Shown one piece after another: positions 1-64,000 of a stretch of DNA of 64,000 bases (position 1 is its first letter; each line of letters opens with the position of its first letter). A program made the translations under genes and the position numbers. The stretch spans positions 2,170,001 to 2,234,000 of the forward strand of contig NZ_CP107960.1 of assembly GCF_036077095.1 (NCBI RefSeq), read 5' to 3'. This DNA is from Streptomyces sp. NBC_00376 (lineage in GTDB: Bacteria > Actinomycetota > Actinomycetes > Streptomycetales > Streptomycetaceae). The notes under the pieces were generated by a model, which had not been told where the DNA came from, ran no database searches, and was given only the letters and a program-made list of their open reading frames with translations.

Positions 1-3000
1 CGCGGCCCCGTTGGCGAAGGCGCTCCAGATCTCCAGCGCGCTCGCGTCGAAGGACAGCGTCGCGGTCTGGCTGATCACGTCGTCCGCGGTGAAGGCGAGA
101 CGCGGGTCACGGGCCACGCGCAGTACTCCCGCGTGCGGCACCACGATGCCCTTGGGTCGGCCGGTGGAGCCGGAGGTGTAGAAGACGTAGGCGGCGTTGG
201 CCGGTGTGAGCCGGGTCAGCGGCGGGCCGTCGTGGGCCGCCTCGGCCGTCCGGTCCAGCTCCTCCAGGAGGAGCACCGGTACGGGTGCCTCCGCCACCGC
301 GTCCCGGGTGTCGCCCGCGGCCAGCAGTACCCGGAGCCCGGAGTCGGCCATCATGAACGCCAGCCGGTCCGCGGGGTACTCGGGGTCGAGCGGTACGAAG
401 ACCCCGCCCGCCTTGAACACCGCGAGCAGTGTGACGACCGGGGCCGTGCCGCGCGGCAGGCAGACGCCGACCCGGACCTCCGGGCCGACCCCGTGGGCGC
501 GCAGGGCGTGGGCGAGCCTGTCGGCGCGTACGTCCAGTTCCCCGTACGTGAGCCGCTCGCCCTCGCAGACCAGCGCGAGCGCGTCGGGGGTGCGGGTCAC
601 TCGGTCGGCGAAGACCTCGGTCAGCACCGCGCCGGCGGGCCCCTCGGCGCCGTCGGTCCAGCCGCCCACGATCTCGGTGTGTTCGGCAACGGTCAGCCTC
701 GGCACGGCACGCAGCGGCGCCTCCGGGTCGGCGGCCATCGCGCCGAGCAGTTCGAGCAGGTGCGCGGAGAGCCGTCGGATCGTGGCCTCGTCGAACAGGT
801 CCGTGTTGTAGACGATGTTGCTGAGCAGCGCCCCGTCGACCTCTCCGAAGTCGAGGGTGAGGTCGAACTGCGCGGTGGTGGACTTCAGGGCCTGGTCCTG
901 CCAGTCCAGGCCGTTCGCGTCCGGTCCGGCGGGGGCGCCGGAGAGCTTCTCGTGGCTGATCGCCACCTGGACCAGTGGGCTGCGGCTGGGGTCGCGTTCG
1001 GTGACGACGGCGTCGACGACCCGGTCGAAGGGCACTTCGGCGTGGGCGAAGGCGTCCAGGACCGTGCTGCGGACCCGGTCCAGCAGCGCGGTGGTGCTGT
1101 CGCGCTCGTCGATGTGTGTGCGCAGGGCGAGGGTGTTGATGAAGAAGCCGACGACGTCCTTGAGTTCGTCGCGGTCGCGGCCCGAGGTGACGGTGCCGAC
1201 CACCACGTCCTGCTGCCCGCTGTAGCGGGACAGCAGGACCTGGCCGACTGCCGTGAGGCCCATGAACAGGGTTGCGCCGCGGGCCCGGCAGACCTCGGTG
1301 AAGCGGGCGAGCTGTTCGGCCGGGATCACCGTCTGGAAGCTCGCGCCGCGGGTGGTGCGCTCGGCGGGGCGCGGCCGGTCGGTCGGCAGCTCCAGCACCG
1401 GGACGTCGGCGAGCTGTGCCCGCCAGTAGCCCAGCCCGTCCTCCAGCGTCCGCGGGGTCAGCCGCTCACGCTGCCAGACCGCGTAGTCCGCGTACTGGAC
1501 GGGCAGTTCGGCCGGGATCCGGCCTGCGTAGAGCTCGCCGAGCTCACGCTGGATCACCCCGAGGGACCAGCCGTCCATGACGATGTGGTGCATCGAAAGG
1601 ACGATTACGTGGTCCTCGTCGGCGACCCGGATCAGGGTGGGGCGCAGCAGCGGCCCGGTGCGCAGGTCGAAGGGCTCGCCGAGCAGCCGGTGGACGAGAG
1701 CGTCGACCGCGTCGGCGGGGCAGTCCAGCACCGGCAGGTCGACGGGGGCGGGCGGGTGGATCACCTGGACGCCCTGCCCGTCGACGGTGTCGAAGGTGGT
1801 GCGCAGCGACTCGTGCCGGGCCACCAGGGACCTCAGCGCGTCGCGCAGCGCCCCGGTGTCGAGCGGCCCGCGCAGCCGGGCGGCCCGGCCCGAGTTGTAC
1901 TCGGCGCTGGCACTGTCGTGCTCCGCGGCGAACCACATGCGTGCCTGCGGGGAGGAGAGCGGGAGGGCGCCGTCGCGGGGAACCCGCACGATGGCGTCCG
2001 GCCCGGCATCCACGTCCTTCGTGCCCGGGCCGGTGCCGGACGCGGCGCCGACGTGCGGGGCGAGGGCGGCGGCCGTCGGGTGGTCGAACAGCTGCCGTAC
2101 GGAGATCTCCGCGCCGGCCCGGCGCAGCCGCGACACCACCTGGATACTCAGGATGGAGTCGCCGCCCAGCTGGAAGAAGTCGTCCAGGGCGCCGACCCGG
2201 TCCAGGCCGAGCACCTTGCCGAAGACCTCGGCGACCAGCTCCTCCTGCGGGGTGCGCGGGGCGGTGTACCGCTCGCCGACGGCCGACAGGTCCGGTGCGG
2301 GCAGGGCCCTGCGGTCGAGCTTTCCGTTGGCGTTCAGGGGCAGCGCGTCCAGCACGGTCAGGGTCGCGGGGACCATGTACTCGGGCAGTACGCCGGCCAG
2401 CGCGGCCCGTAGTGCGGCCGGGTCCGGGGCCTCACCGCCGGGGACCGGCACGGCGTAGGCGGCGAGCCGCTTCACCCCGGGCTGGTCCTCGCGGGCGATC
2501 ACGGCGGCCTGTGCGACGCCGGGCAGCCGGGTCAGCACGGCCTCGATCTCGGCGGGTTCGATACGGAAGCCGCGGATCTTGACCTGGTCGTCGCCGCGGC
2601 CGGCGTAGTCGAGCACGCCGTCGGACCGCCAGCGCACCACGTCGCCGGTGCGGTAGAGCCGCTCACCGGGGGTGACGGGGTCGGCGACGAACCGCTCGGC
2701 GGTCAGCGCGAACCTGTTGTGGTAGCCGCGGGCAACGCCCTGGCCGCCGATGTACAGCTCGCCCCAGACACCGGCCGGGACGGGCCGCAGCCACGGGTCG
2801 AGGACCCGGAGGGACTTGCCGGCGACGGGGCGCCCGATGGGAACGGATCCGCCGTCGGGGGCCTGTTCGGCGTCGGAGAACCAGCCGGTGGCGTACACCG
2901 TGGCCTCGGTGGGGCCGTAGATGTTCGCGATCACCGCCGCGGGGGCCACCTCGCCGATCCGGTCATGGAGGGCAGTCGGGAATCCTTCGCCCGCGAGCAC

Positions 3001-6000
3001 CACGTGCCCGGCCGAGATGCCGAGGCCGTCCTCGGTGAGGACCGCGCCGAGTGCGGACGGCACCGCCGAGATCAGGCTGCCGGACCAGCCTTCGGGCCGT
3101 TCGGCCAGCTCCAGTACGTCGCGCATCACTTCGAGGACGCCTCCTGCGGCGAGGGTGCCGAAGAGTTCGAAGACCGACACGTCGAAGTTGAGCGAGGTCG
3201 CGAAACAGGTCCGGGCGAAGACGTCCTCGCCGAGCGAAACGGCCCACTGGACCAGCGAGGACATGGCCTGGTGCGAGACCACCACGCCCTTGGGCCGGCC
3301 CGTGGAGCCGGAGGTGTAGATCACATACGCGGCGGCCGCGAGCGGCGGGCGTGGCCACGAGCCGGCCGCCGTGTGGTCGCCGGGCTCCGGGAGCCGGTCC
3401 ACGGCGAGCAGTTCGGCCTCGCCGGCGAACGGCAGCTCCTGGGCGAGGGCGCTCTCGGTGAGCACCAGCGCGATGCCCGAGTCGGTGGCCATGTGGCGCA
3501 GCCGGTCGGCGGGATAGTGCGGGTCCAGCGGCACGTACGCGCTGCCGGACTTGAGCACGGCCAGCACGGCCACGACCAGGTCGGCGGTCCGGGACATCGA
3601 GACGCCGATCCTGGTCTCGGGCCCGGCGCCACGGGCGGCGAGCACCGCGGCGAGCCGGTCGGCGCGCTCGTCCAGGGCCGCGTACGTGAGGACCTGTCCG
3701 CGGTACTCGACGGCGGGCGCGTCGGGCTGTTCGGCGACCCTCGCCCGGAAGAGGTCGAGGAAGGTGGTGTCCGGGTTCGCCGGGCGGGCTGTCGTCCAGG
3801 CAGCCAGCCGGGTGCGCTCCACCGGCGTGAGCCGGGGCAGGGCGGACAGCGGCCGGTCGGGGGCCTCGGTCAGCGCGGCCAGCGTTGCGGACAGATGGGT
3901 CGCCAGGACCTGAACGGTCACCTCGTCGAACAGCTCGGGCCGGTAGGTGATGCGCAGGGCGATCTCGGCGGCGGTGCCGCCCATCGCGACCAGGTGCCGA
4001 CCGGTGTACGCGCTGAGGGTGAGGGGGTAGTTGGTGGCGAGTCCGCCTTCGGTGCCGGTGACGGTGAGGCCGTGCCGGGCGGCGAGCTCGTCGTCGACGG
4101 GGTAGTTCTCGAAGACGAGGAGGCTGTCGAACAGGCCGGTCCCGGCGGGGACTTCGGTGACCGCGTTGATCTGACTGAGGGACAGGTACTCGTGGGCGCG
4201 GGACTCCCACTGTTCGGCCTGGAGCTGCTGGAGCCACTGGACGACCGGGGTGGCGGGGTCGAGGACCGTGCGTACCGGAACCGTGTTGATGAACAGGCCG
4301 ATGACGGAGTCGGCGTCGGCCAGGTCGGCCGGGCGCCCGGACGTGGTGGCACCGAAGACGATGTCGTTCCGGCCCGAGCAGGCGGAGAGCAGCAGCGCCC
4401 AGGCGCCCTGGATCACCGCGTTCACGGTCAGCCGGTGACGGCGTGCGAACTCACCCACGCGGGAGCCCACTTCGGGGTCGACGGCCACGTCGATGCCGTG
4501 CGCGGCCCAGGTCTCCGCGGTCACGGACCGGTCGGTGGGCAGCGGGACGGGAGTGTCGAATCCGGCCAGTACGGTGCGCCAGTGGTCGAGCCCGGCTCCG
4601 GTGTCGCGGGAGCCGAGCCACTCCAGGTAGTCCCGGTAGGGGCGGCGGACCTCGGGGCGACCGCCGGCGTACCGGGTGAAGACGTCCTCCAGCAGGCGCG
4701 GGGTGCTCCAGCCGTCGAGGAGCAGGTGGTGGAAGGTCCACACCACCTGGATCCGGGACCGGCCGAGGCCGGCCAGGGAGATCCGTGTCAGTGGGGCCGC
4801 GTCGAGTGAGATGCCGGCCCGGTCGGCGGCACGGCGCTCGTCGAGGGCGGCGGCACGCTGTTCCTCGTCGAGCCCGCTCCAGTCCGCCGTGTGGACGGGC
4901 ACGTCGACCCGGTGGTGGACGAGGGCGACAGGCTGGTCGACCGATTCCCAGCAGATGGAGACGCGCAGGGCGTCGGAGGCGTTGACGGCCTCCTGCCAGG
5001 CAGCGGCGAGCCGTTGGGGATCGTCGGCACCTTCGAGGACGAAGGACATCTGCTCGACGTACGCCGCATCGCCGGCCGCTTCCAGGGAGTGGAAGAGCAT
5101 GCCCTGCTGCATGGGCGAGAGCGGGTGCACGTCGGCGATGCCACGCCCGGTGCCGACCACCCGGTCCACCGTGGCCTGGTCCCAGGCGACGAGCGGGAAG
5201 TCGGACGGAGTACGACCGCCCGTACCGTCGGTCAGGCAGTACGCCACCGCTTCGGCCAGCGCGTCCCGGTAACGCTCCGCCAACGCGCGTACGGCGTCTG
5301 CGGTGTGCAGCGCGGTCGAGTACTGGAGCTGGATCTCCAGCTCGCCGTCCACGACCCGGCCGACGATGTCGAGCACGTGTGGGCGCTCCTCGCGGGGGCT
5401 GCGGTCGTTGTCGGCGGGCAACAGACCGGCGAATACGTCCGGGTCGCCCATGCCGTCGAAACGGCCGAGGTAGTTGAAGCTGATCTGTGCGGGGTCCGCG
5501 AGGTCGGCGCCGTGCAGATGGCGCAGTGCGCCGAAGCCGATGCCCCGGTCGGGCACGGCCCGCAGCATCTCCTTGGTCGAACGGATCTGCTCCCGCCAGT
5601 CCCCGGACGAACCCAGCGCCACCGGATAGATCGACGTGAACCAGCCCACCGTTCGGGACACATCGGCCCCGATCACGGCCTCCTCGCGGCCATGACCCTC
5701 CACATCCACCAGGATCCGGTCACGACCGGACCACTCCCCCAGCACCCGGCCCAACGCCGCCAGCAGAACATCATTGACCTGCGTACGGAAGACCGACGGA
5801 ACCCGCTGGAGCAACGCCTCGGTCTCCGCCCGGGACAGGGCGACCGACACCATCTGCGCCGACCCCACCGTGTTCACACCACCCCGCACCTCCACCAGAG
5901 GCCCGGCACCCGCGACCACACCGGACCAGTACTCCGCCTGACCCGAGAAATCATGCGCCGCGAGCCTGGCCGTCCACTCCGGGAACGACAGCGACGTCTC

Positions 6001-9000
6001 ATCCAGCACCACATCCTCACCGGCGGCCAACTGCCGGTACGCAACAGCGATGTCCTCCAGCAGAATCCGCCACGACACACCATCCACCACCATGTGATGC
6101 ACGGCGATCAGCAACCGGTCCCCGGAAAGCACCACCCGCACCAACGGACCGCCCTCCAGACGGAACCCCTCCTGAACCACACCCCCGACACCACGCTCCA
6201 CAACAACCCGCACCGGCCCACCGGCACGCTGACACCAGCCCTCCGCAGTCCTGGAGAACCGCACCCACAACCCCTCGTGATGCGACAACACCACCGGGAT
6301 GGCCGCAGACAGGAGTTCCGTGTCCACGCCCTCGGCCAGTCGGATGTCCATCGACATGCCGAAGTGGTCCGGAGCCACCGGGTGCGTCTCCAGGAACCAC
6401 TCCTGGATCGGCGAGAGCACCACCGGGCCCGTGACGGCCGGCCCCGCGTCCACGGCCCCGGCCTCCCGGGCCACCGCCGCGACCCCGGCCACGGTCTGCC
6501 GGACGAGGACATCCTGCGGCGAGACCACCAGACCCGCCCGCCGCAACCGCGACACGACCTGAATACTCAGGATCGAATCGCCACCCAGCTCGAAGAAATT
6601 GTCCAGCACCCCCACCCGGTCGACACCCAACACCTGAGCCCACACCTCGGCCACCACCCGCTCCGCCTCAGTACGCGGAGCGGCATAATCCCGCAACAGC
6701 ACACTCAGGTCGGGCTCCGGCAGAGCCTTCCTGTCGACCTTGCCGTTCGCCGTGACCGGCAGCTCGGCGAGGACCACGCAGATCGCCGGAACCATGTACT
6801 CGGGCAGCGAGCGCCCGACGAACTCCCGCAGCTCGGCGGAGCTCGCGCCCCCGGCCACCACGTACCCGACCAGCCGCTTCACGCCGGGCTGGTCCTCCCG
6901 TACGACGACCACGGCCTGCTCCACCTCGGGGTGGCCCGCCAGCGCGCGCTCGACCTCTCCGAGCTCGATGCGGAAGCCACGCACCTTGACCTGGTCGTCG
7001 GCGCGCCCCGCGAACTCGATGACGCCACCGGGCAGCCACCGCACCACGTCGCCGGTGCGGTACATCCGCTCACCGGGCCCGCCGAACGGCGACGCCACGA
7101 AGCGCTCCGCGGTCAGCCCGTACCTGCCCGCGTAGCCGCGCGCCAGCTGCACGCCGGTGACGTACAGTTCGCCGGCCACACCCTCGGGCACGGGGCGCAG
7201 CCAGGGGTCCAGGACATACAGGCCGGTGTTCCACACGGGCCGGCCGATCGGCACGGTCGCCGTGTCGGGCTCGGCCGGGTGGGAGGTGACGTCGACGGCC
7301 GCCTCGGCGGGCCCGTACAGGTTGTAGAGCTTCGCCTGGGGCAGTACGTCGCGGATCTGGTCGCGCAGGGTGCCCTGCAGCATCTCACCGCCGCTGAACA
7401 CGGTGCGCAGGCCGGTGCAGGCCCTGGTGGCGGGTTCGGCCACCAGGGCGCGCAGCATGGACGGAACGAAGTGGACGGTCGTCACGCCGTGCTCGCGGAT
7501 CATCCCGGCCAGGTACTGCGGGTCACGGTGGCCGTCCGGGCGGGGCAGTACCAGGGCCGCGCCTGCGATCAGCGGTCCGAAGAACTCCCACACGGCGACG
7601 TCGAAGCTCGACGAGGTCTTCTGGAGCACCCGGTCGGCGCCGGTCAGCGGATACACCGACTGCATCCAGAGCAGGCGGTTGGAGATCGACGCGTGGGAGA
7701 CCAGGACGCCCTTCGGGCGGCCGGTGGAGCCGGAGGTGTAGATCATGTACGCCGCGTGCTGCACCAGGGTCTCGATGTGCGGTGCGGTGGCGGGCTGCGC
7801 GGCGGCGTGGCCGGCGCCCGGTGCGAGCACCTCGATGCCGTCGTGCGCCGGGGCCTGTGTGCCGTGGTCGGCGATCAGCAGCCGGGCTCCGGAGTCGCTG
7901 AGCATGTACGCGATCCGGTCGGCCGGGTACTCCGGGTCCACGGGGACGTACGCACCGCCGGCCTTGACGACCGCGAGCAGGCTGACGACGAGGTCGATGC
8001 CGCGGGGCAGGCTGACCGCCACGACGGTGTCGGGGCGTACGCCGTGCTGCTGGAGGAGGTGGGCGAATCTGTTGGCCCGCTCGTCGAGTTCCCGGTAGGT
8101 GAGGACGGTGTCCTCGGTGACGACGGCCGGTGCCTGCGGGGTCAGGGCCGCCTGGGTGGCGAACAGCTCCGGCAGCAGGCGGGGCGGGCAGAACTCGTCC
8201 GTGTCGTTCCACTCCCCGCTGAGGGTTGCGGACTCCTCGGTGCTGAGCAGCGGGATCCGGGCGAGCTGCGGCTCGTCGAGCATGGAGCGGAGCAGGGCGG
8301 CGAGGCGGCCCGCGATGCCCTGGGCCGTGGTGTCGGCGAAAAGGTGGGGGTCGTACGACATGCGCAGCGTCACACCGGGGTCGGTGTCCCCGACGAGGCG
8401 GCCGCCGGTGTAGGCGGTGAGGGAGAGCGGGAAGCTGCTGCCGCCCTCGCCGTAGGTCTCGCGTACGCGCAGCCCGTGCCGGGTGCCCATGTCCTCGTCG
8501 ACGGGGTAGTTCTCGAAGACGAGGAGGCTGTCGAACAGGCCGGTCCCGGCGGGGACTTCGGTGACCGCGTTGATCTGACTGAGGGACAGGTACTCGTGGG
8601 CGCGGGACTCCCACTGTTCGGCCTGGAGCTGCTGGAGCCACTGGACGACCGGGGTGGCGGGGTCGAGGACCGTGCGTACCGGAACCGTGTTGATGAACAG
8701 GCCGATGACGGAGTCGGCGTCGGCCAGGTCGGCCGGGCGCCCGGACGTGGTGGCACCGAAGACGATGTCGTTCCGGCCCGAGCAGGCGGAGAGCAGCAGC
8801 GCCCAGGCGCCCTGGACCACCGCGTTCACGGTCAGCCGGTGACGGCGCGCGAACTCCCCGATCTCGGTGGGCAGGGTGCCGGGCAGCTCGACCTGGAGGT
8901 GCCGGGTGGCCCAGGGCTGGTGCTCGGGCGTCACCGGCCGGTCGGTGGGCAGCGGGACGGGGGTGTCGAATCCGGCCAGTACGGTGCGCCAGTGGTCGAG

Positions 9001-12000
9001 CCCGGCTTCGGTGTTGCGGGAGCCGAGCCATTCCAGGTAGTCCCGGTAGGGGCGGCGGACCTCGGGGCGACCGCCGGCGTAGCGGGTGAAGACGTCCTCC
9101 AGCAGCAGCGGGGTGGACCAGCCGTCGAGCAGGAGGTGGTGGAAGGTGAGGACCACCTGGGCCCGGCCGGCTCCGAGGTCGGCGAGGGACAGGCGCAGCA
9201 GTGGGGCCGCGTCGAGTGAGATGCCGGCCCGGTCGGCGGCACGGCGCTCGTCGAGGGCGGCGGCACGCTGTTCCTCGTCGAGCCCGCTCCAGTCGGCGCG
9301 GTCGATGGGGACGTCGACCCGGTGGTGAAGCAGCGCGACGGGTTCGTCCACCGATTCCCAGCAGATGGAGACGCGCAGGGCGTCGGAGGCGTTGACGGCC
9401 TCCTGCCAGGCAGCGGCGAGCCGGTCGAGGTCGTGCACGCCCTCCAGGACGAAGGACATCTGCTCGACGTACGCCGCATCGCCGGCCGCTTCCAGGGAGT
9501 GGAAGAGCATGCCCTGCTGCATGGGCGAGAGCGGGCGGACGTCGGCGATGCCACGGCCGGTGCCGACCACCCGGTCCACCGTGGCCTGGTCCCAGGCGAC
9601 GAGCGGGAAGTCGGACGGAGTACGACCGCCCGTACCGTCGGTCAGGCAGTACGCCACCGCTTCGGCCAGCGCGTCCCGGTAACGCTCCGCCAACGCCCGC
9701 ATGTGGGCGTGACCGTGGACGGCGCCGGAGTAGTAGAGGTCCACATGGAGGGAGCCGTCCTGCACTCGGGACACCACGTCCAGGAGGTACGGGCGATCCT
9801 CGTCCGGGGCGTGGTCGCCGTCGACCGGGAGCATGCCAGCAAAGACGTCCGGGTCGCTCTCGGCGCCGTAGCGGCCGAGGTAGTTGAAGCTGATCTGTGC
9901 GGGGTCCGCGAGGTCGGCGCCGTGCAGATGGCGCAGTGCGCCGAAGCCGATGCCCCGGTCGGGCACGGCCCGCAGCATCTCCTTGGTCGAACGGATCTGC
10001 TCCCGCCAGTCCCCGGACGAACCCAGCGCCACCGGATAGATCGACGTGAACCAGCCCACCGTTCGGGACACATCGGCCCCGATCACGGCCTCCTCGCGGC
10101 CATGACCCTCCACATCCACCAGGATCCGGTCACGGCCGGACCACTCCCCCAGCACCCGGCCCAACGCCGCCAGCAGAACATCATTGACCTGCGTACGGAA
10201 GACCGACGGAACCCGCTGGAGCAACGCCTCGGTCTCCGCCCGGGACAGGGCGACCGACACCATCTGCGCCGACCCCACCGTGTTCACACCACCCCGCACC
10301 TCCACCAGAGGCCCGGCACCCGCGACCACACCGGACCAGTACTCCGCCTGACCCGAGAAATCATGCGCCGCGAGCCTGGCCGTCCACTCCGGGAACGACA
10401 GCGACGTCTCATCCAGCACCACATCCTCACCGGCGGCCAACTGCCGGTACGCAACAGCGATGTCCTCCAGCAGAATCCGCCACGACACACCATCCACCAC
10501 CATGTGATGCACGGCGATCAGTAACCGGTCCCCGGAAAGCACCACCCGCACCAACGGACCGCCCTCCAGACGGAACCCCTCCTGAACCACACCCCCGACA
10601 CCACGCTCCACAACAACCCGCACCGGCCCACCGGCACGCTGACGCCAGCCCTCCGCAGTCCTGGAGAACCGCACCCACAACCCCTCGTGATGCGACAACA
10701 CCACCGGAACCGCCCGCGCGAGCACCTCCTCGTCGACCCCGCCGGCCAACCTCACATGCATCGACATCCCGAAATGGTCCGGAGCCACCGGGTGTGTCTC
10801 CAGGAACCACTCCTGCACCGGCGACAACATCACCGGTCCCTCGACCGTGCCGGTCGTCCCTGCGCCGTCCTGGACCTCGGCCTCCCGGGCCGCCGCCGCG
10901 ACCCCGGCGACCGTCTGCCGGACGAGGACATCCTGCGGCGAGACCACCAGACCCGCCCGCCGCAACCGCGACACGACCTGAATACTCAGGATCGAATCGC
11001 CACCCAGCTCGAAGAAATTGTCCAGCACCCCCACCCGGTCAACACCCAACACCTGAGCCCACACCTCGGCCACCACCCGCTCCGCCTCAGTACGCGGAGC
11101 GGCATAATCCCGCAACAGCACACTCCGGTCGGGCTCCGGCAGGGCCCTCCTGTCGACCTTGCCGTTGGCGGTCAGCGGGAAGGTGCCCACGACCACGAAG
11201 GCGGTCGGAATCATGTAGTCCGGCAGGGACTTGGCGACGAACTCACGCATCCCGGCATGATCGACCCGGTCACCCACCACATAGCCGACCAGCCGCTTGG
11301 CCCCGTTGCGCCCCTCCCGAACCGTCACCACGGCCTGAGTGACATCAGGATGCGCGGCCAGCGCCGACTCGATCTCACCGATCTCGATCCGGAAACCACG
11401 CACCTTGACCTGATGGTCGGTACGGCCGACGAACCCGAGCTGCCCGTCCGGCAGCCACCTCACCACGTCGCCGGTGCGGTACATCCGCTCACCGGGCCCG
11501 CCGAACGGCGACGCCACGAAGCGCTCCGCGGTCAGCCCGAAGCGTCGTACGTATCCGCGGGCCACTCCGGGTCCGGCGATGTAGAGCTCGCCCGCGACCC
11601 CGACCGGCACCGGGCGCAGCCGCGTGTCCAGGACGTACAGCCGTGCGCCCGCGACGGGGCGGCCGATGGGGACGCCGTCGGCGCCGAAGTCGCGTACGGG
11701 GTCACCTGCGGTGACGGTCACCGTGGTCTCGGTCGGGCCGTAGACGTTGCGCAGGGTCCGGCCGGGTGCCCAGCGGGCGAGGAACTCCGCCGACATGGCC
11801 TCGCCACCGACCAACAGGCCGCGCAGTTCGGGCAGTTCCATGTCCGGCACGCTCTGCAGGGCGGCCGGCGGGATCTCCAGGTGGGTGATCCGCCCCTCGC
11901 GCAGGACCCGGCCGAGCGCCTCGCCGGCCAGCGGGCCGGGCTCGGGCAGCACCAAGGTCGCTCCCGCGTGCCACGCGGAGAGTACGTCGGCCATCGCCAC

Positions 12001-15000
12001 GTCGAAGTTGGGCGAGACGGCCTGGAGAAGCCGGGAGCCGATGGTCAGCCCGAGCGCGCGCTGGTGGGCGGCGGCCATCCCGGCCAGGCCGCGGTGGGGG
12101 ACGAGGACGCCCTTGGGGCGGCCGGTGGAACCGGAGGTGTAGATCATGTACGCGCCGGCGTCCGGGGTGGACGGGGCGGGCAGCTTCGCCGCCGCGGCCG
12201 GGAGTTCACCGTCCACCCGCAGGACGGGTACGTCGGCTTCCGGAACGCGGTCCAGGGTGGCGCCGTCGGTGAGGATCAGTGCCATGCCCGCGTCGGCGGC
12301 CATGAAACCGAGCCGGTCGGCGGGGTACTGGGGGTCCAGGGGCATGTAGACGCCGCCCGCCCTGGCGACCGCGAGCAGTGCGGTCAGCCAGCGCACCCCA
12401 CGCGGCAGGCACACGCCGACCACGTCGTCGGTGCCCACCCCCAGGTCGAGCAGGGCGTGGGCGAGGCGGTCGGCACGGGCACCCAGCTCGGCGTAACTGA
12501 GGGCGAGTTCGCCCTCGACGACGGCGGTCTGCCGCGGGTCGCGGGCCAGCTGGGCGTCGAAGAGTCCGGCCATGCCGAGGACGTCGGCCGGCTCTGTGTC
12601 CGGGGCGTTCCACTCGTCCAGGATCAGGGTCCGCTCGTGGGCGGTCAGCGTGGGCACGGCCGCCGCGACGGGCCGTGCCACGGCCTCGGGCTCGGCCCAC
12701 TCGGCGAGGACCATGAACACGTGGTCGGCGATGCGGTCCACGGTGGCCGCGTCGAACAGGTCGGTGTTGTAGTTGACCAGGCCGCCGAGCTCGCCGCCGT
12801 TCTCCTCGAAGGCGATCAGCAGGTCGAACTGGGCGGCGTCGGTGTCGAGGGGGTGTTCGCTCCAGCGCAGGCCGCCGAAGTCGCCGAGTCCGCCGGGCAT
12901 GCTCTGCAGCAGCACCATGGCCTGTACAAGGGGGCTGCGGGAGGCGTCACGCTCGGAGACCACGGCGTCGACGACCCGGTCGAAGGGCACGGCGGCGTGG
13001 GCGAAGGCGTCCAGGACGGTCTCACGGACGGAGGCGAGCAGTTCGGCACCGGTCGCGGCCTCGTCGATACGGGTCCGCAGGGCGAGCGTGTTGACGAAGA
13101 ACCCGACCTGGCTCTCCAGCTCCCATTGGCTGCGGCCGGAGTCCGCGGTGCCGACAACCACGTCGTGCTGGCCACTGTGCCGGGACAGCACCAGTTGAAC
13201 GGCCGCGACCAGGCCCATGAAGAGGGTGACGCCCCGCTCCTCGCACGTCCGGCTGAAGCGGGCCAGGGTGTCGGCCGGGACGACGAACCGGCGGTTGGCA
13301 CCGTTCGAGGTGCGGACGGCGGGGCGGGGCCGGTCGGTGGGCAGGTCGAGGACGGGGGCGCCGGCCAGCTGCTCACGCCAGTAGGCCAGACCCTCGTCGA
13401 GGACCGGACCGGTCAGCGTCCTGCGCTGCCAGACGGCGTAGTCGGCGTACTGGATGGGGAGTTCGGCCGGGATGCGGCCCGCGTACAGCTCACCGAGCTC
13501 GCGCAGCAGGACGCCCATGGACCAGCCGTCGGTGACGATGTGGTGCATCGACAGGACCAGAAGGTGCTCGTCCTCGGCCGTCCTGAGCAGCAGTGGACGC
13601 AGCAGCGGCCCGGTACTCAGGTCGAAGGGGGTGCCCTGGTGGCCCCGGACGGTGCGGTCGACGTCCTCGGGTGCGCAGTCGGCGGCGGTCAGGATGACGG
13701 GGGTGGCGGGGTGGATGACCTGGACGCCCTGCCCGTCGACGGTCGCGAAGGTCGTACGAAGGGACTCGTGCCGCACGACAAGAGCACCGAGAGCCGACTC
13801 AAGTGCTGTCACGTCCAACGGACCCCGGATCCGCACAGCACCACCGGTGTTGTACTCGGTCCCCTCCGGATCGATCTCCGCGGCGAACCAGACCCGAGCC
13901 TGCGCGAACGACAACGGCACAACCCCACCACGCCCCACAGGCACCAGACCCACCCCACCGGAAACCTGATCACCAACCTGATCGTCAGCCACCCCGGCCG
14001 CAGCGGCAACACCCTCCGCAGTACGACAGTCGAACAACACCCGGACCGGAACCACCACACCCGCACGACGCAACCGCGACACAACCTGAACCGCACGAAT
14101 GGAATCACCACCCAACCCGAAGAAATCATCACGCACACCCACCCGCTCCAACCCCAGCACCTCCGCGAACACCCCAACCACAACCCCCTCACGCACACCA
14201 CGCGGAGCCACATACTCCCCACCACACAACAACACCGGATCAGGCTCCGGCAACGCCCGACGATCCACCTTCCCGTTCGCCGTCAACGGCAGACCATCCA
14301 CCACCACACACACCGACGGAACCATGTAATCCGGCAACACCCCCGCAAGAAACCCCCGCAACACCGACCCATCAACACCAACACCAGCCCCAGCCCCAGC
14401 CCCAACACGAGCCCCGGCCCCGGTCTCGGCCCCGGCCCCGGACTCCACCACCGCATAAGCAACCAACCGCTTCACACCACCCGCATCACCCCGCACAACA
14501 ACCACCGCACGCGAAACCCCCGGGAACCCCGCGAGAACCTCCTCCACCTCCCCCAACTCCACCCGGAAACCACGCACCTTCACCTGGTCATCCACCCGAC
14601 CCACAAAATCCAGCACACCCTCAGCCGTCCACCGCACCAGATCACCCGTCCGGTACATCCGCTCACCCGAACCCCCCGGCAACGCAACAAACCGCCCCGC
14701 CGTCATCCCAGCCCGGCCCCCATACCCATGCGCCAACCCAATACCCGACACATACAACTCACCCTCAACACCCACACCCACAGGACACAACCGCTCATCA
14801 AGCACCCACACCCCCGTATCCAGCGCCGCACCACCCAAGAACACCGACCCCTCGACCACATGCGAAGTCGCCATGATCGAAACCTCCGTCGGCCCGTACA
14901 CATTCACCAGCCGAACACCCGGCACCTCGTCCAACACCCGCCGACAATGACGGGACGAAAGCGCATCACCACCCGCCATCACCACACGCACACCACCAAG

Positions 15001-15816
15001 AACACGCACATCCGCATCCACAACCTCATGGAACAGACCCGCCGTCAACCACATCACACTCACACCATGAACACGAACAAACCCCCCCAACTCCTCCACC
15101 GACAACACCCGCTCCACCGACACCGCAAGAGCCGCACCATTCAGCAGCGCACCCCACACCTCCAGAGCACCCGCATCAAAGGACAGAGTGCTCAACTGAG
15201 ACACCACATCACTCGCACGAACACCGAAATTCGGATCACGCACCACCCGAACAAACCCCTCGTGCGGCAGAACCACACCCTTCGGACGACCCGTCGAACC
15301 CGACGTGTAGAACACATACGCCGCACTCTGCGGAAACAGGGTGACCTGCGGCGCGGTGGTGTGCCGGGTATCGAGGCCGAGGTTCTCCCAGCACACCGCC
15401 CGGCCGCCGGTGGCGACGACCGTCTCCGCGGTCGCGGCCTCGGCGAGCACCACGTCCGCGCCCGAGTCGGCGACCATGAACTCCAGCCGGTCCAGCGGGT
15501 ATTCGGGGTCGAGCGGCACCGCTGCCGCACCCGCCTTGAGCACCCCGAGCAGGGCGACGACAGGGCGTATGCCCCGGTTCAGGCAGATACCGACGCGGGA
15601 TCCGGGCACAACGCCCTCGTCCAGCAGCGCGTGCGCCAGCCGGTTGGCCCGGGCGTCGAGCTCCGCGTACGACACCCGTTCGCCGGCACACACCACGGCG
15701 GGCGCGTCCGGTGTGCGCACCACCCATTCGCCGAACACCTCCGGGAGCACCACATTCCCGAAGCCACCACCCTGCGAAGCCAACGACCCCAGCACCCGAA
15801 CCACTCCCCCATGCAT
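1..15816 (-). CDS. Multimodular non-ribosomal peptide synthetase, C-terminus outside the window
   Basis: One minus-strand frame stays open from ATG 15816 to the left edge. The phase was checked at five adenylation A3 motifs (RPKG proline codons begin at 15285, 12117, 7716, 3294 and 156, all in the same phase). Order: A1-T1 (T Ser about residue 572); C2-A2-T2-E2 (C2 HHIVTDG about 758, T2 Ser 1608, E2 HHMVVDG 1770); C3-A3-T3-E3 (HHLLLDG 2226, Ser 3081, E 3240); C4-A4-T4 (3696, Ser 4554); C5-A5 (HHIVMDG 4743, A5 cut by the edge). There is no starter C domain, so A1-T1 loads the first residue. Hand-read specificity residues: A1 D-A-L-W-M-G-V-I-M (hydrophobic type); A2 D-V-A-E-L-G-V-V-T (E278, Orn-like, weak); A3 D-V-W-H-F-G-L-V-D (serine type); A4 D-V-F-S-V-A-I-V-Y (unassigned). 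Epimerases predict D residues 2 and 3. No Shine-Dalgarno precedes ATG 15816; GTG 15795, behind GGGGGAG, is an alternative start. Frame and domains are seen; substrates are inferred. Confidence 0.95.
5463..6297 (-). repeat. Intragenic NRPS repeat, copy in module 3 epimerase
   Basis: About 835 bp covering most of the E3 domain is nearly identical to 9873-10707 in E2, at an offset of 4410 bp. I saw three differences (near 5713, 6118 and 6236). Further matching blocks at almost the same offset are 4091-4456 with 8495-8860 (C4 and C3), patches of 4789-5300 with 9199-9710 (E-C junctions), and 6494-6723 with 10913-11142 (T3 and T2). This is the signature of module duplication with later gene conversion, and also a spot where an assembly could collapse. 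Confidence 0.9.
9873..10707 (-). repeat. Intragenic NRPS repeat, copy in module 2 epimerase
   Basis: Partner of the 5463-6297 repeat; it covers most of the E2 domain. Identity starts at the FNYLGR motif region and stops abruptly upstream of the HHMVVDG motif on the protein's N-terminal side. Flanking stretches diverge sharply and then match again, giving a patchwork. Confidence 0.9.
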
Positions 15817-15883
15817 AGAAGTCAAAAAATTCAGACGAAAGAAAAGCGATCCGGACACGGAATTCGCGCTCCGGAAAGAGAAA

Positions 15884-17281
15884 TCAGCCGAGGAGGCCGA
15901 TTCCCTCCCGCACCTGCAGCCGCCCACCGCTCATATACATTCCGCCGACCTGTCCTGTACGGGAATCCCGCACGAAGCAGTACAGGTCCTTGGATTCGTC
16001 GCTGCCGTGTCCGGCCTCGACGGATTCACTCTTCAATCGGAATTCCAGGCCCTGATGGAGTTCCAGCCGGGCCGGCCGCAGCCCGCCGCGGTCCATCAGC
16101 AATTCCCCGTGGTCGGCCCGGCGGACGGTGAGGAGGTCCGTGCCGGACCGGTATTCCCCGCACACCTCGGCCGCGGCGGCGTCCAGCGCGGAGCCGGAGA
16201 GCGGCCGGCCGAGGTCGGGCGCCTCGGCCCGGCCGACGTCGAAGCCCTTCGCGGCGAGCGCGTCGAAGAAGGCGTGGCCCATCTGGCGGCCGGAGGTGGC
16301 ATTCGTCATCAGGGCGACCCCGATGCCCCGCCCGGGGTCGAAGCGCAGGGCGCAGCTCGCCCCGCCGGTGTTGCCGTCGTGGCCCAGCCAGCGCCGGCCC
16401 GCACCGTCGGTGTGGACGGCGAGGCCCAGGCCCCAGCCGTCCGCCAGTCCGAACGCCGCCGAGCCGGGTACCGGGGTGCGAAGTTCGGCGAGCAGTCCGG
16501 GCTCCAGCACCGTGCTGCCGCCGGGCGCGAGATGGACGGCGGCGTAGCGCAGCAGTCCGGTCGCGCTGGACATCAGGGCTCCGGCGGGCACCAGTGCCTT
16601 GGGCAGGCCCGGCTCGTCGACCTGCTGCACCGATCCGGTCGGCAGATGCACCGCGTGCTGGCCGGCCACCGGTCCGGGCGCGGCGGCGCCGAGAAATCCG
16701 GGCTCGACACCGAGCGGGGTCAGCACGAAGTCCCGTACCGCCTCCCACCAGGTCACTCCGGTCACGGATTCGAGGATCCGGCCGGCCAGTACATAGCCGA
16801 GGTTCGCGTACGAGAAGTGTTTGCCGGGCTCGCACACTGCGGGCGCGCCGGCCGACGCGGCGACACAGTCGCGCAGTGCGAGGTCGTCCTCGACGGGCGG
16901 CATGTCCGGCAGGCCGGCCGTGTGGCTCAGCAGCCGGCGCGGGGTCGCGGTGTACAGCGGGCTGTCGGGACTCCCGGCCAGTTCGGGCAGCAACGGCCCT
17001 ACCGGCTCGTCCAGTTCCAGGTCGCCGTCGCTGACGAGCTGTGCCAGCAGCAGTGCGGTCGCGGACTTCGTCACCGAGCCCCACGGGAATACGGTGTCGG
17101 CCGTGACCGGCCGGCCCGACCCGTAGGTCTCTTCTCCGTATTCGAAGGAGGAGATCACTCCGCGCTCGTAGACAGCGAATTGCACACCGGGTGCAAGGTA
17201 TTCGCGGGCGAGCGTATCGAGCAGCCCGGCCACTTCGCCGTGCGCGGGCAGCTCCATGGGAAATTCAGCGGATTCCGTCAT
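15884..17281 (-). CDS. PBP/beta-lactamase-fold serine hydrolase, candidate stand-alone peptide cyclase (SurE-like)
   Basis: 465 residues from ATG 17281; a TTG at 17299 would add six residues. Class C beta-lactamase/penicillin-binding-protein motifs are present: S69-V-T-K72 (SxxK), Y158-A-N160 (YxN) and H301-D-G303 in GHDGNTGG. The C-terminal ~100 residues form an extra domain after the hydrolase fold. No signal peptide is evident, which fits a cytoplasmic partner of an NRPS rather than a cell-wall enzyme. The NRPS start lies 67 bp downstream on the same strand, so the two are probably co-transcribed. Known family context: SurE-type PBP thioesterases sit next to NRPSs that lack their own TE domain and cyclise peptides with a D residue at the C-terminus. 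Whether this NRPS lacks a TE cannot be seen here. The alternatives are a D-amino-acid peptidase or a resistance esterase. Confidence 0.8.
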
Positions 17282-17512
17282 CAGGTCCACCCAGGTCAAT
17301 GAATAAGCGCCAGGCTAGCGACACCTCTATGCAGGGACCAAAGAGCTAAAGCCAGGAGTTAAACGGGCAGGTGGGCAGGTTATCGGACAGCGGACCGAGC
17401 AAAACCGGCCATGGTGTAGCTGGCTCCACCTTCATTACGGGATTCAGGGGGTTCGCCGCACATCATCTCTTCCCATAGTCTGATGCCGCTGACGAACGGG
17501 AGGGCGAGAAAT
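17282..17512. promoter_or_regulatory. Divergent promoter region between the NRPS operon and the ABC exporter
   Basis: The 231 bp separate the PBP-type hydrolase (minus) from the ABC ATPase (plus). The stretch 17300-17380 is richer in A/T than its surroundings, as expected for promoters. I could not assign -35/-10 boxes with confidence. Confidence 0.4.
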
Positions 17513-18286
<774 letters not shown>

Positions 18287-18297
18287 GGCGGCCGAGA

Positions 18298-20856
18298 ATG
18301 TTCGACATCGCGTGGAGCACCATCAAGAAGCGCAAGGGCGGGTTCATCGCGGCGTTCATCGCCGTGTTCTGCGGCTCCGCCGTCGTGACCGCCTGTGGCG
18401 TCCTGCTCATGTCCGGTCTGCTGTCCGGGGTTTCGCCCGAGCGGTACGCGGGCGCCGCAGTGATGATCGGCGGCAACCAGAGCCGAGAGGTCGCGCAGAA
18501 CTTCGACCCGCACTACGCGGAGCGGGTCACCCTGCCGGCCTCGCTGACCGCCGAGGTCGCCGAGGTGCCCGGCGTACGGGCGGTCGTCGGCGACCGAACG
18601 GTCGGAATGAGTATCGCCGACCGCAAGGGCCGCACCCTGTCCCTCGACCACCCGCTGTTCGGACACGGCTGGGCCTCCGCGGCACTCGGCCCGTTCACCC
18701 TCGCCGAGGGAGCCGAGCCGCGCGGCGAGGGCGAGGCTGTGCTGGACACCGCGCTGGCCGGCAAGGCCGGGGTGAAGGTCGGTGACACCGTACGGCTGTC
18801 GGTCGGCACCACCCCGGCGAGCTACCGGGTCGTCGGCCTGGCCGCGCCGTCGAAGGCCGGCCTGAGCCGCCAGTCGGCGGTGTTCTTGACGGATGCGCGG
18901 GCAACGCAGCTCTCTCAGCGTCCGGACCGGCTCACCGCGATCGGCGTGCTCGCCGAGCCGGGTACGGACGCGGACGCACTGGCCGGCCGGATCGAGAAGG
19001 CGCTCGCGGGCTCCCGGGAGCCGGTCGCCGTCCACACCGGAAAGCAGGTCGGTGACCTGGAGTTCCTCGACATGGGGCAGTCGCGCGGTTTCCTGGTCGC
19101 GCTGTCCGCCTCCTTCGGCGGCACCGCTCTCGCCGTGGTGATCTTCGTGGTCTCCTCCACACTGGGCCTGGCCGTCCACCAGCGTCGCCGCGAACTGGCC
19201 ATGCTGCGCGCCATCGCCGCCTCGCCCCGCCAGATCCACTCACTGATCGGCAGCGAGATCCTGATGGTCGCGGCGGCCGGTGCCCTGCTCGGCGCCGCAC
19301 CCGGCTTCCTGATCGCGGGCGCTCTGCGCGACGCGTTCGCCTCCGTCGGAGTGCTGCCGGGCGACTTCGAGCTCTCGTACAATCCGGCTCCGGCCGGGGC
19401 GGCCGTGGTGCTGTGCGTGCTAGGCGCCCGGCTGGCCGGCTTCATCGCGGCCTTCCGCACCGCCAGGATCCAGCCGGTGGAGGCGCTGCGCGAGTCGCAG
19501 TCCGAGCCGCCGCGGCTGGGCCGGGTCCGGCTGAACGTCGGCCGCGGGCTGATCGTGCTCGGTCTCGCGGCGGCCGTCGTGCTGCCTGCGGTGATCCCCG
19601 GTCAGCTGGCGATCGCCGGTGCGGCCGGCTCACTGCTCATCCTGATGTTCGGCTGCGCGCTGATCGGCCCCCAGCTCGTGAAGATCACGGCAGCGATGAT
19701 GGCACCGCTGCTGCGCAGTTTCCGGATCAGCGGCTATCTGGCGGTCGCCAACACCAGTGCCAACTCGCGTCGGCTCAGCAGCGCCGTCGTCCCGCTCGCG
19801 CTCGGCGCGGCCATGGCCCTGATGCAGCTCTCCACCCTCTCCACGGTCGAGGCGACCGCCGCGAAGCAAGCCGCGACCGGCGTCGTCGCGGACTACGTGC
19901 TGACCAGTGACTCCACCGGGCTCTCGACCGAACTGGCCGATTCCGTAAGGGCGGTTCCGGGCGTCGCCACGGCCACCCCCGTGGCCCGCTCCCAGGTGAT
20001 GCTCAACTACCTGGAGGTGGACAAGATGGCTGCCCGTCCCTTCAGCGCCGAGGGCATCGACCCGCGCGGCATCGGCCGCACCCTCGACCTGGATGTGCGC
20101 GAGGGAAGCCTGGACGCGTTGACCGGCGACACCGTGGCGCTCAGCTGGATGGCCGCCGACACCGCGGGGCTCGGCATCGGCGACACTGCCGACGTCAACC
20201 TCGGCGACGGCGTCAGGAAGAAGCTCAAGGTGGTGGCCGTCTACGGCAACGGACTCGGCTTCGGCGACGTCACCCTCCCGCACGGCATGCTGACGGCGCA
20301 CACCACCGACCGGCTCGATGCGGCCCTGCTGGTGACGGCGTCGGACACCGGCGACCGCGACCGGGTGGGGAAGGCCCTGGCCGAGCTCGCCCAGCGCACT
20401 CCGACCCTGAAGGTGCAGCAGCCGGACGAGTTCGCGGCGGTCCAGCAGGGCCAGTTCGCCCAGCAGTCGTGGACCAATCTGATCGCCAACTCCCTGCTGC
20501 TGCTCTATGTACTGATCGCCGTGGTGAACACCCTGGTGATCGCGACCATGGCGCGCAGCCGCGAGTTCGCCATGCTTCGCCTGATCGGGACCAGTCGGCG
20601 ACAGACCCTGCGGATGATGTTCCTGGAGTCCTGGGTCGTGGTGGTCACGGCGATCGTCGTCGGCGTCCTCATCGCCGTCCCGCCCACGATCGGCAGCAGT
20701 CTGGCCATGACCGGCCAGGCCATGCCGCACGTGGACCCGCTGGTCTGGGCGGGAGTAGGGGCCTTCATCGCCGTGCTCGGCTGGCTCTCCATCGCCCTGT
20801 CCACGCGCTCGGCCCTGCGTACCCGCCCGATCGACGCGGTGTACACGGGTGAATAG
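18298..20856 (+). CDS. ABC transporter permease, two FtsX domains
   Basis: 852 residues. An N-terminal membrane segment (about residues 18-40) is followed by a large extracytoplasmic region, a first FtsX-type bundle (about 260-390), a central pair of membrane segments (about 415-460), a second extracytoplasmic region (about 520-710), and a second FtsX bundle to the C-terminus. The motif ELAMLRAIAASPRQ in the first bundle reappears as EFAMLRLIGTSRRQ in the second, which shows the internal duplication. The family couples ATP hydrolysis to movement of hydrophobic or peptide molecules at the membrane surface. Partner of the preceding ATPase. A 16-bp inverted repeat follows the stop. Confidence 0.92.
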   Translation: MFDIAWSTIKKRKGGFIAAFIAVFCGSAVVTACGVLLMSGLLSGVSPERYAGAAVMIGGNQSREVAQNFDPHYAERVTLPASLTAEVAEVPGVRAVVGDRTVGMSIADRKGRTLSLDHPLFGHGWASAALGPFTLAEGAEPRGEGEAVLDTALAGKAGVKVGDTVRLSVGTTPASYRVVGLAAPSKAGLSRQSAVFLTDARATQLSQRPDRLTAIGVLAEPGTDADALAGRIEKALAGSREPVAVHTGKQVGDLEFLDMGQSRGFLVALSASFGGTALAVVIFVVSSTLGLAVHQRRRELAMLRAIAASPRQIHSLIGSEILMVAAAGALLGAAPGFLIAGALRDAFASVGVLPGDFELSYNPAPAGAAVVLCVLGARLAGFIAAFRTARIQPVEALRESQSEPPRLGRVRLNVGRGLIVLGLAAAVVLPAVIPGQLAIAGAAGSLLILMFGCALIGPQLVKITAAMMAPLLRSFRISGYLAVANTSANSRRLSSAVVPLALGAAMALMQLSTLSTVEATAAKQAATGVVADYVLTSDSTGLSTELADSVRAVPGVATATPVARSQVMLNYLEVDKMAARPFSAEGIDPRGIGRTLDLDVREGSLDALTGDTVALSWMAADTAGLGIGDTADVNLGDGVRKKLKVVAVYGNGLGFGDVTLPHGMLTAHTTDRLDAALLVTASDTGDRDRVGKALAELAQRTPTLKVQQPDEFAAVQQGQFAQQSWTNLIANSLLLLYVLIAVVNTLVIATMARSREFAMLRLIGTSRRQTLRMMFLESWVVVVTAIVVGVLIAVPPTIGSSLAMTGQAMPHVDPLVWAGVGAFIAVLGWLSIALSTRSALRTRPIDAVYTGE

Positions 20857-20860
20857 CCGA

Positions 20861-20909
20861 CCGCGGATGCGTCCGGACCGCGGATGCGGGTGTCCGGACG
20901 CATCCGCGG
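20861..20909 (+). terminator. Terminator of the ABC exporter operon
   Basis: Perfect 16-bp inverted repeat: left arm 20861-20876, right arm 20894-20909, 17-nt loop, starting 4 bp after the permease stop. There is no T-run, as is usual in Streptomyces. Confidence 0.75.
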
Positions 20910-20991
20910 CCGACGGCGGGCGCCGACGCGGCTGACTCCACGTACGGGAGCCGCGTACGGGAGCCGTGTCCGACAGGGTGTTCACGACGAC

Positions 20992-21035
20992 GACAGGGCG
21001 GGTGCTCCGGATTTCTCCGGGGCACCCGCCCTGTC
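20992..21035. terminator. Terminator between convergent permease and mbtH
   Basis: Perfect 14-bp arms (20992-21005 and 21022-21035) around a 16-nt loop. It lies 38 bp beyond the mbtH stop and can serve transcripts from either side. Upstream, CGTACGGGAGCCG is repeated twice (about 20941-20967). Confidence 0.75.
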
Positions 21036-21073
21036 GCTGTGGGGGGTGTGAGCATGCCCGTGGGGTCGGGCGG

Positions 21074-21292
21074 TCAGGCGGCGGCCTGTTCCATCGCGCT
21101 GATGAGGCTGGCCGGCCGCATGTCGGTCCAGTTCTTCTCCACGTAGTCCAGACAGGCCTGGCGGCTCTCCTCGCCGAACACGATGGTCCAGCCGTCCGGA
21201 ACTTCGGCGAAGACGGGCCAGAGCGAATGCTGGTTCTCGTCGTTCACCAGAACGTAGAACGTGCCGTTGTCGTCGTCGAACGGATTGTCCAT
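21074..21292 (-). CDS. MbtH-like NRPS chaperone
   Basis: 72 residues. The family pattern is complete: [14 protein letters not shown], then [17 protein letters not shown]. MbtH-like proteins bind adenylation domains and are often required for their folding and activity. GGGGAG lies upstream of ATG 21292. It is separated from the NRPS by the oppositely oriented ABC genes, so it has its own promoter in the 155-bp gap it shares with the hydrolase gene. Its client is inferred to be the NRPS at 1-15816. Confidence 0.95.
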
Positions 21293-21447
21293 GAGTCTCC
21301 CCTTCGGTCGCGCCGATCGTGACCCCTCCGGTCCGGGCGGCGCAACGATTTAAGGCACGACCAAAACACGTGGTCCCTCCCGTACCCGGCCGATTACGTT
21401 GCCGAGCCGGAGCCACCCGGTTCCACGGCGCAGAGGAGGGCGTGACC
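21293..21447. promoter_or_regulatory. Divergent promoter region, mbtH and alpha/beta hydrolase
   Basis: 155 bp between divergent genes, including a comparatively A/T-rich stretch (about 21345-21375). No boxes assigned. Confidence 0.35.
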
Positions 21448-22254
21448 GTGCCGGTCAGCACAATCAACGGAATCAGCCTCGGCTATGAAGTCACCGGCCG
21501 CGGTGAGCCGGTGGTGATGGTCATGGGCACCGGGGCGAGCGGCCGCGTCTGGCATCTGCACCAGGTACCGGCGCTCGTGGCGGCGGGCTACCAGGTGGTC
21601 ACCTTCAACAACCGGGGTGTCCCGCCCACCGACGCCTGCACCGACGGGATCACCATCGAGGAGCTGGTCGCGGACACCGCAGGCCTGGTCGAACACCTCG
21701 GCCTGGGCCCCTGCCGGTTCGTCGGCACCTCGCTCGGCGCGCACATCACCCAGGAGCTGTGCCTGGCGCGCCCGGACCTGGTGACGGCGGCGGCGCTGCT
21801 CGCGACCCGGGGCCGCAAGGACGCGATGCGCCGGTTCCGCGACCTCGCCGAGCGGGAGTTGCACGACAGCGGGGTCACCCTTCCGGCGCGCTACACCGCG
21901 ACCGTACGGGCGATGGAGTTCCTCTCCCCGGCGACGCTCAACGAGGACAAGGAGATCCAGGACTGGCTCGACCTGTTCGAGGTGTCGCCGGTCTCCGCGG
22001 CACCCGGATACCGGGCTCAGCTCAGCATCGGGATGGCGCCGGACCGGCTGCGTGCCTATCAGGCGATCCGGGCGCGCTGCCTGGTGATCGGCTTCGCCGA
22101 CGACCTGGTTCTCCCTCCGCATCTGAGCCGGGAAGTCGCCGACACCATCCCGGGTGCCCGGTACGTCGAGATCGAGAATGCCGGTCATTACGGCTACATG
22201 GAGCGCCCGGACCGCGTGAACGCCGAACTGCTGCACTTTTTCGCGCGGAACTGA
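21448..22254 (+). CDS. Alpha/beta hydrolase
   Basis: 268 residues from GTG 21448, chosen because GAGGAGGG ends 8 nt before it; GTG 21442 is too close to that site. The nucleophile elbow is GTSLG with S95. The likely acid is in GFADDLVLPP and the histidine in NAGHYGYMERP near the C-terminus. No signal peptide. Substrate unknown. Before the IS insertion its TGA stop (22252-22254) was followed directly by the ribosome site of the B3/B4 gene, so the two genes were an operon. It may therefore belong to the RiPP locus, for example in leader processing or ester hydrolysis, but it also borders the NRPS locus. Confidence 0.85.
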   Translation: MPVSTINGISLGYEVTGRGEPVVMVMGTGASGRVWHLHQVPALVAAGYQVVTFNNRGVPPTDACTDGITIEELVADTAGLVEHLGLGPCRFVGTSLGAHITQELCLARPDLVTAAALLATRGRKDAMRRFRDLAERELHDSGVTLPARYTATVRAMEFLSPATLNEDKEIQDWLDLFEVSPVSAAPGYRAQLSIGMAPDRLRAYQAIRARCLVIGFADDLVLPPHLSREVADTIPGARYVEIENAGHYGYMERPDRVNAELLHFFARN

Positions 22255-22261
22255 GAGGGTG

Positions 22262-22666
22262 TTAAGTCCGTTTCTGGTAGCGGCCGCGTCCGGGTTGTTC
22301 GAGGAGTCCCTGGCGGACGAGTCGGCCCAGGCGGGAGCGGGTGACGTTGATCGAGGGCTCGTCGGTGGGCAGGCCGAGGTGCTCGTGCAGATCGCGGACG
22401 CGGAACACCTTCCCGGGGTGCTCGTTGAATGTGGTCACGATGCGCTGGTAGACGGTGGCGGTGGCGGTTTCCGCGGGGGCCGCTGCGTGGTCGGGAGGGA
22501 TGAGGCCGTCGATGACCTTGCGGGTGGCGGCGAGCTCGGCCACGCGGGCTTCGGTCTCGGCGAGGGCGGTGGTGAGCCGCTCGATCTGCTCGCGTAGGTT
22601 GTCGGCTCGTGCGGCGGTCTCGTCGTGTTCGGTCTGCAGCAGCCGCAGGAGTTCGCTGATGTTCAC
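22262..22666 (-). CDS. IS accessory protein, coiled coil plus winged-helix-like domain
   Basis: 134 residues. GTG 22666 overlaps the transposase stop (GTGA), so translation is coupled. The first ~50 residues are heptad-like and charged (ISELLRLLQ to RVAELAATRK), consistent with a coiled coil. The C-terminal half (VYQRIVTTFNEHPGKVFRV to VRQGLLEQPGRGRY) looks like a winged helix. It ends 7 bp inside the left IS end. It resembles no transposase part; a DNA-binding helper or regulator of transposition is a guess. Confidence 0.75.
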   Translation of the reverse strand: MNISELLRLLQTEHDETAARADNLREQIERLTTALAETEARVAELAATRKVIDGLIPPDHAAAPAETATATVYQRIVTTFNEHPGKVFRVRDLHEHLGLPTDEPSINVTRSRLGRLVRQGLLEQPGRGRYQKRT

Positions 22667-23538
22667 GCGGCCAGCTCGATCTCGTCCCGCCAGACGGGGC
22701 TCGGGACGGTGAGGCGCCGGAGCATGCCGGCGGTGGAGGCCCAGTAGACGCGGGAGGCCGCGTTGTCGGGCCGGTGATCGTAGTCGCGGGCCAGGCGCCG
22801 GTGCAGCATGAGGGTGCCGTTGACCTGCTCGACCACCCACCGCTTCGGTTGCGGGACGAAGCCTTTGCCCTTGTCGTCGGGGTTGCGTCGGACCACCTCG
22901 ACGGTGATGTCCTTCACCGCCCCGTGGATGATCACGGCGTCTTTGAAGCCCTGGTCGACGAGGACTTTTTCCAGGCGCATCCCGCATCGTTCGGCTGCCT
23001 GGTCCAGCAGGGCGATGCCGGCCTCGTTGTCGTGCGCGCTCGCGGCGAAAATCACCACACCGATGATCAGGCCCAGCACGTCCACGGCGAGTCCCCGCTT
23101 CCTGCCGGGCGTCTTCTTGTTCGCGTCCAATCCCGTCGTCTCCCTCGGCACCCCGGCCGCCACGCGGACGGACTGGGTGTCGATGATCACCAGGGACGGG
23201 TCCTCTAATCGTCTGGACCGCTCCCGCACCTGGCAGCGCAGGATCTCCTGGATCCGCTGGTCAAGGCCATCCTGGCGCCACAGGGTGAAGTAGTAGAACA
23301 CCGCCGACCAGGCCGGGAGGTCGTGCGGCAGGAGCCGCCACTGACAACCCGTCCGGTTCTGGTAGAGCAGCGCGTTCACGACCTCGCGCAGGTCACAGGA
23401 GCCCGGGTCCCCGGTCGCCGACCGCGCCACCCGCTCCTGCTTCCACGCGGTGACCAGCGGCTCGATCAACGCCCATTGCCCGTCGGACAAGTCAGTCGAG
23501 TACGGCATCCGTTCCATGCCCGCGACCCCATCATGCAC
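22663..23538 (-). CDS. IS5-family transposase (DDE)
   Basis: 291 residues from ATG 23538; ATG 23508 (MPYSTDL) is the start used by many relatives. The N-terminal DUF4096-like part (QWALIEPL, GCQWRLLPHDLPAW) is followed by the DDE core: D in VIIDTQSV, D in LVDQGFKD, and E in VVEQVNGTLMLHRRL. The frame is intact, so the element may be active. Confidence 0.93.
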   Translation of the reverse strand: MHDGVAGMERMPYSTDLSDGQWALIEPLVTAWKQERVARSATGDPGSCDLREVVNALLYQNRTGCQWRLLPHDLPAWSAVFYYFTLWRQDGLDQRIQEILRCQVRERSRRLEDPSLVIIDTQSVRVAAGVPRETTGLDANKKTPGRKRGLAVDVLGLIIGVVIFAASAHDNEAGIALLDQAAERCGMRLEKVLVDQGFKDAVIIHGAVKDITVEVVRRNPDDKGKGFVPQPKRWVVEQVNGTLMLHRRLARDYDHRPDNAASRVYWASTAGMLRRLTVPSPVWRDEIELAA

Positions 23539-23636
23539 ACGACATGACGCGAGGGCGGAACTGTCCCATCACCCACGAACGGGTGACACCACACCATCAG
23601 GAACGGGACTTAACGCCCTCTGAAGGAGGGCAAAAC

Positions 23637-24317
23637 GTGTTTGTCAGAACGACCCCGCACATTCACGCGCTCGGCCTTCACCATCCACGTGTCTGGCGGC
23701 TGACCGCCGGCCAGCCGCTGCTGTCGGCGGAGGGGCTGACCGCCACCGAAGCGCTCTCCCACCACGACCCCGACCGACCGTTCCCGGACGGATACCGAAA
23801 ACTTCTGGCCGAGTTGGGGCACCCCTCGGTGGTGCCCGCCGGCGAACGGCTGCGGGAACTCGTGACCGCTCGTGGCTGGAGATCCCATGGCGCGGTCGTG
23901 GATGCGGTGACCGTCGCAACCCTGCGTCACGGAGGCGGAGTCGGGCTGCACAAGGCCCCTCCTGCAGGGGACGGGCAGGACCTGCTGCTCACCCGCGCCA
24001 CGGGGGACGAGCGAATCGTCCCCGCCTTCTCCAGCAAGTCCCGGCCCATTCCCGCCGGTGACCTCGTATACGGCCTGACGCGTGACGGCCGGGCCGTGGA
24101 TCCGCTCGCCTGGCTGGGAAAGCGGGACTGCGACGCAGCCGCCCACCAGCTCGCGGCGGACACGCACGAGGCCCTTCTGGTGGTCCTCGGCTGTCCCGGC
24201 GAGAACGCCGGACACAGCGAGGAGATCGGCGCCACGGTCGCCGAAGTCCTGACATCGGCCCAATTCGATTTGATCATGACGCCGGTTCCACACGGCGCTT
24301 TTGACGCGGATTCATAG
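23637..24317 (+). CDS. Stand-alone B3/B4-domain protein (PheT editing-domain-like)
   Basis: 226 residues from GTG 23637, with AGGAGGG 6 nt upstream. The core (about residues 75-205) follows the pattern of free-standing homologues of the B3/B4 domain of phenylalanyl-tRNA synthetase beta: GAVVDAVTVATLRHGGGVGLH, then PIPAGDLVYGLT, then ALLVVLGCPGE. In the synthetase this domain edits mischarged tRNA; the role of solo versions is mostly unproven. It is next to a candidate RiPP precursor and cyclodehydratase, and before the IS insertion was about 12 bp from the alpha/beta hydrolase. A role in tRNA-dependent chemistry or quality control for the pathway is speculation. Confidence 0.72.
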   Translation: MFVRTTPHIHALGLHHPRVWRLTAGQPLLSAEGLTATEALSHHDPDRPFPDGYRKLLAELGHPSVVPAGERLRELVTARGWRSHGAVVDAVTVATLRHGGGVGLHKAPPAGDGQDLLLTRATGDERIVPAFSSKSRPIPAGDLVYGLTRDGRAVDPLAWLGKRDCDAAAHQLAADTHEALLVVLGCPGENAGHSEEIGATVAEVLTSAQFDLIMTPVPHGAFDADS

Positions 24318-24443
24318 ACTCCGCTCAATTCATGACACGTTCGTCTCTTCACGGCGATTGCGGCACTGCCTGTAAGGTGCTGAGGCCGTGCAGAGCTGCT
24401 TGAGAATCACTCGACAACCATCCCTGGGGGGGATCGAACCACC
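24318..24443 (+). promoter_or_regulatory. Probable promoter region of the RiPP precursor
   Basis: 126 bp before the precursor. TTCACG near 24350 and TGTAAGGT near 24370 are a possible weak -35/-10 pair. Offered only as a guide. Confidence 0.3.
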
Positions 24444-24638
24444 ATGACCAACTCTGTCAACTCATGCAGCCGATTCGGTGAGCAGACTGCCACGGACACC
24501 ATGCACGCCTCGGCACGCGGTCTGATCATCGAGGACCTCGACGGGTCCTCGGAGACGGGCGCCGCGATGCTCTCCATCTGCGTCGTGGCCGCCCCTGCCG
24601 CCACGGCCGTCGCGGCGGCTTCCATACGGTTCGAGTAG
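24444..24638 (+). CDS. Candidate RiPP precursor peptide, 64 residues
   Basis: A G-rich site (CTGGGGGG) precedes ATG 24444. The N-terminal part is polar and ends in an acidic helix-like stretch with IIEDLD, as in leader peptides of azole and thiopeptide RiPPs. A GSSETGAA hinge follows, then a very different hydrophobic tail MLSICVVAAPAATAVAAAS ending in IRFE. The tail contains one Cys, two Ser and one Thr. The fused cyclodehydratase starts 19 bp downstream, a classical gene order. Likely modified residues are the SIC cluster and the Ala-flanked Thr/Ser. The Ala-rich core recalls thioamitide cores, but no TfuA gene is seen. The precursor role is inferred from size, composition and position. Confidence 0.75.
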   Translation: MTNSVNSCSRFGEQTATDTMHASARGLIIEDLDGSSETGAAMLSICVVAAPAATAVAAASIRFE

Positions 24639-24657
24639 AGATCCGGACGGGGGCCCC

Positions 24658-26973
24658 ATGACTCAGCGGGACGCAGAACACACCGTGTCGTCCGGAGGGG
24701 ATGACGGGACGCGGCTCGGCTTCAAGAGCCACCTGCACGCGACCCTCGTTCCCGGGGAGGCCGCCTACCTCGTCTCCCATCGCGGCGTCACGGCACTGCA
24801 CGGCCCACCCGCGGAGGTCCTCGTCCCGTTGCTGGACGGCAGCCGCAGTCCGGCAGCCGTCGTACGCGGGGCGGCCCCGTCGCTGACCCCGGCAGAGGTG
24901 CACGCGTCCCTGCGCGCCCTCGACGCCTCCGGGCTGCTCCGGCTGCGCCCGGCCGGCGCAGCCGGGGCATCCGACGGTTCCCGCCCCGACCTTGCGGCCG
25001 AGGCGTACTGGGACCTGGCCGGCCTCGACGGCGGCCGGGTCCCCGGCGAACTGGCACAGCGCACCCTGCGCGTGGTCACGCCACCCGGCATGGACCGGAA
25101 TGAGCTCCTGGACGCCTGCCGTTCCTCGGGGCTCGCCCTCACCGCACCCGGCGGGGAGGCGGACCTGACCCTCGTCCTGTGCGAGGACTACCTCTCCCCG
25201 CAACTGCACGAGATCGACGCCGAGCACCGTACGGCCGGGCGGCCCTGGCTGCTGGCCGGGCTCGGCTCCACCGCGGCCTGGATCGGCCCGGTCTTCCAGC
25301 CCGGCAACGGCCCGTGCTGGCACTGTCTGGCCACCCGGCTGCGCGGCCACCGGCACTCCGAGGAGCCGCTTCGGCGGAACCTCGGCCTGTCCGGACCGCC
25401 GCCGCGCCCTGCGGCCACCCTCCCGGCAGGCCGGTCCCTGACCGTGCAACTGGCCGTGCTCGAAGCCGCCAAGTGGCTGGCGGGCGTGCGCAACGACACC
25501 CAGAACTCCGTGAACATACTGGACACCCTCCGGCTGGGCGCCGCCGCGCACCCGGTCGCGCGGCTGCCCCAGTGCCCGGCCTGCGGGGACCCCGGCCTGG
25601 TGGCGATGCGGGCCGGCCGGCCGTTCGTACCGCGCTCGCGTCCCAAGACCGTGCTCGGCCTCAACGGCCACCGGGCTCTCACCCCGGCCGAGATGCTGCG
25701 CCGGTACGGCCCGCTGGTCGACCCGGTCACCGGGATCGTCCGGGAGATCCGGCGGGCCCCGGGCAGCCCGGACTTCGTCGACGCCTTCGTGGCCGGCGAG
25801 AATCTCGCCATGCGGAGCCCCACCCTGGCCGGGCTCCGAGCCGGACTGCGCTCGCTCAGCGGTGGCAAGGGCCTCAGCGAGGAAGAGGCCCGGACCAGTG
25901 CCCTGGGCGAGGCGGTGGAGCGTTTCAGCGGCACCCGGCATGGTGACGAGTCCGTCATCCGCGACACCTACCGTGCGCTGGGCGCGCAGGCGCTGCACCC
26001 GAACGCGAGCCAGCTGTACTCCGAGCGGCAGTTCGACGAGCGGAACGAGATAAACGCGCGGGGCGACCGGCTCCAGTACGTGCCGCCGCGCTTCGACGAG
26101 AACCGGCCCACCGACTGGACCCCGGTCTGGTCGCTCACCGAGGGCGTCCGGCGCCTGGTGCCCACCGCCCTGCTGTACTTCAGCGAAGAGCCCTCGCCCG
26201 ACGGCCTGTTCGCCGACTCCAACGGCAACGCGGCCGGATCCAGCCCCGAGGACGCCCTGGTCCAGGGCTTCTTGGAACTGGTCGAGCGGGACGCGGTGGC
26301 CCAGTGGTGGTACAACCGGACCCGGCGGCCCGCCATCGACCTCGACGCCTTCGCGGAGCCGTACATCGACCGGCTCCGTGACGGCTACCGCTCGGTCCGC
26401 CGCGAGGTGTGGGCCCTGGACCTCACTTCCGACTTCGGCATCCCGGTGGTCGCGGCGCTCTCCCGGCGCACCGACAAACCGGCCGAGGACATCGTGTTCG
26501 GCTTCGGCGCGCACTTCGACCCGCGGCTCGCGCTGCGCCGCGCGCTGACCGAAATGGGCCAACTGCTGCCGCTGGTCGGCGAGGTCACCGCAGAGGGCAC
26601 CGGCTACCGGGTCGACGACCCCGAGCCGCTGGACTGGTGGCTGCGTGCCACCGCCGCGAATCAGCCGTATCTGAGGCCCGACGGATCCCGCCCCAGCCGT
26701 CCGGCGGACTGGACGTACACCCCGACCACCGATCTGCGGGAGGACGTCGACCTGATCACCGAGGCAGTCCGGTCGCGCGGAATGGAGCTGCTGGTCCTGG
26801 ACCAGACCAGGCCTGACCTGGAACTTCCGGTAGTCAAGGTGATGGTGCCGGGGATGCGGCACTTCTGGCCCCGGTTCGCGCCCGGCCGGCTCTTCGACGC
26901 CCCTGTGGCGCTGGGGCACCTTTCGAGCCCGACGGAGTACGAACGGCTAAACCCGGTTCCGCTGTTCGTCTAG
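24658..26973 (+). CDS. TOMM cyclodehydratase, E1-like/YcaO fusion
   Basis: 771 residues. Residues about 10-330 are the E1-superfamily partner (ocin-ThiF/SagC-like) that binds the leader peptide. Its zinc cysteines are in CWHC (about 220) and CPAC (about 307). Residues about 375-771 are the YcaO domain with ATP-binding segments LSEEEARTSALGEAVERFSG (about 403-422) and FLELVERDAVAQWWYN (about 537). It ends NPVPLFV, a proline-containing tail like the PxPxP ends of YcaO cyclodehydratases. The enzyme converts Cys/Ser/Thr of a precursor to azolines with ATP. No SagB-type flavin dehydrogenase is seen within the window, so azoles may not form or the oxidase lies elsewhere. Confidence 0.93.
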   Translation: MTQRDAEHTVSSGGDDGTRLGFKSHLHATLVPGEAAYLVSHRGVTALHGPPAEVLVPLLDGSRSPAAVVRGAAPSLTPAEVHASLRALDASGLLRLRPAGAAGASDGSRPDLAAEAYWDLAGLDGGRVPGELAQRTLRVVTPPGMDRNELLDACRSSGLALTAPGGEADLTLVLCEDYLSPQLHEIDAEHRTAGRPWLLAGLGSTAAWIGPVFQPGNGPCWHCLATRLRGHRHSEEPLRRNLGLSGPPPRPAATLPAGRSLTVQLAVLEAAKWLAGVRNDTQNSVNILDTLRLGAAAHPVARLPQCPACGDPGLVAMRAGRPFVPRSRPKTVLGLNGHRALTPAEMLRRYGPLVDPVTGIVREIRRAPGSPDFVDAFVAGENLAMRSPTLAGLRAGLRSLSGGKGLSEEEARTSALGEAVERFSGTRHGDESVIRDTYRALGAQALHPNASQLYSERQFDERNEINARGDRLQYVPPRFDENRPTDWTPVWSLTEGVRRLVPTALLYFSEEPSPDGLFADSNGNAAGSSPEDALVQGFLELVERDAVAQWWYNRTRRPAIDLDAFAEPYIDRLRDGYRSVRREVWALDLTSDFGIPVVAALSRRTDKPAEDIVFGFGAHFDPRLALRRALTEMGQLLPLVGEVTAEGTGYRVDDPEPLDWWLRATAANQPYLRPDGSRPSRPADWTYTPTTDLREDVDLITEAVRSRGMELLVLDQTRPDLELPVVKVMVPGMRHFWPRFAPGRLFDAPVALGHLSSPTEYERLNPVPLFV

Positions 26974-27007
26974 CCCTTTATGCTCTCTGGAAACGTACTC
27001 AAGTTCG

Positions 27008-28285
27008 ATGACGAGACAGATAAGGCTACGCACACACACAACCATGCCACGTCATGACGAGATCGATCCCCTTCAGCCGGCGGCCACACCGGGCAGAGCC
27101 GCGAGCGAGCCGCCCGACGTCGCGGAGCTTCCGGCACCCCGGCTGGCCCGCATCATCCTCACGGTCGCGCTGATCAGCTACCTGGGCGTCACGGTCATCA
27201 ACCTGGTGGGTACCGACCTTCCCACCACTTCGTTACTGACCTCACTCGGCTGCCTGGTCCTCATCTTCGTTCTCCAGCTGAGGCATTCGAGCGCCGCCGT
27301 GCGCAGGGCTCCCGTCCTTCAGCGGAGCCTGACGCTCGGAGCCCAGACGCTGTTGACCTATCTGCCGATCGCGGCCTTCCACTCGCAGTGGGGCGCCATG
27401 GCCGGTTTCCTGGCGGGCTCGCTGCTGCTCCTGTTGCCGAGCCGGTGGGCCTGGCCGGCGTACGGCCTGGTCGGACTGAGCATGCTGATCCCGCCGACCC
27501 TGGACAACCTCTCCGTCCAGGAGACCGTCTACCTGGCGCAGTCGACCCTGCTGACCGGCCTGGTGGTCTACGGACTGTCCCGCATGGCGGCGCTCATCCA
27601 GGCACTGCACGACACCCGCAGCCAGCTCGCGGGCCTGGCGGTGGCCAAGGAACGGCTGCGCTTCGCCCGCGACCTCCACGACCTGCTGGGCTACAGCCTT
27701 TCGGCCATCACGCTGAAGGGCGAGCTGATCCACCGCCTGATCCCCTCCAATCCGCGGCGCGCCCTTGAGGAGGTCAGCGACGTACTCATCATCTCCCGCC
27801 AGTCGCTGGCCGATGTGCGCGTGGTCTCCAGCGGCCTGCGCAGCATGTCCCTGGAGCAGGAGATGCGTTCGGCCCAGTCCCTGCTGGAGGCCGCGGACGT
27901 CAAGGTACGGGTGGACATCCGGCTGGGCACGCTCGACCAGCGGGTCGACTCCGTACTGGCCGCCGTACTGCGCGAGGCCGTGACCAATCTGCTGCGGCAT
28001 TCGCGGGCCGGTACCTGCGCCATGGCGGCGACCCAGGACGGCGACCGGGTGCGGCTGTCCGTGTCCAACGACGGTGTGGATCCCTCGTACCGAGATGTGT
28101 CACCCCACAGCGGCAGTGGTCTGGGCAATCTGCGGGAGCGGTTGCAGTCCGCCTCCGGCGTGCTGACGATCACCCGCGGCCCGGGCGGCACCTTCGAACT
28201 GGTCGCGGAAGCACCGGCGCGACCACCACGCAGATTCGCCGACCCCGACGACGCCGAGTTCGGCGCCCAGGACCACGCCGCCTGA
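27008..28285 (+). CDS. DesK-type sensor histidine kinase
   Basis: 425 residues from ATG 27008; ATG 27044 is equally possible as no clear ribosome site is visible. A polar N-terminus is followed by about five membrane segments between residues 45 and 195 with little extracellular loop. Then comes a HisKA_3 dimerisation helix with the phospho-acceptor His in FARDLHDLLGYSLSA, and an HATPase domain with GSGLGNLRERL. The response regulator starts 18 bp downstream. The gene begins 34 bp after the cyclodehydratase, so it probably belongs to the RiPP locus as regulator or immunity sensor; with so little outside the membrane it should sense a membrane or lipid signal. Confidence 0.92.
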   Translation: MTRQIRLRTHTTMPRHDEIDPLQPAATPGRAASEPPDVAELPAPRLARIILTVALISYLGVTVINLVGTDLPTTSLLTSLGCLVLIFVLQLRHSSAAVRRAPVLQRSLTLGAQTLLTYLPIAAFHSQWGAMAGFLAGSLLLLLPSRWAWPAYGLVGLSMLIPPTLDNLSVQETVYLAQSTLLTGLVVYGLSRMAALIQALHDTRSQLAGLAVAKERLRFARDLHDLLGYSLSAITLKGELIHRLIPSNPRRALEEVSDVLIISRQSLADVRVVSSGLRSMSLEQEMRSAQSLLEAADVKVRVDIRLGTLDQRVDSVLAAVLREAVTNLLRHSRAGTCAMAATQDGDRVRLSVSNDGVDPSYRDVSPHSGSGLGNLRERLQSASGVLTITRGPGGTFELVAEAPARPPRRFADPDDAEFGAQDHAA

Positions 28286-28303
28286 CCCGGGAGAACCTTC
28301 ATC

Positions 28304-28915
28304 ATGACGATCCGCATCCTGCTGGCCGAAGACATGAACATGGTGCGCGGCGCCCTGGTCGCCCTGCTGAACCTGGAGGACGACCTTGAGGTCGTCTGCG
28401 AGGTCGAGCGCGGCGACGAGATCCTCGACGGCGCCCTCCTGCACAAGCCGGACGTCGCCGTCATCGACGTCGACCTCCCCGGCATCGACGGGCTGACCGC
28501 CGCCGAGCGGCTGCGCAAGCAGCTCCCGGAGTGCCGCGCGCTGATCCTCACCAGCCTCGGCCGTCCCGGGGCACTGCGCAGGGCACTCGCCGCGCAGGTG
28601 TCCGGCTTCCTGCTCAAGGACGCGCCTCCCCAGGAACTGGCCGCCGCCGTAAGGAACGTGGCCGCCGGGAAACGGGTGATCGACTCCCAGCTCGCCCTCT
28701 CCGCGTGGAACAGTACGGAGAGCCCGCTGACCACCCGCGAGACCGAGGTCCTGCGACTGGCGGCGGACGGCCTGGAGCCTGTCGAAATAGCCGGACATCT
28801 CCAACTCTCCCTCGGCACCGTCCGCAATTACCTCACCACCGCGGTGACCAAGCTCAACGCCCGGAACCGGGTGGACGCCATCAAGATCGCGCGTGACGCC
28901 GACTGGTTGCTGTAG
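28304..28915 (+). CDS. LuxR/NarL-family response regulator
   Basis: 203 residues. The receiver domain has acidic pair E9-D10, phospho-acceptor D55 (VIDVDLPG) and the conserved Lys in FLLKDAPP. The C-terminal LuxR helix-turn-helix is LTTRETEVLRLAADGLEPVEIAGHL with recognition helix GTVRNYLTT. It pairs with the DesK-type kinase just upstream. Targets are unknown; the precursor promoter region is the obvious candidate. Confidence 0.94.
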   Translation: MTIRILLAEDMNMVRGALVALLNLEDDLEVVCEVERGDEILDGALLHKPDVAVIDVDLPGIDGLTAAERLRKQLPECRALILTSLGRPGALRRALAAQVSGFLLKDAPPQELAAAVRNVAAGKRVIDSQLALSAWNSTESPLTTRETEVLRLAADGLEPVEIAGHLQLSLGTVRNYLTTAVTKLNARNRVDAIKIARDADWLL

Positions 28916-29023
28916 CGCAGTTGCCGCCGTCGCTGCAACGGACACTCGTCAGGTCCGAGTACGAGTATGGGGCCGGGCTTCGGCCGACGGTACCTCGCGG
29001 CTCATATGTCTGGCATGAATCTT

Positions 29024-29677
29024 TCACGTGTGGAATCGCTTGTTCAGGTAGGCGAGGACCGCCAGGACCCGGCGGTGTCCGCTGTCGCTCGGTGGCAGGC
29101 CGAGCTTGTTGAACACATTGCCGATGTGCTTGCTCACCGACCGTTCCGTGACCACCAGTCGGGCCGCGATCGTGGCGTTGTCCCTGCCCTCCGCCATCAG
29201 CTGGAGCACCTCGCGCTCGCGCCGGGTCAGTGAGTCGATCGGGTCGTCCCTGCGTTTCGCGAGGAGCTCCGCCACCACCTCCGGGTCCAGCGCGGTGCCG
29301 CCCGAGGAGACCCGCTCCAGGGCATCGAGGAACTCGTCCACCCGGCCGACCCGGTCCTTGAGCAGATATCCCACGCCACTCGCCCCGCCGCCCAGCAGTT
29401 CGGCGGCGTAGGTCTCCTCGACGTACTGCGAGAGCACGAGCACGGGCAGTCCCGGGATCTCCGCGCGCGCGGCGAGCGCCGCGCGCAGCCCCTCGTCCCG
29501 GAACCCCGGCGGCATCCGCACGTCCAGTACGGCCACGTCCGGTCGGTGCTCCAGCAGGGCGGGCAGCACTTCCGGGCCACTGGCCGCGACCGCCGCCACC
29601 TCGTGCCCGGCGGAGGTGAGGAGCAGTACGAGCCCCTCACGCAACAGGGCGTTGTCCTCTGCGATCACCACACGCAC
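29024..29677 (-). CDS. LuxR/NarL-family response regulator, second system
   Basis: 217 residues: receiver with D52 (VLDVRMPP) and LLKDRV, then a LuxR domain (LTRREREVLQLMAEGRDNATIA). It overlaps the kinase gene by 13 bp, so the two are translated together. It converges with the preceding regulator with a 108-bp gap in which no strong hairpin is visible. Confidence 0.94.
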   Translation of the reverse strand: MRVVIAEDNALLREGLVLLLTSAGHEVAAVAASGPEVLPALLEHRPDVAVLDVRMPPGFRDEGLRAALAARAEIPGLPVLVLSQYVEETYAAELLGGGASGVGYLLKDRVGRVDEFLDALERVSSGGTALDPEVVAELLAKRRDDPIDSLTRREREVLQLMAEGRDNATIAARLVVTERSVSKHIGNVFNKLGLPPSDSGHRRVLAVLAYLNKRFHT

Positions 29678-30837
29678 GGAAGCTCCACTTCGATCGCGGT
29701 CGGCCCCCCGACGGGGCTCGACACCTGCACGATGCCGTCGAGCGCGGCGATCCGCCGCCGCATGCCGAGCAGCCCACTGCCGCCGCTCTCATCGGCTCCG
29801 CCGCAGCCCTCGTCGCACACCGAGATCCTCAACGAGCCGGGGGTGCGCAGTAGTTCCACCCGGGCCCGGCGGGATCCACTGTGCTTGGCGGCGTTGGTCA
29901 GCGCCTCCGCGACCGAGAAGTACGCCGCCGCTTCGACCGCGGCCGGTGCGCGCGCGCCGCCCTCCACACCGTCGTCGGTCACCTCGACCTCCAGACCGCT
30001 GCCGGCGGCGAGCGCCCGTACCGCACCGACGAGCCCGCGGTCGGTCAGGATCGGCGGATGGATGCCGCGCACCACGTGCCGCAGTTCGGTGAGGGCCTCC
30101 TCCACCTGGTCCTGCGCATCGTCGAGCAGCTTGCGGGCTGTGTCGGGACTGTTGTCGTACGCCCTGCGCGCCAGCCCCACCCGCATCGACAGCGCCACCA
30201 GGCGGGCCTGCGTACCGTCGTGCAAGTCGCGTTCGATCCGCCGCAGTTCGGCGCCGTGGGCCGCCATGGCATCCGCTCGGGTGGCCGTCAACTCCTCTAC
30301 ACGGTCCGCGAGTTCGGCGCTGCGCCGGGCGTCGGGCGAGAGGTCCAGCAGGGAGCGGGTCCAGGCGGCGTCCAAGTCGGCGAGCCGGCCGAGAAGCGGC
30401 AGCACCACGGCCCGGTGCCCCAGGACCCAGCACCAGACGCCGTCCACCAGAATGCCGAAGATCCACACGAGCAGCGAGGCGTACGCCAGCAGCCAGCCGT
30501 AGAGCAAGTGGGCGGCCAGCCACCTCAGATCGCGGTACGTCCCGGGGTCCTTGACCGCCGTACGCACCCGAACGGGGAGGTCACCGACGAGCGGTACGTA
30601 CGCCTCGGGGACCTCCTCCCCCGTCCAGTTCGCGACCTCGCGCCGTTTGGCTCCGGCGAGCCGGCGCAGCAGCAGGACCGTTTCGGGCAGGACGCCCGCG
30701 CCGATCACCAGCACGGTGACGGTCACGGTGAACGCCAGCAAGGGCAGGAACAGGAACGAGGCCAGGGCCAGGCCGGCCGATCTCAGCAGGTGCCGCGTCG
30801 CCCGCCATGCGAGCCAGAGCCTCTCTCTCATGGCCAT
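29665..30837 (-). CDS. NarX/DesK-type sensor histidine kinase, second system
   Basis: 390 residues from ATG 30837 (ATG 30831 also possible). It has an N-terminal pair of membrane helices (about 12-50), a linker domain, and a second helix pair (about 105-150) in the pattern of Streptomyces sensor-domain-containing kinases. The HisKA_3 His is in RRIERDLHDGTQARL, and the HATPase has EALTNAAKHS and GSGLLGMRRR. The cytoplasmic linker between helix pairs suggests membrane stress sensing. Divergent from the small membrane protein at 31010, a likely target. Confidence 0.93.
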   Translation of the reverse strand: MAMRERLWLAWRATRHLLRSAGLALASFLFLPLLAFTVTVTVLVIGAGVLPETVLLLRRLAGAKRREVANWTGEEVPEAYVPLVGDLPVRVRTAVKDPGTYRDLRWLAAHLLYGWLLAYASLLVWIFGILVDGVWCWVLGHRAVVLPLLGRLADLDAAWTRSLLDLSPDARRSAELADRVEELTATRADAMAAHGAELRRIERDLHDGTQARLVALSMRVGLARRAYDNSPDTARKLLDDAQDQVEEALTELRHVVRGIHPPILTDRGLVGAVRALAAGSGLEVEVTDDGVEGGARAPAAVEAAAYFSVAEALTNAAKHSGSRRARVELLRTPGSLRISVCDEGCGGADESGGSGLLGMRRRIAALDGIVQVSSPVGGPTAIEVELPCVW

Positions 30838-30880
30838 CAGATTAGGTGACCGACAGGACATGCGAAGGCGTGTGCGCCAC

Positions 30881-30917
30881 CCGGACCGTGGTGTATCGGG
30901 CTACACCACGGGTCCGG
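30881..30917. promoter_or_regulatory. Inverted repeat between the kinase and the small membrane protein gene
   Basis: CCGGACCGTGGTGTA (30881-30895) faces TACACCACGGGTCCGG (30902-30917). The arms match except for one extra base. Its place in a divergent promoter region makes it a candidate operator for the adjacent response regulator. Confidence 0.45.
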
Positions 30918-31009
30918 TAGAACGCCCCCTCGATCTGTGGCCCCGCGAACTGGCATCGTGGTTTCCGCAAGGGGCATCGGCCCCCCACCGCTCGATGGAA
31001 GGAACGGTC

Positions 31010-31183
31010 ATGAAGGCCCTGCTCTGGATCCTGCTCGTGGTAACCGTCGCCGCAAATGTCTCCACCAGCTTTGCCTTCGACGGCGGCAAGCAGGTCGCCA
31101 TCAGCGTCTGCACCGGTACCGTCGCCATCGCCTCGGCCGTGGGTCTCTTCCTGATGCGCAACAAGCGCGTTAAGGGGTCCTGA
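31010..31183 (+). CDS. Small membrane protein, 57 residues
   Basis: ATG 31010 follows GGAAGGAAC. Two predicted membrane helices (about residues 3-20 and 30-48) are joined by a short loop, with a basic tail (RNKRVKGS). Function unknown. The divergent arrangement with a two-component operon suggests it is part of that response. Confidence 0.75.
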   Translation: MKALLWILLVVTVAANVSTSFAFDGGKQVAISVCTGTVAIASAVGLFLMRNKRVKGS

Positions 31184-31280
31184 CAGCACGGTGCGAACGG
31201 TCGCGGTGCAACCGGTCGCGGTACGCGCTGCCGCCCGCTCCGGGCCCGGCGCACAGCGCACCTTCTTCCCGCAGCCCGGG

Positions 31281-31310
31281 CAGTGCCCTGCCCCCGGGGG
31301 CAGGGCACTG
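31281..31310. terminator. Bidirectional terminator
   Basis: Perfect 30-bp palindrome, arms 31281-31295 and 31296-31310, between the small membrane protein gene and the oppositely oriented agmatine deiminase remnant. Confidence 0.75.
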
Positions 31311-31344
31311 TTCCAGAGGCAGGGATTCCGCGCTCCGTTCGCGC

Positions 31345-31550
31345 CTACGGCACGGGCTGTTGCTGGGTGACGCAGTGGATGCCGCCGCCTCCCGCGCCCA
31401 GCCGGTCGATGTTCAGCTGCTCGACGGTGCGGCCGGGATGGAGCCGGGCCAGTACGCCCTTCGCCGCCGCGTCCGCCGCGGCATCACCGAACTGGCCGCA
31501 GACGACGGCGCCGTTGCACAGGTAGTAGTGGGAGTGTTCAATGAACGGCG
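31345..31550 (-). pseudogene. Agmatine deiminase, C-terminal remnant
   Basis: The last ~65 codons read FIEHSHYYLCNGAVVCGQFG, then GRTVEQLNIDRLGAGGGGIH and CVTQQQPVP before TAG (31345-31347). The GGGGIHC-TQQQP ending is diagnostic of the peptidyl-arginine deiminase family; its Cys is the catalytic one. The frame is lost towards 31550, where IS256-type sequence begins. The rest of the gene is absent from the window. Confidence 0.85.
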
Positions 31551-31575
31551 GATCCGATGATCAAGGAGACGCCGG

Positions 31576-31935
31576 ATGAGCGACACCACCATCGAGCAGA
31601 TAGCGGCCGACGAGCCGACCTCCGTGGCCGTGCCGGCGAGTGACGAGCAGTTGGTCGCGATGCTCGTGGACCGGGCCCGGTCGGAGGGCCTGCGGCTGAC
31701 CGGCGAGGGCGGGCTGCTCCAGCAGCTGACCAAGCGGGTGCTGGAGTCCGCCCTTGAGGGCGAGATCACCGATCACCTCGGATACGAGAAGCACGACGCC
31801 GAGGGCCGGGGCAGCGGCAACTCCCGTAACGGGGCGCGGGTGAAGACGGTGCTGACCGATGTCGGCCCGGTCGAGGTCAAGGTCCCCCGGGACGTGGGTC
31901 CAGGTCCTTGGGGTCACGCGCGATCTCCGGAGTGA
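31576..31935 (+). pseudogene. IS256-family transposase, N-terminal remnant
   Basis: About 105 residues of a mutator-type transposase (GEGGLLQQLTKRVLESALEG, EITDHLGYEKHDAEGRGSGN, VGPVEVKVPRD) stop at about 31893; the residues after PRD are out of context. The catalytic core is missing. Both ends abut broken genes, so the element mediated or suffered deletions. Confidence 0.88.
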
Positions 31936-32467
31936 GGCGGCCTGCTTCGATGGCAAAGTACCGGCGCAGGTCGCGCTGCCACTTTGTCACCAGGTGGGCT
32001 GGGACCACGATCACGGTGCGGCCCGGAATCAGCCCACGACGAGTCCCTTCCGCGATGTACATGCCCGTCATGATCGTCTTGCCAGTGCCGGGCTCATCGG
32101 CCAGCAGGAACCGCAACCGCGGCTGCGCCAGCATGTGAGTGAAGACAGCCTCGTCCTGGTGCGCGTATGGCTTCAGAGGACGTGTGGCAAGGACAGCGGA
32201 GCGAATACGCGGGACCGCGTACTGCATCCACCGCCCCCAAAGGCCAGCGAGGGCACGGTTCGGGTTCCCGCCTACATCGTTAGCGGGAACGCTAGCTTCG
32301 CATAGCTCCTCGTAGGTAAGGGCTGCGTCAGCCAGTGACCCGTTCCCGTGACGGATTACAAGATCACAGCCACTCGGCGTGGAGGTAGCCATGACAACAG
32401 TGACCAGGTGACCGTCGACGGTGATCTGGCTGCCGGCTTTGGGCAGCACGCTGGGGTCATCGGTCAC
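31877..32467 (-). pseudogene. SNF2-type helicase, N-terminal remnant (DrmD-like)
   Basis: About 190 residues from GTG 32467 (or ATG 32497). A small beta-rich start is followed by the helicase motif I LADEPGTGKT and VVPAHLVTKWQRDLRRYF (motif Ia). The frame then runs into the IS256 remnant, after DPKDLD, and ends at 31877; the rest of the ATPase is missing. The sequence style (RPYAHQDEAV, LLADEPGTGKTIMTG) resembles DrmD, the SNF2 protein of class 1 DISARM anti-phage systems. No other DISARM gene is present. Confidence 0.75.
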
Positions 32468-32717
32468 CGCGTGTCCCCCTTGTGGCTCGCTCCGCATGCT
32501 TGCAGGAGAAGCCTACTTCCGCCCACTGGTGGCGATCACACGTTCCGGCTCATGCGCTTAGCAGCGGAGCTCGTCACAGCTTAGCCGGAAGGGCCGCAGG
32601 ACCTTCGTGAAAGTCACCACCGGTCAGGACTGGTTCCGACCTCTACGGCACAAACGCCTCGTGCCATCTAGCGCACTGCCGATCCCTCCGGCGGCTGCAA
32701 TCAGCGTGACGCCCAGC
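32468..32717. other. Gene-poor spacer before the nested IS structure
   Basis: About 250 bp between the helicase remnant and the first TTA junction. A minus-strand reading (LGVTLIAAAGGIGSALDG) could be the tail of a lost gene, but I do not recognise it. No RNA gene or clear hairpin seen. Confidence 0.5.
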
Positions 32718-32720
32718 TTA

Positions 32721-33845
32721 GAGGTCGTTTTCTCCCGGTGTTTCATCCCGTAGATTGTGTTTCGTCCTGGAATGTTGGGTCGCGCCAGGACACGGTGGTT
32801 TCCCCGGTGAGGCGGCGGGCCATGAGGTCGGTCATGGCGAGGTGGATCATAGCTTCGGAGCGGGTGGGCAGGGCTTCGTAGTCGCGGACCAGGCGGCGGT
32901 GAAACATCAGCCATCCGTAGGTTCGCTCGACGGCCCACCGCTTCGGGATGGGGGTGAAGCCCCTGGTCCCGGGCTTGCGTTGGGTGATTTCCATGTCGAT
33001 ACCCAGGGCCGCGGCGTGCTCGACCAGATGCTGGCGGTACCCGCCGTCGACCCAGACCTTTCGGATCGTGGGGTGCTCGGCAGCCACCGTGTCGATCAAG
33101 CTGGTGCCGGCGACGGAGTCCTGGACGCTCGCGGCCGTGACCAGGACCGCCAGAAGCAGGCCGAGTGTGTCCGTCACGATGCTTCTCTTCCTGCCGACGA
33201 TCTTCTTGCCCGCGTCCGTGCCCTGGCTCGTGGCGGGAACGCTTGTGGAGGTTTTCACGCTCTGTGCGTCGATGACGCACGCGGACGGTTCGGCGTTGCG
33301 GCCTTCGTGTTCACGCAGCAGGCTCCGCAGCAGCCCGCTGAGATGGGCGAACACGCCGTCCTTTTCCCACTTGGCGAAGTAGCCGTAGACCGTTTCCCAG
33401 GGCGGGAAGTCGTGGGGGAGGTAGCGCCACTGCACTCCGGTGCGGTCCACGTAGAGGATGGCGTCCAGGATGGTACGCAGGTCGTGCTCGGGTGGGCGGC
33501 CGATGTTCAGGGCCCTGCTGCGGCGCTCGGCCCGCCAGTCGGTCAGGACCGGTTCGATCAACTCCCAGCGGGCATCGGACAGATCACTCGGATACGGGCG
33601 GCGTTCAGTCATGCTCTGGGCGTACCGCTCAGTGCAGCCCACGCCCAGGCGTGCGGCACCGACAACGGAAGCAAAGCCAATGCGCCCTCCCACCCTGGGA
33701 TGAAACAGACCCAAGACATACTCCGCCCCACCCATCACCCCAGAAGAGCACCTTCGAGCCACCCGCCTCAGTGGCCTCAACCGTCCCCCACTCACGCACC
33801 GAAAGAATCGCCATCTTTCAAAACGAATTGCAGGAAAACGACCTC
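32721..33845 (-). mobile_element. IS5-family element, copy 1 (1125 bp)
   Basis: It starts GAGGTCGTTTTC and ends in the inverse, and is flanked by TTA on both sides (32718-32720, 33846-33848). Same length and, by translation, same sequence as copy 2 at 35398-36522, in inverted orientation. Confidence 0.93.
32743..33612 (-). CDS. IS5-family transposase, copy 1
   Basis: 289 residues from ATG 33612 (MTERRPYPSDLSDARWELIE). DDE residues lie in CVIDAQSVK, VDGGYR and AVERTYGWLMFHRRL. The frame is also open upstream, but ATG 33612 is the family's normal start. Intact. Confidence 0.95.
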   Translation of the reverse strand: MTERRPYPSDLSDARWELIEPVLTDWRAERRSRALNIGRPPEHDLRTILDAILYVDRTGVQWRYLPHDFPPWETVYGYFAKWEKDGVFAHLSGLLRSLLREHEGRNAEPSACVIDAQSVKTSTSVPATSQGTDAGKKIVGRKRSIVTDTLGLLLAVLVTAASVQDSVAGTSLIDTVAAEHPTIRKVWVDGGYRQHLVEHAAALGIDMEITQRKPGTRGFTPIPKRWAVERTYGWLMFHRRLVRDYEALPTRSEAMIHLAMTDLMARRLTGETTVSWRDPTFQDETQSTG

Positions 33846-33859
33846 TTAGACGTCGTTTC

Positions 33860-34456
33860 TTATGGTTCAGGTGAGGGCTGAGTGGCTTGGGGAAAGCCCA
33901 GCTGATCGAGCAGCGTGCTGAGGAGGTCTTCTGCGAAGGCCTCGTGTGAGCGGAGCAGTTCTTCAATCATGGTTGTCTCCGGCGTGACGGGGATGCCGGC
34001 GGCTGCGGCCCAGGCAATGGCACCCTCGGCGTCGGTGGGTATCTCGGCGTCGAGTTCGGCGTGCTTGTGTCTGACGGCTTCGTGGAACTCTGGGGTGTCC
34101 AGCCATAGGAGTTGGTCTTCGAGGTCTTCGGGCTCCTCGGCCAGAAGCCTGGCGGCGATGTCCAGGTTGAGCCAGGCCTGCCAGCGCTGTCCGGTGGTGT
34201 CCAGTCCGGTCACGAGAGCGAGGGAACTGTCGGAGACGTCGGCGACGCAGGCCGGTGCCCTGCTCCACTCAACCAGGGCAGGCAGGTCCGCGTCGCCCCA
34301 TGTCCCCGAATCGATTTGAAGCGTCTGCCAGCCGCCCGGCCGTGTCTCGCATGTATGCATGGTTGCCTTGAGTTCTTCGTCGAGGCTGTCGAACACGGGA
34401 GCTTCCAGTAGAGGGCGGTCGCTGCGAGCAAAGACCAGGTGACCCGAGAATCCCAC
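33860..34456 (-). CDS. Passenger protein of the inner element, unknown function (198 residues)
   Basis: GTG 34456 follows GGAGGAA. The protein starts VGFSGHLVFARSDRPLLEAP and is acidic, with many Trp, Leu and Glu, no membrane helix and no nuclease or toxin motif that I can see. The second half has helical, Glu/Ala-rich segments (HAELDAEIPTDAEGAIAW, SHEAFAEDLLSTLLDQLGF). Its TAA stop (33860-33862) lies inside the terminal repeat of the element. I do not recognise the family; the acidic, soluble character would suit an immunity or anti-restriction protein, but this is a guess. Confidence 0.78.
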   Translation of the reverse strand: MGFSGHLVFARSDRPLLEAPVFDSLDEELKATMHTCETRPGGWQTLQIDSGTWGDADLPALVEWSRAPACVADVSDSSLALVTGLDTTGQRWQAWLNLDIAARLLAEEPEDLEDQLLWLDTPEFHEAVRHKHAELDAEIPTDAEGAIAWAAAAGIPVTPETTMIEELLRSHEAFAEDLLSTLLDQLGFPQATQPSPEP

Positions 34457-34544
34457 GGAAGTTCCTCCTTCAAGATGGTGAGCGCACCCTATGAGCTGCC
34501 GCTGACAACGCGGGCATGACCAGCATCTGTGCGGTCGGCGAGGC

Positions 34545-35042
34545 TCATCTGCTGAGGCGGCGATACCCGATGAGGGCTGCAGCGATGGCAACGAAGGCGA
34601 GGAAGTGCTCAGGCTTGCGTTCGTAGCGGCGGTGCAGGCGTCGGCAGCCGGCCAGCCAGGACACGGTTCGTTCGACGACCCAGCGGTGGCGGCCGAGCCG
34701 GGTGGAGGACTCGACTCCCTTACGGGCGATGCGGGGACGTATACCCCGCCCGCGGAGCCATCGCCGCAGGTGGTCGTAGTCGTACCCCTTGTCCGCATGC
34801 AGCTTCGCCGGTCGCCTGCGGCGAGGTCCACGGCGGGAACGGATGGGCGGGATTCCACGGATGAGCGGTTCCAGTCCCTGGCTGTCGTGCATGTTGGCGC
34901 CGGAGACGCCCAGTGACAGCGGCAGGCCGTTCCGGTCGGTGACCAGATGGATTTTCGATCCCAACTTGCCACGGTCGGTCGGATTCGGTCCCGTCAGAAG
35001 CCCCCTCTTGCGGCCCGGACGCTGACCGAGTCGATCGCGCAC
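34545..35042 (-). CDS. IS427-like transposase, second reading frame (OrfB)
   Basis: Catalytic half: LGSKIHLVTDRNGLPLSLGV, D in HADKGYDYDHLRRWL, E in VVERTVSWLAGCRRLHRRYE, ending IAAALIGYRRLSR. It overlaps OrfA at 34994-35042 in the -1 frame, so the active enzyme should be a frameshift product. A run of five G on the minus strand (35001-35005) just before the OrfA stop is a plausible slip site. Confidence 0.88.
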   Translation of the reverse strand: MRDRLGQRPGRKRGLLTGPNPTDRGKLGSKIHLVTDRNGLPLSLGVSGANMHDSQGLEPLIRGIPPIRSRRGPRRRRPAKLHADKGYDYDHLRRWLRGRGIRPRIARKGVESSTRLGRHRWVVERTVSWLAGCRRLHRRYERKPEHFLAFVAIAAALIGYRRLSR

Positions 35043-35374
35043 CGTGACCAGTCCAGCTCACCTCGCGCCCCGAGTTCGTCGAGGACGACGCGGTGGAGCC
35101 GGGCCCAGACCCGGTCCCGGCTCCACTGGGCGAAACGCCGGTACACCGTCTGCCAGCACGGACCAAACACAGGGGGCAACTGCCTCCACGTGCAGCCCGA
35201 CGTCGCCACGAAAACGATCGCGGCCAACGCCTCACGGTCACCCGCCCGTCGCCGGCCCCCGCCCTGCGGACGCTTCACCTCCGTCGGCGGTACCACCCGC
35301 CGAAACAGCACCCACAAATCGTCCGGCACCAGCCGCTCAACCAGATCCGTCACACACCGCTCAACGACCGACAA
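34994..35374 (-). CDS. IS427-like transposase, first reading frame (OrfA)
   Basis: 126 residues: an N-terminal DUF4096-like domain (LVPDDLWVLFRRVVPP, SGCTWRQLPPVFGPCWQTVY) and the first catalytic Asp in RCAIDSVSVRA, followed by a stop in this frame. Needs fusion to OrfB by -1 frameshifting. Confidence 0.88.
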   Translation of the reverse strand: MSVVERCVTDLVERLVPDDLWVLFRRVVPPTEVKRPQGGGRRRAGDREALAAIVFVATSGCTWRQLPPVFGPCWQTVYRRFAQWSRDRVWARLHRVVLDELGARGELDWSRCAIDSVSVRAARGGF

Positions 35375-35397
35375 CCGCCATAAGAAACGACGTCTTA

Positions 35398-36522
35398 GAG
35401 GTCGTTTTCCTGCAATTCGTTTTGAAAGATGGCGATTCTTTCGGTGCGTGAGTGGGGGACGGTTGAGGCCACTGAGGCGGGTGGCTCGAAGGTGCTCTTC
35501 TGGGGTGATGGGTGGGGCGGAGTATGTCTTGGGTCTGTTTCATCCCAGGGTGGGAGGGCGCATTGGCTTTGCTTCCGTTGTCGGTGCCGCACGCCTGGGC
35601 GTGGGCTGCACTGAGCGGTACGCCCAGAGCATGACTGAACGCCGCCCGTATCCGAGTGATCTGTCCGATGCCCGCTGGGAGTTGATCGAACCGGTCCTGA
35701 CCGACTGGCGGGCCGAGCGCCGCAGCAGGGCCCTGAACATCGGCCGCCCACCCGAGCACGACCTGCGTACCATCCTGGACGCCATCCTCTACGTGGACCG
35801 CACCGGAGTGCAGTGGCGCTACCTCCCCCACGACTTCCCGCCCTGGGAAACGGTCTACGGCTACTTCGCCAAGTGGGAAAAGGACGGCGTGTTCGCCCAT
35901 CTCAGCGGGCTGCTGCGGAGCCTGCTGCGTGAACACGAAGGCCGCAACGCCGAACCGTCCGCGTGCGTCATCGACGCACAGAGCGTGAAAACCTCCACAA
36001 GCGTTCCCGCCACGAGCCAGGGCACGGACGCGGGCAAGAAGATCGTCGGCAGGAAGAGAAGCATCGTGACGGACACACTCGGCCTGCTTCTGGCGGTCCT
36101 GGTCACGGCCGCGAGCGTCCAGGACTCCGTCGCCGGCACCAGCTTGATCGACACGGTGGCTGCCGAGCACCCCACGATCCGAAAGGTCTGGGTCGACGGC
36201 GGGTACCGCCAGCATCTGGTCGAGCACGCCGCGGCCCTGGGTATCGACATGGAAATCACCCAACGCAAGCCCGGGACCAGGGGCTTCACCCCCATCCCGA
36301 AGCGGTGGGCCGTCGAGCGAACCTACGGATGGCTGATGTTTCACCGCCGCCTGGTCCGCGACTACGAAGCCCTGCCCACCCGCTCCGAAGCTATGATCCA
36401 CCTCGCCATGACCGACCTCATGGCCCGCCGCCTCACCGGGGAAACCACCGTGTCCTGGCGCGACCCAACATTCCAGGACGAAACACAATCTACGGGATGA
36501 AACACCGGGAGAAAACGACCTC
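35398..36522 (+). mobile_element. IS5-family element, copy 2 (1125 bp, inverted)
   Basis: TTA on both sides (35395-35397, 36523-36525); ends GAGGTCGTTTTC inverted. Forms a 1.1-kb inverted repeat with copy 1 around the inner element. Confidence 0.93.
35631..36500 (+). CDS. IS5-family transposase, copy 2
   Basis: 289 residues, same translation as copy 1, ATG 35631. The identity of the two copies argues for recent duplication or homogenisation. Confidence 0.95.
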   Translation: MTERRPYPSDLSDARWELIEPVLTDWRAERRSRALNIGRPPEHDLRTILDAILYVDRTGVQWRYLPHDFPPWETVYGYFAKWEKDGVFAHLSGLLRSLLREHEGRNAEPSACVIDAQSVKTSTSVPATSQGTDAGKKIVGRKRSIVTDTLGLLLAVLVTAASVQDSVAGTSLIDTVAAEHPTIRKVWVDGGYRQHLVEHAAALGIDMEITQRKPGTRGFTPIPKRWAVERTYGWLMFHRRLVRDYEALPTRSEAMIHLAMTDLMARRLTGETTVSWRDPTFQDETQSTG

Positions 36523-36525
36523 TTA

Positions 36526-37113
36526 GCGGCCACATCGGCGATCCTGGCCTGCGCCTCGTCTCAGGCTGCGCCCGGGGAGCGCGGATCCGAAATATCGATC
36601 AGACAAACTTTGCCCCGGTGACTCCGATTCTTCTCGGGTACGCCCTGCACGACCATGAAGCGCTAGTGCAGTTGAGTGCACCTTCAGCGCGCGGGCTCCT
36701 GCACCACGAGCGACGAGAAGGGGCGGCGCGTGAAGGTCACCGAACTCTGGATCGGGCGGTACGCATGCATGCTCCAGTCCGCGCTCTGGCTCACCAACGA
36801 GCAGTTCGCCGCCCGGCTTGGGATCGCCGTTCGGAGCCGACGCTGCGGAGAACGCGGACGTCATGTGGGTTCCGAAAAACTCACTCACTTGGTTCGTCCT
36901 CTGATTTGCAGGACCCGGCAACTCTGCATGGAGCGTCACCAGCCCTCGGCGTTGCACCGTCACTCGCAGCCTTGACGTCGCCTGACCTGCCGAACGCGCG
37001 CCTGACACACCATCAGAACGAGCGTCAAATGAGCGTCACGAGCGTCATTTCAGCGTCAAGATATCGCCCGTAACGCCCACACCGCACATAATGCGCACGC
37101 ACAAAACCGCAGG
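36526..37113. other. Gene-poor junction between accessory and core DNA, with a helix-turn-helix remnant
   Basis: 588 bp. From GTG 36730 (plus strand) about 35 codons read VTELWIGRYACMLQSALWLT then NEQFAARLGIAVR, the start of an Xre-type regulator. The frame then becomes meaningless (RSRRCGERG), so it is a fragment. The remainder shows no gene, tRNA or attachment repeat that I can identify, apart from the short repeats at 37021-37058. Confidence 0.55.
37021..37058. repeat. Four AGCGTCA direct repeats
   Basis: AGCGTCA at 37021, 37032, 37041 and 37052 (steps of 11, 9 and 11 bp), with a further copy near 36934. The spacing is near one helical turn, which would suit a DNA-binding protein. They lie 3' of the methyltransferase gene. 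Confidence 0.55.
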
Positions 37114-38442
37114 TCAGGAGCCCTTCGAGACCGGCTCCAGGATCGCGACGCACTCCACGTGATGCGTCATCGGAAACAGATCGAACGCCCTCAACGTCCG
37201 CACCCGGTACCCGCCATCCCGGAAGTACGCCAGGTCGCGTGCCAGCGCCGCCGGGTCGCAGGCGACGTAGGCGATGCGGCGGGCGCCGAGGCCCGTGAGG
37301 TGTTTGACGACCTGCTTGCCGGCGCCTGCGCGGGGCGGGTCGAGGACGATCAGGTCGCACTCGGTGATGCCGGTGCGCGGGAGGATCTGGTCGACCTTGC
37401 CGTGTTCGATGCGGACCCGGTCCAGGTCCTTCAGGTTGTGGCGGGCGTCCTCGACGGCGCGCTTGCCGGACTCGATGCCGAGGACGGCGCCCTTTTCGCC
37501 GATGCGCTGGCCGATGGCCCCGGCGAACAGGCCGACGCCGCAGTAGAGGTCGAGGGCCATGTCGTTCTTGCGGGGCAGGAGGCCCTGCATGACGGCACGG
37601 ACCAGGGTGTTGGCGGCCTGCGGGTGGACCTGCCAGAAGCCGCCGGATCCGACGCGGTAGGTGCGGTCGTCGGCGCGCTCGCGGACGAAGGCTCGGCCGT
37701 GCACGCGGTGGACGCCGCCGTCGCGCTCGTCGACGCGCATCACCGAGACGGGCTTGTCGAGCTCGACCAGGGGCAGCCGGCCGCCGGGCCTCGGGGTGAG
37801 GATGACCTGGCGGTCGTGGGAACCCGTGGCGGCGATGGCCTCCACCGTGGCCATGCCGGGCCAGTCGCGCTTCTCGATGCCGAGCTCCGTGACGCCGGGG
37901 GCCGCGATCAGGCAGCGCTCGACGGGCTCCACGTCGTGCGAGCGGTGCTTGCGCAGGCCGACCTTGCCGTCCTCGTCGATGGCGTACTGGACGCGGGTGC
38001 GCCAGGCGGGAACCTCGCCCGCGGGGAGTTTGTCGCCCTCGGCCGGCATGACCGTGCCGTCCCAGCCCGCCTCCTCGGGGGTGAGGCCCGCGAGGCGCTG
38101 GAGCTGTTCGGCGATCACTTCGCCCTTGAGGCGGCGCTGGGCACCGGGCTTGGCGTGCTGCCAGTCGCAGCCGCCGCACTTGCCGGGGCCTGCGTACGGG
38201 CAGGGCGCCTCGACGCGGTCCTTGGACGCCTCGATGATCCGTACCGCGTCGGCGCGCAGGAAGCGGGAGTCGCTCTCGCCGTCGGTGACCCTGGCGATCA
38301 CCTTCTCGCCGGGGAGCGTGTGCCGTACGAAGAGGACCCGGCCCTCCGAGGTGCGGGCGATGCAGTGGCCGCCGTGTGCGACGGGGCCGACCTCGACCTC
38401 GTACTCCTCCCCGACCAGCGACGACGTGGGTTCGTTCTGCAT
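37114..38442 (-). CDS. TRAM-domain class I SAM RNA (uracil-5-)methyltransferase, TrmA/RlmD family
   Basis: 442 residues. An N-terminal TRAM domain (about 8-65, RNA binding) is followed by iron-sulphur cysteines in CPYAGPGKCGGCDWQ (about 80-94). The Rossmann methyltransferase domain has SAM motif DLYCGVGLFAGAIG, motif DLIVLDPPRAGAGKQVV, and the catalytic Cys in VACDPAALARDL. The family methylates C5 of uridines in 23S rRNA or tRNA; which target cannot be told from sequence. It lies downstream of the transporter gene on the same strand, with a hairpin between them. Confidence 0.93.
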   Translation of the reverse strand: MQNEPTSSLVGEEYEVEVGPVAHGGHCIARTSEGRVLFVRHTLPGEKVIARVTDGESDSRFLRADAVRIIEASKDRVEAPCPYAGPGKCGGCDWQHAKPGAQRRLKGEVIAEQLQRLAGLTPEEAGWDGTVMPAEGDKLPAGEVPAWRTRVQYAIDEDGKVGLRKHRSHDVEPVERCLIAAPGVTELGIEKRDWPGMATVEAIAATGSHDRQVILTPRPGGRLPLVELDKPVSVMRVDERDGGVHRVHGRAFVRERADDRTYRVGSGGFWQVHPQAANTLVRAVMQGLLPRKNDMALDLYCGVGLFAGAIGQRIGEKGAVLGIESGKRAVEDARHNLKDLDRVRIEHGKVDQILPRTGITECDLIVLDPPRAGAGKQVVKHLTGLGARRIAYVACDPAALARDLAYFRDGGYRVRTLRAFDLFPMTHHVECVAILEPVSKGS

Positions 38443-38470
38443 GAGGGGGTGGCTCCAGAGATCAAAGGGG

Positions 38471-38519
38471 AACGGCCGGACAACAACCTACGATTCTACG
38501 TGGGTGTCGTCCGGCCGTT
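38471..38519 (-). terminator. Hairpin between the transporter and methyltransferase genes
   Basis: AACGGCCGGAC (38471-38481) pairs with GTCCGGCCGTT (38509-38519), and the pairing continues imperfectly inwards. It lies just after the KimA-like gene stop, so it probably ends or attenuates that transcript. Confidence 0.6.
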
Positions 38520-38547
38520 TACCACGAACGGAAGCGGGCAGGGGCGG

Positions 38548-40596
38548 TCAGCTCTTGCCGCTGGGTTCCTTGGGCCTGCGCTCCACGGGGCCGCGGCGCA
38601 CCGCGCCCGGCGCGTTCCACTCGGCGCGCTTCCTGGCGCGCTTCTTGGCCGCCTCGGAGGACTCCAGCTGATACGGCACGGAGGTCACCATGACGCCCGG
38701 GGTGAACAGCAGCCGCCCCTTGAGGCGCAGGGCGCTCTGGTTGTGGAGGAGGTGCTCGTACCAGTGGCCGACCACGTATTCCGGGATGTACACGCTCACC
38801 ACGTCGCGCGGGCTCTCCCGGCGCAGGCTCTTCACGTAGTCGATGACCGGCCGGGTCACCTCGCGGTACGGGGAGTCGAGGATCTTCAGCGGGATGTCGA
38901 TGCCGCGCCGCTCCCAGTCGTCCTTGAGCGCCTTGGTCTCGGCCGGGTCGACGCTGATGGAGAGCGCCTCCAGCCGGTCGGAGCGGATCAGCTTGGCGTA
39001 GGCGAGGGCGCGCAGGGTGGGCCGGTGGAGCTTGGAGACCAGGACGATCGAGTGGACCCTGGAGGGCCGGATCGTCTCGTCGGACGGGGTCTCGTCGGCG
39101 GCGATCTCCTCGGCGACCCGGTCGTAGTGCTTCCGGATCGCGGTCATCGTCGCGAAGAAGATACACATGCCGAGCAGGGCGACCCAGGCACCGTGGGTGA
39201 ACTTGGTGACCAGGACGACCACGAGGACGAGGCCGGTCAGGAAGGCGCCGAAGGCGTTGATCGCGCGGGAGCGGATCATGTGGCGGCGCTTGTCGGCGTC
39301 CTTCTCGGTGCGCAGGTGGCGGTTCCAGTGGCGGACCATGCCGGTCTGGCTGAGCGTGAAGGACACGAACACGCCGACGATGTAGAGCTGGATCAGCCGG
39401 GTCGAGTCGGCGCCGTAGACGACGACGAGCAGGGCGGCCGCGCCGGCGAGCAGCACGATGCCGTTGGAGAACGCGAGGCGGTCGCCGCGGGTGTGCAGCT
39501 GGCGCGGCAGGTAGCGGTCCTGGGCAAGGATCGAGCCGAGCACCGGGAAGCCGTTGTACGCCGTGTTCGCCGCGAGGAACAGCACCAGGGCGGTGGCCGC
39601 GGCGAGCACGAGGAACAGGAAGCTGCCGTTGCCGAAGACGGCCTCGGCGACCTGCGTGATCACCGGGTCCTGCACATAGCCGGGGCCGACCGGCACACCG
39701 CCCTTCAGCAGGTCCTGCGCCGGGTTCTCGGCCATCCGGACGTCGGTGACCAGGGCGAGGGCGATGATGCCGACGAGCATGGTGATGGCGAGCGCGCCCA
39801 TCATCGTCAGCGTCGTGGCCGCGTTCTTGGACTTGGGCTTACGGAAGGCCGGGACGCCGTTGGAGACCGCCTCGACGCCGGTGAGCGCGGCACAGCCGGA
39901 GGAGAAGGCGCGCAGCAGCAGGAAGACAAGGGCGAAGCCCGCGAGGCCCTCCTGCTCCGCCTTGATGTGGAAGTCGGCGGTGGGCGCGCGCATGGTGTCG
40001 CCGAGCACGAGAGCGCGGTAGGCACCCCACGCGATCATGATGAAGACGCCCACGACGAACACGTACGTCGGAATCGCGAAGAGCGACCCGGACTCCTTGA
40101 CGCCGCGCAGATTCATCAGCGTCAGCAGCAGGATCACCGCGACGGCGCACAGCACCTTGTGCTCGACCACGAACGGGATCGCCGAGCCCAGGTTCTCGAT
40201 GCCGGAGGTGATGGAGACGGCGACGGTGAGGACGTAGTCCACGAGCAGTGCGCTGGCGACCGTCAGGCCGGCCTTGGGGCCGAGGTTGGTGGTGGCGACC
40301 TCGTAGTCGCCACCACCGCTGGGGTACGCGTGCACGTTCTGCCGGTACGACGCCACCACGGTGAACATCACCACCACGACCGCCAGGGCGATCCACGGGC
40401 TGAAGTGGTACGCCGACACGCCCGCGACGGACAGGACGAGCAGAACCTCGCCAGGCGCGTAGGCAACGGAGGACAGGGCGTCGGAGGCGAAGACGGGGAG
40501 GGCGATGCGCTTCGGCAGGAGCGTTTCTCCGAGCCGGTCACTGCGCAGTGCGCGCCCGATCAGGATCCGTTTGGGCACGTCGGTCAGTTTGGACAC
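38548..40596 (-). CDS. APC-superfamily permease, KimA-like potassium transporter
   Basis: 682 residues from GTG 40596 (VSKLTDVPKRILIGRALRSD); the frame is open further upstream, but this start matches relatives. About twelve membrane helices are followed by a ~200-residue cytoplasmic C-terminal domain. The stretch ALPVFASDALSSVAYAPGEV, with SYRQNVHAYPSGGGDYEVAT and LLVDYVLTVAVSITSGIENL, closely follows the Bacillus potassium importer KimA (YdaO). General annotation as an amino acid permease is therefore less likely. The tail could bind a nucleotide regulator such as c-di-AMP, as in KimA. Two TrkA/RCK proteins and kdp genes lie nearby. Confidence 0.8.
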   Translation of the reverse strand: MSKLTDVPKRILIGRALRSDRLGETLLPKRIALPVFASDALSSVAYAPGEVLLVLSVAGVSAYHFSPWIALAVVVVMFTVVASYRQNVHAYPSGGGDYEVATTNLGPKAGLTVASALLVDYVLTVAVSITSGIENLGSAIPFVVEHKVLCAVAVILLLTLMNLRGVKESGSLFAIPTYVFVVGVFIMIAWGAYRALVLGDTMRAPTADFHIKAEQEGLAGFALVFLLLRAFSSGCAALTGVEAVSNGVPAFRKPKSKNAATTLTMMGALAITMLVGIIALALVTDVRMAENPAQDLLKGGVPVGPGYVQDPVITQVAEAVFGNGSFLFLVLAAATALVLFLAANTAYNGFPVLGSILAQDRYLPRQLHTRGDRLAFSNGIVLLAGAAALLVVVYGADSTRLIQLYIVGVFVSFTLSQTGMVRHWNRHLRTEKDADKRRHMIRSRAINAFGAFLTGLVLVVVLVTKFTHGAWVALLGMCIFFATMTAIRKHYDRVAEEIAADETPSDETIRPSRVHSIVLVSKLHRPTLRALAYAKLIRSDRLEALSISVDPAETKALKDDWERRGIDIPLKILDSPYREVTRPVIDYVKSLRRESPRDVVSVYIPEYVVGHWYEHLLHNQSALRLKGRLLFTPGVMVTSVPYQLESSEAAKKRARKRAEWNAPGAVRRGPVERRPKEPSGKS

Positions 40597-40708
40597 GCAG
40601 AGGATCGTAAGCGTTCCGTATGGAAGCTGCGGACCCACCACCCCCGTGGCCCCGCAATCTCCTGCGCTCGAACGAAAAAGCCACGAAATCCTTAACGAAA
40701 TCCTTGCA

Positions 40709-41740
40709 CTAAGCGTCCGCGAAAAGCGCGCTGTAACCATTCAATGCGGGCTGACCGCCGAGATGTGCGTAAAGGACGGTGGAATCCCGGGCGATCTCGC
40801 CGCGCCCCACGAGGTCGATCGTTCCCGCCATCGACTTCCCCTCGTACACGGGGTCGGTGACCATGCCCTCGGTACGGGCGGCCAGCCGCATGGCGTCGAG
40901 GGTCGTGTCGTCGGGGATGCCGTAGGTGCCCGCGTGGTAGCGCTCGTCGAGCTCGATGTCGTCCACGGTGAGTTCCCGGCGCACCCCGATGAGCCGTGCG
41001 GTGCCGGCCGCGATCCGGGCGATCTGCTCGCGGGTACGGGCGGGCTCGGCCGAGGCGTCGATGCCCAGTACGCGTCGTGGGCGGGCGCCCGCCGCCTCCA
41101 GCGCGGCGAAGCCCGCGACCATGCCGGCCTGGGTGGAGCCGGTCACCGAGCAGACGACCACGGTGTCGAAGAACACGCCGAGCGTGCGTTCCTGCTCGGC
41201 CACCTCGTACGCCCAGTTCGCGAAGCCGAGCCCGCCCAGCGGGTGGTCGGACGCGCCCGCGGGGATCGCGTACGGCCTGCCGCCGCCCTCCTCCACCTCG
41301 CGCAGCGCCTGCTCCCAGCTCTCCTTGACCCCGATGCCGAACCCGGCGCGCACCAGACGGACGTCGGCGCCCGCCAGGCGGCTGATCAGGATGTTGCCGA
41401 CCTTGTCGTAGACGGCGTCGGGCCACTCGACCCAGCTCTCCTGGATGAGTACGCACTTGAGACCGGCGCGGGCGGCGACCGCCGCGACCTGGCGGGTGTG
41501 ATTGGACTGGACGCCACCGATGGATACGAGGGTGTCGCAGCCCTTCGCGAGGGCGTCGGCGACGAGGTATTCGAGCTTGCGGGTCTTGTTGCCGCCGTAG
41601 GCGATGCCGGAGTTGCAGTCCTCCCGCTTGGCCCAGACCCCGGCGCCACCGAGGTGCTCGGTGAGCCGGTCGAGCCGGTGCACGGGAGAGGGGCCGAAGA
41701 GGAGGGGGTAGCGGTCGTACGAAGAGATCGAGATCGACAC
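40709..41740 (-). CDS. acdS: 1-aminocyclopropane-1-carboxylate deaminase
   Basis: 343 residues from GTG 41740 with GGGAG upstream. It is a PLP enzyme of the tryptophan-synthase-beta fold: PLP Lys in [11 protein letters not shown] and [13 protein letters not shown]. The residue pair YE in DPVYEGKSM and Leu in HLGGQPAL are those that separate true ACC deaminases from D-cysteine desulfhydrases. It cleaves ACC, the plant ethylene precursor, to 2-oxobutyrate and ammonia. The GntR regulator 88 bp upstream on the same strand probably controls it. Confidence 0.92.
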
Positions 41741-41828
41741 TGGGGCTCCCTTGGTCGGGGTGGGGTGAGGTGAAATGGGTCCACTCGCGCTCGGAATCGC
41801 TCGGCCGGTGGGCATCGCGCGCTGCGGG

Positions 41829-42485
41829 CTACTCGAGCGGTTCGTCCGCCAGCTCTTCGAGCGCCCGCCAGATCTCGGCGGTGATCCGGACCGCGGCTTC
41901 GGCGTCACGCGCCGCGCACGCCTCGATCAGCTGATCGTGCAGCTCCGCGGAGCCGTGCGCGGAGCCGGCCGTGCCGAACTGCCGCCATTCCAGGCGCCGG
42001 ATCAAGGGCGTGTAGCGCTCGACGGTGGCGTCCACGGCCCGGTTGCCGCAGGCGGTGACGAGGACGTCGTGGAGCCGGTCGTCGGCGCGCAGCGCCTCCG
42101 CCACGTCGCCGCGGCCGGCCGCCTTCCGGAACCGGTCGTTGGCCGCGCGCATCACGGTGATGTCCGCGTCCACGAGGTGGGGCACGGCGGTCCTGGCGGC
42201 CAGTTCCTGCATGGCTCGTACTACGGCCGCTGCATCCCGGACGTCGCCCGGCACCAGCCGGGTCACCCGGGTGTAGCTCTGCGGCTTGGACTCGACGAGA
42301 CCCTCACCGGCGAGCCGGGACAGCGCGTCGCGGACCGGGGCCCGGGAGAGTCCGAGGCGTTCGGCGAGGTCGGCGTCGCGGACGGGCGCACCGGGCGGGA
42401 TGTCACCGCGGACGATGGCGTCGCGGATCGCTTCGTAGGCGGTGTCCCGCAACAGGGTCCGCCGGACGGGGCGCAGGGTCTCCAT
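41829..42485 (-). CDS. GntR-family regulator, FCD subfamily
   Basis: 218 residues from ATG 42485. The winged helix (about 8-75, [20 protein letters not shown]) is followed by an FCD ligand-binding helical bundle with metal-type residues (D in [12 protein letters not shown] in [12 protein letters not shown]). A GACAT-N5-ATGTC palindrome lies 5 bp before the start codon, suggesting autoregulation. Likely effector: ACC or a related acid, inferred from the neighbouring deaminase. Confidence 0.9.
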
Positions 42486-42490
42486 GAACT

Positions 42491-42505
42491 GACATGTTAG
42501 ATGTC
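42491..42505. promoter_or_regulatory. Candidate GntR operator
   Basis: GACAT-GTTAG-ATGTC, a perfect 5-bp inverted repeat with N5 spacing, just upstream of the regulator start. The form fits FCD-type GntR sites. Confidence 0.5.
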
Positions 42506-42714
42506 TGTGCACTCGGTACTCAAGAGGCTGTCCACCGCGCGGGGCACGGCGAAAGCGCACTCGGATGAGGCTTCGCACTCCGGGACGCATAAGCTCATCC
42601 TGGGCAACGGGACACACCGTTGCCCCGTTGTTTGCCCGGCAAGCTGAGAAAGAAGTGTGAGCAGGGTGTTTTCGCAGGTCAGCCGGACGACCAGGACTGC
42701 GAGGTAGGCGCAAG

Positions 42715-43383
42715 GTGCACATCGTCATCATGGGCTGCGGGCGAGTAGGAGCCGCTCTCGCGCAGACCCTGGAGCAGCAGGGGCACACGGTCGCCGTCGT
42801 CGACCAGGACCCGACGGCGTTCCGTCGTCTCGGTTCCGGATTCGGCGGACGGCGCGTCACCGGTGTCGGCTTCGACCAGGACACCCTCCGCGAGGCGGGT
42901 ATCGAGGAGGCCGGTGCGTTCGCCGCGGTGAGCAGCGGCGACAACTCGAACATCATCGCCGCCCGGGTGGCCCGCGAGATGTTCGGCATCGAGAATGTCG
43001 CGGCGCGGATCTACGACCCCCGGCGTGCCGAGGTCTACCAGCGTCTCGGTATCCCCACGGTCGCCACCGTGCGCTGGACCGCGGACCAGATGCTGCGGCG
43101 GCTGCTGCCTTCCGGCGCCGAGCCGCTGTGGCGGGATCCGAGCGGCGGTGTGCAGCTCGCGGAGGTGCACACCACCCCGTCCTGGATCGGCCACAAGATC
43201 AGCACGCTGCAGGAGGAGACGGGCGTCCGCGTGGCGTTCCTCACCCGGCTGGGCGAAGCCATACTGCCCACCTCGCAGACGGTGCTGCAGGAAGGCGACC
43301 TGGTCCACGTGATGATGCGTACGGACGAGATCGTGAAGGTCGAGGCGGCCTTCGCCGAGGGTCCTGAGGAGGGCGGTCACTGA
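42715..43383 (+). CDS. TrkA/RCK potassium-channel regulatory protein, first of a pair
   Basis: 222 residues from GTG 42715 behind GAGGTAGG. RCK-N Rossmann domain with MGCGRVGAALA, acidic VDQD, then an RCK-C domain (about 135-215). Such proteins bind NAD(H), ATP or c-di-AMP and gate K+ channels or transporters. The stop overlaps the next start (TGATG). No Trk/Ktr membrane subunit is adjacent, so the partner is elsewhere, possibly the KimA-like protein. Confidence 0.92.
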   Translation: MHIVIMGCGRVGAALAQTLEQQGHTVAVVDQDPTAFRRLGSGFGGRRVTGVGFDQDTLREAGIEEAGAFAAVSSGDNSNIIAARVAREMFGIENVAARIYDPRRAEVYQRLGIPTVATVRWTADQMLRRLLPSGAEPLWRDPSGGVQLAEVHTTPSWIGHKISTLQEETGVRVAFLTRLGEAILPTSQTVLQEGDLVHVMMRTDEIVKVEAAFAEGPEEGGH

Positions 43384-44060
43384 TGCGTGTCGCGATTGCC
43401 GGGGCCGGTGCGGTGGGCCGTTCCATCGCGGGCGAGCTGCTGGAGAACGGCCACGAGGTGCTGCTCGTCGACAAGGCGCCGACCGCCATCTCGGTGGAGC
43501 GGGTGCCGATGGCCGAGTGGCTGCTGGCGGACGCCTGCGAGATCACCTCGCTCGACGAGGCGGCGCTGCAACGCTGCAACGTCGTCATCGCCGCGACCGG
43601 AGACGACAAGGTGAACCTGGTCGTCTCGCTGCTCGCCAAGACGGAGTACGGCGTGCCGAGGGTCGTCGCCCGGGTCAACAACCCGAAGAACGAGTGGCTG
43701 TTCAACGAGGCCTGGGGCGTCGATGTCGCGGTCTCGACGCCGCGCCTGATGTCGGCCCTGGTCGAGGAGGCGGTGAGCGTCGGCGATCTGGTCCGGCTGC
43801 TGCGCTTCAGCCACGGTGACGCCAACCTGGTCGAGCTGACGCTGCCCCCGGAGTCGGCGCTGGCCGGCACCCAGGTCGGTGAAGTGGCCTGGCCCGAGGA
43901 CACCTCGCTGGTCACCATCATCCGCGGGCAGCGGGTTCTGACGCCGAACACCGAGGAGACCCTGGAGGCCGGCGACGAGCTGCTGTTCGTGGCCGCACAG
44001 GCACGCGAGGAGCAGTTGGAGGACCTGCTGTCGGTGCGCCGGGGCGACTCGGACGACTGA
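43383..44060 (+). CDS. TrkA/RCK potassium-channel regulatory protein, second of a pair
   Basis: 225 residues. GAGAVGRSIAGELL starts the RCK-N domain, with VDKAPTA after beta-2; the RCK-C domain is at about 140-215. Co-translated with the first protein. A 27-bp perfect hairpin follows the stop. Confidence 0.92.
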   Translation: MRVAIAGAGAVGRSIAGELLENGHEVLLVDKAPTAISVERVPMAEWLLADACEITSLDEAALQRCNVVIAATGDDKVNLVVSLLAKTEYGVPRVVARVNNPKNEWLFNEAWGVDVAVSTPRLMSALVEEAVSVGDLVRLLRFSHGDANLVELTLPPESALAGTQVGEVAWPEDTSLVTIIRGQRVLTPNTEETLEAGDELLFVAAQAREEQLEDLLSVRRGDSDD

Positions 44061-44068
44061 CCCGCAGG

Positions 44069-44123
44069 ACGTAAAGGAGGGGCCCGGAACCGTGTGACAC
44101 GGTTCCGGGCCCCTCCTTTACGT
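44069..44123. terminator. Bidirectional terminator, 27-bp perfect stem
   Basis: Arms 44069-44095 and 44097-44123 are perfectly complementary, containing GTAAAGGAGGGGCCCGG, with almost no loop. It separates the convergent TrkA pair and DUF3159 gene. Confidence 0.85.
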
Positions 44124-44161
44124 CTCAGAACTCCCGTACGTCTCAGAACTGCTGCTGCGCC

Positions 44162-44932
44162 TCAGAGTTCCTGGTTGCGCGCCGCGGCTGCCGCTGCGGC
44201 CTCGGCCGCCTTGCGGTCCTTCTCCGCCTGCTCCTCGGCCTCCATCTCGGCGAAGACGTCGATGGGCGGCGGAGCCTTGGCGAGGAAGACCCAGGTCAGA
44301 TAGACCGCGAGCAGGAACGGCGGGATCTTCAGGGCGACCAGGACCCAGCCGAACTGCGTGGTGTCGGCCCACCAGTACAGCGGGAAGAGGATCGCGCACT
44401 TGGCGAGCAGGATCAGGCCCCAGGCGTAGCTGGCCTTGGCGTACGCCTTCTTGCGGCCGGGGTTCCTGGTGCGCCAGGAGAGGTTCTCCTTGAACACCGG
44501 CCCCAGGATCAGACCGATCAGCGGCACCCCGGCGAGGGTGGTGATCAGGTAGGCCAGGGCCAGACCGAGCGTGTAGAGCATGCCCGGCAGATAGAAGTCC
44601 TTGGCGTTGCCCGTCATCATCGCGAAGACCACACCGAAGGCCACACCGAAAACGCCGCTGAAGGCGTGCTTGACGGTGTCCTTCCGGATCAGCCGCACGG
44701 CGACGAGGACCAGGGACACCACCAGGGCCGCGATGGCCGAGCTGTGCAGATCCTTGTTGATCGTGAAGATGGTGACGAACAGCAGCCCGGGGAGGACTGT
44801 CTCCACCATGCCCCGGACACCGCCGAACGCCTCGAAGAGCGCGGCCTCGGTGACCGCCTTCGCCTCGGCATCCTGCTGGTCGGTGCGGGTGGTGCGGTCC
44901 GTGTCGGACGTCGGCTTGTCGAGAGACGTCAC
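44162..44932 (-). CDS. DUF3159 membrane protein
   Basis: 256 residues. A polar N-terminus (about 35 residues) is followed by FEAFGGVRGMVETVLPGLLF, six or so membrane helices (about 45-220), and a charged Ala/Glu C-terminal tail. Function unknown; the family is confined to Actinobacteria. It follows the OB-fold gene by 3 bp. Confidence 0.88.
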   Translation of the reverse strand: MTSLDKPTSDTDRTTRTDQQDAEAKAVTEAALFEAFGGVRGMVETVLPGLLFVTIFTINKDLHSSAIAALVVSLVLVAVRLIRKDTVKHAFSGVFGVAFGVVFAMMTGNAKDFYLPGMLYTLGLALAYLITTLAGVPLIGLILGPVFKENLSWRTRNPGRKKAYAKASYAWGLILLAKCAILFPLYWWADTTQFGWVLVALKIPPFLLAVYLTWVFLAKAPPPIDVFAEMEAEEQAEKDRKAAEAAAAAAARNQEL

Positions 44933-44935
44933 CGG

Positions 44936-45352
44936 CTACTCCTTGCCGAGCGGTCGGAGTTCGTATTTGGGGTTGAACAGCACCCGGCGCCCGTGACTCA
45001 TGGCGATCCGGCCCGAGGCGATGAGCTTGCGGCCCGGTTCTATGCCCACGATGGAGCGCCGGCCCAGCCAGACAACGTCCAGCGGAGCGGTGCCGTCGAA
45101 GAGCTCTGCCTCCAGGGCGGGCACTCCGGCGCGCGGCCGCAGGGTGACGGTCCGCAAGGTACCAGTCACCTTCACGATCTGGCGGTCGGTGCATTCGGAG
45201 ATCCGCGTGCAGCCCGAGGCCTGCGAGTCCTCCTGCAGCTCCTCGGACTCGAGGTCCTCCTGGGAGGTGGACAGCCGGTCGAGCATCCGCCGGAAGCGGC
45301 CGGACGGCTTCTCCGCCCTGCCGGACTTGTCGGATCGAGGAACAGCACTCAT
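44936..45352 (-). CDS. OB-fold nucleic-acid-binding-domain protein
   Basis: 138 residues from ATG 45352. A basic, Glu-rich N-terminus (about 45 residues) precedes an OB fold (KVTGTLRTVTLRP, LEAELFDGTAPLDVVWLGRR, GRKLIASGRIAMSHGRRVLF). This is the fold of RecG-type wedge and tRNA-anticodon binding domains. It is paired with DUF3159 as an operon. Exact role unknown. Confidence 0.88.
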   Translation of the reverse strand: MSAVPRSDKSGRAEKPSGRFRRMLDRLSTSQEDLESEELQEDSQASGCTRISECTDRQIVKVTGTLRTVTLRPRAGVPALEAELFDGTAPLDVVWLGRRSIVGIEPGRKLIASGRIAMSHGRRVLFNPKYELRPLGKE

Positions 45353-45390
45353 AACCGAAGGGTACCGGTCCCGGCTGCTCCGAGCGGGTG

Positions 45391-45422
45391 TCCCCGGTCT
45401 CACTCGAACGGGTGACCGGGGA
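45391..45422 (-). terminator. Hairpin after kdpE
   Basis: TCCCCGGTC (45391-45399) and GACCGGGGA (45414-45422), 14-nt loop, between the kdpE stop and the OB-fold gene. Confidence 0.6.
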
Positions 45423-45507
45423 CAGTTCCCGAAAGACGGTCCGGCCACCCTCACCGATCGCGGTGGGCGGGTCGGCCGCCCGGCCGCCCATCCACCCCGC
45501 CGCTCGT

Positions 45508-46200
45508 TCAGCCGCGCTCGAATCGGTACCCCATGCCCGGTTCGGTGACGAAGTGCCGGGGGTGCGACGGGTCGGACTCCAGTTTGCGCCGCAGCTGGGC
45601 CATGTAGACCCGCAGGTAGTTGGTCTCGGTGCCGTACGAGGGCCCCCAGACCTCCTGGAGCAGCTGCTTCTGGCTGACCAGCCGGCCGCTGTTGCGGACC
45701 AGGACCTCCAGCAGGTGCCACTCGGTGGGGGTGAGCCGTACGTCGCGCCCCTCTCGGTGGACCTTCTTCGCCGCCAGGTCGACGGTGAACCCCTCGGTCT
45801 CGACGATCACGATGTCGTCGGAACCCTGCTGCCCGACGGGTTCGGCGCGGCGGACCGAGGCGCGCAGCCTGGCCAGCAGCTCGTCCATGCCGAACGGTTT
45901 GGTGACGTAGTCGTCCGCACCGGCGTCCAGGGCCTCCACCTTCTCGTCGGAGGTGTGGCGGGCGGACAGCACGAGGATCGGCACCCTGGTCCAGCCGCGC
46001 AGCCCCTTGATCACCTCGACGCCGTCCATGTCCGGCAGCCCGAGGTCGAGGACGACGACGTCGGGGTGGCGGGCGGCGGCGAGCTGGAGGGCGGTCGCGC
46101 CGTCGGGCGCCGCGTCCACCTCGTACTTGCGCGCCTTCAGGTTGATCACGAGGGCGCGTACGATCTGCGGCTCGTCGTCGACCACAAGCACCCGGGTCAT
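45508..46200 (-). CDS. kdpE: Response regulator KdpE
   Basis: 230 residues from ATG 46200. The OmpR-class receiver has D52 (VVLDLGLPDMDG) and the conserved Lys in YVTKPFGMDELLARL. The winged helix has LTPTEWHLLEVLVRNSGRLV and TNYLRVYMAQLRRKLE, typical of KdpE. It controls the kdp potassium pump with KdpD. A 174-bp gap with tandem repeats separates it from kdpD, which is unusual as these genes often overlap. Confidence 0.95.
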   Translation of the reverse strand: MTRVLVVDDEPQIVRALVINLKARKYEVDAAPDGATALQLAAARHPDVVVLDLGLPDMDGVEVIKGLRGWTRVPILVLSARHTSDEKVEALDAGADDYVTKPFGMDELLARLRASVRRAEPVGQQGSDDIVIVETEGFTVDLAAKKVHREGRDVRLTPTEWHLLEVLVRNSGRLVSQKQLLQEVWGPSYGTETNYLRVYMAQLRRKLESDPSHPRHFVTEPGMGYRFERG

Positions 46201-46260
46201 GGGGGCCCTGCCTTTCTGCTGTACGGCGATCTCCCGGGACGTACCGGAGATCATGAGGTG

Positions 46261-46340
46261 AACTGCGTGCTCATGAGTCGGACTGCTTGGTCATGCGATG
46301 GACTGCTTGGTCGTGCGGTGGACTGCGTGGTCGTGCGGTG
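46261..46340. repeat. Four 20-bp tandem repeats between kdpD and kdpE
   Basis: Units 46261-46280, 46281-46300, 46301-46320 and 46321-46340, consensus GACTGCTTGGTCGTGCGGTG. The last three differ at only a few positions. They lie in the spacer between the kdpD stop and the kdpE start. Confidence 0.8.
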
Positions 46341-46374
46341 ATCGTGCCGTTGGGTCATGGAGTGTCCCGCACGG

Positions 46375-48918
46375 TCATGAGGTGACCCGCGCGGGCAGGT
46401 CGGGGCTGACCGGAACGTATCCCGACGCCGCCTTGAGGGTCAGCACCATGGTGAGGCCGCCGCCGGGGGTGTCCTCGGCGTCCAGCGTGCCGCCCATGGA
46501 CTCCACGAAGCCGCGGGCCACGGCGAGCCCCAGTCCGACGCCCGCGCCGCGCGGGGCGTCGCCGTAGCGCTGGAAGGGCTCGAAGATGCGCTCCTTGGCC
46601 TCGTCGGGGACTCCGGGGCCGCGGTCGGCCACCCGTAGCTCGACGCGTTCGCCGAGCGCGCTGGCGGCCACGGTGACGCGTTCCGCGTAGCGGCTGTACT
46701 TCACGGCGTTCTCGACGATGTTGGCGACGGCCCGTTCCAGCAGCCCGGGGTCGACCTCGACCATCGGCAGGGTCTCGGGGATGTCCAGGTCGACGCTGTC
46801 CTCGGGGACACCGCCGAGAGCCATCGGGACCACCTCGTCGAGATCGATCTCGCGGATCAGCGGGGTGACGGTGCCGGTCTGGAGCCTGGACATGTCCAGG
46901 AGGTTGCCCACGAGGTGGTCGAGGCGGTCGGCGCCGTTCTCGATGCCCTCCAGGAGTTCGGCCTGGTCCTCCTCGGACCAGGCGACGTCGTCGGAGCGCA
47001 GGGAGCTGACGGCGGCCTTGATGGCGGCGAGCGGGGTACGCAGATCGTGGCTGACGGCGGCGAGCAGCGCCGTCCTGATCCGGTTGCCCTCGGCGAGCCG
47101 CCGGGCCTCCTCCGCCTCGTCGACCAGGCGCTCCCGCTCCAGTACGACGGCGGCCTGCGCGGCGAACGCGCCGAGCACCCGCCGGTCCTCGGCGGGCAGC
47201 ACCCGCCCGGAGAGCGCCAGCGCCATGTGGTCGCCGACGGGCATGTCCACATCGGCGTCCTCCGGCCGGGTCACCGGGCCCGGCCCGACGCTCCCGGCAC
47301 ACGTCCACGGGTCGACGTCGCTGCGGCGTTCCAGCAGGGCGACGGACTCCATGCCGAAGGTCTCGCGGACCCGGTCGAGGAGCGCGTCCAGCGTCGTCTC
47401 GCCACGCAGCACACTGCCTGCCAGAAAGGAGAGGATCTCCGACTCGGCGCGCAGCCGGGCCGCCTGATGGGTGCGGCGGGCCGCCAGATCGACGACCGAG
47501 GCTACCGAGACCGCCACCGCGAAGAAGATCACGATGGCGACGAAGTTCTCCGGGTCCTGCACCGTCAGGGTGTGGGTGGGCGGGGTGAACCAGTAGTTCA
47601 GCAGCAGCGAGCCGGCGGCGGCCGAAGCGAGGGCGGGCAGCAGTCCGCCGAGCAGGGCCGCGGCGACCGTCATGAAGAGGAAGAGCAGTACGTCGTTGGC
47701 GAGCCCCGGACCGTTGCCGAGGCCGCTGAGGAGCAGGGTGAGGAGGGCCGGGCCGCCCACCCCGACCAGCCAGCCCCAGATGATCCGGACCCGGCCCAGC
47801 CGGGCACCGCGGGCGATGGGCAGGCCGCGCCCCTTGGCGACCTCTTCGTGGGTGACGATGTGGACATCGAGGTCGGGCCCGGACTCCCGGGCGACGGTGG
47901 CGCCCACCCCGGGCCCGTAGATGTACTGCCAGGCCTTGCGTCGGCTGGAGCCGAGGACGATCTGCGTGGCGTTCACCCCCCGGGCGAATTCGAGGAGCGC
48001 CGAGGGTATGTCGTCGCCTATGACGTGGTGGAACGTGCCGCCGAGGTCCTCCACGAGGGTGCGCTGGACGGTGAGTTCCTTGGGTGACGCGGAGGTCAGC
48101 CCGTCGCTGCGGGCGATGTAGACGGCGAGGATCTCGCTGCCCGAGCCCTTGGCCGCCATCCGGGACGCGCGGCGGATGAGCGTACGGCCCTCGGGGCCGC
48201 CGGTGAGTCCGACGACGATGCGTTCGCGGGCCTGCCAGGTGGTGCGGATGTTGTGCTCGCCGCGGTACTGCTGGAGGTATTCGTCGACCCGGTCGGCGAC
48301 CCAGAGCAGGGCCAGCTCGCGCAGGGCGGTCAGGTTGCCGGGGCGGAAGTAGTTGGACAGCGAGGCGTCGATCCGGTCCGGCTTGTAGATGTTGCCGTGA
48401 GCCATCCGGCGACGCAGCGCCTGTGGCGACATGTCGACGAGTTCGAGCTGGTCGGCCCGGCGGACCACCTCGTCGGGGACGGTCTCGCGCTGCCGTACGC
48501 CGGTTATCGCCTCGACGACGTCACCGAGCGACTCCAGGTGCTGGATGTTGACGGTGGACACCACGTCCATGCCGGCCTGGAGGAGTTCCTCGACGTCCTG
48601 CCAGCGTTTGGCGTTGCGCGAGCCCGGCACATTGGTGTGCGCCAGTTCGTCCACCAGGGCGACGGCGGGGGCCCGCTCCAGGACCGCGTCGACGTCCATC
48701 TCGGTGAAGACGGCGGAGCGGTACTCGATCTCGCGGCGCCGGACCTGTTCCAGGCCGTGCAGCATGACCTCGGTGCGTGGCCGGTCGTGGTGTTCCACGA
48801 AGGCGACGACGCAGTCGGTGCCCCGCTCCACCCGTCGATGGGCCTCGGAGAGCATCGCGTACGTCTTGCCGACGCCGGGTGCCGCACCCAGGTAGATCCG
48901 AAGCTTGCCGCGTGCCAT
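46375..48918 (-). CDS. kdpD: Sensor histidine kinase KdpD
   Basis: 847 residues from ATG 48918. The N-terminal KdpD domain has P-loop GAAPGVGKTYAML and DELAHTNVPGSRN. It is followed by a USP-like domain (about 245-370), four membrane helices (about 395-500), a GAF-like region, the His box AVSHDLRTPLAAIKA, and an HATPase domain (VENAVKYS, GVGLGLAVARGF). It senses low K+ or turgor and phosphorylates KdpE. Confidence 0.96.
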   Translation of the reverse strand: MARGKLRIYLGAAPGVGKTYAMLSEAHRRVERGTDCVVAFVEHHDRPRTEVMLHGLEQVRRREIEYRSAVFTEMDVDAVLERAPAVALVDELAHTNVPGSRNAKRWQDVEELLQAGMDVVSTVNIQHLESLGDVVEAITGVRQRETVPDEVVRRADQLELVDMSPQALRRRMAHGNIYKPDRIDASLSNYFRPGNLTALRELALLWVADRVDEYLQQYRGEHNIRTTWQARERIVVGLTGGPEGRTLIRRASRMAAKGSGSEILAVYIARSDGLTSASPKELTVQRTLVEDLGGTFHHVIGDDIPSALLEFARGVNATQIVLGSSRRKAWQYIYGPGVGATVARESGPDLDVHIVTHEEVAKGRGLPIARGARLGRVRIIWGWLVGVGGPALLTLLLSGLGNGPGLANDVLLFLFMTVAAALLGGLLPALASAAAGSLLLNYWFTPPTHTLTVQDPENFVAIVIFFAVAVSVASVVDLAARRTHQAARLRAESEILSFLAGSVLRGETTLDALLDRVRETFGMESVALLERRSDVDPWTCAGSVGPGPVTRPEDADVDMPVGDHMALALSGRVLPAEDRRVLGAFAAQAAVVLERERLVDEAEEARRLAEGNRIRTALLAAVSHDLRTPLAAIKAAVSSLRSDDVAWSEEDQAELLEGIENGADRLDHLVGNLLDMSRLQTGTVTPLIREIDLDEVVPMALGGVPEDSVDLDIPETLPMVEVDPGLLERAVANIVENAVKYSRYAERVTVAASALGERVELRVADRGPGVPDEAKERIFEPFQRYGDAPRGAGVGLGLAVARGFVESMGGTLDAEDTPGGGLTMVLTLKAASGYVPVSPDLPARVTS

Positions 48919-49102
48919 GGCCCCATTGTCTTCTCTTGAACCCGGCTGCGTCCGATGCGGCAGCCGCTTCGAAGTTACCCCGCAGATTATCGACAAATGG
49001 GGCGGCGGGTGTGGTCAGGGACCGAATTGACAGGATTCTGACGCCGCGGACGGGCCATGGACGGGCCACGGGTGCCTCCGGAAGGCTCCCGCGGCCCACC
49101 CC

Positions 49103-49852
49103 CTACGCGTGCTCGACGATGTGGCCGTCGCTCAGTTCCAGCACCCGGTCCGCCAGCCCCAGCAGCTGGGAGTCGTGCGTCGCCACCAGTGCCGTGACGC
49201 CCTCGCTCCGCACCACCGCCCGCAGCAGCTCCATCACCGCGAGCCCGGTCTCCGCGTCGAGCTGCCCGGTCGGCTCGTCCGCGATCAGCAGGGACGGCCG
49301 GTTGGCGAGTGCGCGGGCGATGGCGACGCGCTGCTGCTGGCCCCCGGACAGCTCACCGGGACGCTGGGCCGCGTGGTCGGCGAGGCCGACCAGGGAGAGC
49401 AGCAGCGCCACCCGGTCCTCGCGCTCGTGCGGGTCCGCCTTGCGCAACCGCATGGGCACGCCGACGTTCTCCGCCGCGGTCAGGATCGGGATGAGGCCGA
49501 ACGACTGGAAGATGAAGCCGATCCGGTCCCGGCGCAGTGCCAGGAGCCCGTCCTCGCCCAGCTCTGCGAGGTCCGTGCCGTCGATGGTGATCCGGCCGCC
49601 GTCGGGGCTGTCGAGCCCGCCGAGCAGGTTGAGGAGGGTCGTCTTGCCCGAGCCCGAGCGGCCCTTGAGGGCGACCAGCTCACCGCGCGGCACTTCGAAG
49701 GACACCCCGCGCAGCGCGTGTACGGCTCCGGCGCCGGAGCCGTACGAACGGTACAGGTCCTCGACCCGGACCATGGGCCCGTCGGCCGGTTGCTCCGCGA
49801 CTGCGGTACCGCCCTGTCCGTCGGTGGCCGCCCGGTCGGTGCGCTCGGTCAT
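49103..49852 (-). CDS. ABC transporter ATP-binding protein, no adjacent permease
   Basis: 249 residues from ATG 49852. LolD/MacB-type: Walker A GRSGSGKTT, signature LSGGQQQRVAIARAL, Walker B LLIADEPTGQLD, His in VATHD. It lies between kdpC and kdpD on the same strand, with a terminator upstream and 184 bp downstream, so it is its own transcription unit. No FtsX-like permease is adjacent. It may be a relict or serve a permease elsewhere. Confidence 0.92.
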   Translation of the reverse strand: MTERTDRAATDGQGGTAVAEQPADGPMVRVEDLYRSYGSGAGAVHALRGVSFEVPRGELVALKGRSGSGKTTLLNLLGGLDSPDGGRITIDGTDLAELGEDGLLALRRDRIGFIFQSFGLIPILTAAENVGVPMRLRKADPHEREDRVALLLSLVGLADHAAQRPGELSGGQQQRVAIARALANRPSLLIADEPTGQLDAETGLAVMELLRAVVRSEGVTALVATHDSQLLGLADRVLELSDGHIVEHA

Positions 49853-50016
49853 GTCTCTCCCCGTAAACGTGCTCGGTCCCCGTAGTCGGCCAGTATGTGC
49901 AATGCGCACAGGGCTCGACAATGGCCGACGGCCGTCGGACACCGATGCGGCCGCCCTCGGCGCCCGGCCGGGACCGGCGAAACAGGCTTGGCGGGGTGCC
50001 GTCACCGGGGAAACAG

Positions 50017-50058
50017 GCGTGGCGGGGCGCCGGGTCCGGACCCGGCGCCCCGCCACGC
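50017..50058 (-). terminator. Terminator after kdpC, 42-bp perfect palindrome
   Basis: Arms 50017-50037 and 50038-50058 around GGGTCCGGACCC. It ends 44 bp beyond the kdpC stop. Just downstream, a ~28-bp unit (ACCGG-GAAACAGGC-TGGCGGGG-GCC) is repeated twice (about 49974-50033); the second copy overlaps the palindrome. Confidence 0.8.
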
Positions 50059-50102
50059 GGACCTTCTCAGGCCCCGTTCACTTCATCGTTCACTTCGATC
50101 GT

Positions 50103-50765
50103 TCACTTCACCAGCTGCTTGAGGGCGATGTTGAGCTGGAGGACATTGACCCTCGGCTCCCCCACGAAGCCCAGGATCCGGCCGTCGGTGTGCTGTTCGA
50201 CGAGTTTCTCCACCCGGTCGACGGGGAGGTGGTTCCGCTCGGCCACCCGGCGCACCTGGAGCTGTGCGTACGCCGGGGAGATGGCCGGGTCGAGGCCGGA
50301 GCCGGAGGAGGTGACGGCGTCGGCCGGCACGTCCGAGGGGCTGACCGGGTGGCCGGGGACGGAGTTGTCCTTGACCACGGCGGCCTTGGCGGCCTTCACC
50401 CAGTCGATGAGTTCCTTGTTGTCGCCGGAGCGGTTGGTCGCGCCGGAGAGGATCAGCTTGTACTGGGTGTTGACGCTGTTGGTGCCCAGGCCGTTGGAGG
50501 GGCGCGGCTGGAACCACTTGAGGTCCGGGGCCGCGGTCTCCTGCCCCTTCTTCAGCGGCAGGTCGTAGCGCTGGCCGATGAGTTCGGAGCCGACGACCTT
50601 GCCGTTCTCGGTGATCTCGGAGCCGTTGGCCTTGTCGGGGAAGACGCCCTGGGCGACGCCGGTGACGGCGAGCGGGTAGAGCACGCCGCAGACGACGGTG
50701 AGGACGAGCAGGGCGCGCAGCCCGGCCCAGAGCAACCGGGCGGTGTTTGCTACGGAGTTGTTCAT
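50103..50765 (-). CDS. kdpC: Potassium-transporting ATPase subunit KdpC
   Basis: 220 residues. A single N-terminal membrane helix (about 12-38) is followed by an outside domain with GSELIGQRYDLP, FQPRPSNG and SGSGLDPAISPAYAQLQVRRVA, the KdpC signature. Stabilises the KdpFABC complex. 23 bp downstream of kdpB. Confidence 0.96.
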   Translation of the reverse strand: MNNSVANTARLLWAGLRALLVLTVVCGVLYPLAVTGVAQGVFPDKANGSEITENGKVVGSELIGQRYDLPLKKGQETAAPDLKWFQPRPSNGLGTNSVNTQYKLILSGATNRSGDNKELIDWVKAAKAAVVKDNSVPGHPVSPSDVPADAVTSSGSGLDPAISPAYAQLQVRRVAERNHLPVDRVEKLVEQHTDGRILGFVGEPRVNVLQLNIALKQLVK

Positions 50766-50788
50766 GGCAGGTCAGCCGATTCCTAGAT

Positions 50789-52915
50789 TCAGTTCAGCCC
50801 GGGTACGAGGGAGATGACCATGTCGATGATCTTGATGCCGATGAACGGGGCGACCAGACCGCCGAGTCCGTAGATCCCGAGGTTGCGCCGGAGCATCGAG
50901 TCGGCGCTGCTGGGCCGGTAGCGCACGCCCTTCAGGGCGAGCGGCACCAGCGCGACGATGATCAGCGCGTTGAAGACGACGGCCGACAGGATCGCGGACT
51001 GGGGCGAGGACAGCTGCATGATGTTCAGCTTGTCCAGGCCGGGGTAGACCACGGCGAACATCGCGGGGATGATCGCGAAGTACTTCGCGACGTCGTTGGC
51101 GATCGAGAACGTCGTCAGCGCACCACGCGTGATGAGCAGCTGCTTGCCGATCTCGACGATCTCGATCAGCTTCGTGGGGTTGGAGTCCAGGTCCACCATG
51201 TTCCCGGCCTCCTTGGCGGCCGAGGTGCCGGTGTTCATGGCCACGCCGACATCCGCCTGGGCGAGCGCCGGGGCGTCGTTCGTGCCGTCGCCGGTCATCG
51301 CGACGAGCTTGCCGCCCGCCTGCTCCCGCTTGATGAGGGCCATCTTGTCCTCGGGCGTGGCCTCGGCGAGGAAGTCGTCCACTCCTGCCTCATCGGCGAT
51401 GGCCTTCGCGGTCAGCGGGTTGTCGCCGGTGATCATGACTGTACGGATGCCCATCCGGCGCAGCTCGTCGAACCGCTCCCGCATGCCCTCCTTGACCACG
51501 TCCTTGAGGTGGATGACACCCAGGACCCGGGCCCCCTGCTCGTCCTCCAGGGCCACCAGCAGCGGCGTGCCGCCCGCCTCGGAGATCCTGTCGGTGAGTG
51601 CCTGCGCGTCCTGCGAGACACTGCCGCCGCGCTCCTTGACCCAGGCGACGACCGAACCGGTGGCGCCCTTGCGGACCTTGCGCCCGTCGACGTCGACGCC
51701 GGACATGCGCGTCTGGGCGGTGAACGCGACCCACTCGGCCTGCCGCAGCTCGCCCTGGTGGCGCTCGCGCAGCCCGTACTTCTCCTTGGCGAGCACGACG
51801 ATCGAGCGGCCCTCCGGCGTCTCGTCGGCCAGCGAGGAGAGCTGGGCCGCGTCGGCCAGTTCGGCCTCCGTCGTTCCCTTGACGGGTACGAACTCGGCGG
51901 CCTGCCGGTTGCCGAGCGTGATGGTGCCGGTCTTGTCGAGCAGCAGCGTCGAGACGTCTCCGGCGGCCTCGACGGCCCGCCCCGACATGGCGAGCACATT
52001 GCGCTGCACCAGGCGGTCCATGCCGGCGATGCCGATCGCGGAGAGCAGTGCGCCGATCGTCGTCGGGATCAGACAGACCAGCAGCGCGGTCAGCACGATC
52101 ATCGACTGCCGCTGCCCGGCGTAGATCGCGAAGGGCTGGAGGGTGACGACGGCGAGCAGGAAGACGATGGTGAGGGACGCGAGGAGAATGTTCAGCGCGA
52201 TCTCGTTGGGCGTCTTCTGCCGGGCGGCGCCCTCGACCAGGGCGATCATCCGGTCGATGAACGTCTCGCCGGGCTTGGTGGTGATCTTGACGACGATGCG
52301 GTCGGAGAGCACCTTCGTACCCCCGGTGACGGCGCTCCGGTCACCGCCGGACTCCCGGATGACCGGGGCGGACTCGCCGGTTATCGCGGATTCGTCGACG
52401 CTCGCGACGCCCTCGACGACGTCTCCGTCGCCGGGGATGATGTCACCGGCCTCGCAGACCACCAGGTCGCCGACGCGCAGCTCGGTGCCGGGCACCCGCT
52501 CCTCGTTCGTGCCGATCAGCCGCCGGGCGACGGTGTCGGTCTTGGCCTTGCGCAGCGTGTCGGCCTGCGCCTTGCCGCGGCCCTCGGCGACCGCCTCCGC
52601 CAGGTTGGCGAAGATCGTGGTCAGCCAGAGCCAGGCCGTGATCGCCCAGCCGAACCACTCCCCCGGGTCCAGGCACGCGAGCACGGTGGTGAACACCGAA
52701 CCGATCAGCACGACGAACATGACCGGGGACTTGACCATCACCCGGGGGTCGAGCTTGCGTACGGCGTCGGGGAAGGACCGGATCAGCTGCGCAGGGTCGA
52801 ACAGGCCCGCGCCGACGCGCCCTTCGCTCTGGTGACCCGTGGGCGCGTCCTGGTGCGGTGCCCGGGTGGGGGTGACAGTGGACATCGAGTCCTCTTGCTC
52901 CGTACGAGTGGTCAT
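50789..52915 (-). CDS. kdpB: Potassium-transporting ATPase subunit KdpB
   Basis: 708 residues from ATG 52915, which overlaps the kdpA stop; ATG 52885 (MSTVTPT) is an alternative. P-type ATPase: TGESAPV in the A domain, phosphorylated Asp in DKTGTIT, hinge [16 protein letters not shown]. Short N-terminal extension, seven helices. Hydrolyses ATP to drive K+ uptake through KdpA. Confidence 0.97.
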
Positions 52916-54576
52916 GACGCCAGCCCTTCGGCCAGCGGCCCCAGCGCCAGGGCCGGGAAGTAGGTCAGCCCGGTGATGATCAGGATCGTGCCGACCAGCA
53001 GTCCGCTGAAGAGCGGCTTGTGCGTGCCCAGGGTTCCCACGGTCGCCGGTACGGGTTTCTGCTCGGCGAGCGAGCCGGCCAGCGCCAGGATGAACACCAT
53101 CGGCAGGAACCGGCCGAGCAGCATCGCGAGACCGATCGTGGTGTTGAACCACTGCGTGTCCGCGTTGAGCCCGGCGAACGCCGAACCGTTGTTGTTCGCG
53201 CCCGAGGTGTAGGCGTAGAGGATCTCGGAGAATCCGTGTGCGCCGGTGTTGGTCATCGAGTGGGGCGGGGTGGGCAGCGCCATCGCTGCGGCGGTGAAGC
53301 AGAGCACCAGGGCCGGGGTGATCAGGATGTAGCAGGCCGCGAGCTTGATCTCGCGGGTGCCGATCTTCTTCCCCAGATACTCCGGAGTGCGGCCGACCAT
53401 CAGCCCGGCGATGAACACCGCGATGATCGCCATGACGAGCATCCCGTAGAGGCCGGAACCGACGCCTCCGGGCGCGATCTCGCCGAGCTGCATGCCCAGC
53501 ATCGTGATCCCGCCGCCGAAGCCGGTGTACGAGGAGTGGAAGGAGTTCACCGCGCCGGTGGAGGTGAGGGTCGTGGCCACCGCGAAGATCGACGAGCCGG
53601 CGATCCCGAACCGGGTCTCCTTGCCCTCCATCGCCCCGCCCGCGATGTCGAACGCGGGCCCGTGATGGGCGAATTCGGTCCACATCATCAGGGTGGTGAA
53701 GCCCAGCCAGATGACACCCATCGTCGCGAGGATCGCGTAACCCTGCTTGAGCGAGCCGACCATCCGGCCGAAGGTCCGCGTCAACGCGAAGGGGATGACG
53801 AGGATCAGGAAGATCTCAAGGAGGTTGGACAGCCCGTTGGGGTTCTCGAACGGGTGGGCCGCGTTGGCGTTGAAGTAGCCGCCGCCGTTGGTTCCCAGCT
53901 CCTTGATGGCCTCCTGGGAGGCCACGGCGCCGCCGTTCCACTGCTGCGAGCCGCCCATGAACTGCCCGACCTCGTGGATGCCGGCGAAGTTCTGGATCGC
54001 GCCGCAGGCCACCAGCAACAGCGCGCCGACGGCGGCGATCGGCAGCAGGATCCGTACGGTGCCGCGCACCAGGTCGGACCAGAAGTTGCCGAGCTCACCG
54101 GTGCGGGAGCGGGCGAAGCCGCGTACCAGGGCCACCGCCACGGCCATGCCGACGGCGGCCGAGACGAAGTTCTGCACCGCGAGGCCGCCGGTCTGAACGA
54201 CGTGGCCCATGGCCTGTTCGCCGTAGTACGACTGCCAGTTGGTGTTGGCGACGAACGACGCGGCCGTGTTGAACGCCTGGTCCGGGTCGATCGAGGCGAA
54301 GCCGAGCGAACCGGGCAGCGAGCCCTGGAGCCGCTGCAGCAGATAGAGGAAGAGGACGCTCACCGCGGAGAAGGCGAGCACCCCGCGCAGATACGCGGGC
54401 CAGCGCATCTGCGCGTTCGGGTCGGCGCCGACGGCCTTGTAGATCCACTTCTCGACCCGGAGGTGCTTCGTCGAGGAGTAGACACCGGCCATGTAGTCGC
54501 CGAGCGGACGGTACGCCAGCCCCAGCGCCACCACGAGCGCGAGGACCTGGAGCACACCAGCGAGGACGGGGCTCAT
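52912..54576 (-). CDS. kdpA: Potassium-transporting ATPase subunit KdpA
   Basis: 554 residues, about ten membrane helices. The selectivity-filter style repeats include [34 protein letters not shown] and [16 protein letters not shown], diagnostic of KdpA. Stop overlaps the kdpB start, and kdpF ends 7 bp upstream. Confidence 0.97.
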
Positions 54577-54583
54577 ATCGCGC

Positions 54584-54673
54584 TCAGAACCTCTCCGGGT
54601 ACAGAAGGGCGAGGACGAGATAGCCCAGCAGGGCGACGGCCACTACCAGACCGACGATGTTCTCGGCAGTCAC
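54584..54673 (-). CDS. kdpF: Potassium-transporting ATPase subunit KdpF
   Basis: 29 residues from GTG 54673: one membrane helix ([20 protein letters not shown]) ending PERF, the family signature. Its start overlaps the stop of the tiny ORF upstream (GTGA). Stabilises the pump complex. Confidence 0.93.
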
Positions 54674-54753
54674 AGCTTCGCCACCCCCTTGGCGACGAGA
54701 GCCACCAGCGCGAAGACCGCGATCGTGGTGACGACGAAGGCCACATCGGCCAC
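54670..54753 (-). CDS. 27-residue membrane peptide coupled to kdpF
   Basis: GTG 54753 behind AGGAGCACACG; the product MADVAFVVTTIAVFALVALV ends AKGVAKL. One membrane helix, basic tail. The stop overlaps the kdpF start by GTGA, so it is probably translated first in the kdp operon. Too short for most gene finders. A second KdpF-like stabiliser or a leader controlling kdpF translation are both possible. Confidence 0.7.
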   Translation of the reverse strand: MADVAFVVTTIAVFALVALVAKGVAKL

Positions 54754-54952
54754 CGTGTGCTCCTAGATGAGGTACGGATTCTCGGACCTCTTGAGCAAAC
54801 CTCCCGCCACGACCCTTCTGGCCTGCGTTGATGGCTTCCTTACGGGGAACGTCGGGCCCTTGACGGCGCACATACGTGCCCCATACGCGCCCCATACGCG
54901 CGCCTTCCGTGCGCTGTCCGCGTGCTGTCCGGAAACCGCCCCGGACGCGGAA
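54754..54952 (-). promoter_or_regulatory. Promoter region of the kdp operon
   Basis: About 200 bp upstream of the tiny ORF, where KdpE would bind. I cannot assign boxes or a KdpE site with confidence. Confidence 0.35.
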
Positions 54953-55000
54953 CGGCCGGTGGGCCGCACCCCCTCGCAAGGGGATACGGCCCACCGGCCG
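54953..55000 (-). terminator. Terminator after the DUF3710 gene
   Basis: CGGCCGGTGGGCCG (54953-54966) and its complement (54987-55000), with an inner CCCCTCGCAAGGGG hairpin in the loop. Confidence 0.7.
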
Positions 55001-55030
55001 AAGCTGTGCCGGGCGGCTGCCCGGAGCCGC

Positions 55031-55804
55031 TCAGCGCACCTCGGTGATCTCGGGTCCGCGCTGGAGCTGGCCCATGCCACCGGAGAACTTCGAGCCCTCC
55101 TGGCTCTCCTGCTGGACCCCCTCGGGGACCATCTGGGCATCGTTGGGCAGCTTGAGGACGATCGGGTCGCGCGGCGCCATGGGGCCCTCGCCCCGGACGA
55201 CCACGGTGTCCCGGAAGATCGTCTCCAGCAGCCCGGCGGCCTCCGGCTGCACGGCGCCCTGGCCGGAGATCACTCCGCGCAGGAACCAGCGCGGACCGTC
55301 GACGCCGACGAAGCGCACCAGCTGCACGCCGTTCGTCCCGTCCGGGAGCTGTACGGGGACCTGGGCACGCAGCTCCCAGCCCAGCGGGCCCTCGACCTCG
55401 TCGATGATCCCACCCTGCTGGGTGATGCCGGAGGCGATCTCCTCGCGGACCTCGCCCCAGATGCCCTCCTTCTTGGGCGCGGCGAAGGCCTGGAGCTGGA
55501 CGGCGCTGTCGCGCAGCACCACGGTCGCGGCGACGATCGCGTCACCGGCCACCTCCACGCGCAGCTCCATGCCCTCGACGCCGGGCACGAAGATCCCGCC
55601 CAGGTCGACCCGGCCCTCGGCGGGCTGGGAGACCTCGGAGACGTCCCACGGCCCGTCCGGCCGCGGCGCCGGCGGGAGGTTCACCCGACGCGGGCCGCTG
55701 TCGGCGCCGTCGGTGTCATCGAGCTCGTCGACGACCTGCTCGGCCTCGCGCGCTTCGTCCGCCGTGTCCTCGGCGGAACCACTCTTCTTGCGACGTCCGA
55801 ACAC
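55031..55804 (-). CDS. DUF3710 protein
   Basis: 257 residues from GTG 55804 (VFGRRKKSGS). An acidic disordered N-terminus (about 55 residues) precedes the DUF3710 domain (WDVSEV, VDLGGIFVPGVEGMELRVEV, WFLRGVISGQGA). Unknown function, conserved next to dut in Actinobacteria. The gene starts immediately after the dut stop. Confidence 0.9.
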   Translation of the reverse strand: MFGRRKKSGSAEDTADEAREAEQVVDELDDTDGADSGPRRVNLPPAPRPDGPWDVSEVSQPAEGRVDLGGIFVPGVEGMELRVEVAGDAIVAATVVLRDSAVQLQAFAAPKKEGIWGEVREEIASGITQQGGIIDEVEGPLGWELRAQVPVQLPDGTNGVQLVRFVGVDGPRWFLRGVISGQGAVQPEAAGLLETIFRDTVVVRGEGPMAPRDPIVLKLPNDAQMVPEGVQQESQEGSKFSGGMGQLQRGPEITEVR

Positions 55805-55805
55805 G

Positions 55806-56339
55806 TCACTGTCCTTCCCGGTCGGGTACGACCGAAGCGTAGCTGTTACCGCCCTGGGTGTTCCCGCCCCTGACGCCATCGACATCACCGGAGGCATGCC
55901 CTCCGGTGGATCCGAAGCCTCCCTCGCCACGGGCCGAGCCCGGCAGCTCCGCCACCTCGTGGAAGCGCACCTTCTCGACCTGCTGGACGACCAGTTGGGC
56001 AATCCGGTCGAACCGCTCGAACCTCACGGGCTCTCGCGGGTCGAGGTTGATGACGATCACCTTGATCTCTCCACGGTACCCGGCATCGACCGTCCCCGGG
56101 GCATTCACCAGGGCGACTCCACAGCGTGCGGCGAGGCCGGAGCGCGGGTGGACGAACGCGGCGTATCCGTCGGGCAGTGCGATCGACACCCCGGTGGGCA
56201 GCACAGCCCGCTCGCCGGGGGCGAGTTCGACGGCCTCGGTGGTCACGAGATCCGCCCCGGCATCGCCCGGGTGCCCATAGGCCGGAATCGGCACGTCCGG
56301 GTCGATCCGGCGGATCAATACGTCCACGGGTCCGCGCAT
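55806..56339 (-). CDS. dut: Deoxyuridine 5'-triphosphate nucleotidohydrolase
   Basis: 177 residues from ATG 56339. Five dUTPase motifs are visible: PGDAGADL, RSGLAARCG, NAPGTVDAGYRGEI, RIAQLVVQ and the C-terminal GEGGFGSTGG arm. The tail after it (about 28 residues, Gly/Asn-rich) is longer than in most. Hydrolyses dUTP to dUMP, keeping uracil out of DNA. Its start overlaps the thioesterase stop (TGATG). Confidence 0.96.
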   Translation of the reverse strand: MRGPVDVLIRRIDPDVPIPAYGHPGDAGADLVTTEAVELAPGERAVLPTGVSIALPDGYAAFVHPRSGLAARCGVALVNAPGTVDAGYRGEIKVIVINLDPREPVRFERFDRIAQLVVQQVEKVRFHEVAELPGSARGEGGFGSTGGHASGDVDGVRGGNTQGGNSYASVVPDREGQ

Positions 56340-56923
56340 CAGGGGTTCACCTCGAAGGCACGGGCACGCCTGACCTGGTCCGGGTCGGCCATCGCCGCCT
56401 GGATCTCGGCCGGGCGGCCGTTCTCGATGAAGTGGTCGACCTTGACCTCGATGAAGAGGGCCTCGGCACGGACCGCCACGGGTCCGTCCGGACCGCCGAT
56501 CCGGCCGGTCGCCCGGGAGTAGATCTTCCGGCCGTGCACCGCGGTGATCTCGGCGTCGAGGTACAGCACGGTGTCCACCGGCACCGGACGCACGAAGTCG
56601 GTCTCCAGCCGTCCGGTCACGGCGATCACCCGCAGGAGCCAGTTCAGCGAGCCGAGCGTCTCGTCCAGCGCGGTGGTCAGGATGCCGCCGTGCGCCAGCC
56701 CCGGGGCGCCCTGATGGGCGGCCTTCACGGTGAACTCGGCGGTGACGCTGACGCCGTCGCCGGCCCGCGCCTGGAGGTGCAGCCCGTGCGGCTGTCCTTC
56801 GCCGCAGCCGAAACAGTGTTCGTAGTGCGCACCGAGGAGTTCGCCGGGGGCCGGGGCTTCGGGGTGCCGAACCGGTATCACCGCGTCGGCCGGGGGCTTC
56901 AGAGCCGCAGATGTTCCACTCAC
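56339..56923 (-). CDS. PaaI-type hotdog-fold thioesterase
   Basis: 194 residues from GTG 56923. An N-terminal CFGCGEGQPHGLHL segment (possible metal-binding cysteines) is followed by the hotdog core with HQGAPGLAHGGILTTALDETLG, the acyl-CoA thioesterase motif. Substrate unknown. First gene of the unit with dut and DUF3710. Confidence 0.88.
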   Translation of the reverse strand: MSGTSAALKPPADAVIPVRHPEAPAPGELLGAHYEHCFGCGEGQPHGLHLQARAGDGVSVTAEFTVKAAHQGAPGLAHGGILTTALDETLGSLNWLLRVIAVTGRLETDFVRPVPVDTVLYLDAEITAVHGRKIYSRATGRIGGPDGPVAVRAEALFIEVKVDHFIENGRPAEIQAAMADPDQVRRARAFEVNP

Positions 56924-56981
56924 AGGCGCAGACCTTACCCGCGCGGCTACCCGCGGGTCGCGCCGTGCCAAGCTTGGGTTC

Positions 56982-57437
56982 ATGCAGCCTTCCACCCCGC
57001 CTTTCGACGAACGACTGACCGCACCCCGTTCGTGGTGGCTCATCGCCCTTCTGGTCGGCATCGCCTGTGCGCTGATGCTGCTGCCGCTCGGCACCCTGCC
57101 GCTGCTGGCCGGCCTGGTGGGCGGCACGGCCCTGTCGGCGGTCGCGGTGAGCTCGTACGGCTCGGCCAGGATCCGGGTCGTTGCGGGCGCCCTGGTCGCC
57201 GGCGACGCGCGGATCCCCGTGACGGCGCTCGGCGAGGCCGAGGTGCTGGAGGGGGAGGAGGCGCGCGCGTGGCGCACGTACAAGGCGGACACCCGGGCGT
57301 TCATGCTGCTGCGCAGCTACATCCCGACGGCGGTCCGGGTGGAGATCACCGACCCGCAGGACCCGACCCCGTACGTCTATCTCTCGACCCGCGAGCCGCA
57401 GGCCCTGGTGGCGGCGCTCACGGCCGTACGCGCCTGA
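56982..57437 (+). CDS. DUF3093 membrane protein
   Basis: 151 residues. Two adjacent membrane helices (about 18-55) are followed by a soluble domain with WRTYKADTRAFMLLRSYIP and PYVYLSTREPQALVAAL. Actinobacterial family of unknown function. Divergent from the thioesterase. Confidence 0.9.
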   Translation: MQPSTPPFDERLTAPRSWWLIALLVGIACALMLLPLGTLPLLAGLVGGTALSAVAVSSYGSARIRVVAGALVAGDARIPVTALGEAEVLEGEEARAWRTYKADTRAFMLLRSYIPTAVRVEITDPQDPTPYVYLSTREPQALVAALTAVRA

Positions 57438-57527
57438 TCCGGGCGGGGGGCGCCCCAGGCCCTCGGCGAGGCCGTCAGGGCCGTTCACGGGCCCCTCGAC
57501 CCCGGGCCTGGTTCCGAACGAAAGACC

Positions 57528-58505
57528 CTAGGCCTCCAGCTCGCCCGGCAGGGGTCCGCGCGGGCCCACCTGCCGCTCCAGCGGAGGCAGCTCGGGGAGC
57601 CGGTCCCAGGGGACCTGGCGCTTGCGCAGGTCCTTCCTGACGCGTTCGGCGAGCTTTCTTGTGTCGCGCCGGTTCATCATCGCGCCGACGGCGGCGCCGA
57701 TCATGAACGGAACCAGGTTCGGCAGATCGCGCGCCATGCGCTTCGTGATCTGCTGGCGCAGCTCGCGCTTCATCTGGCCGCCCAGCGCGGCGTTGACCGT
57801 CGCGGGGTGGGCGACATCGATTCCGCGCTCCTCCGTCCAGGACGTGAGGTAGGCGCTGGAACGCTGGCCGAGCCCGCCCGGCGGGCGCTGTCCGTAGACC
57901 TCGTGCAGCTCGGCGACGAGCTTCATCTCGATCGCTGCCACACCGGTGATCTCCGCCGCCAGCTCGGCGAGCATGGCCGGCGGTACGGGCATCATCGCCG
58001 CCGCGCCGATTCCGGCGCCGACGGTGGCGGTGCCCTTGCTCGCGCCTGCGATGAGCTTGTCGGCGAGCTCCTCCGGGCCGAGCCCGGGGAACTGCTCGCG
58101 CAAGGTGGCGAGATCGCGCACAGGGACGCGGGGAGCGTTCTCGATGATCAGGTCGGCGATATGACCGATCGCCGCCTTGGCGCTCTCCCCGCCCTTGCGT
58201 ACGCCCCGTTTCACTGAACTCAGACGGCCTGCCCCGGTCACGGGCTCCGTCCTGTCGACCTGTCCGGCCCCATCGGCCGCGTCGACTTCTTCGATCGCCG
58301 CGTGTGCTTCTTCGATTGCCGCGACGACTGCTTCGAGCGAGGCCGGCCGGCCCCGCTCGCCGTCCCGCTCGCCCTGGGAGGGTGGCAGGGCGGACCGCTC
58401 GGCAGGCGTTGTCACGCCTTCTGCCGGGCCTGTGCCGCCCTGATACGCCTCCGACGACCTCTTGCGCCGCAAGCGCCGCTTCCGGAACGGTGTGTCGCCT
58501 GCCAC
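57528..58505 (-). CDS. Conserved hypothetical protein, 325 residues
   Basis: A basic start (FRKRRLRRKRSS) and a low-complexity acidic region to about residue 85 are followed by a helical domain with a glycine/alanine-rich hydrophobic stretch (VGAGIGAAAMMPVPPAMLAE, about 160-190) and a second one (FMIGAAVGAMMNRRDTRKLA). The hydrophobic stretches suggest membrane association. I do not recognise a characterised family; a distant similarity to EcsC-type proteins is possible. Confidence 0.85.
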   Translation of the reverse strand: MAGDTPFRKRRLRRKRSSEAYQGGTGPAEGVTTPAERSALPPSQGERDGERGRPASLEAVVAAIEEAHAAIEEVDAADGAGQVDRTEPVTGAGRLSSVKRGVRKGGESAKAAIGHIADLIIENAPRVPVRDLATLREQFPGLGPEELADKLIAGASKGTATVGAGIGAAAMMPVPPAMLAELAAEITGVAAIEMKLVAELHEVYGQRPPGGLGQRSSAYLTSWTEERGIDVAHPATVNAALGGQMKRELRQQITKRMARDLPNLVPFMIGAAVGAMMNRRDTRKLAERVRKDLRKRQVPWDRLPELPPLERQVGPRGPLPGELEA

Positions 58506-58517
58506 GGTCGGTGCGAC

Positions 58518-58814
58518 CTAGTCGCAGTCGCGGCAGATCGGCTGGCCGTTCTTCTCGCGGGCCAGCTGGCTCCTGTGGTGCACGAGGAAGCAGCTCATGC
58601 ACGTGAACTCGTCGGCCTGCTTGGGCAGGACCCTGACGGCCAGTTCTTCGTTGGACAGGTCTGCGCCGGGCAGCTCCAGTCCTTCGGCCGCGTCGAATTC
58701 GTCGACGTCGACGGCGGACGCCGTCTTGTCGCTCCGGCGAGCCTTGAGTTCTTCGAGGCTGTCCTGGTCGACGTCGTCATCGGTCTTGCGTGGGGTGTCG
58801 TAATCCGTTGCCAT
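58518..58814 (-). CDS. DUF4193 zinc-ribbon-like protein
   Basis: 98 residues from ATG 58814. An acidic N-terminal two-thirds is followed by FTCMSCFLVHHRSQLA and PICRDCD, two CxxC pairs likely to bind zinc. Small actinobacterial family of unknown function, found beside the 325-residue protein, 12 bp apart. Confidence 0.9.
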   Translation of the reverse strand: MATDYDTPRKTDDDVDQDSLEELKARRSDKTASAVDVDEFDAAEGLELPGADLSNEELAVRVLPKQADEFTCMSCFLVHHRSQLAREKNGQPICRDCD

Positions 58815-59219
58815 GTCGCTCTCCCCCTCTGGGTGTCTGCGGTGTCTCAGCGCACGTAACGCGTGAGAGGCCGGACTTGTGCCCGACCCGAGGCGGAGAT
58901 TTTGCCTCACATCAAGGTCTGTTACTCAATCGACACCCAAAAGGGCCGCTCGGGAGTGGCCGGCTTGGGTGGCGATGGGGACCGTACACGGTCCCGGTGT
59001 CGCGCTTCACGGGCGCCACCCCGTGTACTTCCCGTGATATCGGGCCCCGAAAACCCCGACTTTTGCGGGTTTTCCGGTGGAGTCCCTGATCACGGAGCGT
59101 TGACGGTCCGAAATTCGCTCCTGTGATCGATCACACACGGACGATCCGGGCACAGGTCCCGAAAATTCCGCTCAAAGCGAACAAACTAATTCGTGCCCGG
59201 GTCGGTCCGCCCGGCCGCC
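58815..59219. other. Intergenic region, 405 bp
   Basis: It should hold the DUF4193 promoter and the end of the cutRS transcript. A 14-bp perfect palindrome TGTGATCGATCACA lies at 59122-59135. A comparatively A/T-rich stretch (GAAAATTCCGCTCAAAGCGAAC) lies at about 59160-59190. No gene or RNA recognised. Confidence 0.5.
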
Positions 59220-60449
59220 TCAGACGGGCAGTGAGACGCGCATCACAAGACCACCGCCTTCACGGGGCTCCGCGATGATACGGCCGCCGTGTGCGCGCGC
59301 CACGGAGCGCGCGATCGACAGGCCGAGCCCGACCCCCTTGTCGCTGCCCGTTCGCTCCGTACGGAGCCGTCTGAAGGGCTCGAAGAGGTTGTCGATCTCG
59401 TACGCCGGCACCACCGGGCCGGTGTTCGAGACCACCAGCAGGGCCTGACCGCCCTGGAGCTCGGTGGTGACCTCCACCCAGCCCTCCTCCGGGACGTTGT
59501 AGCGCACCGCGTTCTGTACGAGGTTCAGTGCGATCCGCTCCAGCAGGACGCCGTTGCCCTGGACGACGGCCGGGGCCCGCTCGCCGCGGATCTCCACGCC
59601 GCGTTCCTCGGCCTCGCCGCGGGTCTGGTCGATCGCGCGCGAGGCGACCTCGGCGAGGTCGACCGGTTTGCGCTCGACGATCTGGTTGTCGCTGCGGGCC
59701 AGCAGCAGCAGGCCCTCGACCAGCTGCTCGCTGCGCTCGTTGGTGGCCAGCAGGGTCTTGCCCAGCTGTTTCAGCTCCGGCGGGGCCTGGGGGTCGGAGA
59801 GGTGGACCTCCAGCAGCGTGCGGTTGATCGCGAGCGGCGTGCGCAGCTCGTGCGACGCGTTGCCGACGAACCGCTGCTGGGCGGTGAAGGCCCGCTCCAG
59901 GCGGTCGAGCATCTCGTCGAAGGTGTCGGCGAGCTCCTTCAGCTCGTCGTCCGGGCCGTCCAGCTCGATCCGGCGGGACAGGTCCGTTCCGGCCACCCGG
60001 CGGGCGGTGCGGGTGATCCGGCCCAGCGGCGAGAGCACCCGACCGGCCATCGCGTAGCCGAAGGCGAAGGCGATGACGCTCAGCCCCACCAGGGCCAGCA
60101 GCGAGCGGTTCAGGAGCGTGTCGAGCGCCTGCTGCCGCTGGTGGTTGACGCAGGAGTTCATCGCCGCGTTGAAGGCTTCCGGCGATGCCTTCTCCGGCAG
60201 GTTGCAGACATCGCTGCGGACCTGCCCGTTGACGATCTGGAACGGCAGCTCGCTGCCCACGTGCAGGGCCTGGGCGGCCAGCATGTAGATGATCGACAGC
60301 AGCAGGATCCCGGCGATCAGGAACATGCCGCCGTAGAGCAGCGTGAGCCGTATCCGGATGGTCGGACGCAGCCAGTAGGGGGGCTCCTGCTGTTTGGGCT
60401 CCCAGGTGGGCTTCGGGGGCGCCGTCGGCGGCGCGGGGGCGGTGGGCAT
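59220..60449 (-). CDS. cutS: Sensor histidine kinase, CutS-like
   Basis: 409 residues. A proline-rich N-terminus is followed by TM1 (about 30-58), an outside loop with two cysteines (DVCNLPEK and NSCVNHQR), TM2 (about 115-135), a HAMP domain, the His box FVGNASHELRTPLAINR, and an HATPase (NLVQNAVRYN, GVGLGLSIARSV). The paired loop cysteines are a feature described for Streptomyces CutS and suggest redox or disulphide sensing. 6 bp downstream of the regulator gene. Confidence 0.9.
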   Translation of the reverse strand: MPTAPAPPTAPPKPTWEPKQQEPPYWLRPTIRIRLTLLYGGMFLIAGILLLSIIYMLAAQALHVGSELPFQIVNGQVRSDVCNLPEKASPEAFNAAMNSCVNHQRQQALDTLLNRSLLALVGLSVIAFAFGYAMAGRVLSPLGRITRTARRVAGTDLSRRIELDGPDDELKELADTFDEMLDRLERAFTAQQRFVGNASHELRTPLAINRTLLEVHLSDPQAPPELKQLGKTLLATNERSEQLVEGLLLLARSDNQIVERKPVDLAEVASRAIDQTRGEAEERGVEIRGERAPAVVQGNGVLLERIALNLVQNAVRYNVPEEGWVEVTTELQGGQALLVVSNTGPVVPAYEIDNLFEPFRRLRTERTGSDKGVGLGLSIARSVARAHGGRIIAEPREGGGLVMRVSLPV

Positions 60450-60455
60450 CGGCCG

Positions 60456-61109
60456 TCAGATCCGGTAGCCGGAACCGGGCACCGTGACGATCACCGGCGG
60501 CTCGCCGAGTTTCCGGCGCAGCGTCATGACCGTCACCCGGACGACATTGGTGAACGGGTCGGTGTTCTCGTCCCAGGCCTTCTCCAGCAGCTGCTCGGCC
60601 GAGACGACCGCGCCCTCGCTGCGCATCAGGACCTCCAGCACGGCGAACTCCTTCGGTGCGAGCTGGACCTCCGTCTCGCCCCGGAAGACCTCGCGCCGGT
60701 TGGGGTCGAGCTTGATGCCTGCCCGCTCCAGGACGGGCGGCAGGGCCACCGTCGTACGCCGGCCGAGCGCCCGCACCCGCGCGGTGAGCTCACTGAAGGC
60801 GAACGGCTTGGGCAGGTAGTCGTCGGCCCCCAGCTCCAGGCCCTCGACACGGTCGCTGACATCGCCCGACGCGGTGAGCATCAGCACCCGGGTGGGCATG
60901 CCCAGCTCGACGATCCGACGGCAGACGTCGTCGCCGTGGACCAGGGGGAGGTCCCGGTCCAGCACCACGACGTCGTAGTCGTTTACCTCGATGCGCTCCA
61001 GGGCCGCCGCACCGTCGTACACGACATCGACGGCCATGGCCTCCCGGCGCAATCCGGTGGCCACCGCATCGGCGAGCAGCTGCTCGTCCTCCACGACGAG
61101 TACGCGCAC
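60456..61109 (-). CDS. cutR: Response regulator, CutR-like
   Basis: 217 residues from GTG 61109 (VRVLVVEDEQ), the length known for CutR. OmpR class: D51 in VVVLDRDLPLVHGDD, Lys in YLPKPFAF, winged helix APKEFAVLEVLMRSEGAVVS and VVRVTVMTLRRKLGEP. Pairs with the kinase downstream. Confidence 0.92.
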   Translation of the reverse strand: MRVLVVEDEQLLADAVATGLRREAMAVDVVYDGAAALERIEVNDYDVVVLDRDLPLVHGDDVCRRIVELGMPTRVLMLTASGDVSDRVEGLELGADDYLPKPFAFSELTARVRALGRRTTVALPPVLERAGIKLDPNRREVFRGETEVQLAPKEFAVLEVLMRSEGAVVSAEQLLEKAWDENTDPFTNVVRVTVMTLRRKLGEPPVIVTVPGSGYRI

Positions 61110-61481
61110 GGCGCTGTCCTTCCTTAGAAACCTACGTAGAAACTTCAGAACGTCCCGGAGTGCCCACGGTCCGTGGTCCGGACACCCGTCGGCACAGGTC
61201 TGTGCGGCACCATCCTGCACTCAACGCGCATAAACCGGCGGTAAGACGACGCCCCGCGACCTGGGGCTCGGCGGAATTCACCGGATTTTCGGGTCAGTTG
61301 AGGTTTCCCCGGGTTCCGGCCCGGGGAGGACGCATTCACACCCGAGATCACGCCTTGAATGTGGCGTACCACAGGCCACTCCGTCCCCGGAGAGCGCGTG
61401 ATCACCCGCCCTACCGCCTCCGTGCGGAGGGAAACCCCGGGCACACCCCCGTGCCACCGACCCACGATGAGGGGGCGCATT
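61110..61481. other. Divergent intergenic region, 372 bp
   Basis: Upstream of cutR (minus) and of the small gene at 61482 (plus). The promoters of both must lie here; no boxes, operators or RNA genes could be assigned. Confidence 0.45.
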
Positions 61482-61655
61482 ATGGACGCTTTCACCGCAG
61501 GTCTGCTGCAGCGGATCAAGACAACCGAGTACGACCTCACGAGAGCTCGGGAGACGGGCGACGACTTCCTCGCGGACGTCGAGCAGAGCGAGCTGGACGA
61601 CCTTCACCGCCTCGCCGCCGAGCACGGCGTCGAAATCGGCGCCACCAGCGTCTGA
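61482..61655 (+). CDS. Small conserved soluble protein, 57 residues
   Basis: ATG 61482 with GAGGGGGC upstream; ATG 61467 is possible but overlaps that site. Sequence MDAFTAGLLQRIKTTEYDLT, then acidic amphipathic helices (DDFLADVEQSELDDLHRLAAEHG). Looks helical and dimer-forming. Function unknown. Confidence 0.75.
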   Translation: MDAFTAGLLQRIKTTEYDLTRARETGDDFLADVEQSELDDLHRLAAEHGVEIGATSV

Positions 61656-61663
61656 GCACGTCA

Positions 61664-61713
61664 CGCGAGAAGGGCCCCCGATGCCGGGACCGGCGTCGGG
61701 GGCCCTTCTCGCG
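61664..61713. terminator. Bidirectional terminator
   Basis: CGCGAGAAGGGCCCCCGATGCC (61664-61685) pairs with 61692-61713 with one G-T type mismatch, 6-nt loop. Lies between convergent genes. Confidence 0.8.
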
Positions 61714-61758
61714 CGCCGGGCGGACCCGGTCGGCATAGGGCCAGTCTGACGGCAGGCC

Positions 61759-62577
61759 CTAGTCGTGCCAGGCGCCGAACTCCTCCAGAAGGGCCTGCAG
61801 CGGCTCGAAGACGCCCGGCGTGGCGGCGACCGTCAGGTCACCGTCGGCGGGCAGCCCGGGACGCCCGCCGGTGCGGGCGCCGGCCTCGCGGGCGATGAGG
61901 TCGCCCGCCGCCAGGTCCCAGGGGTGGAGCCCGCGCTCGTAGTACCCGTCGAGACGGCCCGCGGCCACGTCGCAGAGGTCGACGGCGGCGGAGCCGCCGC
62001 GCCGGATGTCCCGGAACCGCGGGATCAGCTCGTGGGCCACGTCCGCCTGGTGCGCACGGACCTCGCTGACGTAGTTGAAACCGGTCGAGACGAGCGCCTG
62101 GTCGAGCGGCGGCGCGGGCCGGCAGCGCAGCGCGACGCCGTCGCCGTACGCGCCGCCCTCGGCGTACGCCCCGCCGCCGAGCACCGCCCGGTACGTCTCG
62201 CGGCGCATCGGGGCCTCCACCACGCCCACGACCCGCACGCCGTCCCGTTCGGCGGCGATGGACACCGCCCAGGTGGGCAGCCCGTAGAGGTAGTTCACGG
62301 TGCCGTCGAGCGGGTCGATGACCCAGCGGATGCCGCTGCTGCCCTCGGCGCTGGTCCCTTCCTCGCCGAGGAAGCCGTCCTGCGGGCGGCGTTCGGTCAG
62401 GAAGCCGGTGATCAGCTTCTCGGCGGCGAGGTCCATCTCGGTGACGACGTCGATCGGGCTGGACTTGGTCGCGGCCACTCCCAGATCGGCCGGGCGGCCG
62501 TCACGGAGCAGCGCGCCCGCGCGAGAGGCGGCCTCCAGGGCGAGGGCGAGCAGTTCGGACAGGTTCGGGTCGGTCAC
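61759..62577 (-). CDS. Inositol monophosphatase-family phosphatase
   Basis: 272 residues. Metal-binding motifs are KSSPIDVVTEMD, GEEG, WVIDPLDGTVNYLYG and HPWDLAAGDLIAREAG. The Li+-sensitive sugar-phosphatase family acts on inositol, histidinol or nucleotide phosphates; the substrate is not predictable here. 36 bp downstream of the ferrochelatase gene. Confidence 0.93.
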   Translation of the reverse strand: MTDPNLSELLALALEAASRAGALLRDGRPADLGVAATKSSPIDVVTEMDLAAEKLITGFLTERRPQDGFLGEEGTSAEGSSGIRWVIDPLDGTVNYLYGLPTWAVSIAAERDGVRVVGVVEAPMRRETYRAVLGGGAYAEGGAYGDGVALRCRPAPPLDQALVSTGFNYVSEVRAHQADVAHELIPRFRDIRRGGSAAVDLCDVAAGRLDGYYERGLHPWDLAAGDLIAREAGARTGGRPGLPADGDLTVAATPGVFEPLQALLEEFGAWHD

Positions 62578-62613
62578 GGCTCTCCAGGGGTTCGTGGGCG
62601 TACGGCGGGGCGG

Positions 62614-63741
62614 TTACGCGTACGGGCTGTCGGCGCCCGCCGCGGCGGGCTTCAGGGCCCTGGCCGGGCAGCAGCCGACCGGGCAGAGGTCGTGGCCCGG
62701 CCCGAGCGCGCCCAGCGCGCACCGCTGCACGTCCTGTCCCCGCTCGGTGGCGGCGCGCTCCAGCACCAGCTCGCGCACGGCCGCGGCGAACCGCGGGTCG
62801 GCGCCGACGGTCGCCGACCGGCGCACCGGCAGCCCCAGCTCGGCGGCCTTCGCGGTGGCCTCCGTGTCGAGGTCGTACAGGACCTCCATGTGGTCCGAGA
62901 CGAATCCGATGGGGGCCATCACCGTGGCGGGCACCCCGTCCGCGTGCAGTGCCTCCAGGTGGTCGCAGATGTCGGGCTCCAGCCAGGGGATGTGCGGGGC
63001 GCCGCTGCGCGACTGGTAGACGAGCCGCCAGGGGTACTCGACGCCGGTCTCCTCGCGCACCGCGTCGACGATCAGCCGGGCGACGTCGAGGTGCTCTGCG
63101 ATATAGGCGCCGCCGTCGCCGTGCGCCTCCAGGGGGCCGGAGGTGTCGGCGGCGGAGGTGGGGATGGAGTGCGTGGTGAAGGCGAGGTGCGCCCCGGCCC
63201 GTACGTCCTCGGGGAGGTCGGCCAAGGAGGCGAGGACGCCGTCCACCATGGGTGCCACGAACCCGGGGTGGTTGAAGTAGTGCCGGAGCTTGTCCACCCG
63301 GGGCACCGGCAGCCCCTCCGCCTCCAGGACGGCCAGTGACTCGGCGAGGTTCTCGCGGTACTGCCGGCAGCCGGAGTAGGAGGCGTAGGCGCTGGTGGCG
63401 AGGACGGCGATGCGGCGGTGCCCGGCGGTGGTCATCTCGCGCAGGGTGTCGGTGAGGTACGGCGCCCAGTTGCGGTTGCCCCAGTACACCGGGAGATCCA
63501 GCCCGTGCTCGGCGAAGTCCTTGCGCAGGGCGTCCAGCAGGGCCCTGTTCTGGGCGTTGATCGGGCTGACGCCGCCGAACAGGAAGTAGTGCTTGCCGAC
63601 CTCCTTCAGCCGCTCCTCGGGGATGCCTCGGCCACGGGTCACGTTCGCCAGGAACGGGACCACGTCGTCCGGGCCTTCGGGGCCGCCGAAGGAGAGCAGC
63701 AGCAGGGCGTCGTAGGGGGCGGGATCGCGCAGATCGGACAT
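62614..63741 (-). CDS. hemH: Ferrochelatase (coproporphyrin III type)
   Basis: 375 residues from ATG 63741. [18 protein letters not shown] starts the fold; the catalytic His is in [12 protein letters not shown] and the C-terminal half has [16 protein letters not shown] with the conserved Glu. The C-terminus adds [18 protein letters not shown], four cysteines fitting the [2Fe-2S] site of actinobacterial enzymes. Actinobacteria use the coproporphyrin-dependent haem pathway, where the enzyme is also called CpfC. Inserts Fe2+ into coproporphyrin III. Confidence 0.95.
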
Positions 63742-63894
63742 GGCACCGATCCTGCCACCCGCCTCGGACAGCCTTCCCACCGACATCGGCTCCGGGGCAG
63801 ACCCCGCTGCCGGACCGATCGCGCCGACCGTAGGCTGTATCGGTTACGTCCGCGTATTACAGGCGCGTGCGATCACGCTGTTCCGGAGCCCCCC

Positions 63895-64000
63895 TTGCCC
63901 AGTCCCTACCGTGCGATATTCGCCGCCCCCGGCACCAAGGAATTCTCGGCGGCCGGTTTCCTCGGCCGGATGCCGCTGTCCATGATGGGCATCGGTGTGG
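63895..64000 (+). CDS. Probable MFS transporter, N-terminal fragment
   Basis: From TTG 63895, 35 codons: PSPYRAIFAAPGTKEFSAAG then FLGRMPLSMMGIGV, running off the right edge. The short basic/aromatic start followed by a first membrane helix and the GRMP-S-M pattern fit the major facilitator superfamily. GGAG lies upstream; no ATG or GTG is available in frame. Confidence 0.6.
   Translation, partial: MPSPYRAIFAAPGTKEFSAAGFLGRMPLSMMGIGV

Follow-up and report, generated by a model that had tools for sequence, protein, structure and literature searches.

We found that a 64,000-nucleotide stretch of Streptomyces DNA (the window) carries a compact RiPP locus whose precursor, cyclodehydratase and two-component genes belong to a conserved cassette. 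Our results favor, with a probability of about 60%, a model in which this is an autoinduction cassette: an azoline peptide would be sensed by the histidine kinase (HK), and the response regulator (RR) would turn on the precursor and a SARP gene, and hence adjacent PKS or NRPS clusters. A sequence-only reading of the same DNA had recognized the RiPP locus, and its precursor, fused cyclodehydratase and two-component system were all recovered as ORFs, the last two with domain matches (Table 1), but it overlooked the regulatory half (operator, HK, RR and SARP), which we regard as the central feature.

Table 1. Features of the locus and its surroundings, in window coordinates
Feature	Position	Strand	Matches and remarks
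MbtH-like protein	21074..21292	-	PF03621
Alpha/beta hydrolase, neighbor outside the cassette	21442..22254	+	Domain match
IS5-family insertion	22259..23619		Transposase 22663-23538; empty site in L002
Solo B3/B4-type protein, neighbor outside the conserved cassette	23637..24317	+	PF03483 in homologues
Degenerate operator/promoter copy ahead of the precursor operon	24330..24401	+	Weight matrix (PWM) 21.0 bits; pattern core 24333-24368
Precursor peptide, 64 aa	24444..24638	+	Leader motif GLIIEDLD; tail with SICVVAAP
Fused E1-like/YcaO cyclodehydratase, 771 aa	24658..26973	+	TIGR03604, TIGR03882, PF02624; LynD/TruD-like over its length
DesK/NarL-type sensor HK, start codon uncertain	27008..28285	+	PF07730 HisKA_3
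NarL-type RR, largely cassette-specific clade	28304..28915	+	PF00072 Response_reg and PF00196 GerE
Probable remnant of a second operator (SagB-N-like gene, fam8 type)	28958..29029	-	PWM 6.6 bits

The precursor and its fused cyclodehydratase

Because the cyclodehydratase matches both TIGR03604 (257 bits; cut-off 219) and TIGR03882 (149 bits; cut-off 36.9), its E1-like and YcaO parts are fused. Among known structures it matches LynD (PDB 4v1t, E 2e-144), and the protein also resembles TruD and MusD (PDB 4bs9 and 7u58). The locus has the makeup of a LAP/TOMM system, with an E1-like leader-binding protein and a YcaO cyclodehydratase united in one protein and, directly 5′ of it, a small conserved ORF for a precursor with a leader and a Cys/Ser/Thr core. 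This precursor ORF, whose product includes ...GLIIEDLDGSSETGAAMLSICVVAAP..., ends 19 bp ahead of the YcaO ORF, and the ORFs and TIGR matches agree with the earlier description of a 64-residue peptide with an IIEDLD leader and a SIC tail at that spacing. Using tblastn (E ≤ 1e-5), we matched the window peptide in the equivalent position of five loci, at 40–53% identity, where the YcaO proteins are 64–75% identical to that of the window; the near-identical L002 comes on top. The sequence-only reading had named a lack of homologous peptides beside homologous cyclodehydratases as evidence against itself; such peptides are found there. More broadly, of the 90 loci that yielded intact ORFs for HK, RR and YcaO, 75 show an LVIEDL-type motif followed by a short tail ahead of YcaO. 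Tails without Cys (L043, L051, L055, L057, L069, L070, L072, L075, L093 and L117) count against the autoinduction reading, and L076 and L117 have multi-core precursors.

Among the ten neighboring proteins scanned (18.3–28.9 kb), we detected no TfuA (the thioamitide partner), no lanthipeptide-like dehydratase (as in thiopeptide and goadsporin loci) and no PatA/PatG-type subtilisin protease (as in cyanobactin loci). Within that set, the earlier claims that TfuA and a lanthionine dehydratase are absent, and that the genes fall outside the named azole, thiopeptide and thioamitide sets, were confirmed. A thioamitide reading, prompted by the Ala-rich tail, was dropped because no TfuA occurs among these neighbors and the YcaO is of the fused LAP type. 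The reported absence of a dehydrogenase holds for the genome of the window, which has no SagB (TIGR03605) match in a search that was positive in 8 of 14 control genomes, but not as a family trait: 9 of the 63 first-set loci contain a SagB-type gene (eight of these between YcaO and HK; one member confirmed as TIGR03605), and 15 of 63 contain a SagB-N-terminal-like gene (fam8).

A conserved two-component cassette

A YcaO of this kind (E ≤ 1e-100, distant clade included) is present in 104 of 391 sampled genomes of the order, about a quarter. Flanks were taken for 105 of the 109 YcaO matches, leaving out the window's own, G215, G352 and G039:C2; L062, L071 and L078 duplicate L003, L004 and L005 and were not counted. 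The 110 YcaO loci compared comprise 102 cassette loci and 8 more distant ones (YcaO identity ≤43%), and gene starts in them are rough because the genes were called by a GC-based script. HK and RR homologues accompany YcaO in 98/102 cassette loci and in 0/8 distant loci, a linkage to precursor and maturase expected of a two-component autoinducing RiPP system; the HK, the RR or both are missing in the other 4/102, which counts against that reading. The domain matches bear out the earlier assignment of a DesK/DesR-type system behind YcaO. Beside YcaO, the RR is 63–100% identical in 10 genomes, compared with at most 56% in 20 YcaO-less genomes. An RR of 66% identity that sits away from the cassette in G281 (L102, without YcaO) counts against the autoinduction reading; it has no operator and was dropped as a lead.

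The genes on the other side of the precursor do not share this conservation. The B3/B4 protein has no direct Pfam match even at E ≤ 10, yet PF03483 is present in 4 of 42 homologues, some of which bear a B3/B4 tRNA-binding name, in keeping with the PheT-like identity proposed for it. A search of the 110 YcaO loci for the suggested co-occurrence of four genes found the B3/B4 gene in one (L002, the near-identical strain) and the hydrolase in five (one a weak match), there in company with MbtH; both were thereby ruled out as parts of the system. The order of hydrolase and then IS element was as described earlier, and the IS5-family insertion is missing from L002. The MbtH-like protein presumably belongs to the neighboring NRPS cluster. 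That no transporter is visible holds for the immediate gene set but not further out, since an ABC ATPase and an FtsX permease are encoded at 17483-20856, 3.8 kb ahead of the precursor. The cassette itself shows no conserved transporter or leader protease, so secretion of the peptide is presumptive, a point against autoinduction.

An operator at precursor and SARP genes

Upstream of the precursor lies a conserved operator, TGA-N5-TCAY-N9-RTGA-N6-CACTG. At ≤2 mismatches it occurs in 85/102 upstream regions, the loci from which the pattern was itself derived, compared with 0/102 shuffled regions and 0/8 distant loci, and the sequence flanking it carries almost no information. An operator at the precursor promoter is a further feature of two-component autoinducing RiPP systems, with the RR as its putative binding partner. 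The 17/102 loci without it weigh against this reading; some resemble spacing variants by eye. With a PWM fitted on the first 63 loci, 29/39 cassette loci of the second set score >12 bits, as do 0/8 distant loci. Across the 391 genomes, the exact operator gives 72 sites in 70 genomes, versus 1 site for the reversed pattern. Sixty-seven of the 72 lie in cassette loci, where 66 precede YcaO and one is the SagB site of L086. Elsewhere, the exact operator faces a SARP gene without an adjacent YcaO from ~110–165 bp upstream (L104, L151 and L152) and lies upstream of HK-RR in L150. In L103, which lacks YcaO, an operator accompanies an RR and a tandem array of large HKs that looks like a set of receptors. 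It is as if some loci kept the receptor side alone (L103) or the operator-SARP end alone (L104, L151 and L152), listening without speaking.

A SARP gene stands divergent next to the precursor, across the operator, in 69/102 cassette loci (70/110 of all loci), mostly with its aligned 5′ end 130–240 bp from the operator. Some SARP is present in 83/110 loci, and 82/102 of the closer loci have one nearby. Weaker SARP-facing sites that exceed the 99.5th percentile of 450 shuffles occur in 26/90 regions upstream of SARP genes. Two results speak against autoinduction here: no SARP match was found in the fetched stretch of 20/102 cassette loci, L002 included, or within the 64 kb of the window.

The idea that the window has no operator was dropped, as one sits in register, two mismatches off the pattern, a deviation that counts against autoinduction. 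It has the best plus-strand PWM score of the window (next −10.0 bits) and carries CAGAGC where relatives have a −10-like CAGAAT; in the 10 Mb genome it is 1 of 3 sites at ≤2 mismatches, and a reversed control pattern also gives 3. A second operator scoring >20 bits lies at the SagB-N-like gene in 8/63 loci, and likewise at SagB in L086. In the window, the probable remnant of this second operator scores best on the minus strand (next −0.8 bits). A search of the window for fam8 gave nothing below E 0.05, with a working positive control, and a genome search for the SagB-N-like protein, run without a dedicated positive control, gave no match. Judged from the sequence, the gene was probably lost and its promoter remnant kept. 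With no SARP found in its 64 kb, a degenerate operator and no SagB-N-like gene, the window carries a reduced switch, whose activity may be weak or whose wiring may have changed.

The cassette adjoins differing chemistries, including type II PKS and NRPS clusters, which suits regulation better than biosynthesis. It is very improbable, in our view, that the modified peptide is instead a building block or carrier for the neighboring PKS/NRPS product in a hybrid pathway. As such a pathway would have it, the cassette is often linked to type II PKS sets that include AMP-ligase, carrier-protein and PPTase-like genes, but the same cassette lies beside unrelated chemistries (NRPS with MbtH; type II PKS), and conservation of the HK, RR and operator, together with sensor-core covariation, would be left unexplained.

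Signal, antibiotic or intracellular effector

In the autoinduction model, the fused cyclodehydratase would grip the precursor by its leader and convert core Cys (Thr/Ser in some relatives) to azoline, which a SagB enzyme would oxidize to azole in some relatives only. We infer that the mature peptide is cleaved and exported by putative host functions and sensed by the N-terminal part of the HK, which would phosphorylate the RR. The RR would bind the operator just upstream of the −10-like box and activate the precursor-YcaO operon with HK and RR, creating positive feedback, as well as the SagB or SagB-N-like gene and the SARP activator gene; SARP would in turn activate the adjacent PKS or NRPS cluster.

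Covariation of core and sensor is among the points for this model. Partial Mantel tests were performed on 75 of the 90 loci, leaving out 15 without a motif-bearing precursor. Controlled for YcaO, kinase, RR and leader-binding part, the core correlates with the HK sensor (0.192; 0/400 permutations), although such tests are liberal on related sequences; the value drops to 0.107 (7/400) once the CICW group is removed and is 0.099 (12/300, earlier segmentation) for pairs with YcaO similarity <0.6. The core shows −0.045 with the kinase and −0.053 with the leader-binding part, and gives 15/400 permutations with YcaO and 31/400 with the RR. Conversely, the leader correlates with the leader-binding part (0.201; 0/400) and not with the sensor (−0.072). 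Against the autoinduction reading, besides the lowered core-sensor values and the core results for YcaO and RR, leader and kinase likewise give 0/400, and leader and YcaO 2/400.

These results also bear on two other explanations. The product could be an ordinary linear azoline peptide antibiotic rather than a signal, with its own two-component system answering another stimulus and the SARP and PKS/NRPS genes co-regulated to yield a cocktail. A fused LAP-type cyclodehydratase and mostly Cys-containing cores would fit, and the operator would serve equally well; however, no immunity gene or exporter family was seen to recur with the cassette, core and HK sensor covary over and above YcaO, kinase and RR, and the L103 array resembles a receptor set. 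We consider this explanation unlikely, if still worth weighing. Decidedly improbable is that YcaO and the peptide act inside the cell, for example through a modified peptide that binds SARP, RR or HK directly, with no secretion. No exporter or protease recurs in the neighborhood, as that would predict, but covariation is with the N-terminal HK sensor, not with the kinase nor, significantly, with the RR, and the multi-core precursors suggest released units.

Several known systems come close to the proposed one. In nisin and subtilin autoinduction (NisRK, SpaRK), a modified ribosomal peptide acts through a histidine kinase and response regulator on its own operon. The cassette would work likewise, but its peptide class is azoline (YcaO) rather than lanthipeptide, its operator also serves the SARP gene of a separate PKS/NRPS cluster, and no dedicated transporter or immunity genes were seen. 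In Streptomyces, gamma-butyrolactones are diffusible small lactones that gate SARP genes through a cytoplasmic receptor; the proposed diffusible autoinducer would also gate SARP, although by a modified peptide and a two-component system. With the cyanobactin enzymes LynD, TruD and MusD the cassette shares a full-length fused E1/YcaO and, in a few relatives, multi-core precursors, whereas precursors and setting differ, as does the lack of a PatA/PatG-type protease among the scanned proteins of the window. Goadsporin, a Streptomyces azole peptide, likewise has a fused TOMM cyclodehydratase but differs in having a B protein as well as a lanthipeptide-like dehydratase; neither a two-component system nor a SARP is mentioned in the passage on it (Cox et al. 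2015, PMC4603692). The main text of that article lacks "two-component" and "histidine kinase", and its section list names no such family; "YcaO" is absent from PMC12224297 and PMC10663231. Among the titles and abstract openings listed from the openly licensed PMC literature, no cassette of YcaO, two-component system and SARP is described.

We give even odds to a broader model in which azoline peptides form a pheromone language, widespread and diversified in Streptomyces, with hypervariable cores and co-diversifying sensors feeding through one operator into SARP-driven clusters. In Streptomyces, many antibiotic clusters stay silent for want of a known trigger. If the peptide is such a trigger, many cryptic PKS/NRPS clusters could be activated with a short predicted peptide or with a constitutively active RR, and the operator motif offers a ready probe for genome mining. 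If the model is true, actinomycetes would also have a peptide-based quorum system in which ligands and receptors are diversified in pairs.

Conserved core of the cassette

The sequence-only reading had described a compact RiPP locus in which a small precursor peptide precedes a fused E1/YcaO protein and a two-component system, with a B3/B4-type protein and a hydrolase in front. All of these features sit where they were placed, and each is backed by domain and homology searches. The YcaO resembles LynD, TruD and MusD (best E 2e-144). Farther upstream lie an ABC ATPase/FtsX pair and an MbtH gene. The large ORF at the window edge is read as an NRPS because three condensation and three adenylation stretches occur in a scanned 3000-residue piece; beside it are the MbtH gene and a beta-lactamase-fold gene. 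Directly behind the cassette, on the opposite strand, is a second RR/HK pair of a different kind.

Features of the window
Feature	Coordinates	Strand	Remark
NRPS ORF	1-15927	minus	open at window edge
Beta-lactamase-fold gene	15884-17299
Hydrolase			upstream of precursor, alongside B3/B4 and IS5-family element
IS5-family element	22259-23619		upstream of precursor
B3/B4-type protein	23637-24317		upstream of precursor
Precursor operator	24333-24368		in register, two mismatches
Precursor	24444-24638
Fused E1/YcaO	24658-26973
Histidine kinase (HK), DesK-type	27008-28285
Response regulator (RR), NarL-type	28304-28915
Probable second-operator remnant	29029-28958
Second RR/HK pair	29024-30861	minus

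Of 391 genomes of the order, 104 carry YcaO homologues at E<=1e-100. We compared 110 loci (105 of 109 YcaO matches with flanks, plus six named contigs and two plasmids, minus three duplicates), of which eight with YcaO identity of 38-43% (L105-L112) served as outgroup and the remaining 102, at 46% or more, as cassette loci. Homologues of both HK and RR were found in 98/102 cassette loci versus 0/8 outgroup loci (tblastn, E<=1e-5); L041 and L046 had neither, L126 had only the HK, at a contig end, and L142 only a weak RR. The RR beside the YcaO shared 63-100% identity in ten genomes, and the best match in 20 genomes lacking the YcaO reached at most 56%; one copy of 66% identity sits apart from the cassette, in genome G281. 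In one outgroup locus (L112, G059:C11), the more divergent YcaO is accompanied by a precursor-like ORF and a SARP-type activator gene, without HK, RR or operator. Four loci (L096, L089, L090 and L092) encode a tandem double histidine kinase, L096 two in a row.

Of the neighboring genes, B3/B4 was found in 1/110 loci, the hydrolase in 5/110 and MbtH in 11/110. The solo B3/B4-type protein has 42 homologues, the named ones mostly from Streptomyces. The IS5-family element lies outside the cassette and is recent, since the near-identical relative Streptomyces sp. ADI95-17 (L002) carries an empty site, where the flanking alignments overlap by ~7 bp, possibly a target duplication. Among the first 63 loci, a SagB-type gene occurs in nine, between YcaO and HK in eight, and one member matches TIGR03605 (155 bits); a SagB-N-terminal-like protein (fam8) occurs alone in 15, mostly behind the RR on the opposite strand.

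A shared operator and its link to SARP genes

A 72-nt element (.CATGAAAAtTTCAC.c.....t.GTGA.....gCACTGT(N21)CAgAAT) lies upstream of the precursor in 58 of these 63 loci (above 12 bits). The pattern TGA-N5-TCAY-N9-RTGA-N6-CACTG was matched with 0, 1 and 2 mismatches in 68, 7 and 10 of the 102 cassette loci, the best controls having four mismatches (shuffled upstream regions) and five (the eight outgroup loci); sequence flanking the pattern carries almost no information. Genome-wide, 72 exact sites occur in 70 of 391 genomes (reversed control, 1); by comparison with the places of the YcaO matches, 66 lie upstream of a cassette YcaO and one is the SagB site of L086. Sites with at most one mismatch occur in 51 of 57 cassette genomes, usually singly (reversed control, 2 sites). 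In eight of the first 63 loci a second operator (>20 bits) stands before the SagB-N-like gene, and in L086 one of that strength stands before SagB; L088 holds a tenth extra site.

A divergent SARP lies on the other side of the operator in 70/110 loci (69/102 cassette loci), mostly at a distance of 130-240 bp, and some SARP is present in 83/110 (82/102). Of 90 SARP upstream regions, 26 hold a weak operator copy that faces the SARP and scores above the 99.5th percentile of shuffles. Five loci carry an exact operator distant from any YcaO, two of them in genomes with no YcaO match at E<=1e-100 (G084, G200) and three with a YcaO elsewhere in the genome. In L104, L151 and L152 it faces a SARP, about 110-165 bp upstream, so the operator can stand directly before SARP genes. 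At L150 the site stands before HK-RR, and a SagB-N-like gene and a SARP lie close by. L103 (G385:C4:2513000-2532900) has an RR and no YcaO; there the site is followed by a SagB-N-like stretch and by three large kinase ORFs (796-907 aa, each apparently a double protein), possibly an orphan receptor array.

The window copy is reduced: its 64 kb contain no SARP match, no SagB was found in the whole 10.0-Mb host genome, and its operator is degenerate. No SagB-N-like gene was found in the window despite the second-operator remnant.

Precursor diversity and a putative autoinducing circuit

Among the 90 loci with HK, RR and YcaO ORFs all recovered, 75 have, upstream of the YcaO, a small ORF that combines an LVIEDL-type motif with a short tail, and variants are visible by eye in several of the other 15. 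The tails are variable: most contain one or two Cys among hydrophobic residues (LFTIC, YGC, CICW and CFC types), and about ten lack Cys. Four near-identical units (FTNFTHA) in the L117 precursor and two leader-core units in L076 resemble multi-core RiPP precursors, and the L117 repeats are useful for defining the core.

Were the mature core what the kinase binds, one would expect it to diversify with the sensor more than shared ancestry alone explains. Rank partial Mantel tests on the 75 loci related core similarity to the HK sensor part (0.192, 0/400 permutations) after controlling for YcaO, the leader-binding part, kinase and RR. Leader similarity was related to the leader-binding part (0.201, 0/400). 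Core showed no relation to kinase (-0.045) or leader-binding part (-0.053), and leader none to sensor (-0.072). Permutation counts were also low for leader-kinase (0/400), leader-YcaO (2/400), core-YcaO (15/400) and core-RR (31/400), and the core-sensor signal weakened without the CICW group (0.107, 7/400) and among distant pairs (0.099, 12/300). This covariation is the pattern expected from leader-enzyme and core-receptor recognition, not proof of it.

Some loci have the cassette next to type II PKS sets and others next to NRPS sets, so its constant part looks regulatory. On the NBC_00335 plasmid (L101), positions 17303-21556 hold a YcaO-like gene with a TfuA-like partner as well as another RR/HK pair, ~1 kb past the cassette and within a type II PKS set. 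We propose that the precursor would yield an autoinducing azoline peptide, which the HK would sense and which would thereby activate both the operon encoding the peptide and a SARP; the azoline chemistry, the cleavage and export of the peptide, RR-operator binding and the identity of the HK ligand are what we infer here. Our search of openly licensed papers turned up no account of a cassette like this one. Its parts are of known kinds, namely LAP enzymes, the autoinduction of RiPPs through two-component systems, and SARP control; their combination, and its breadth, appear new.
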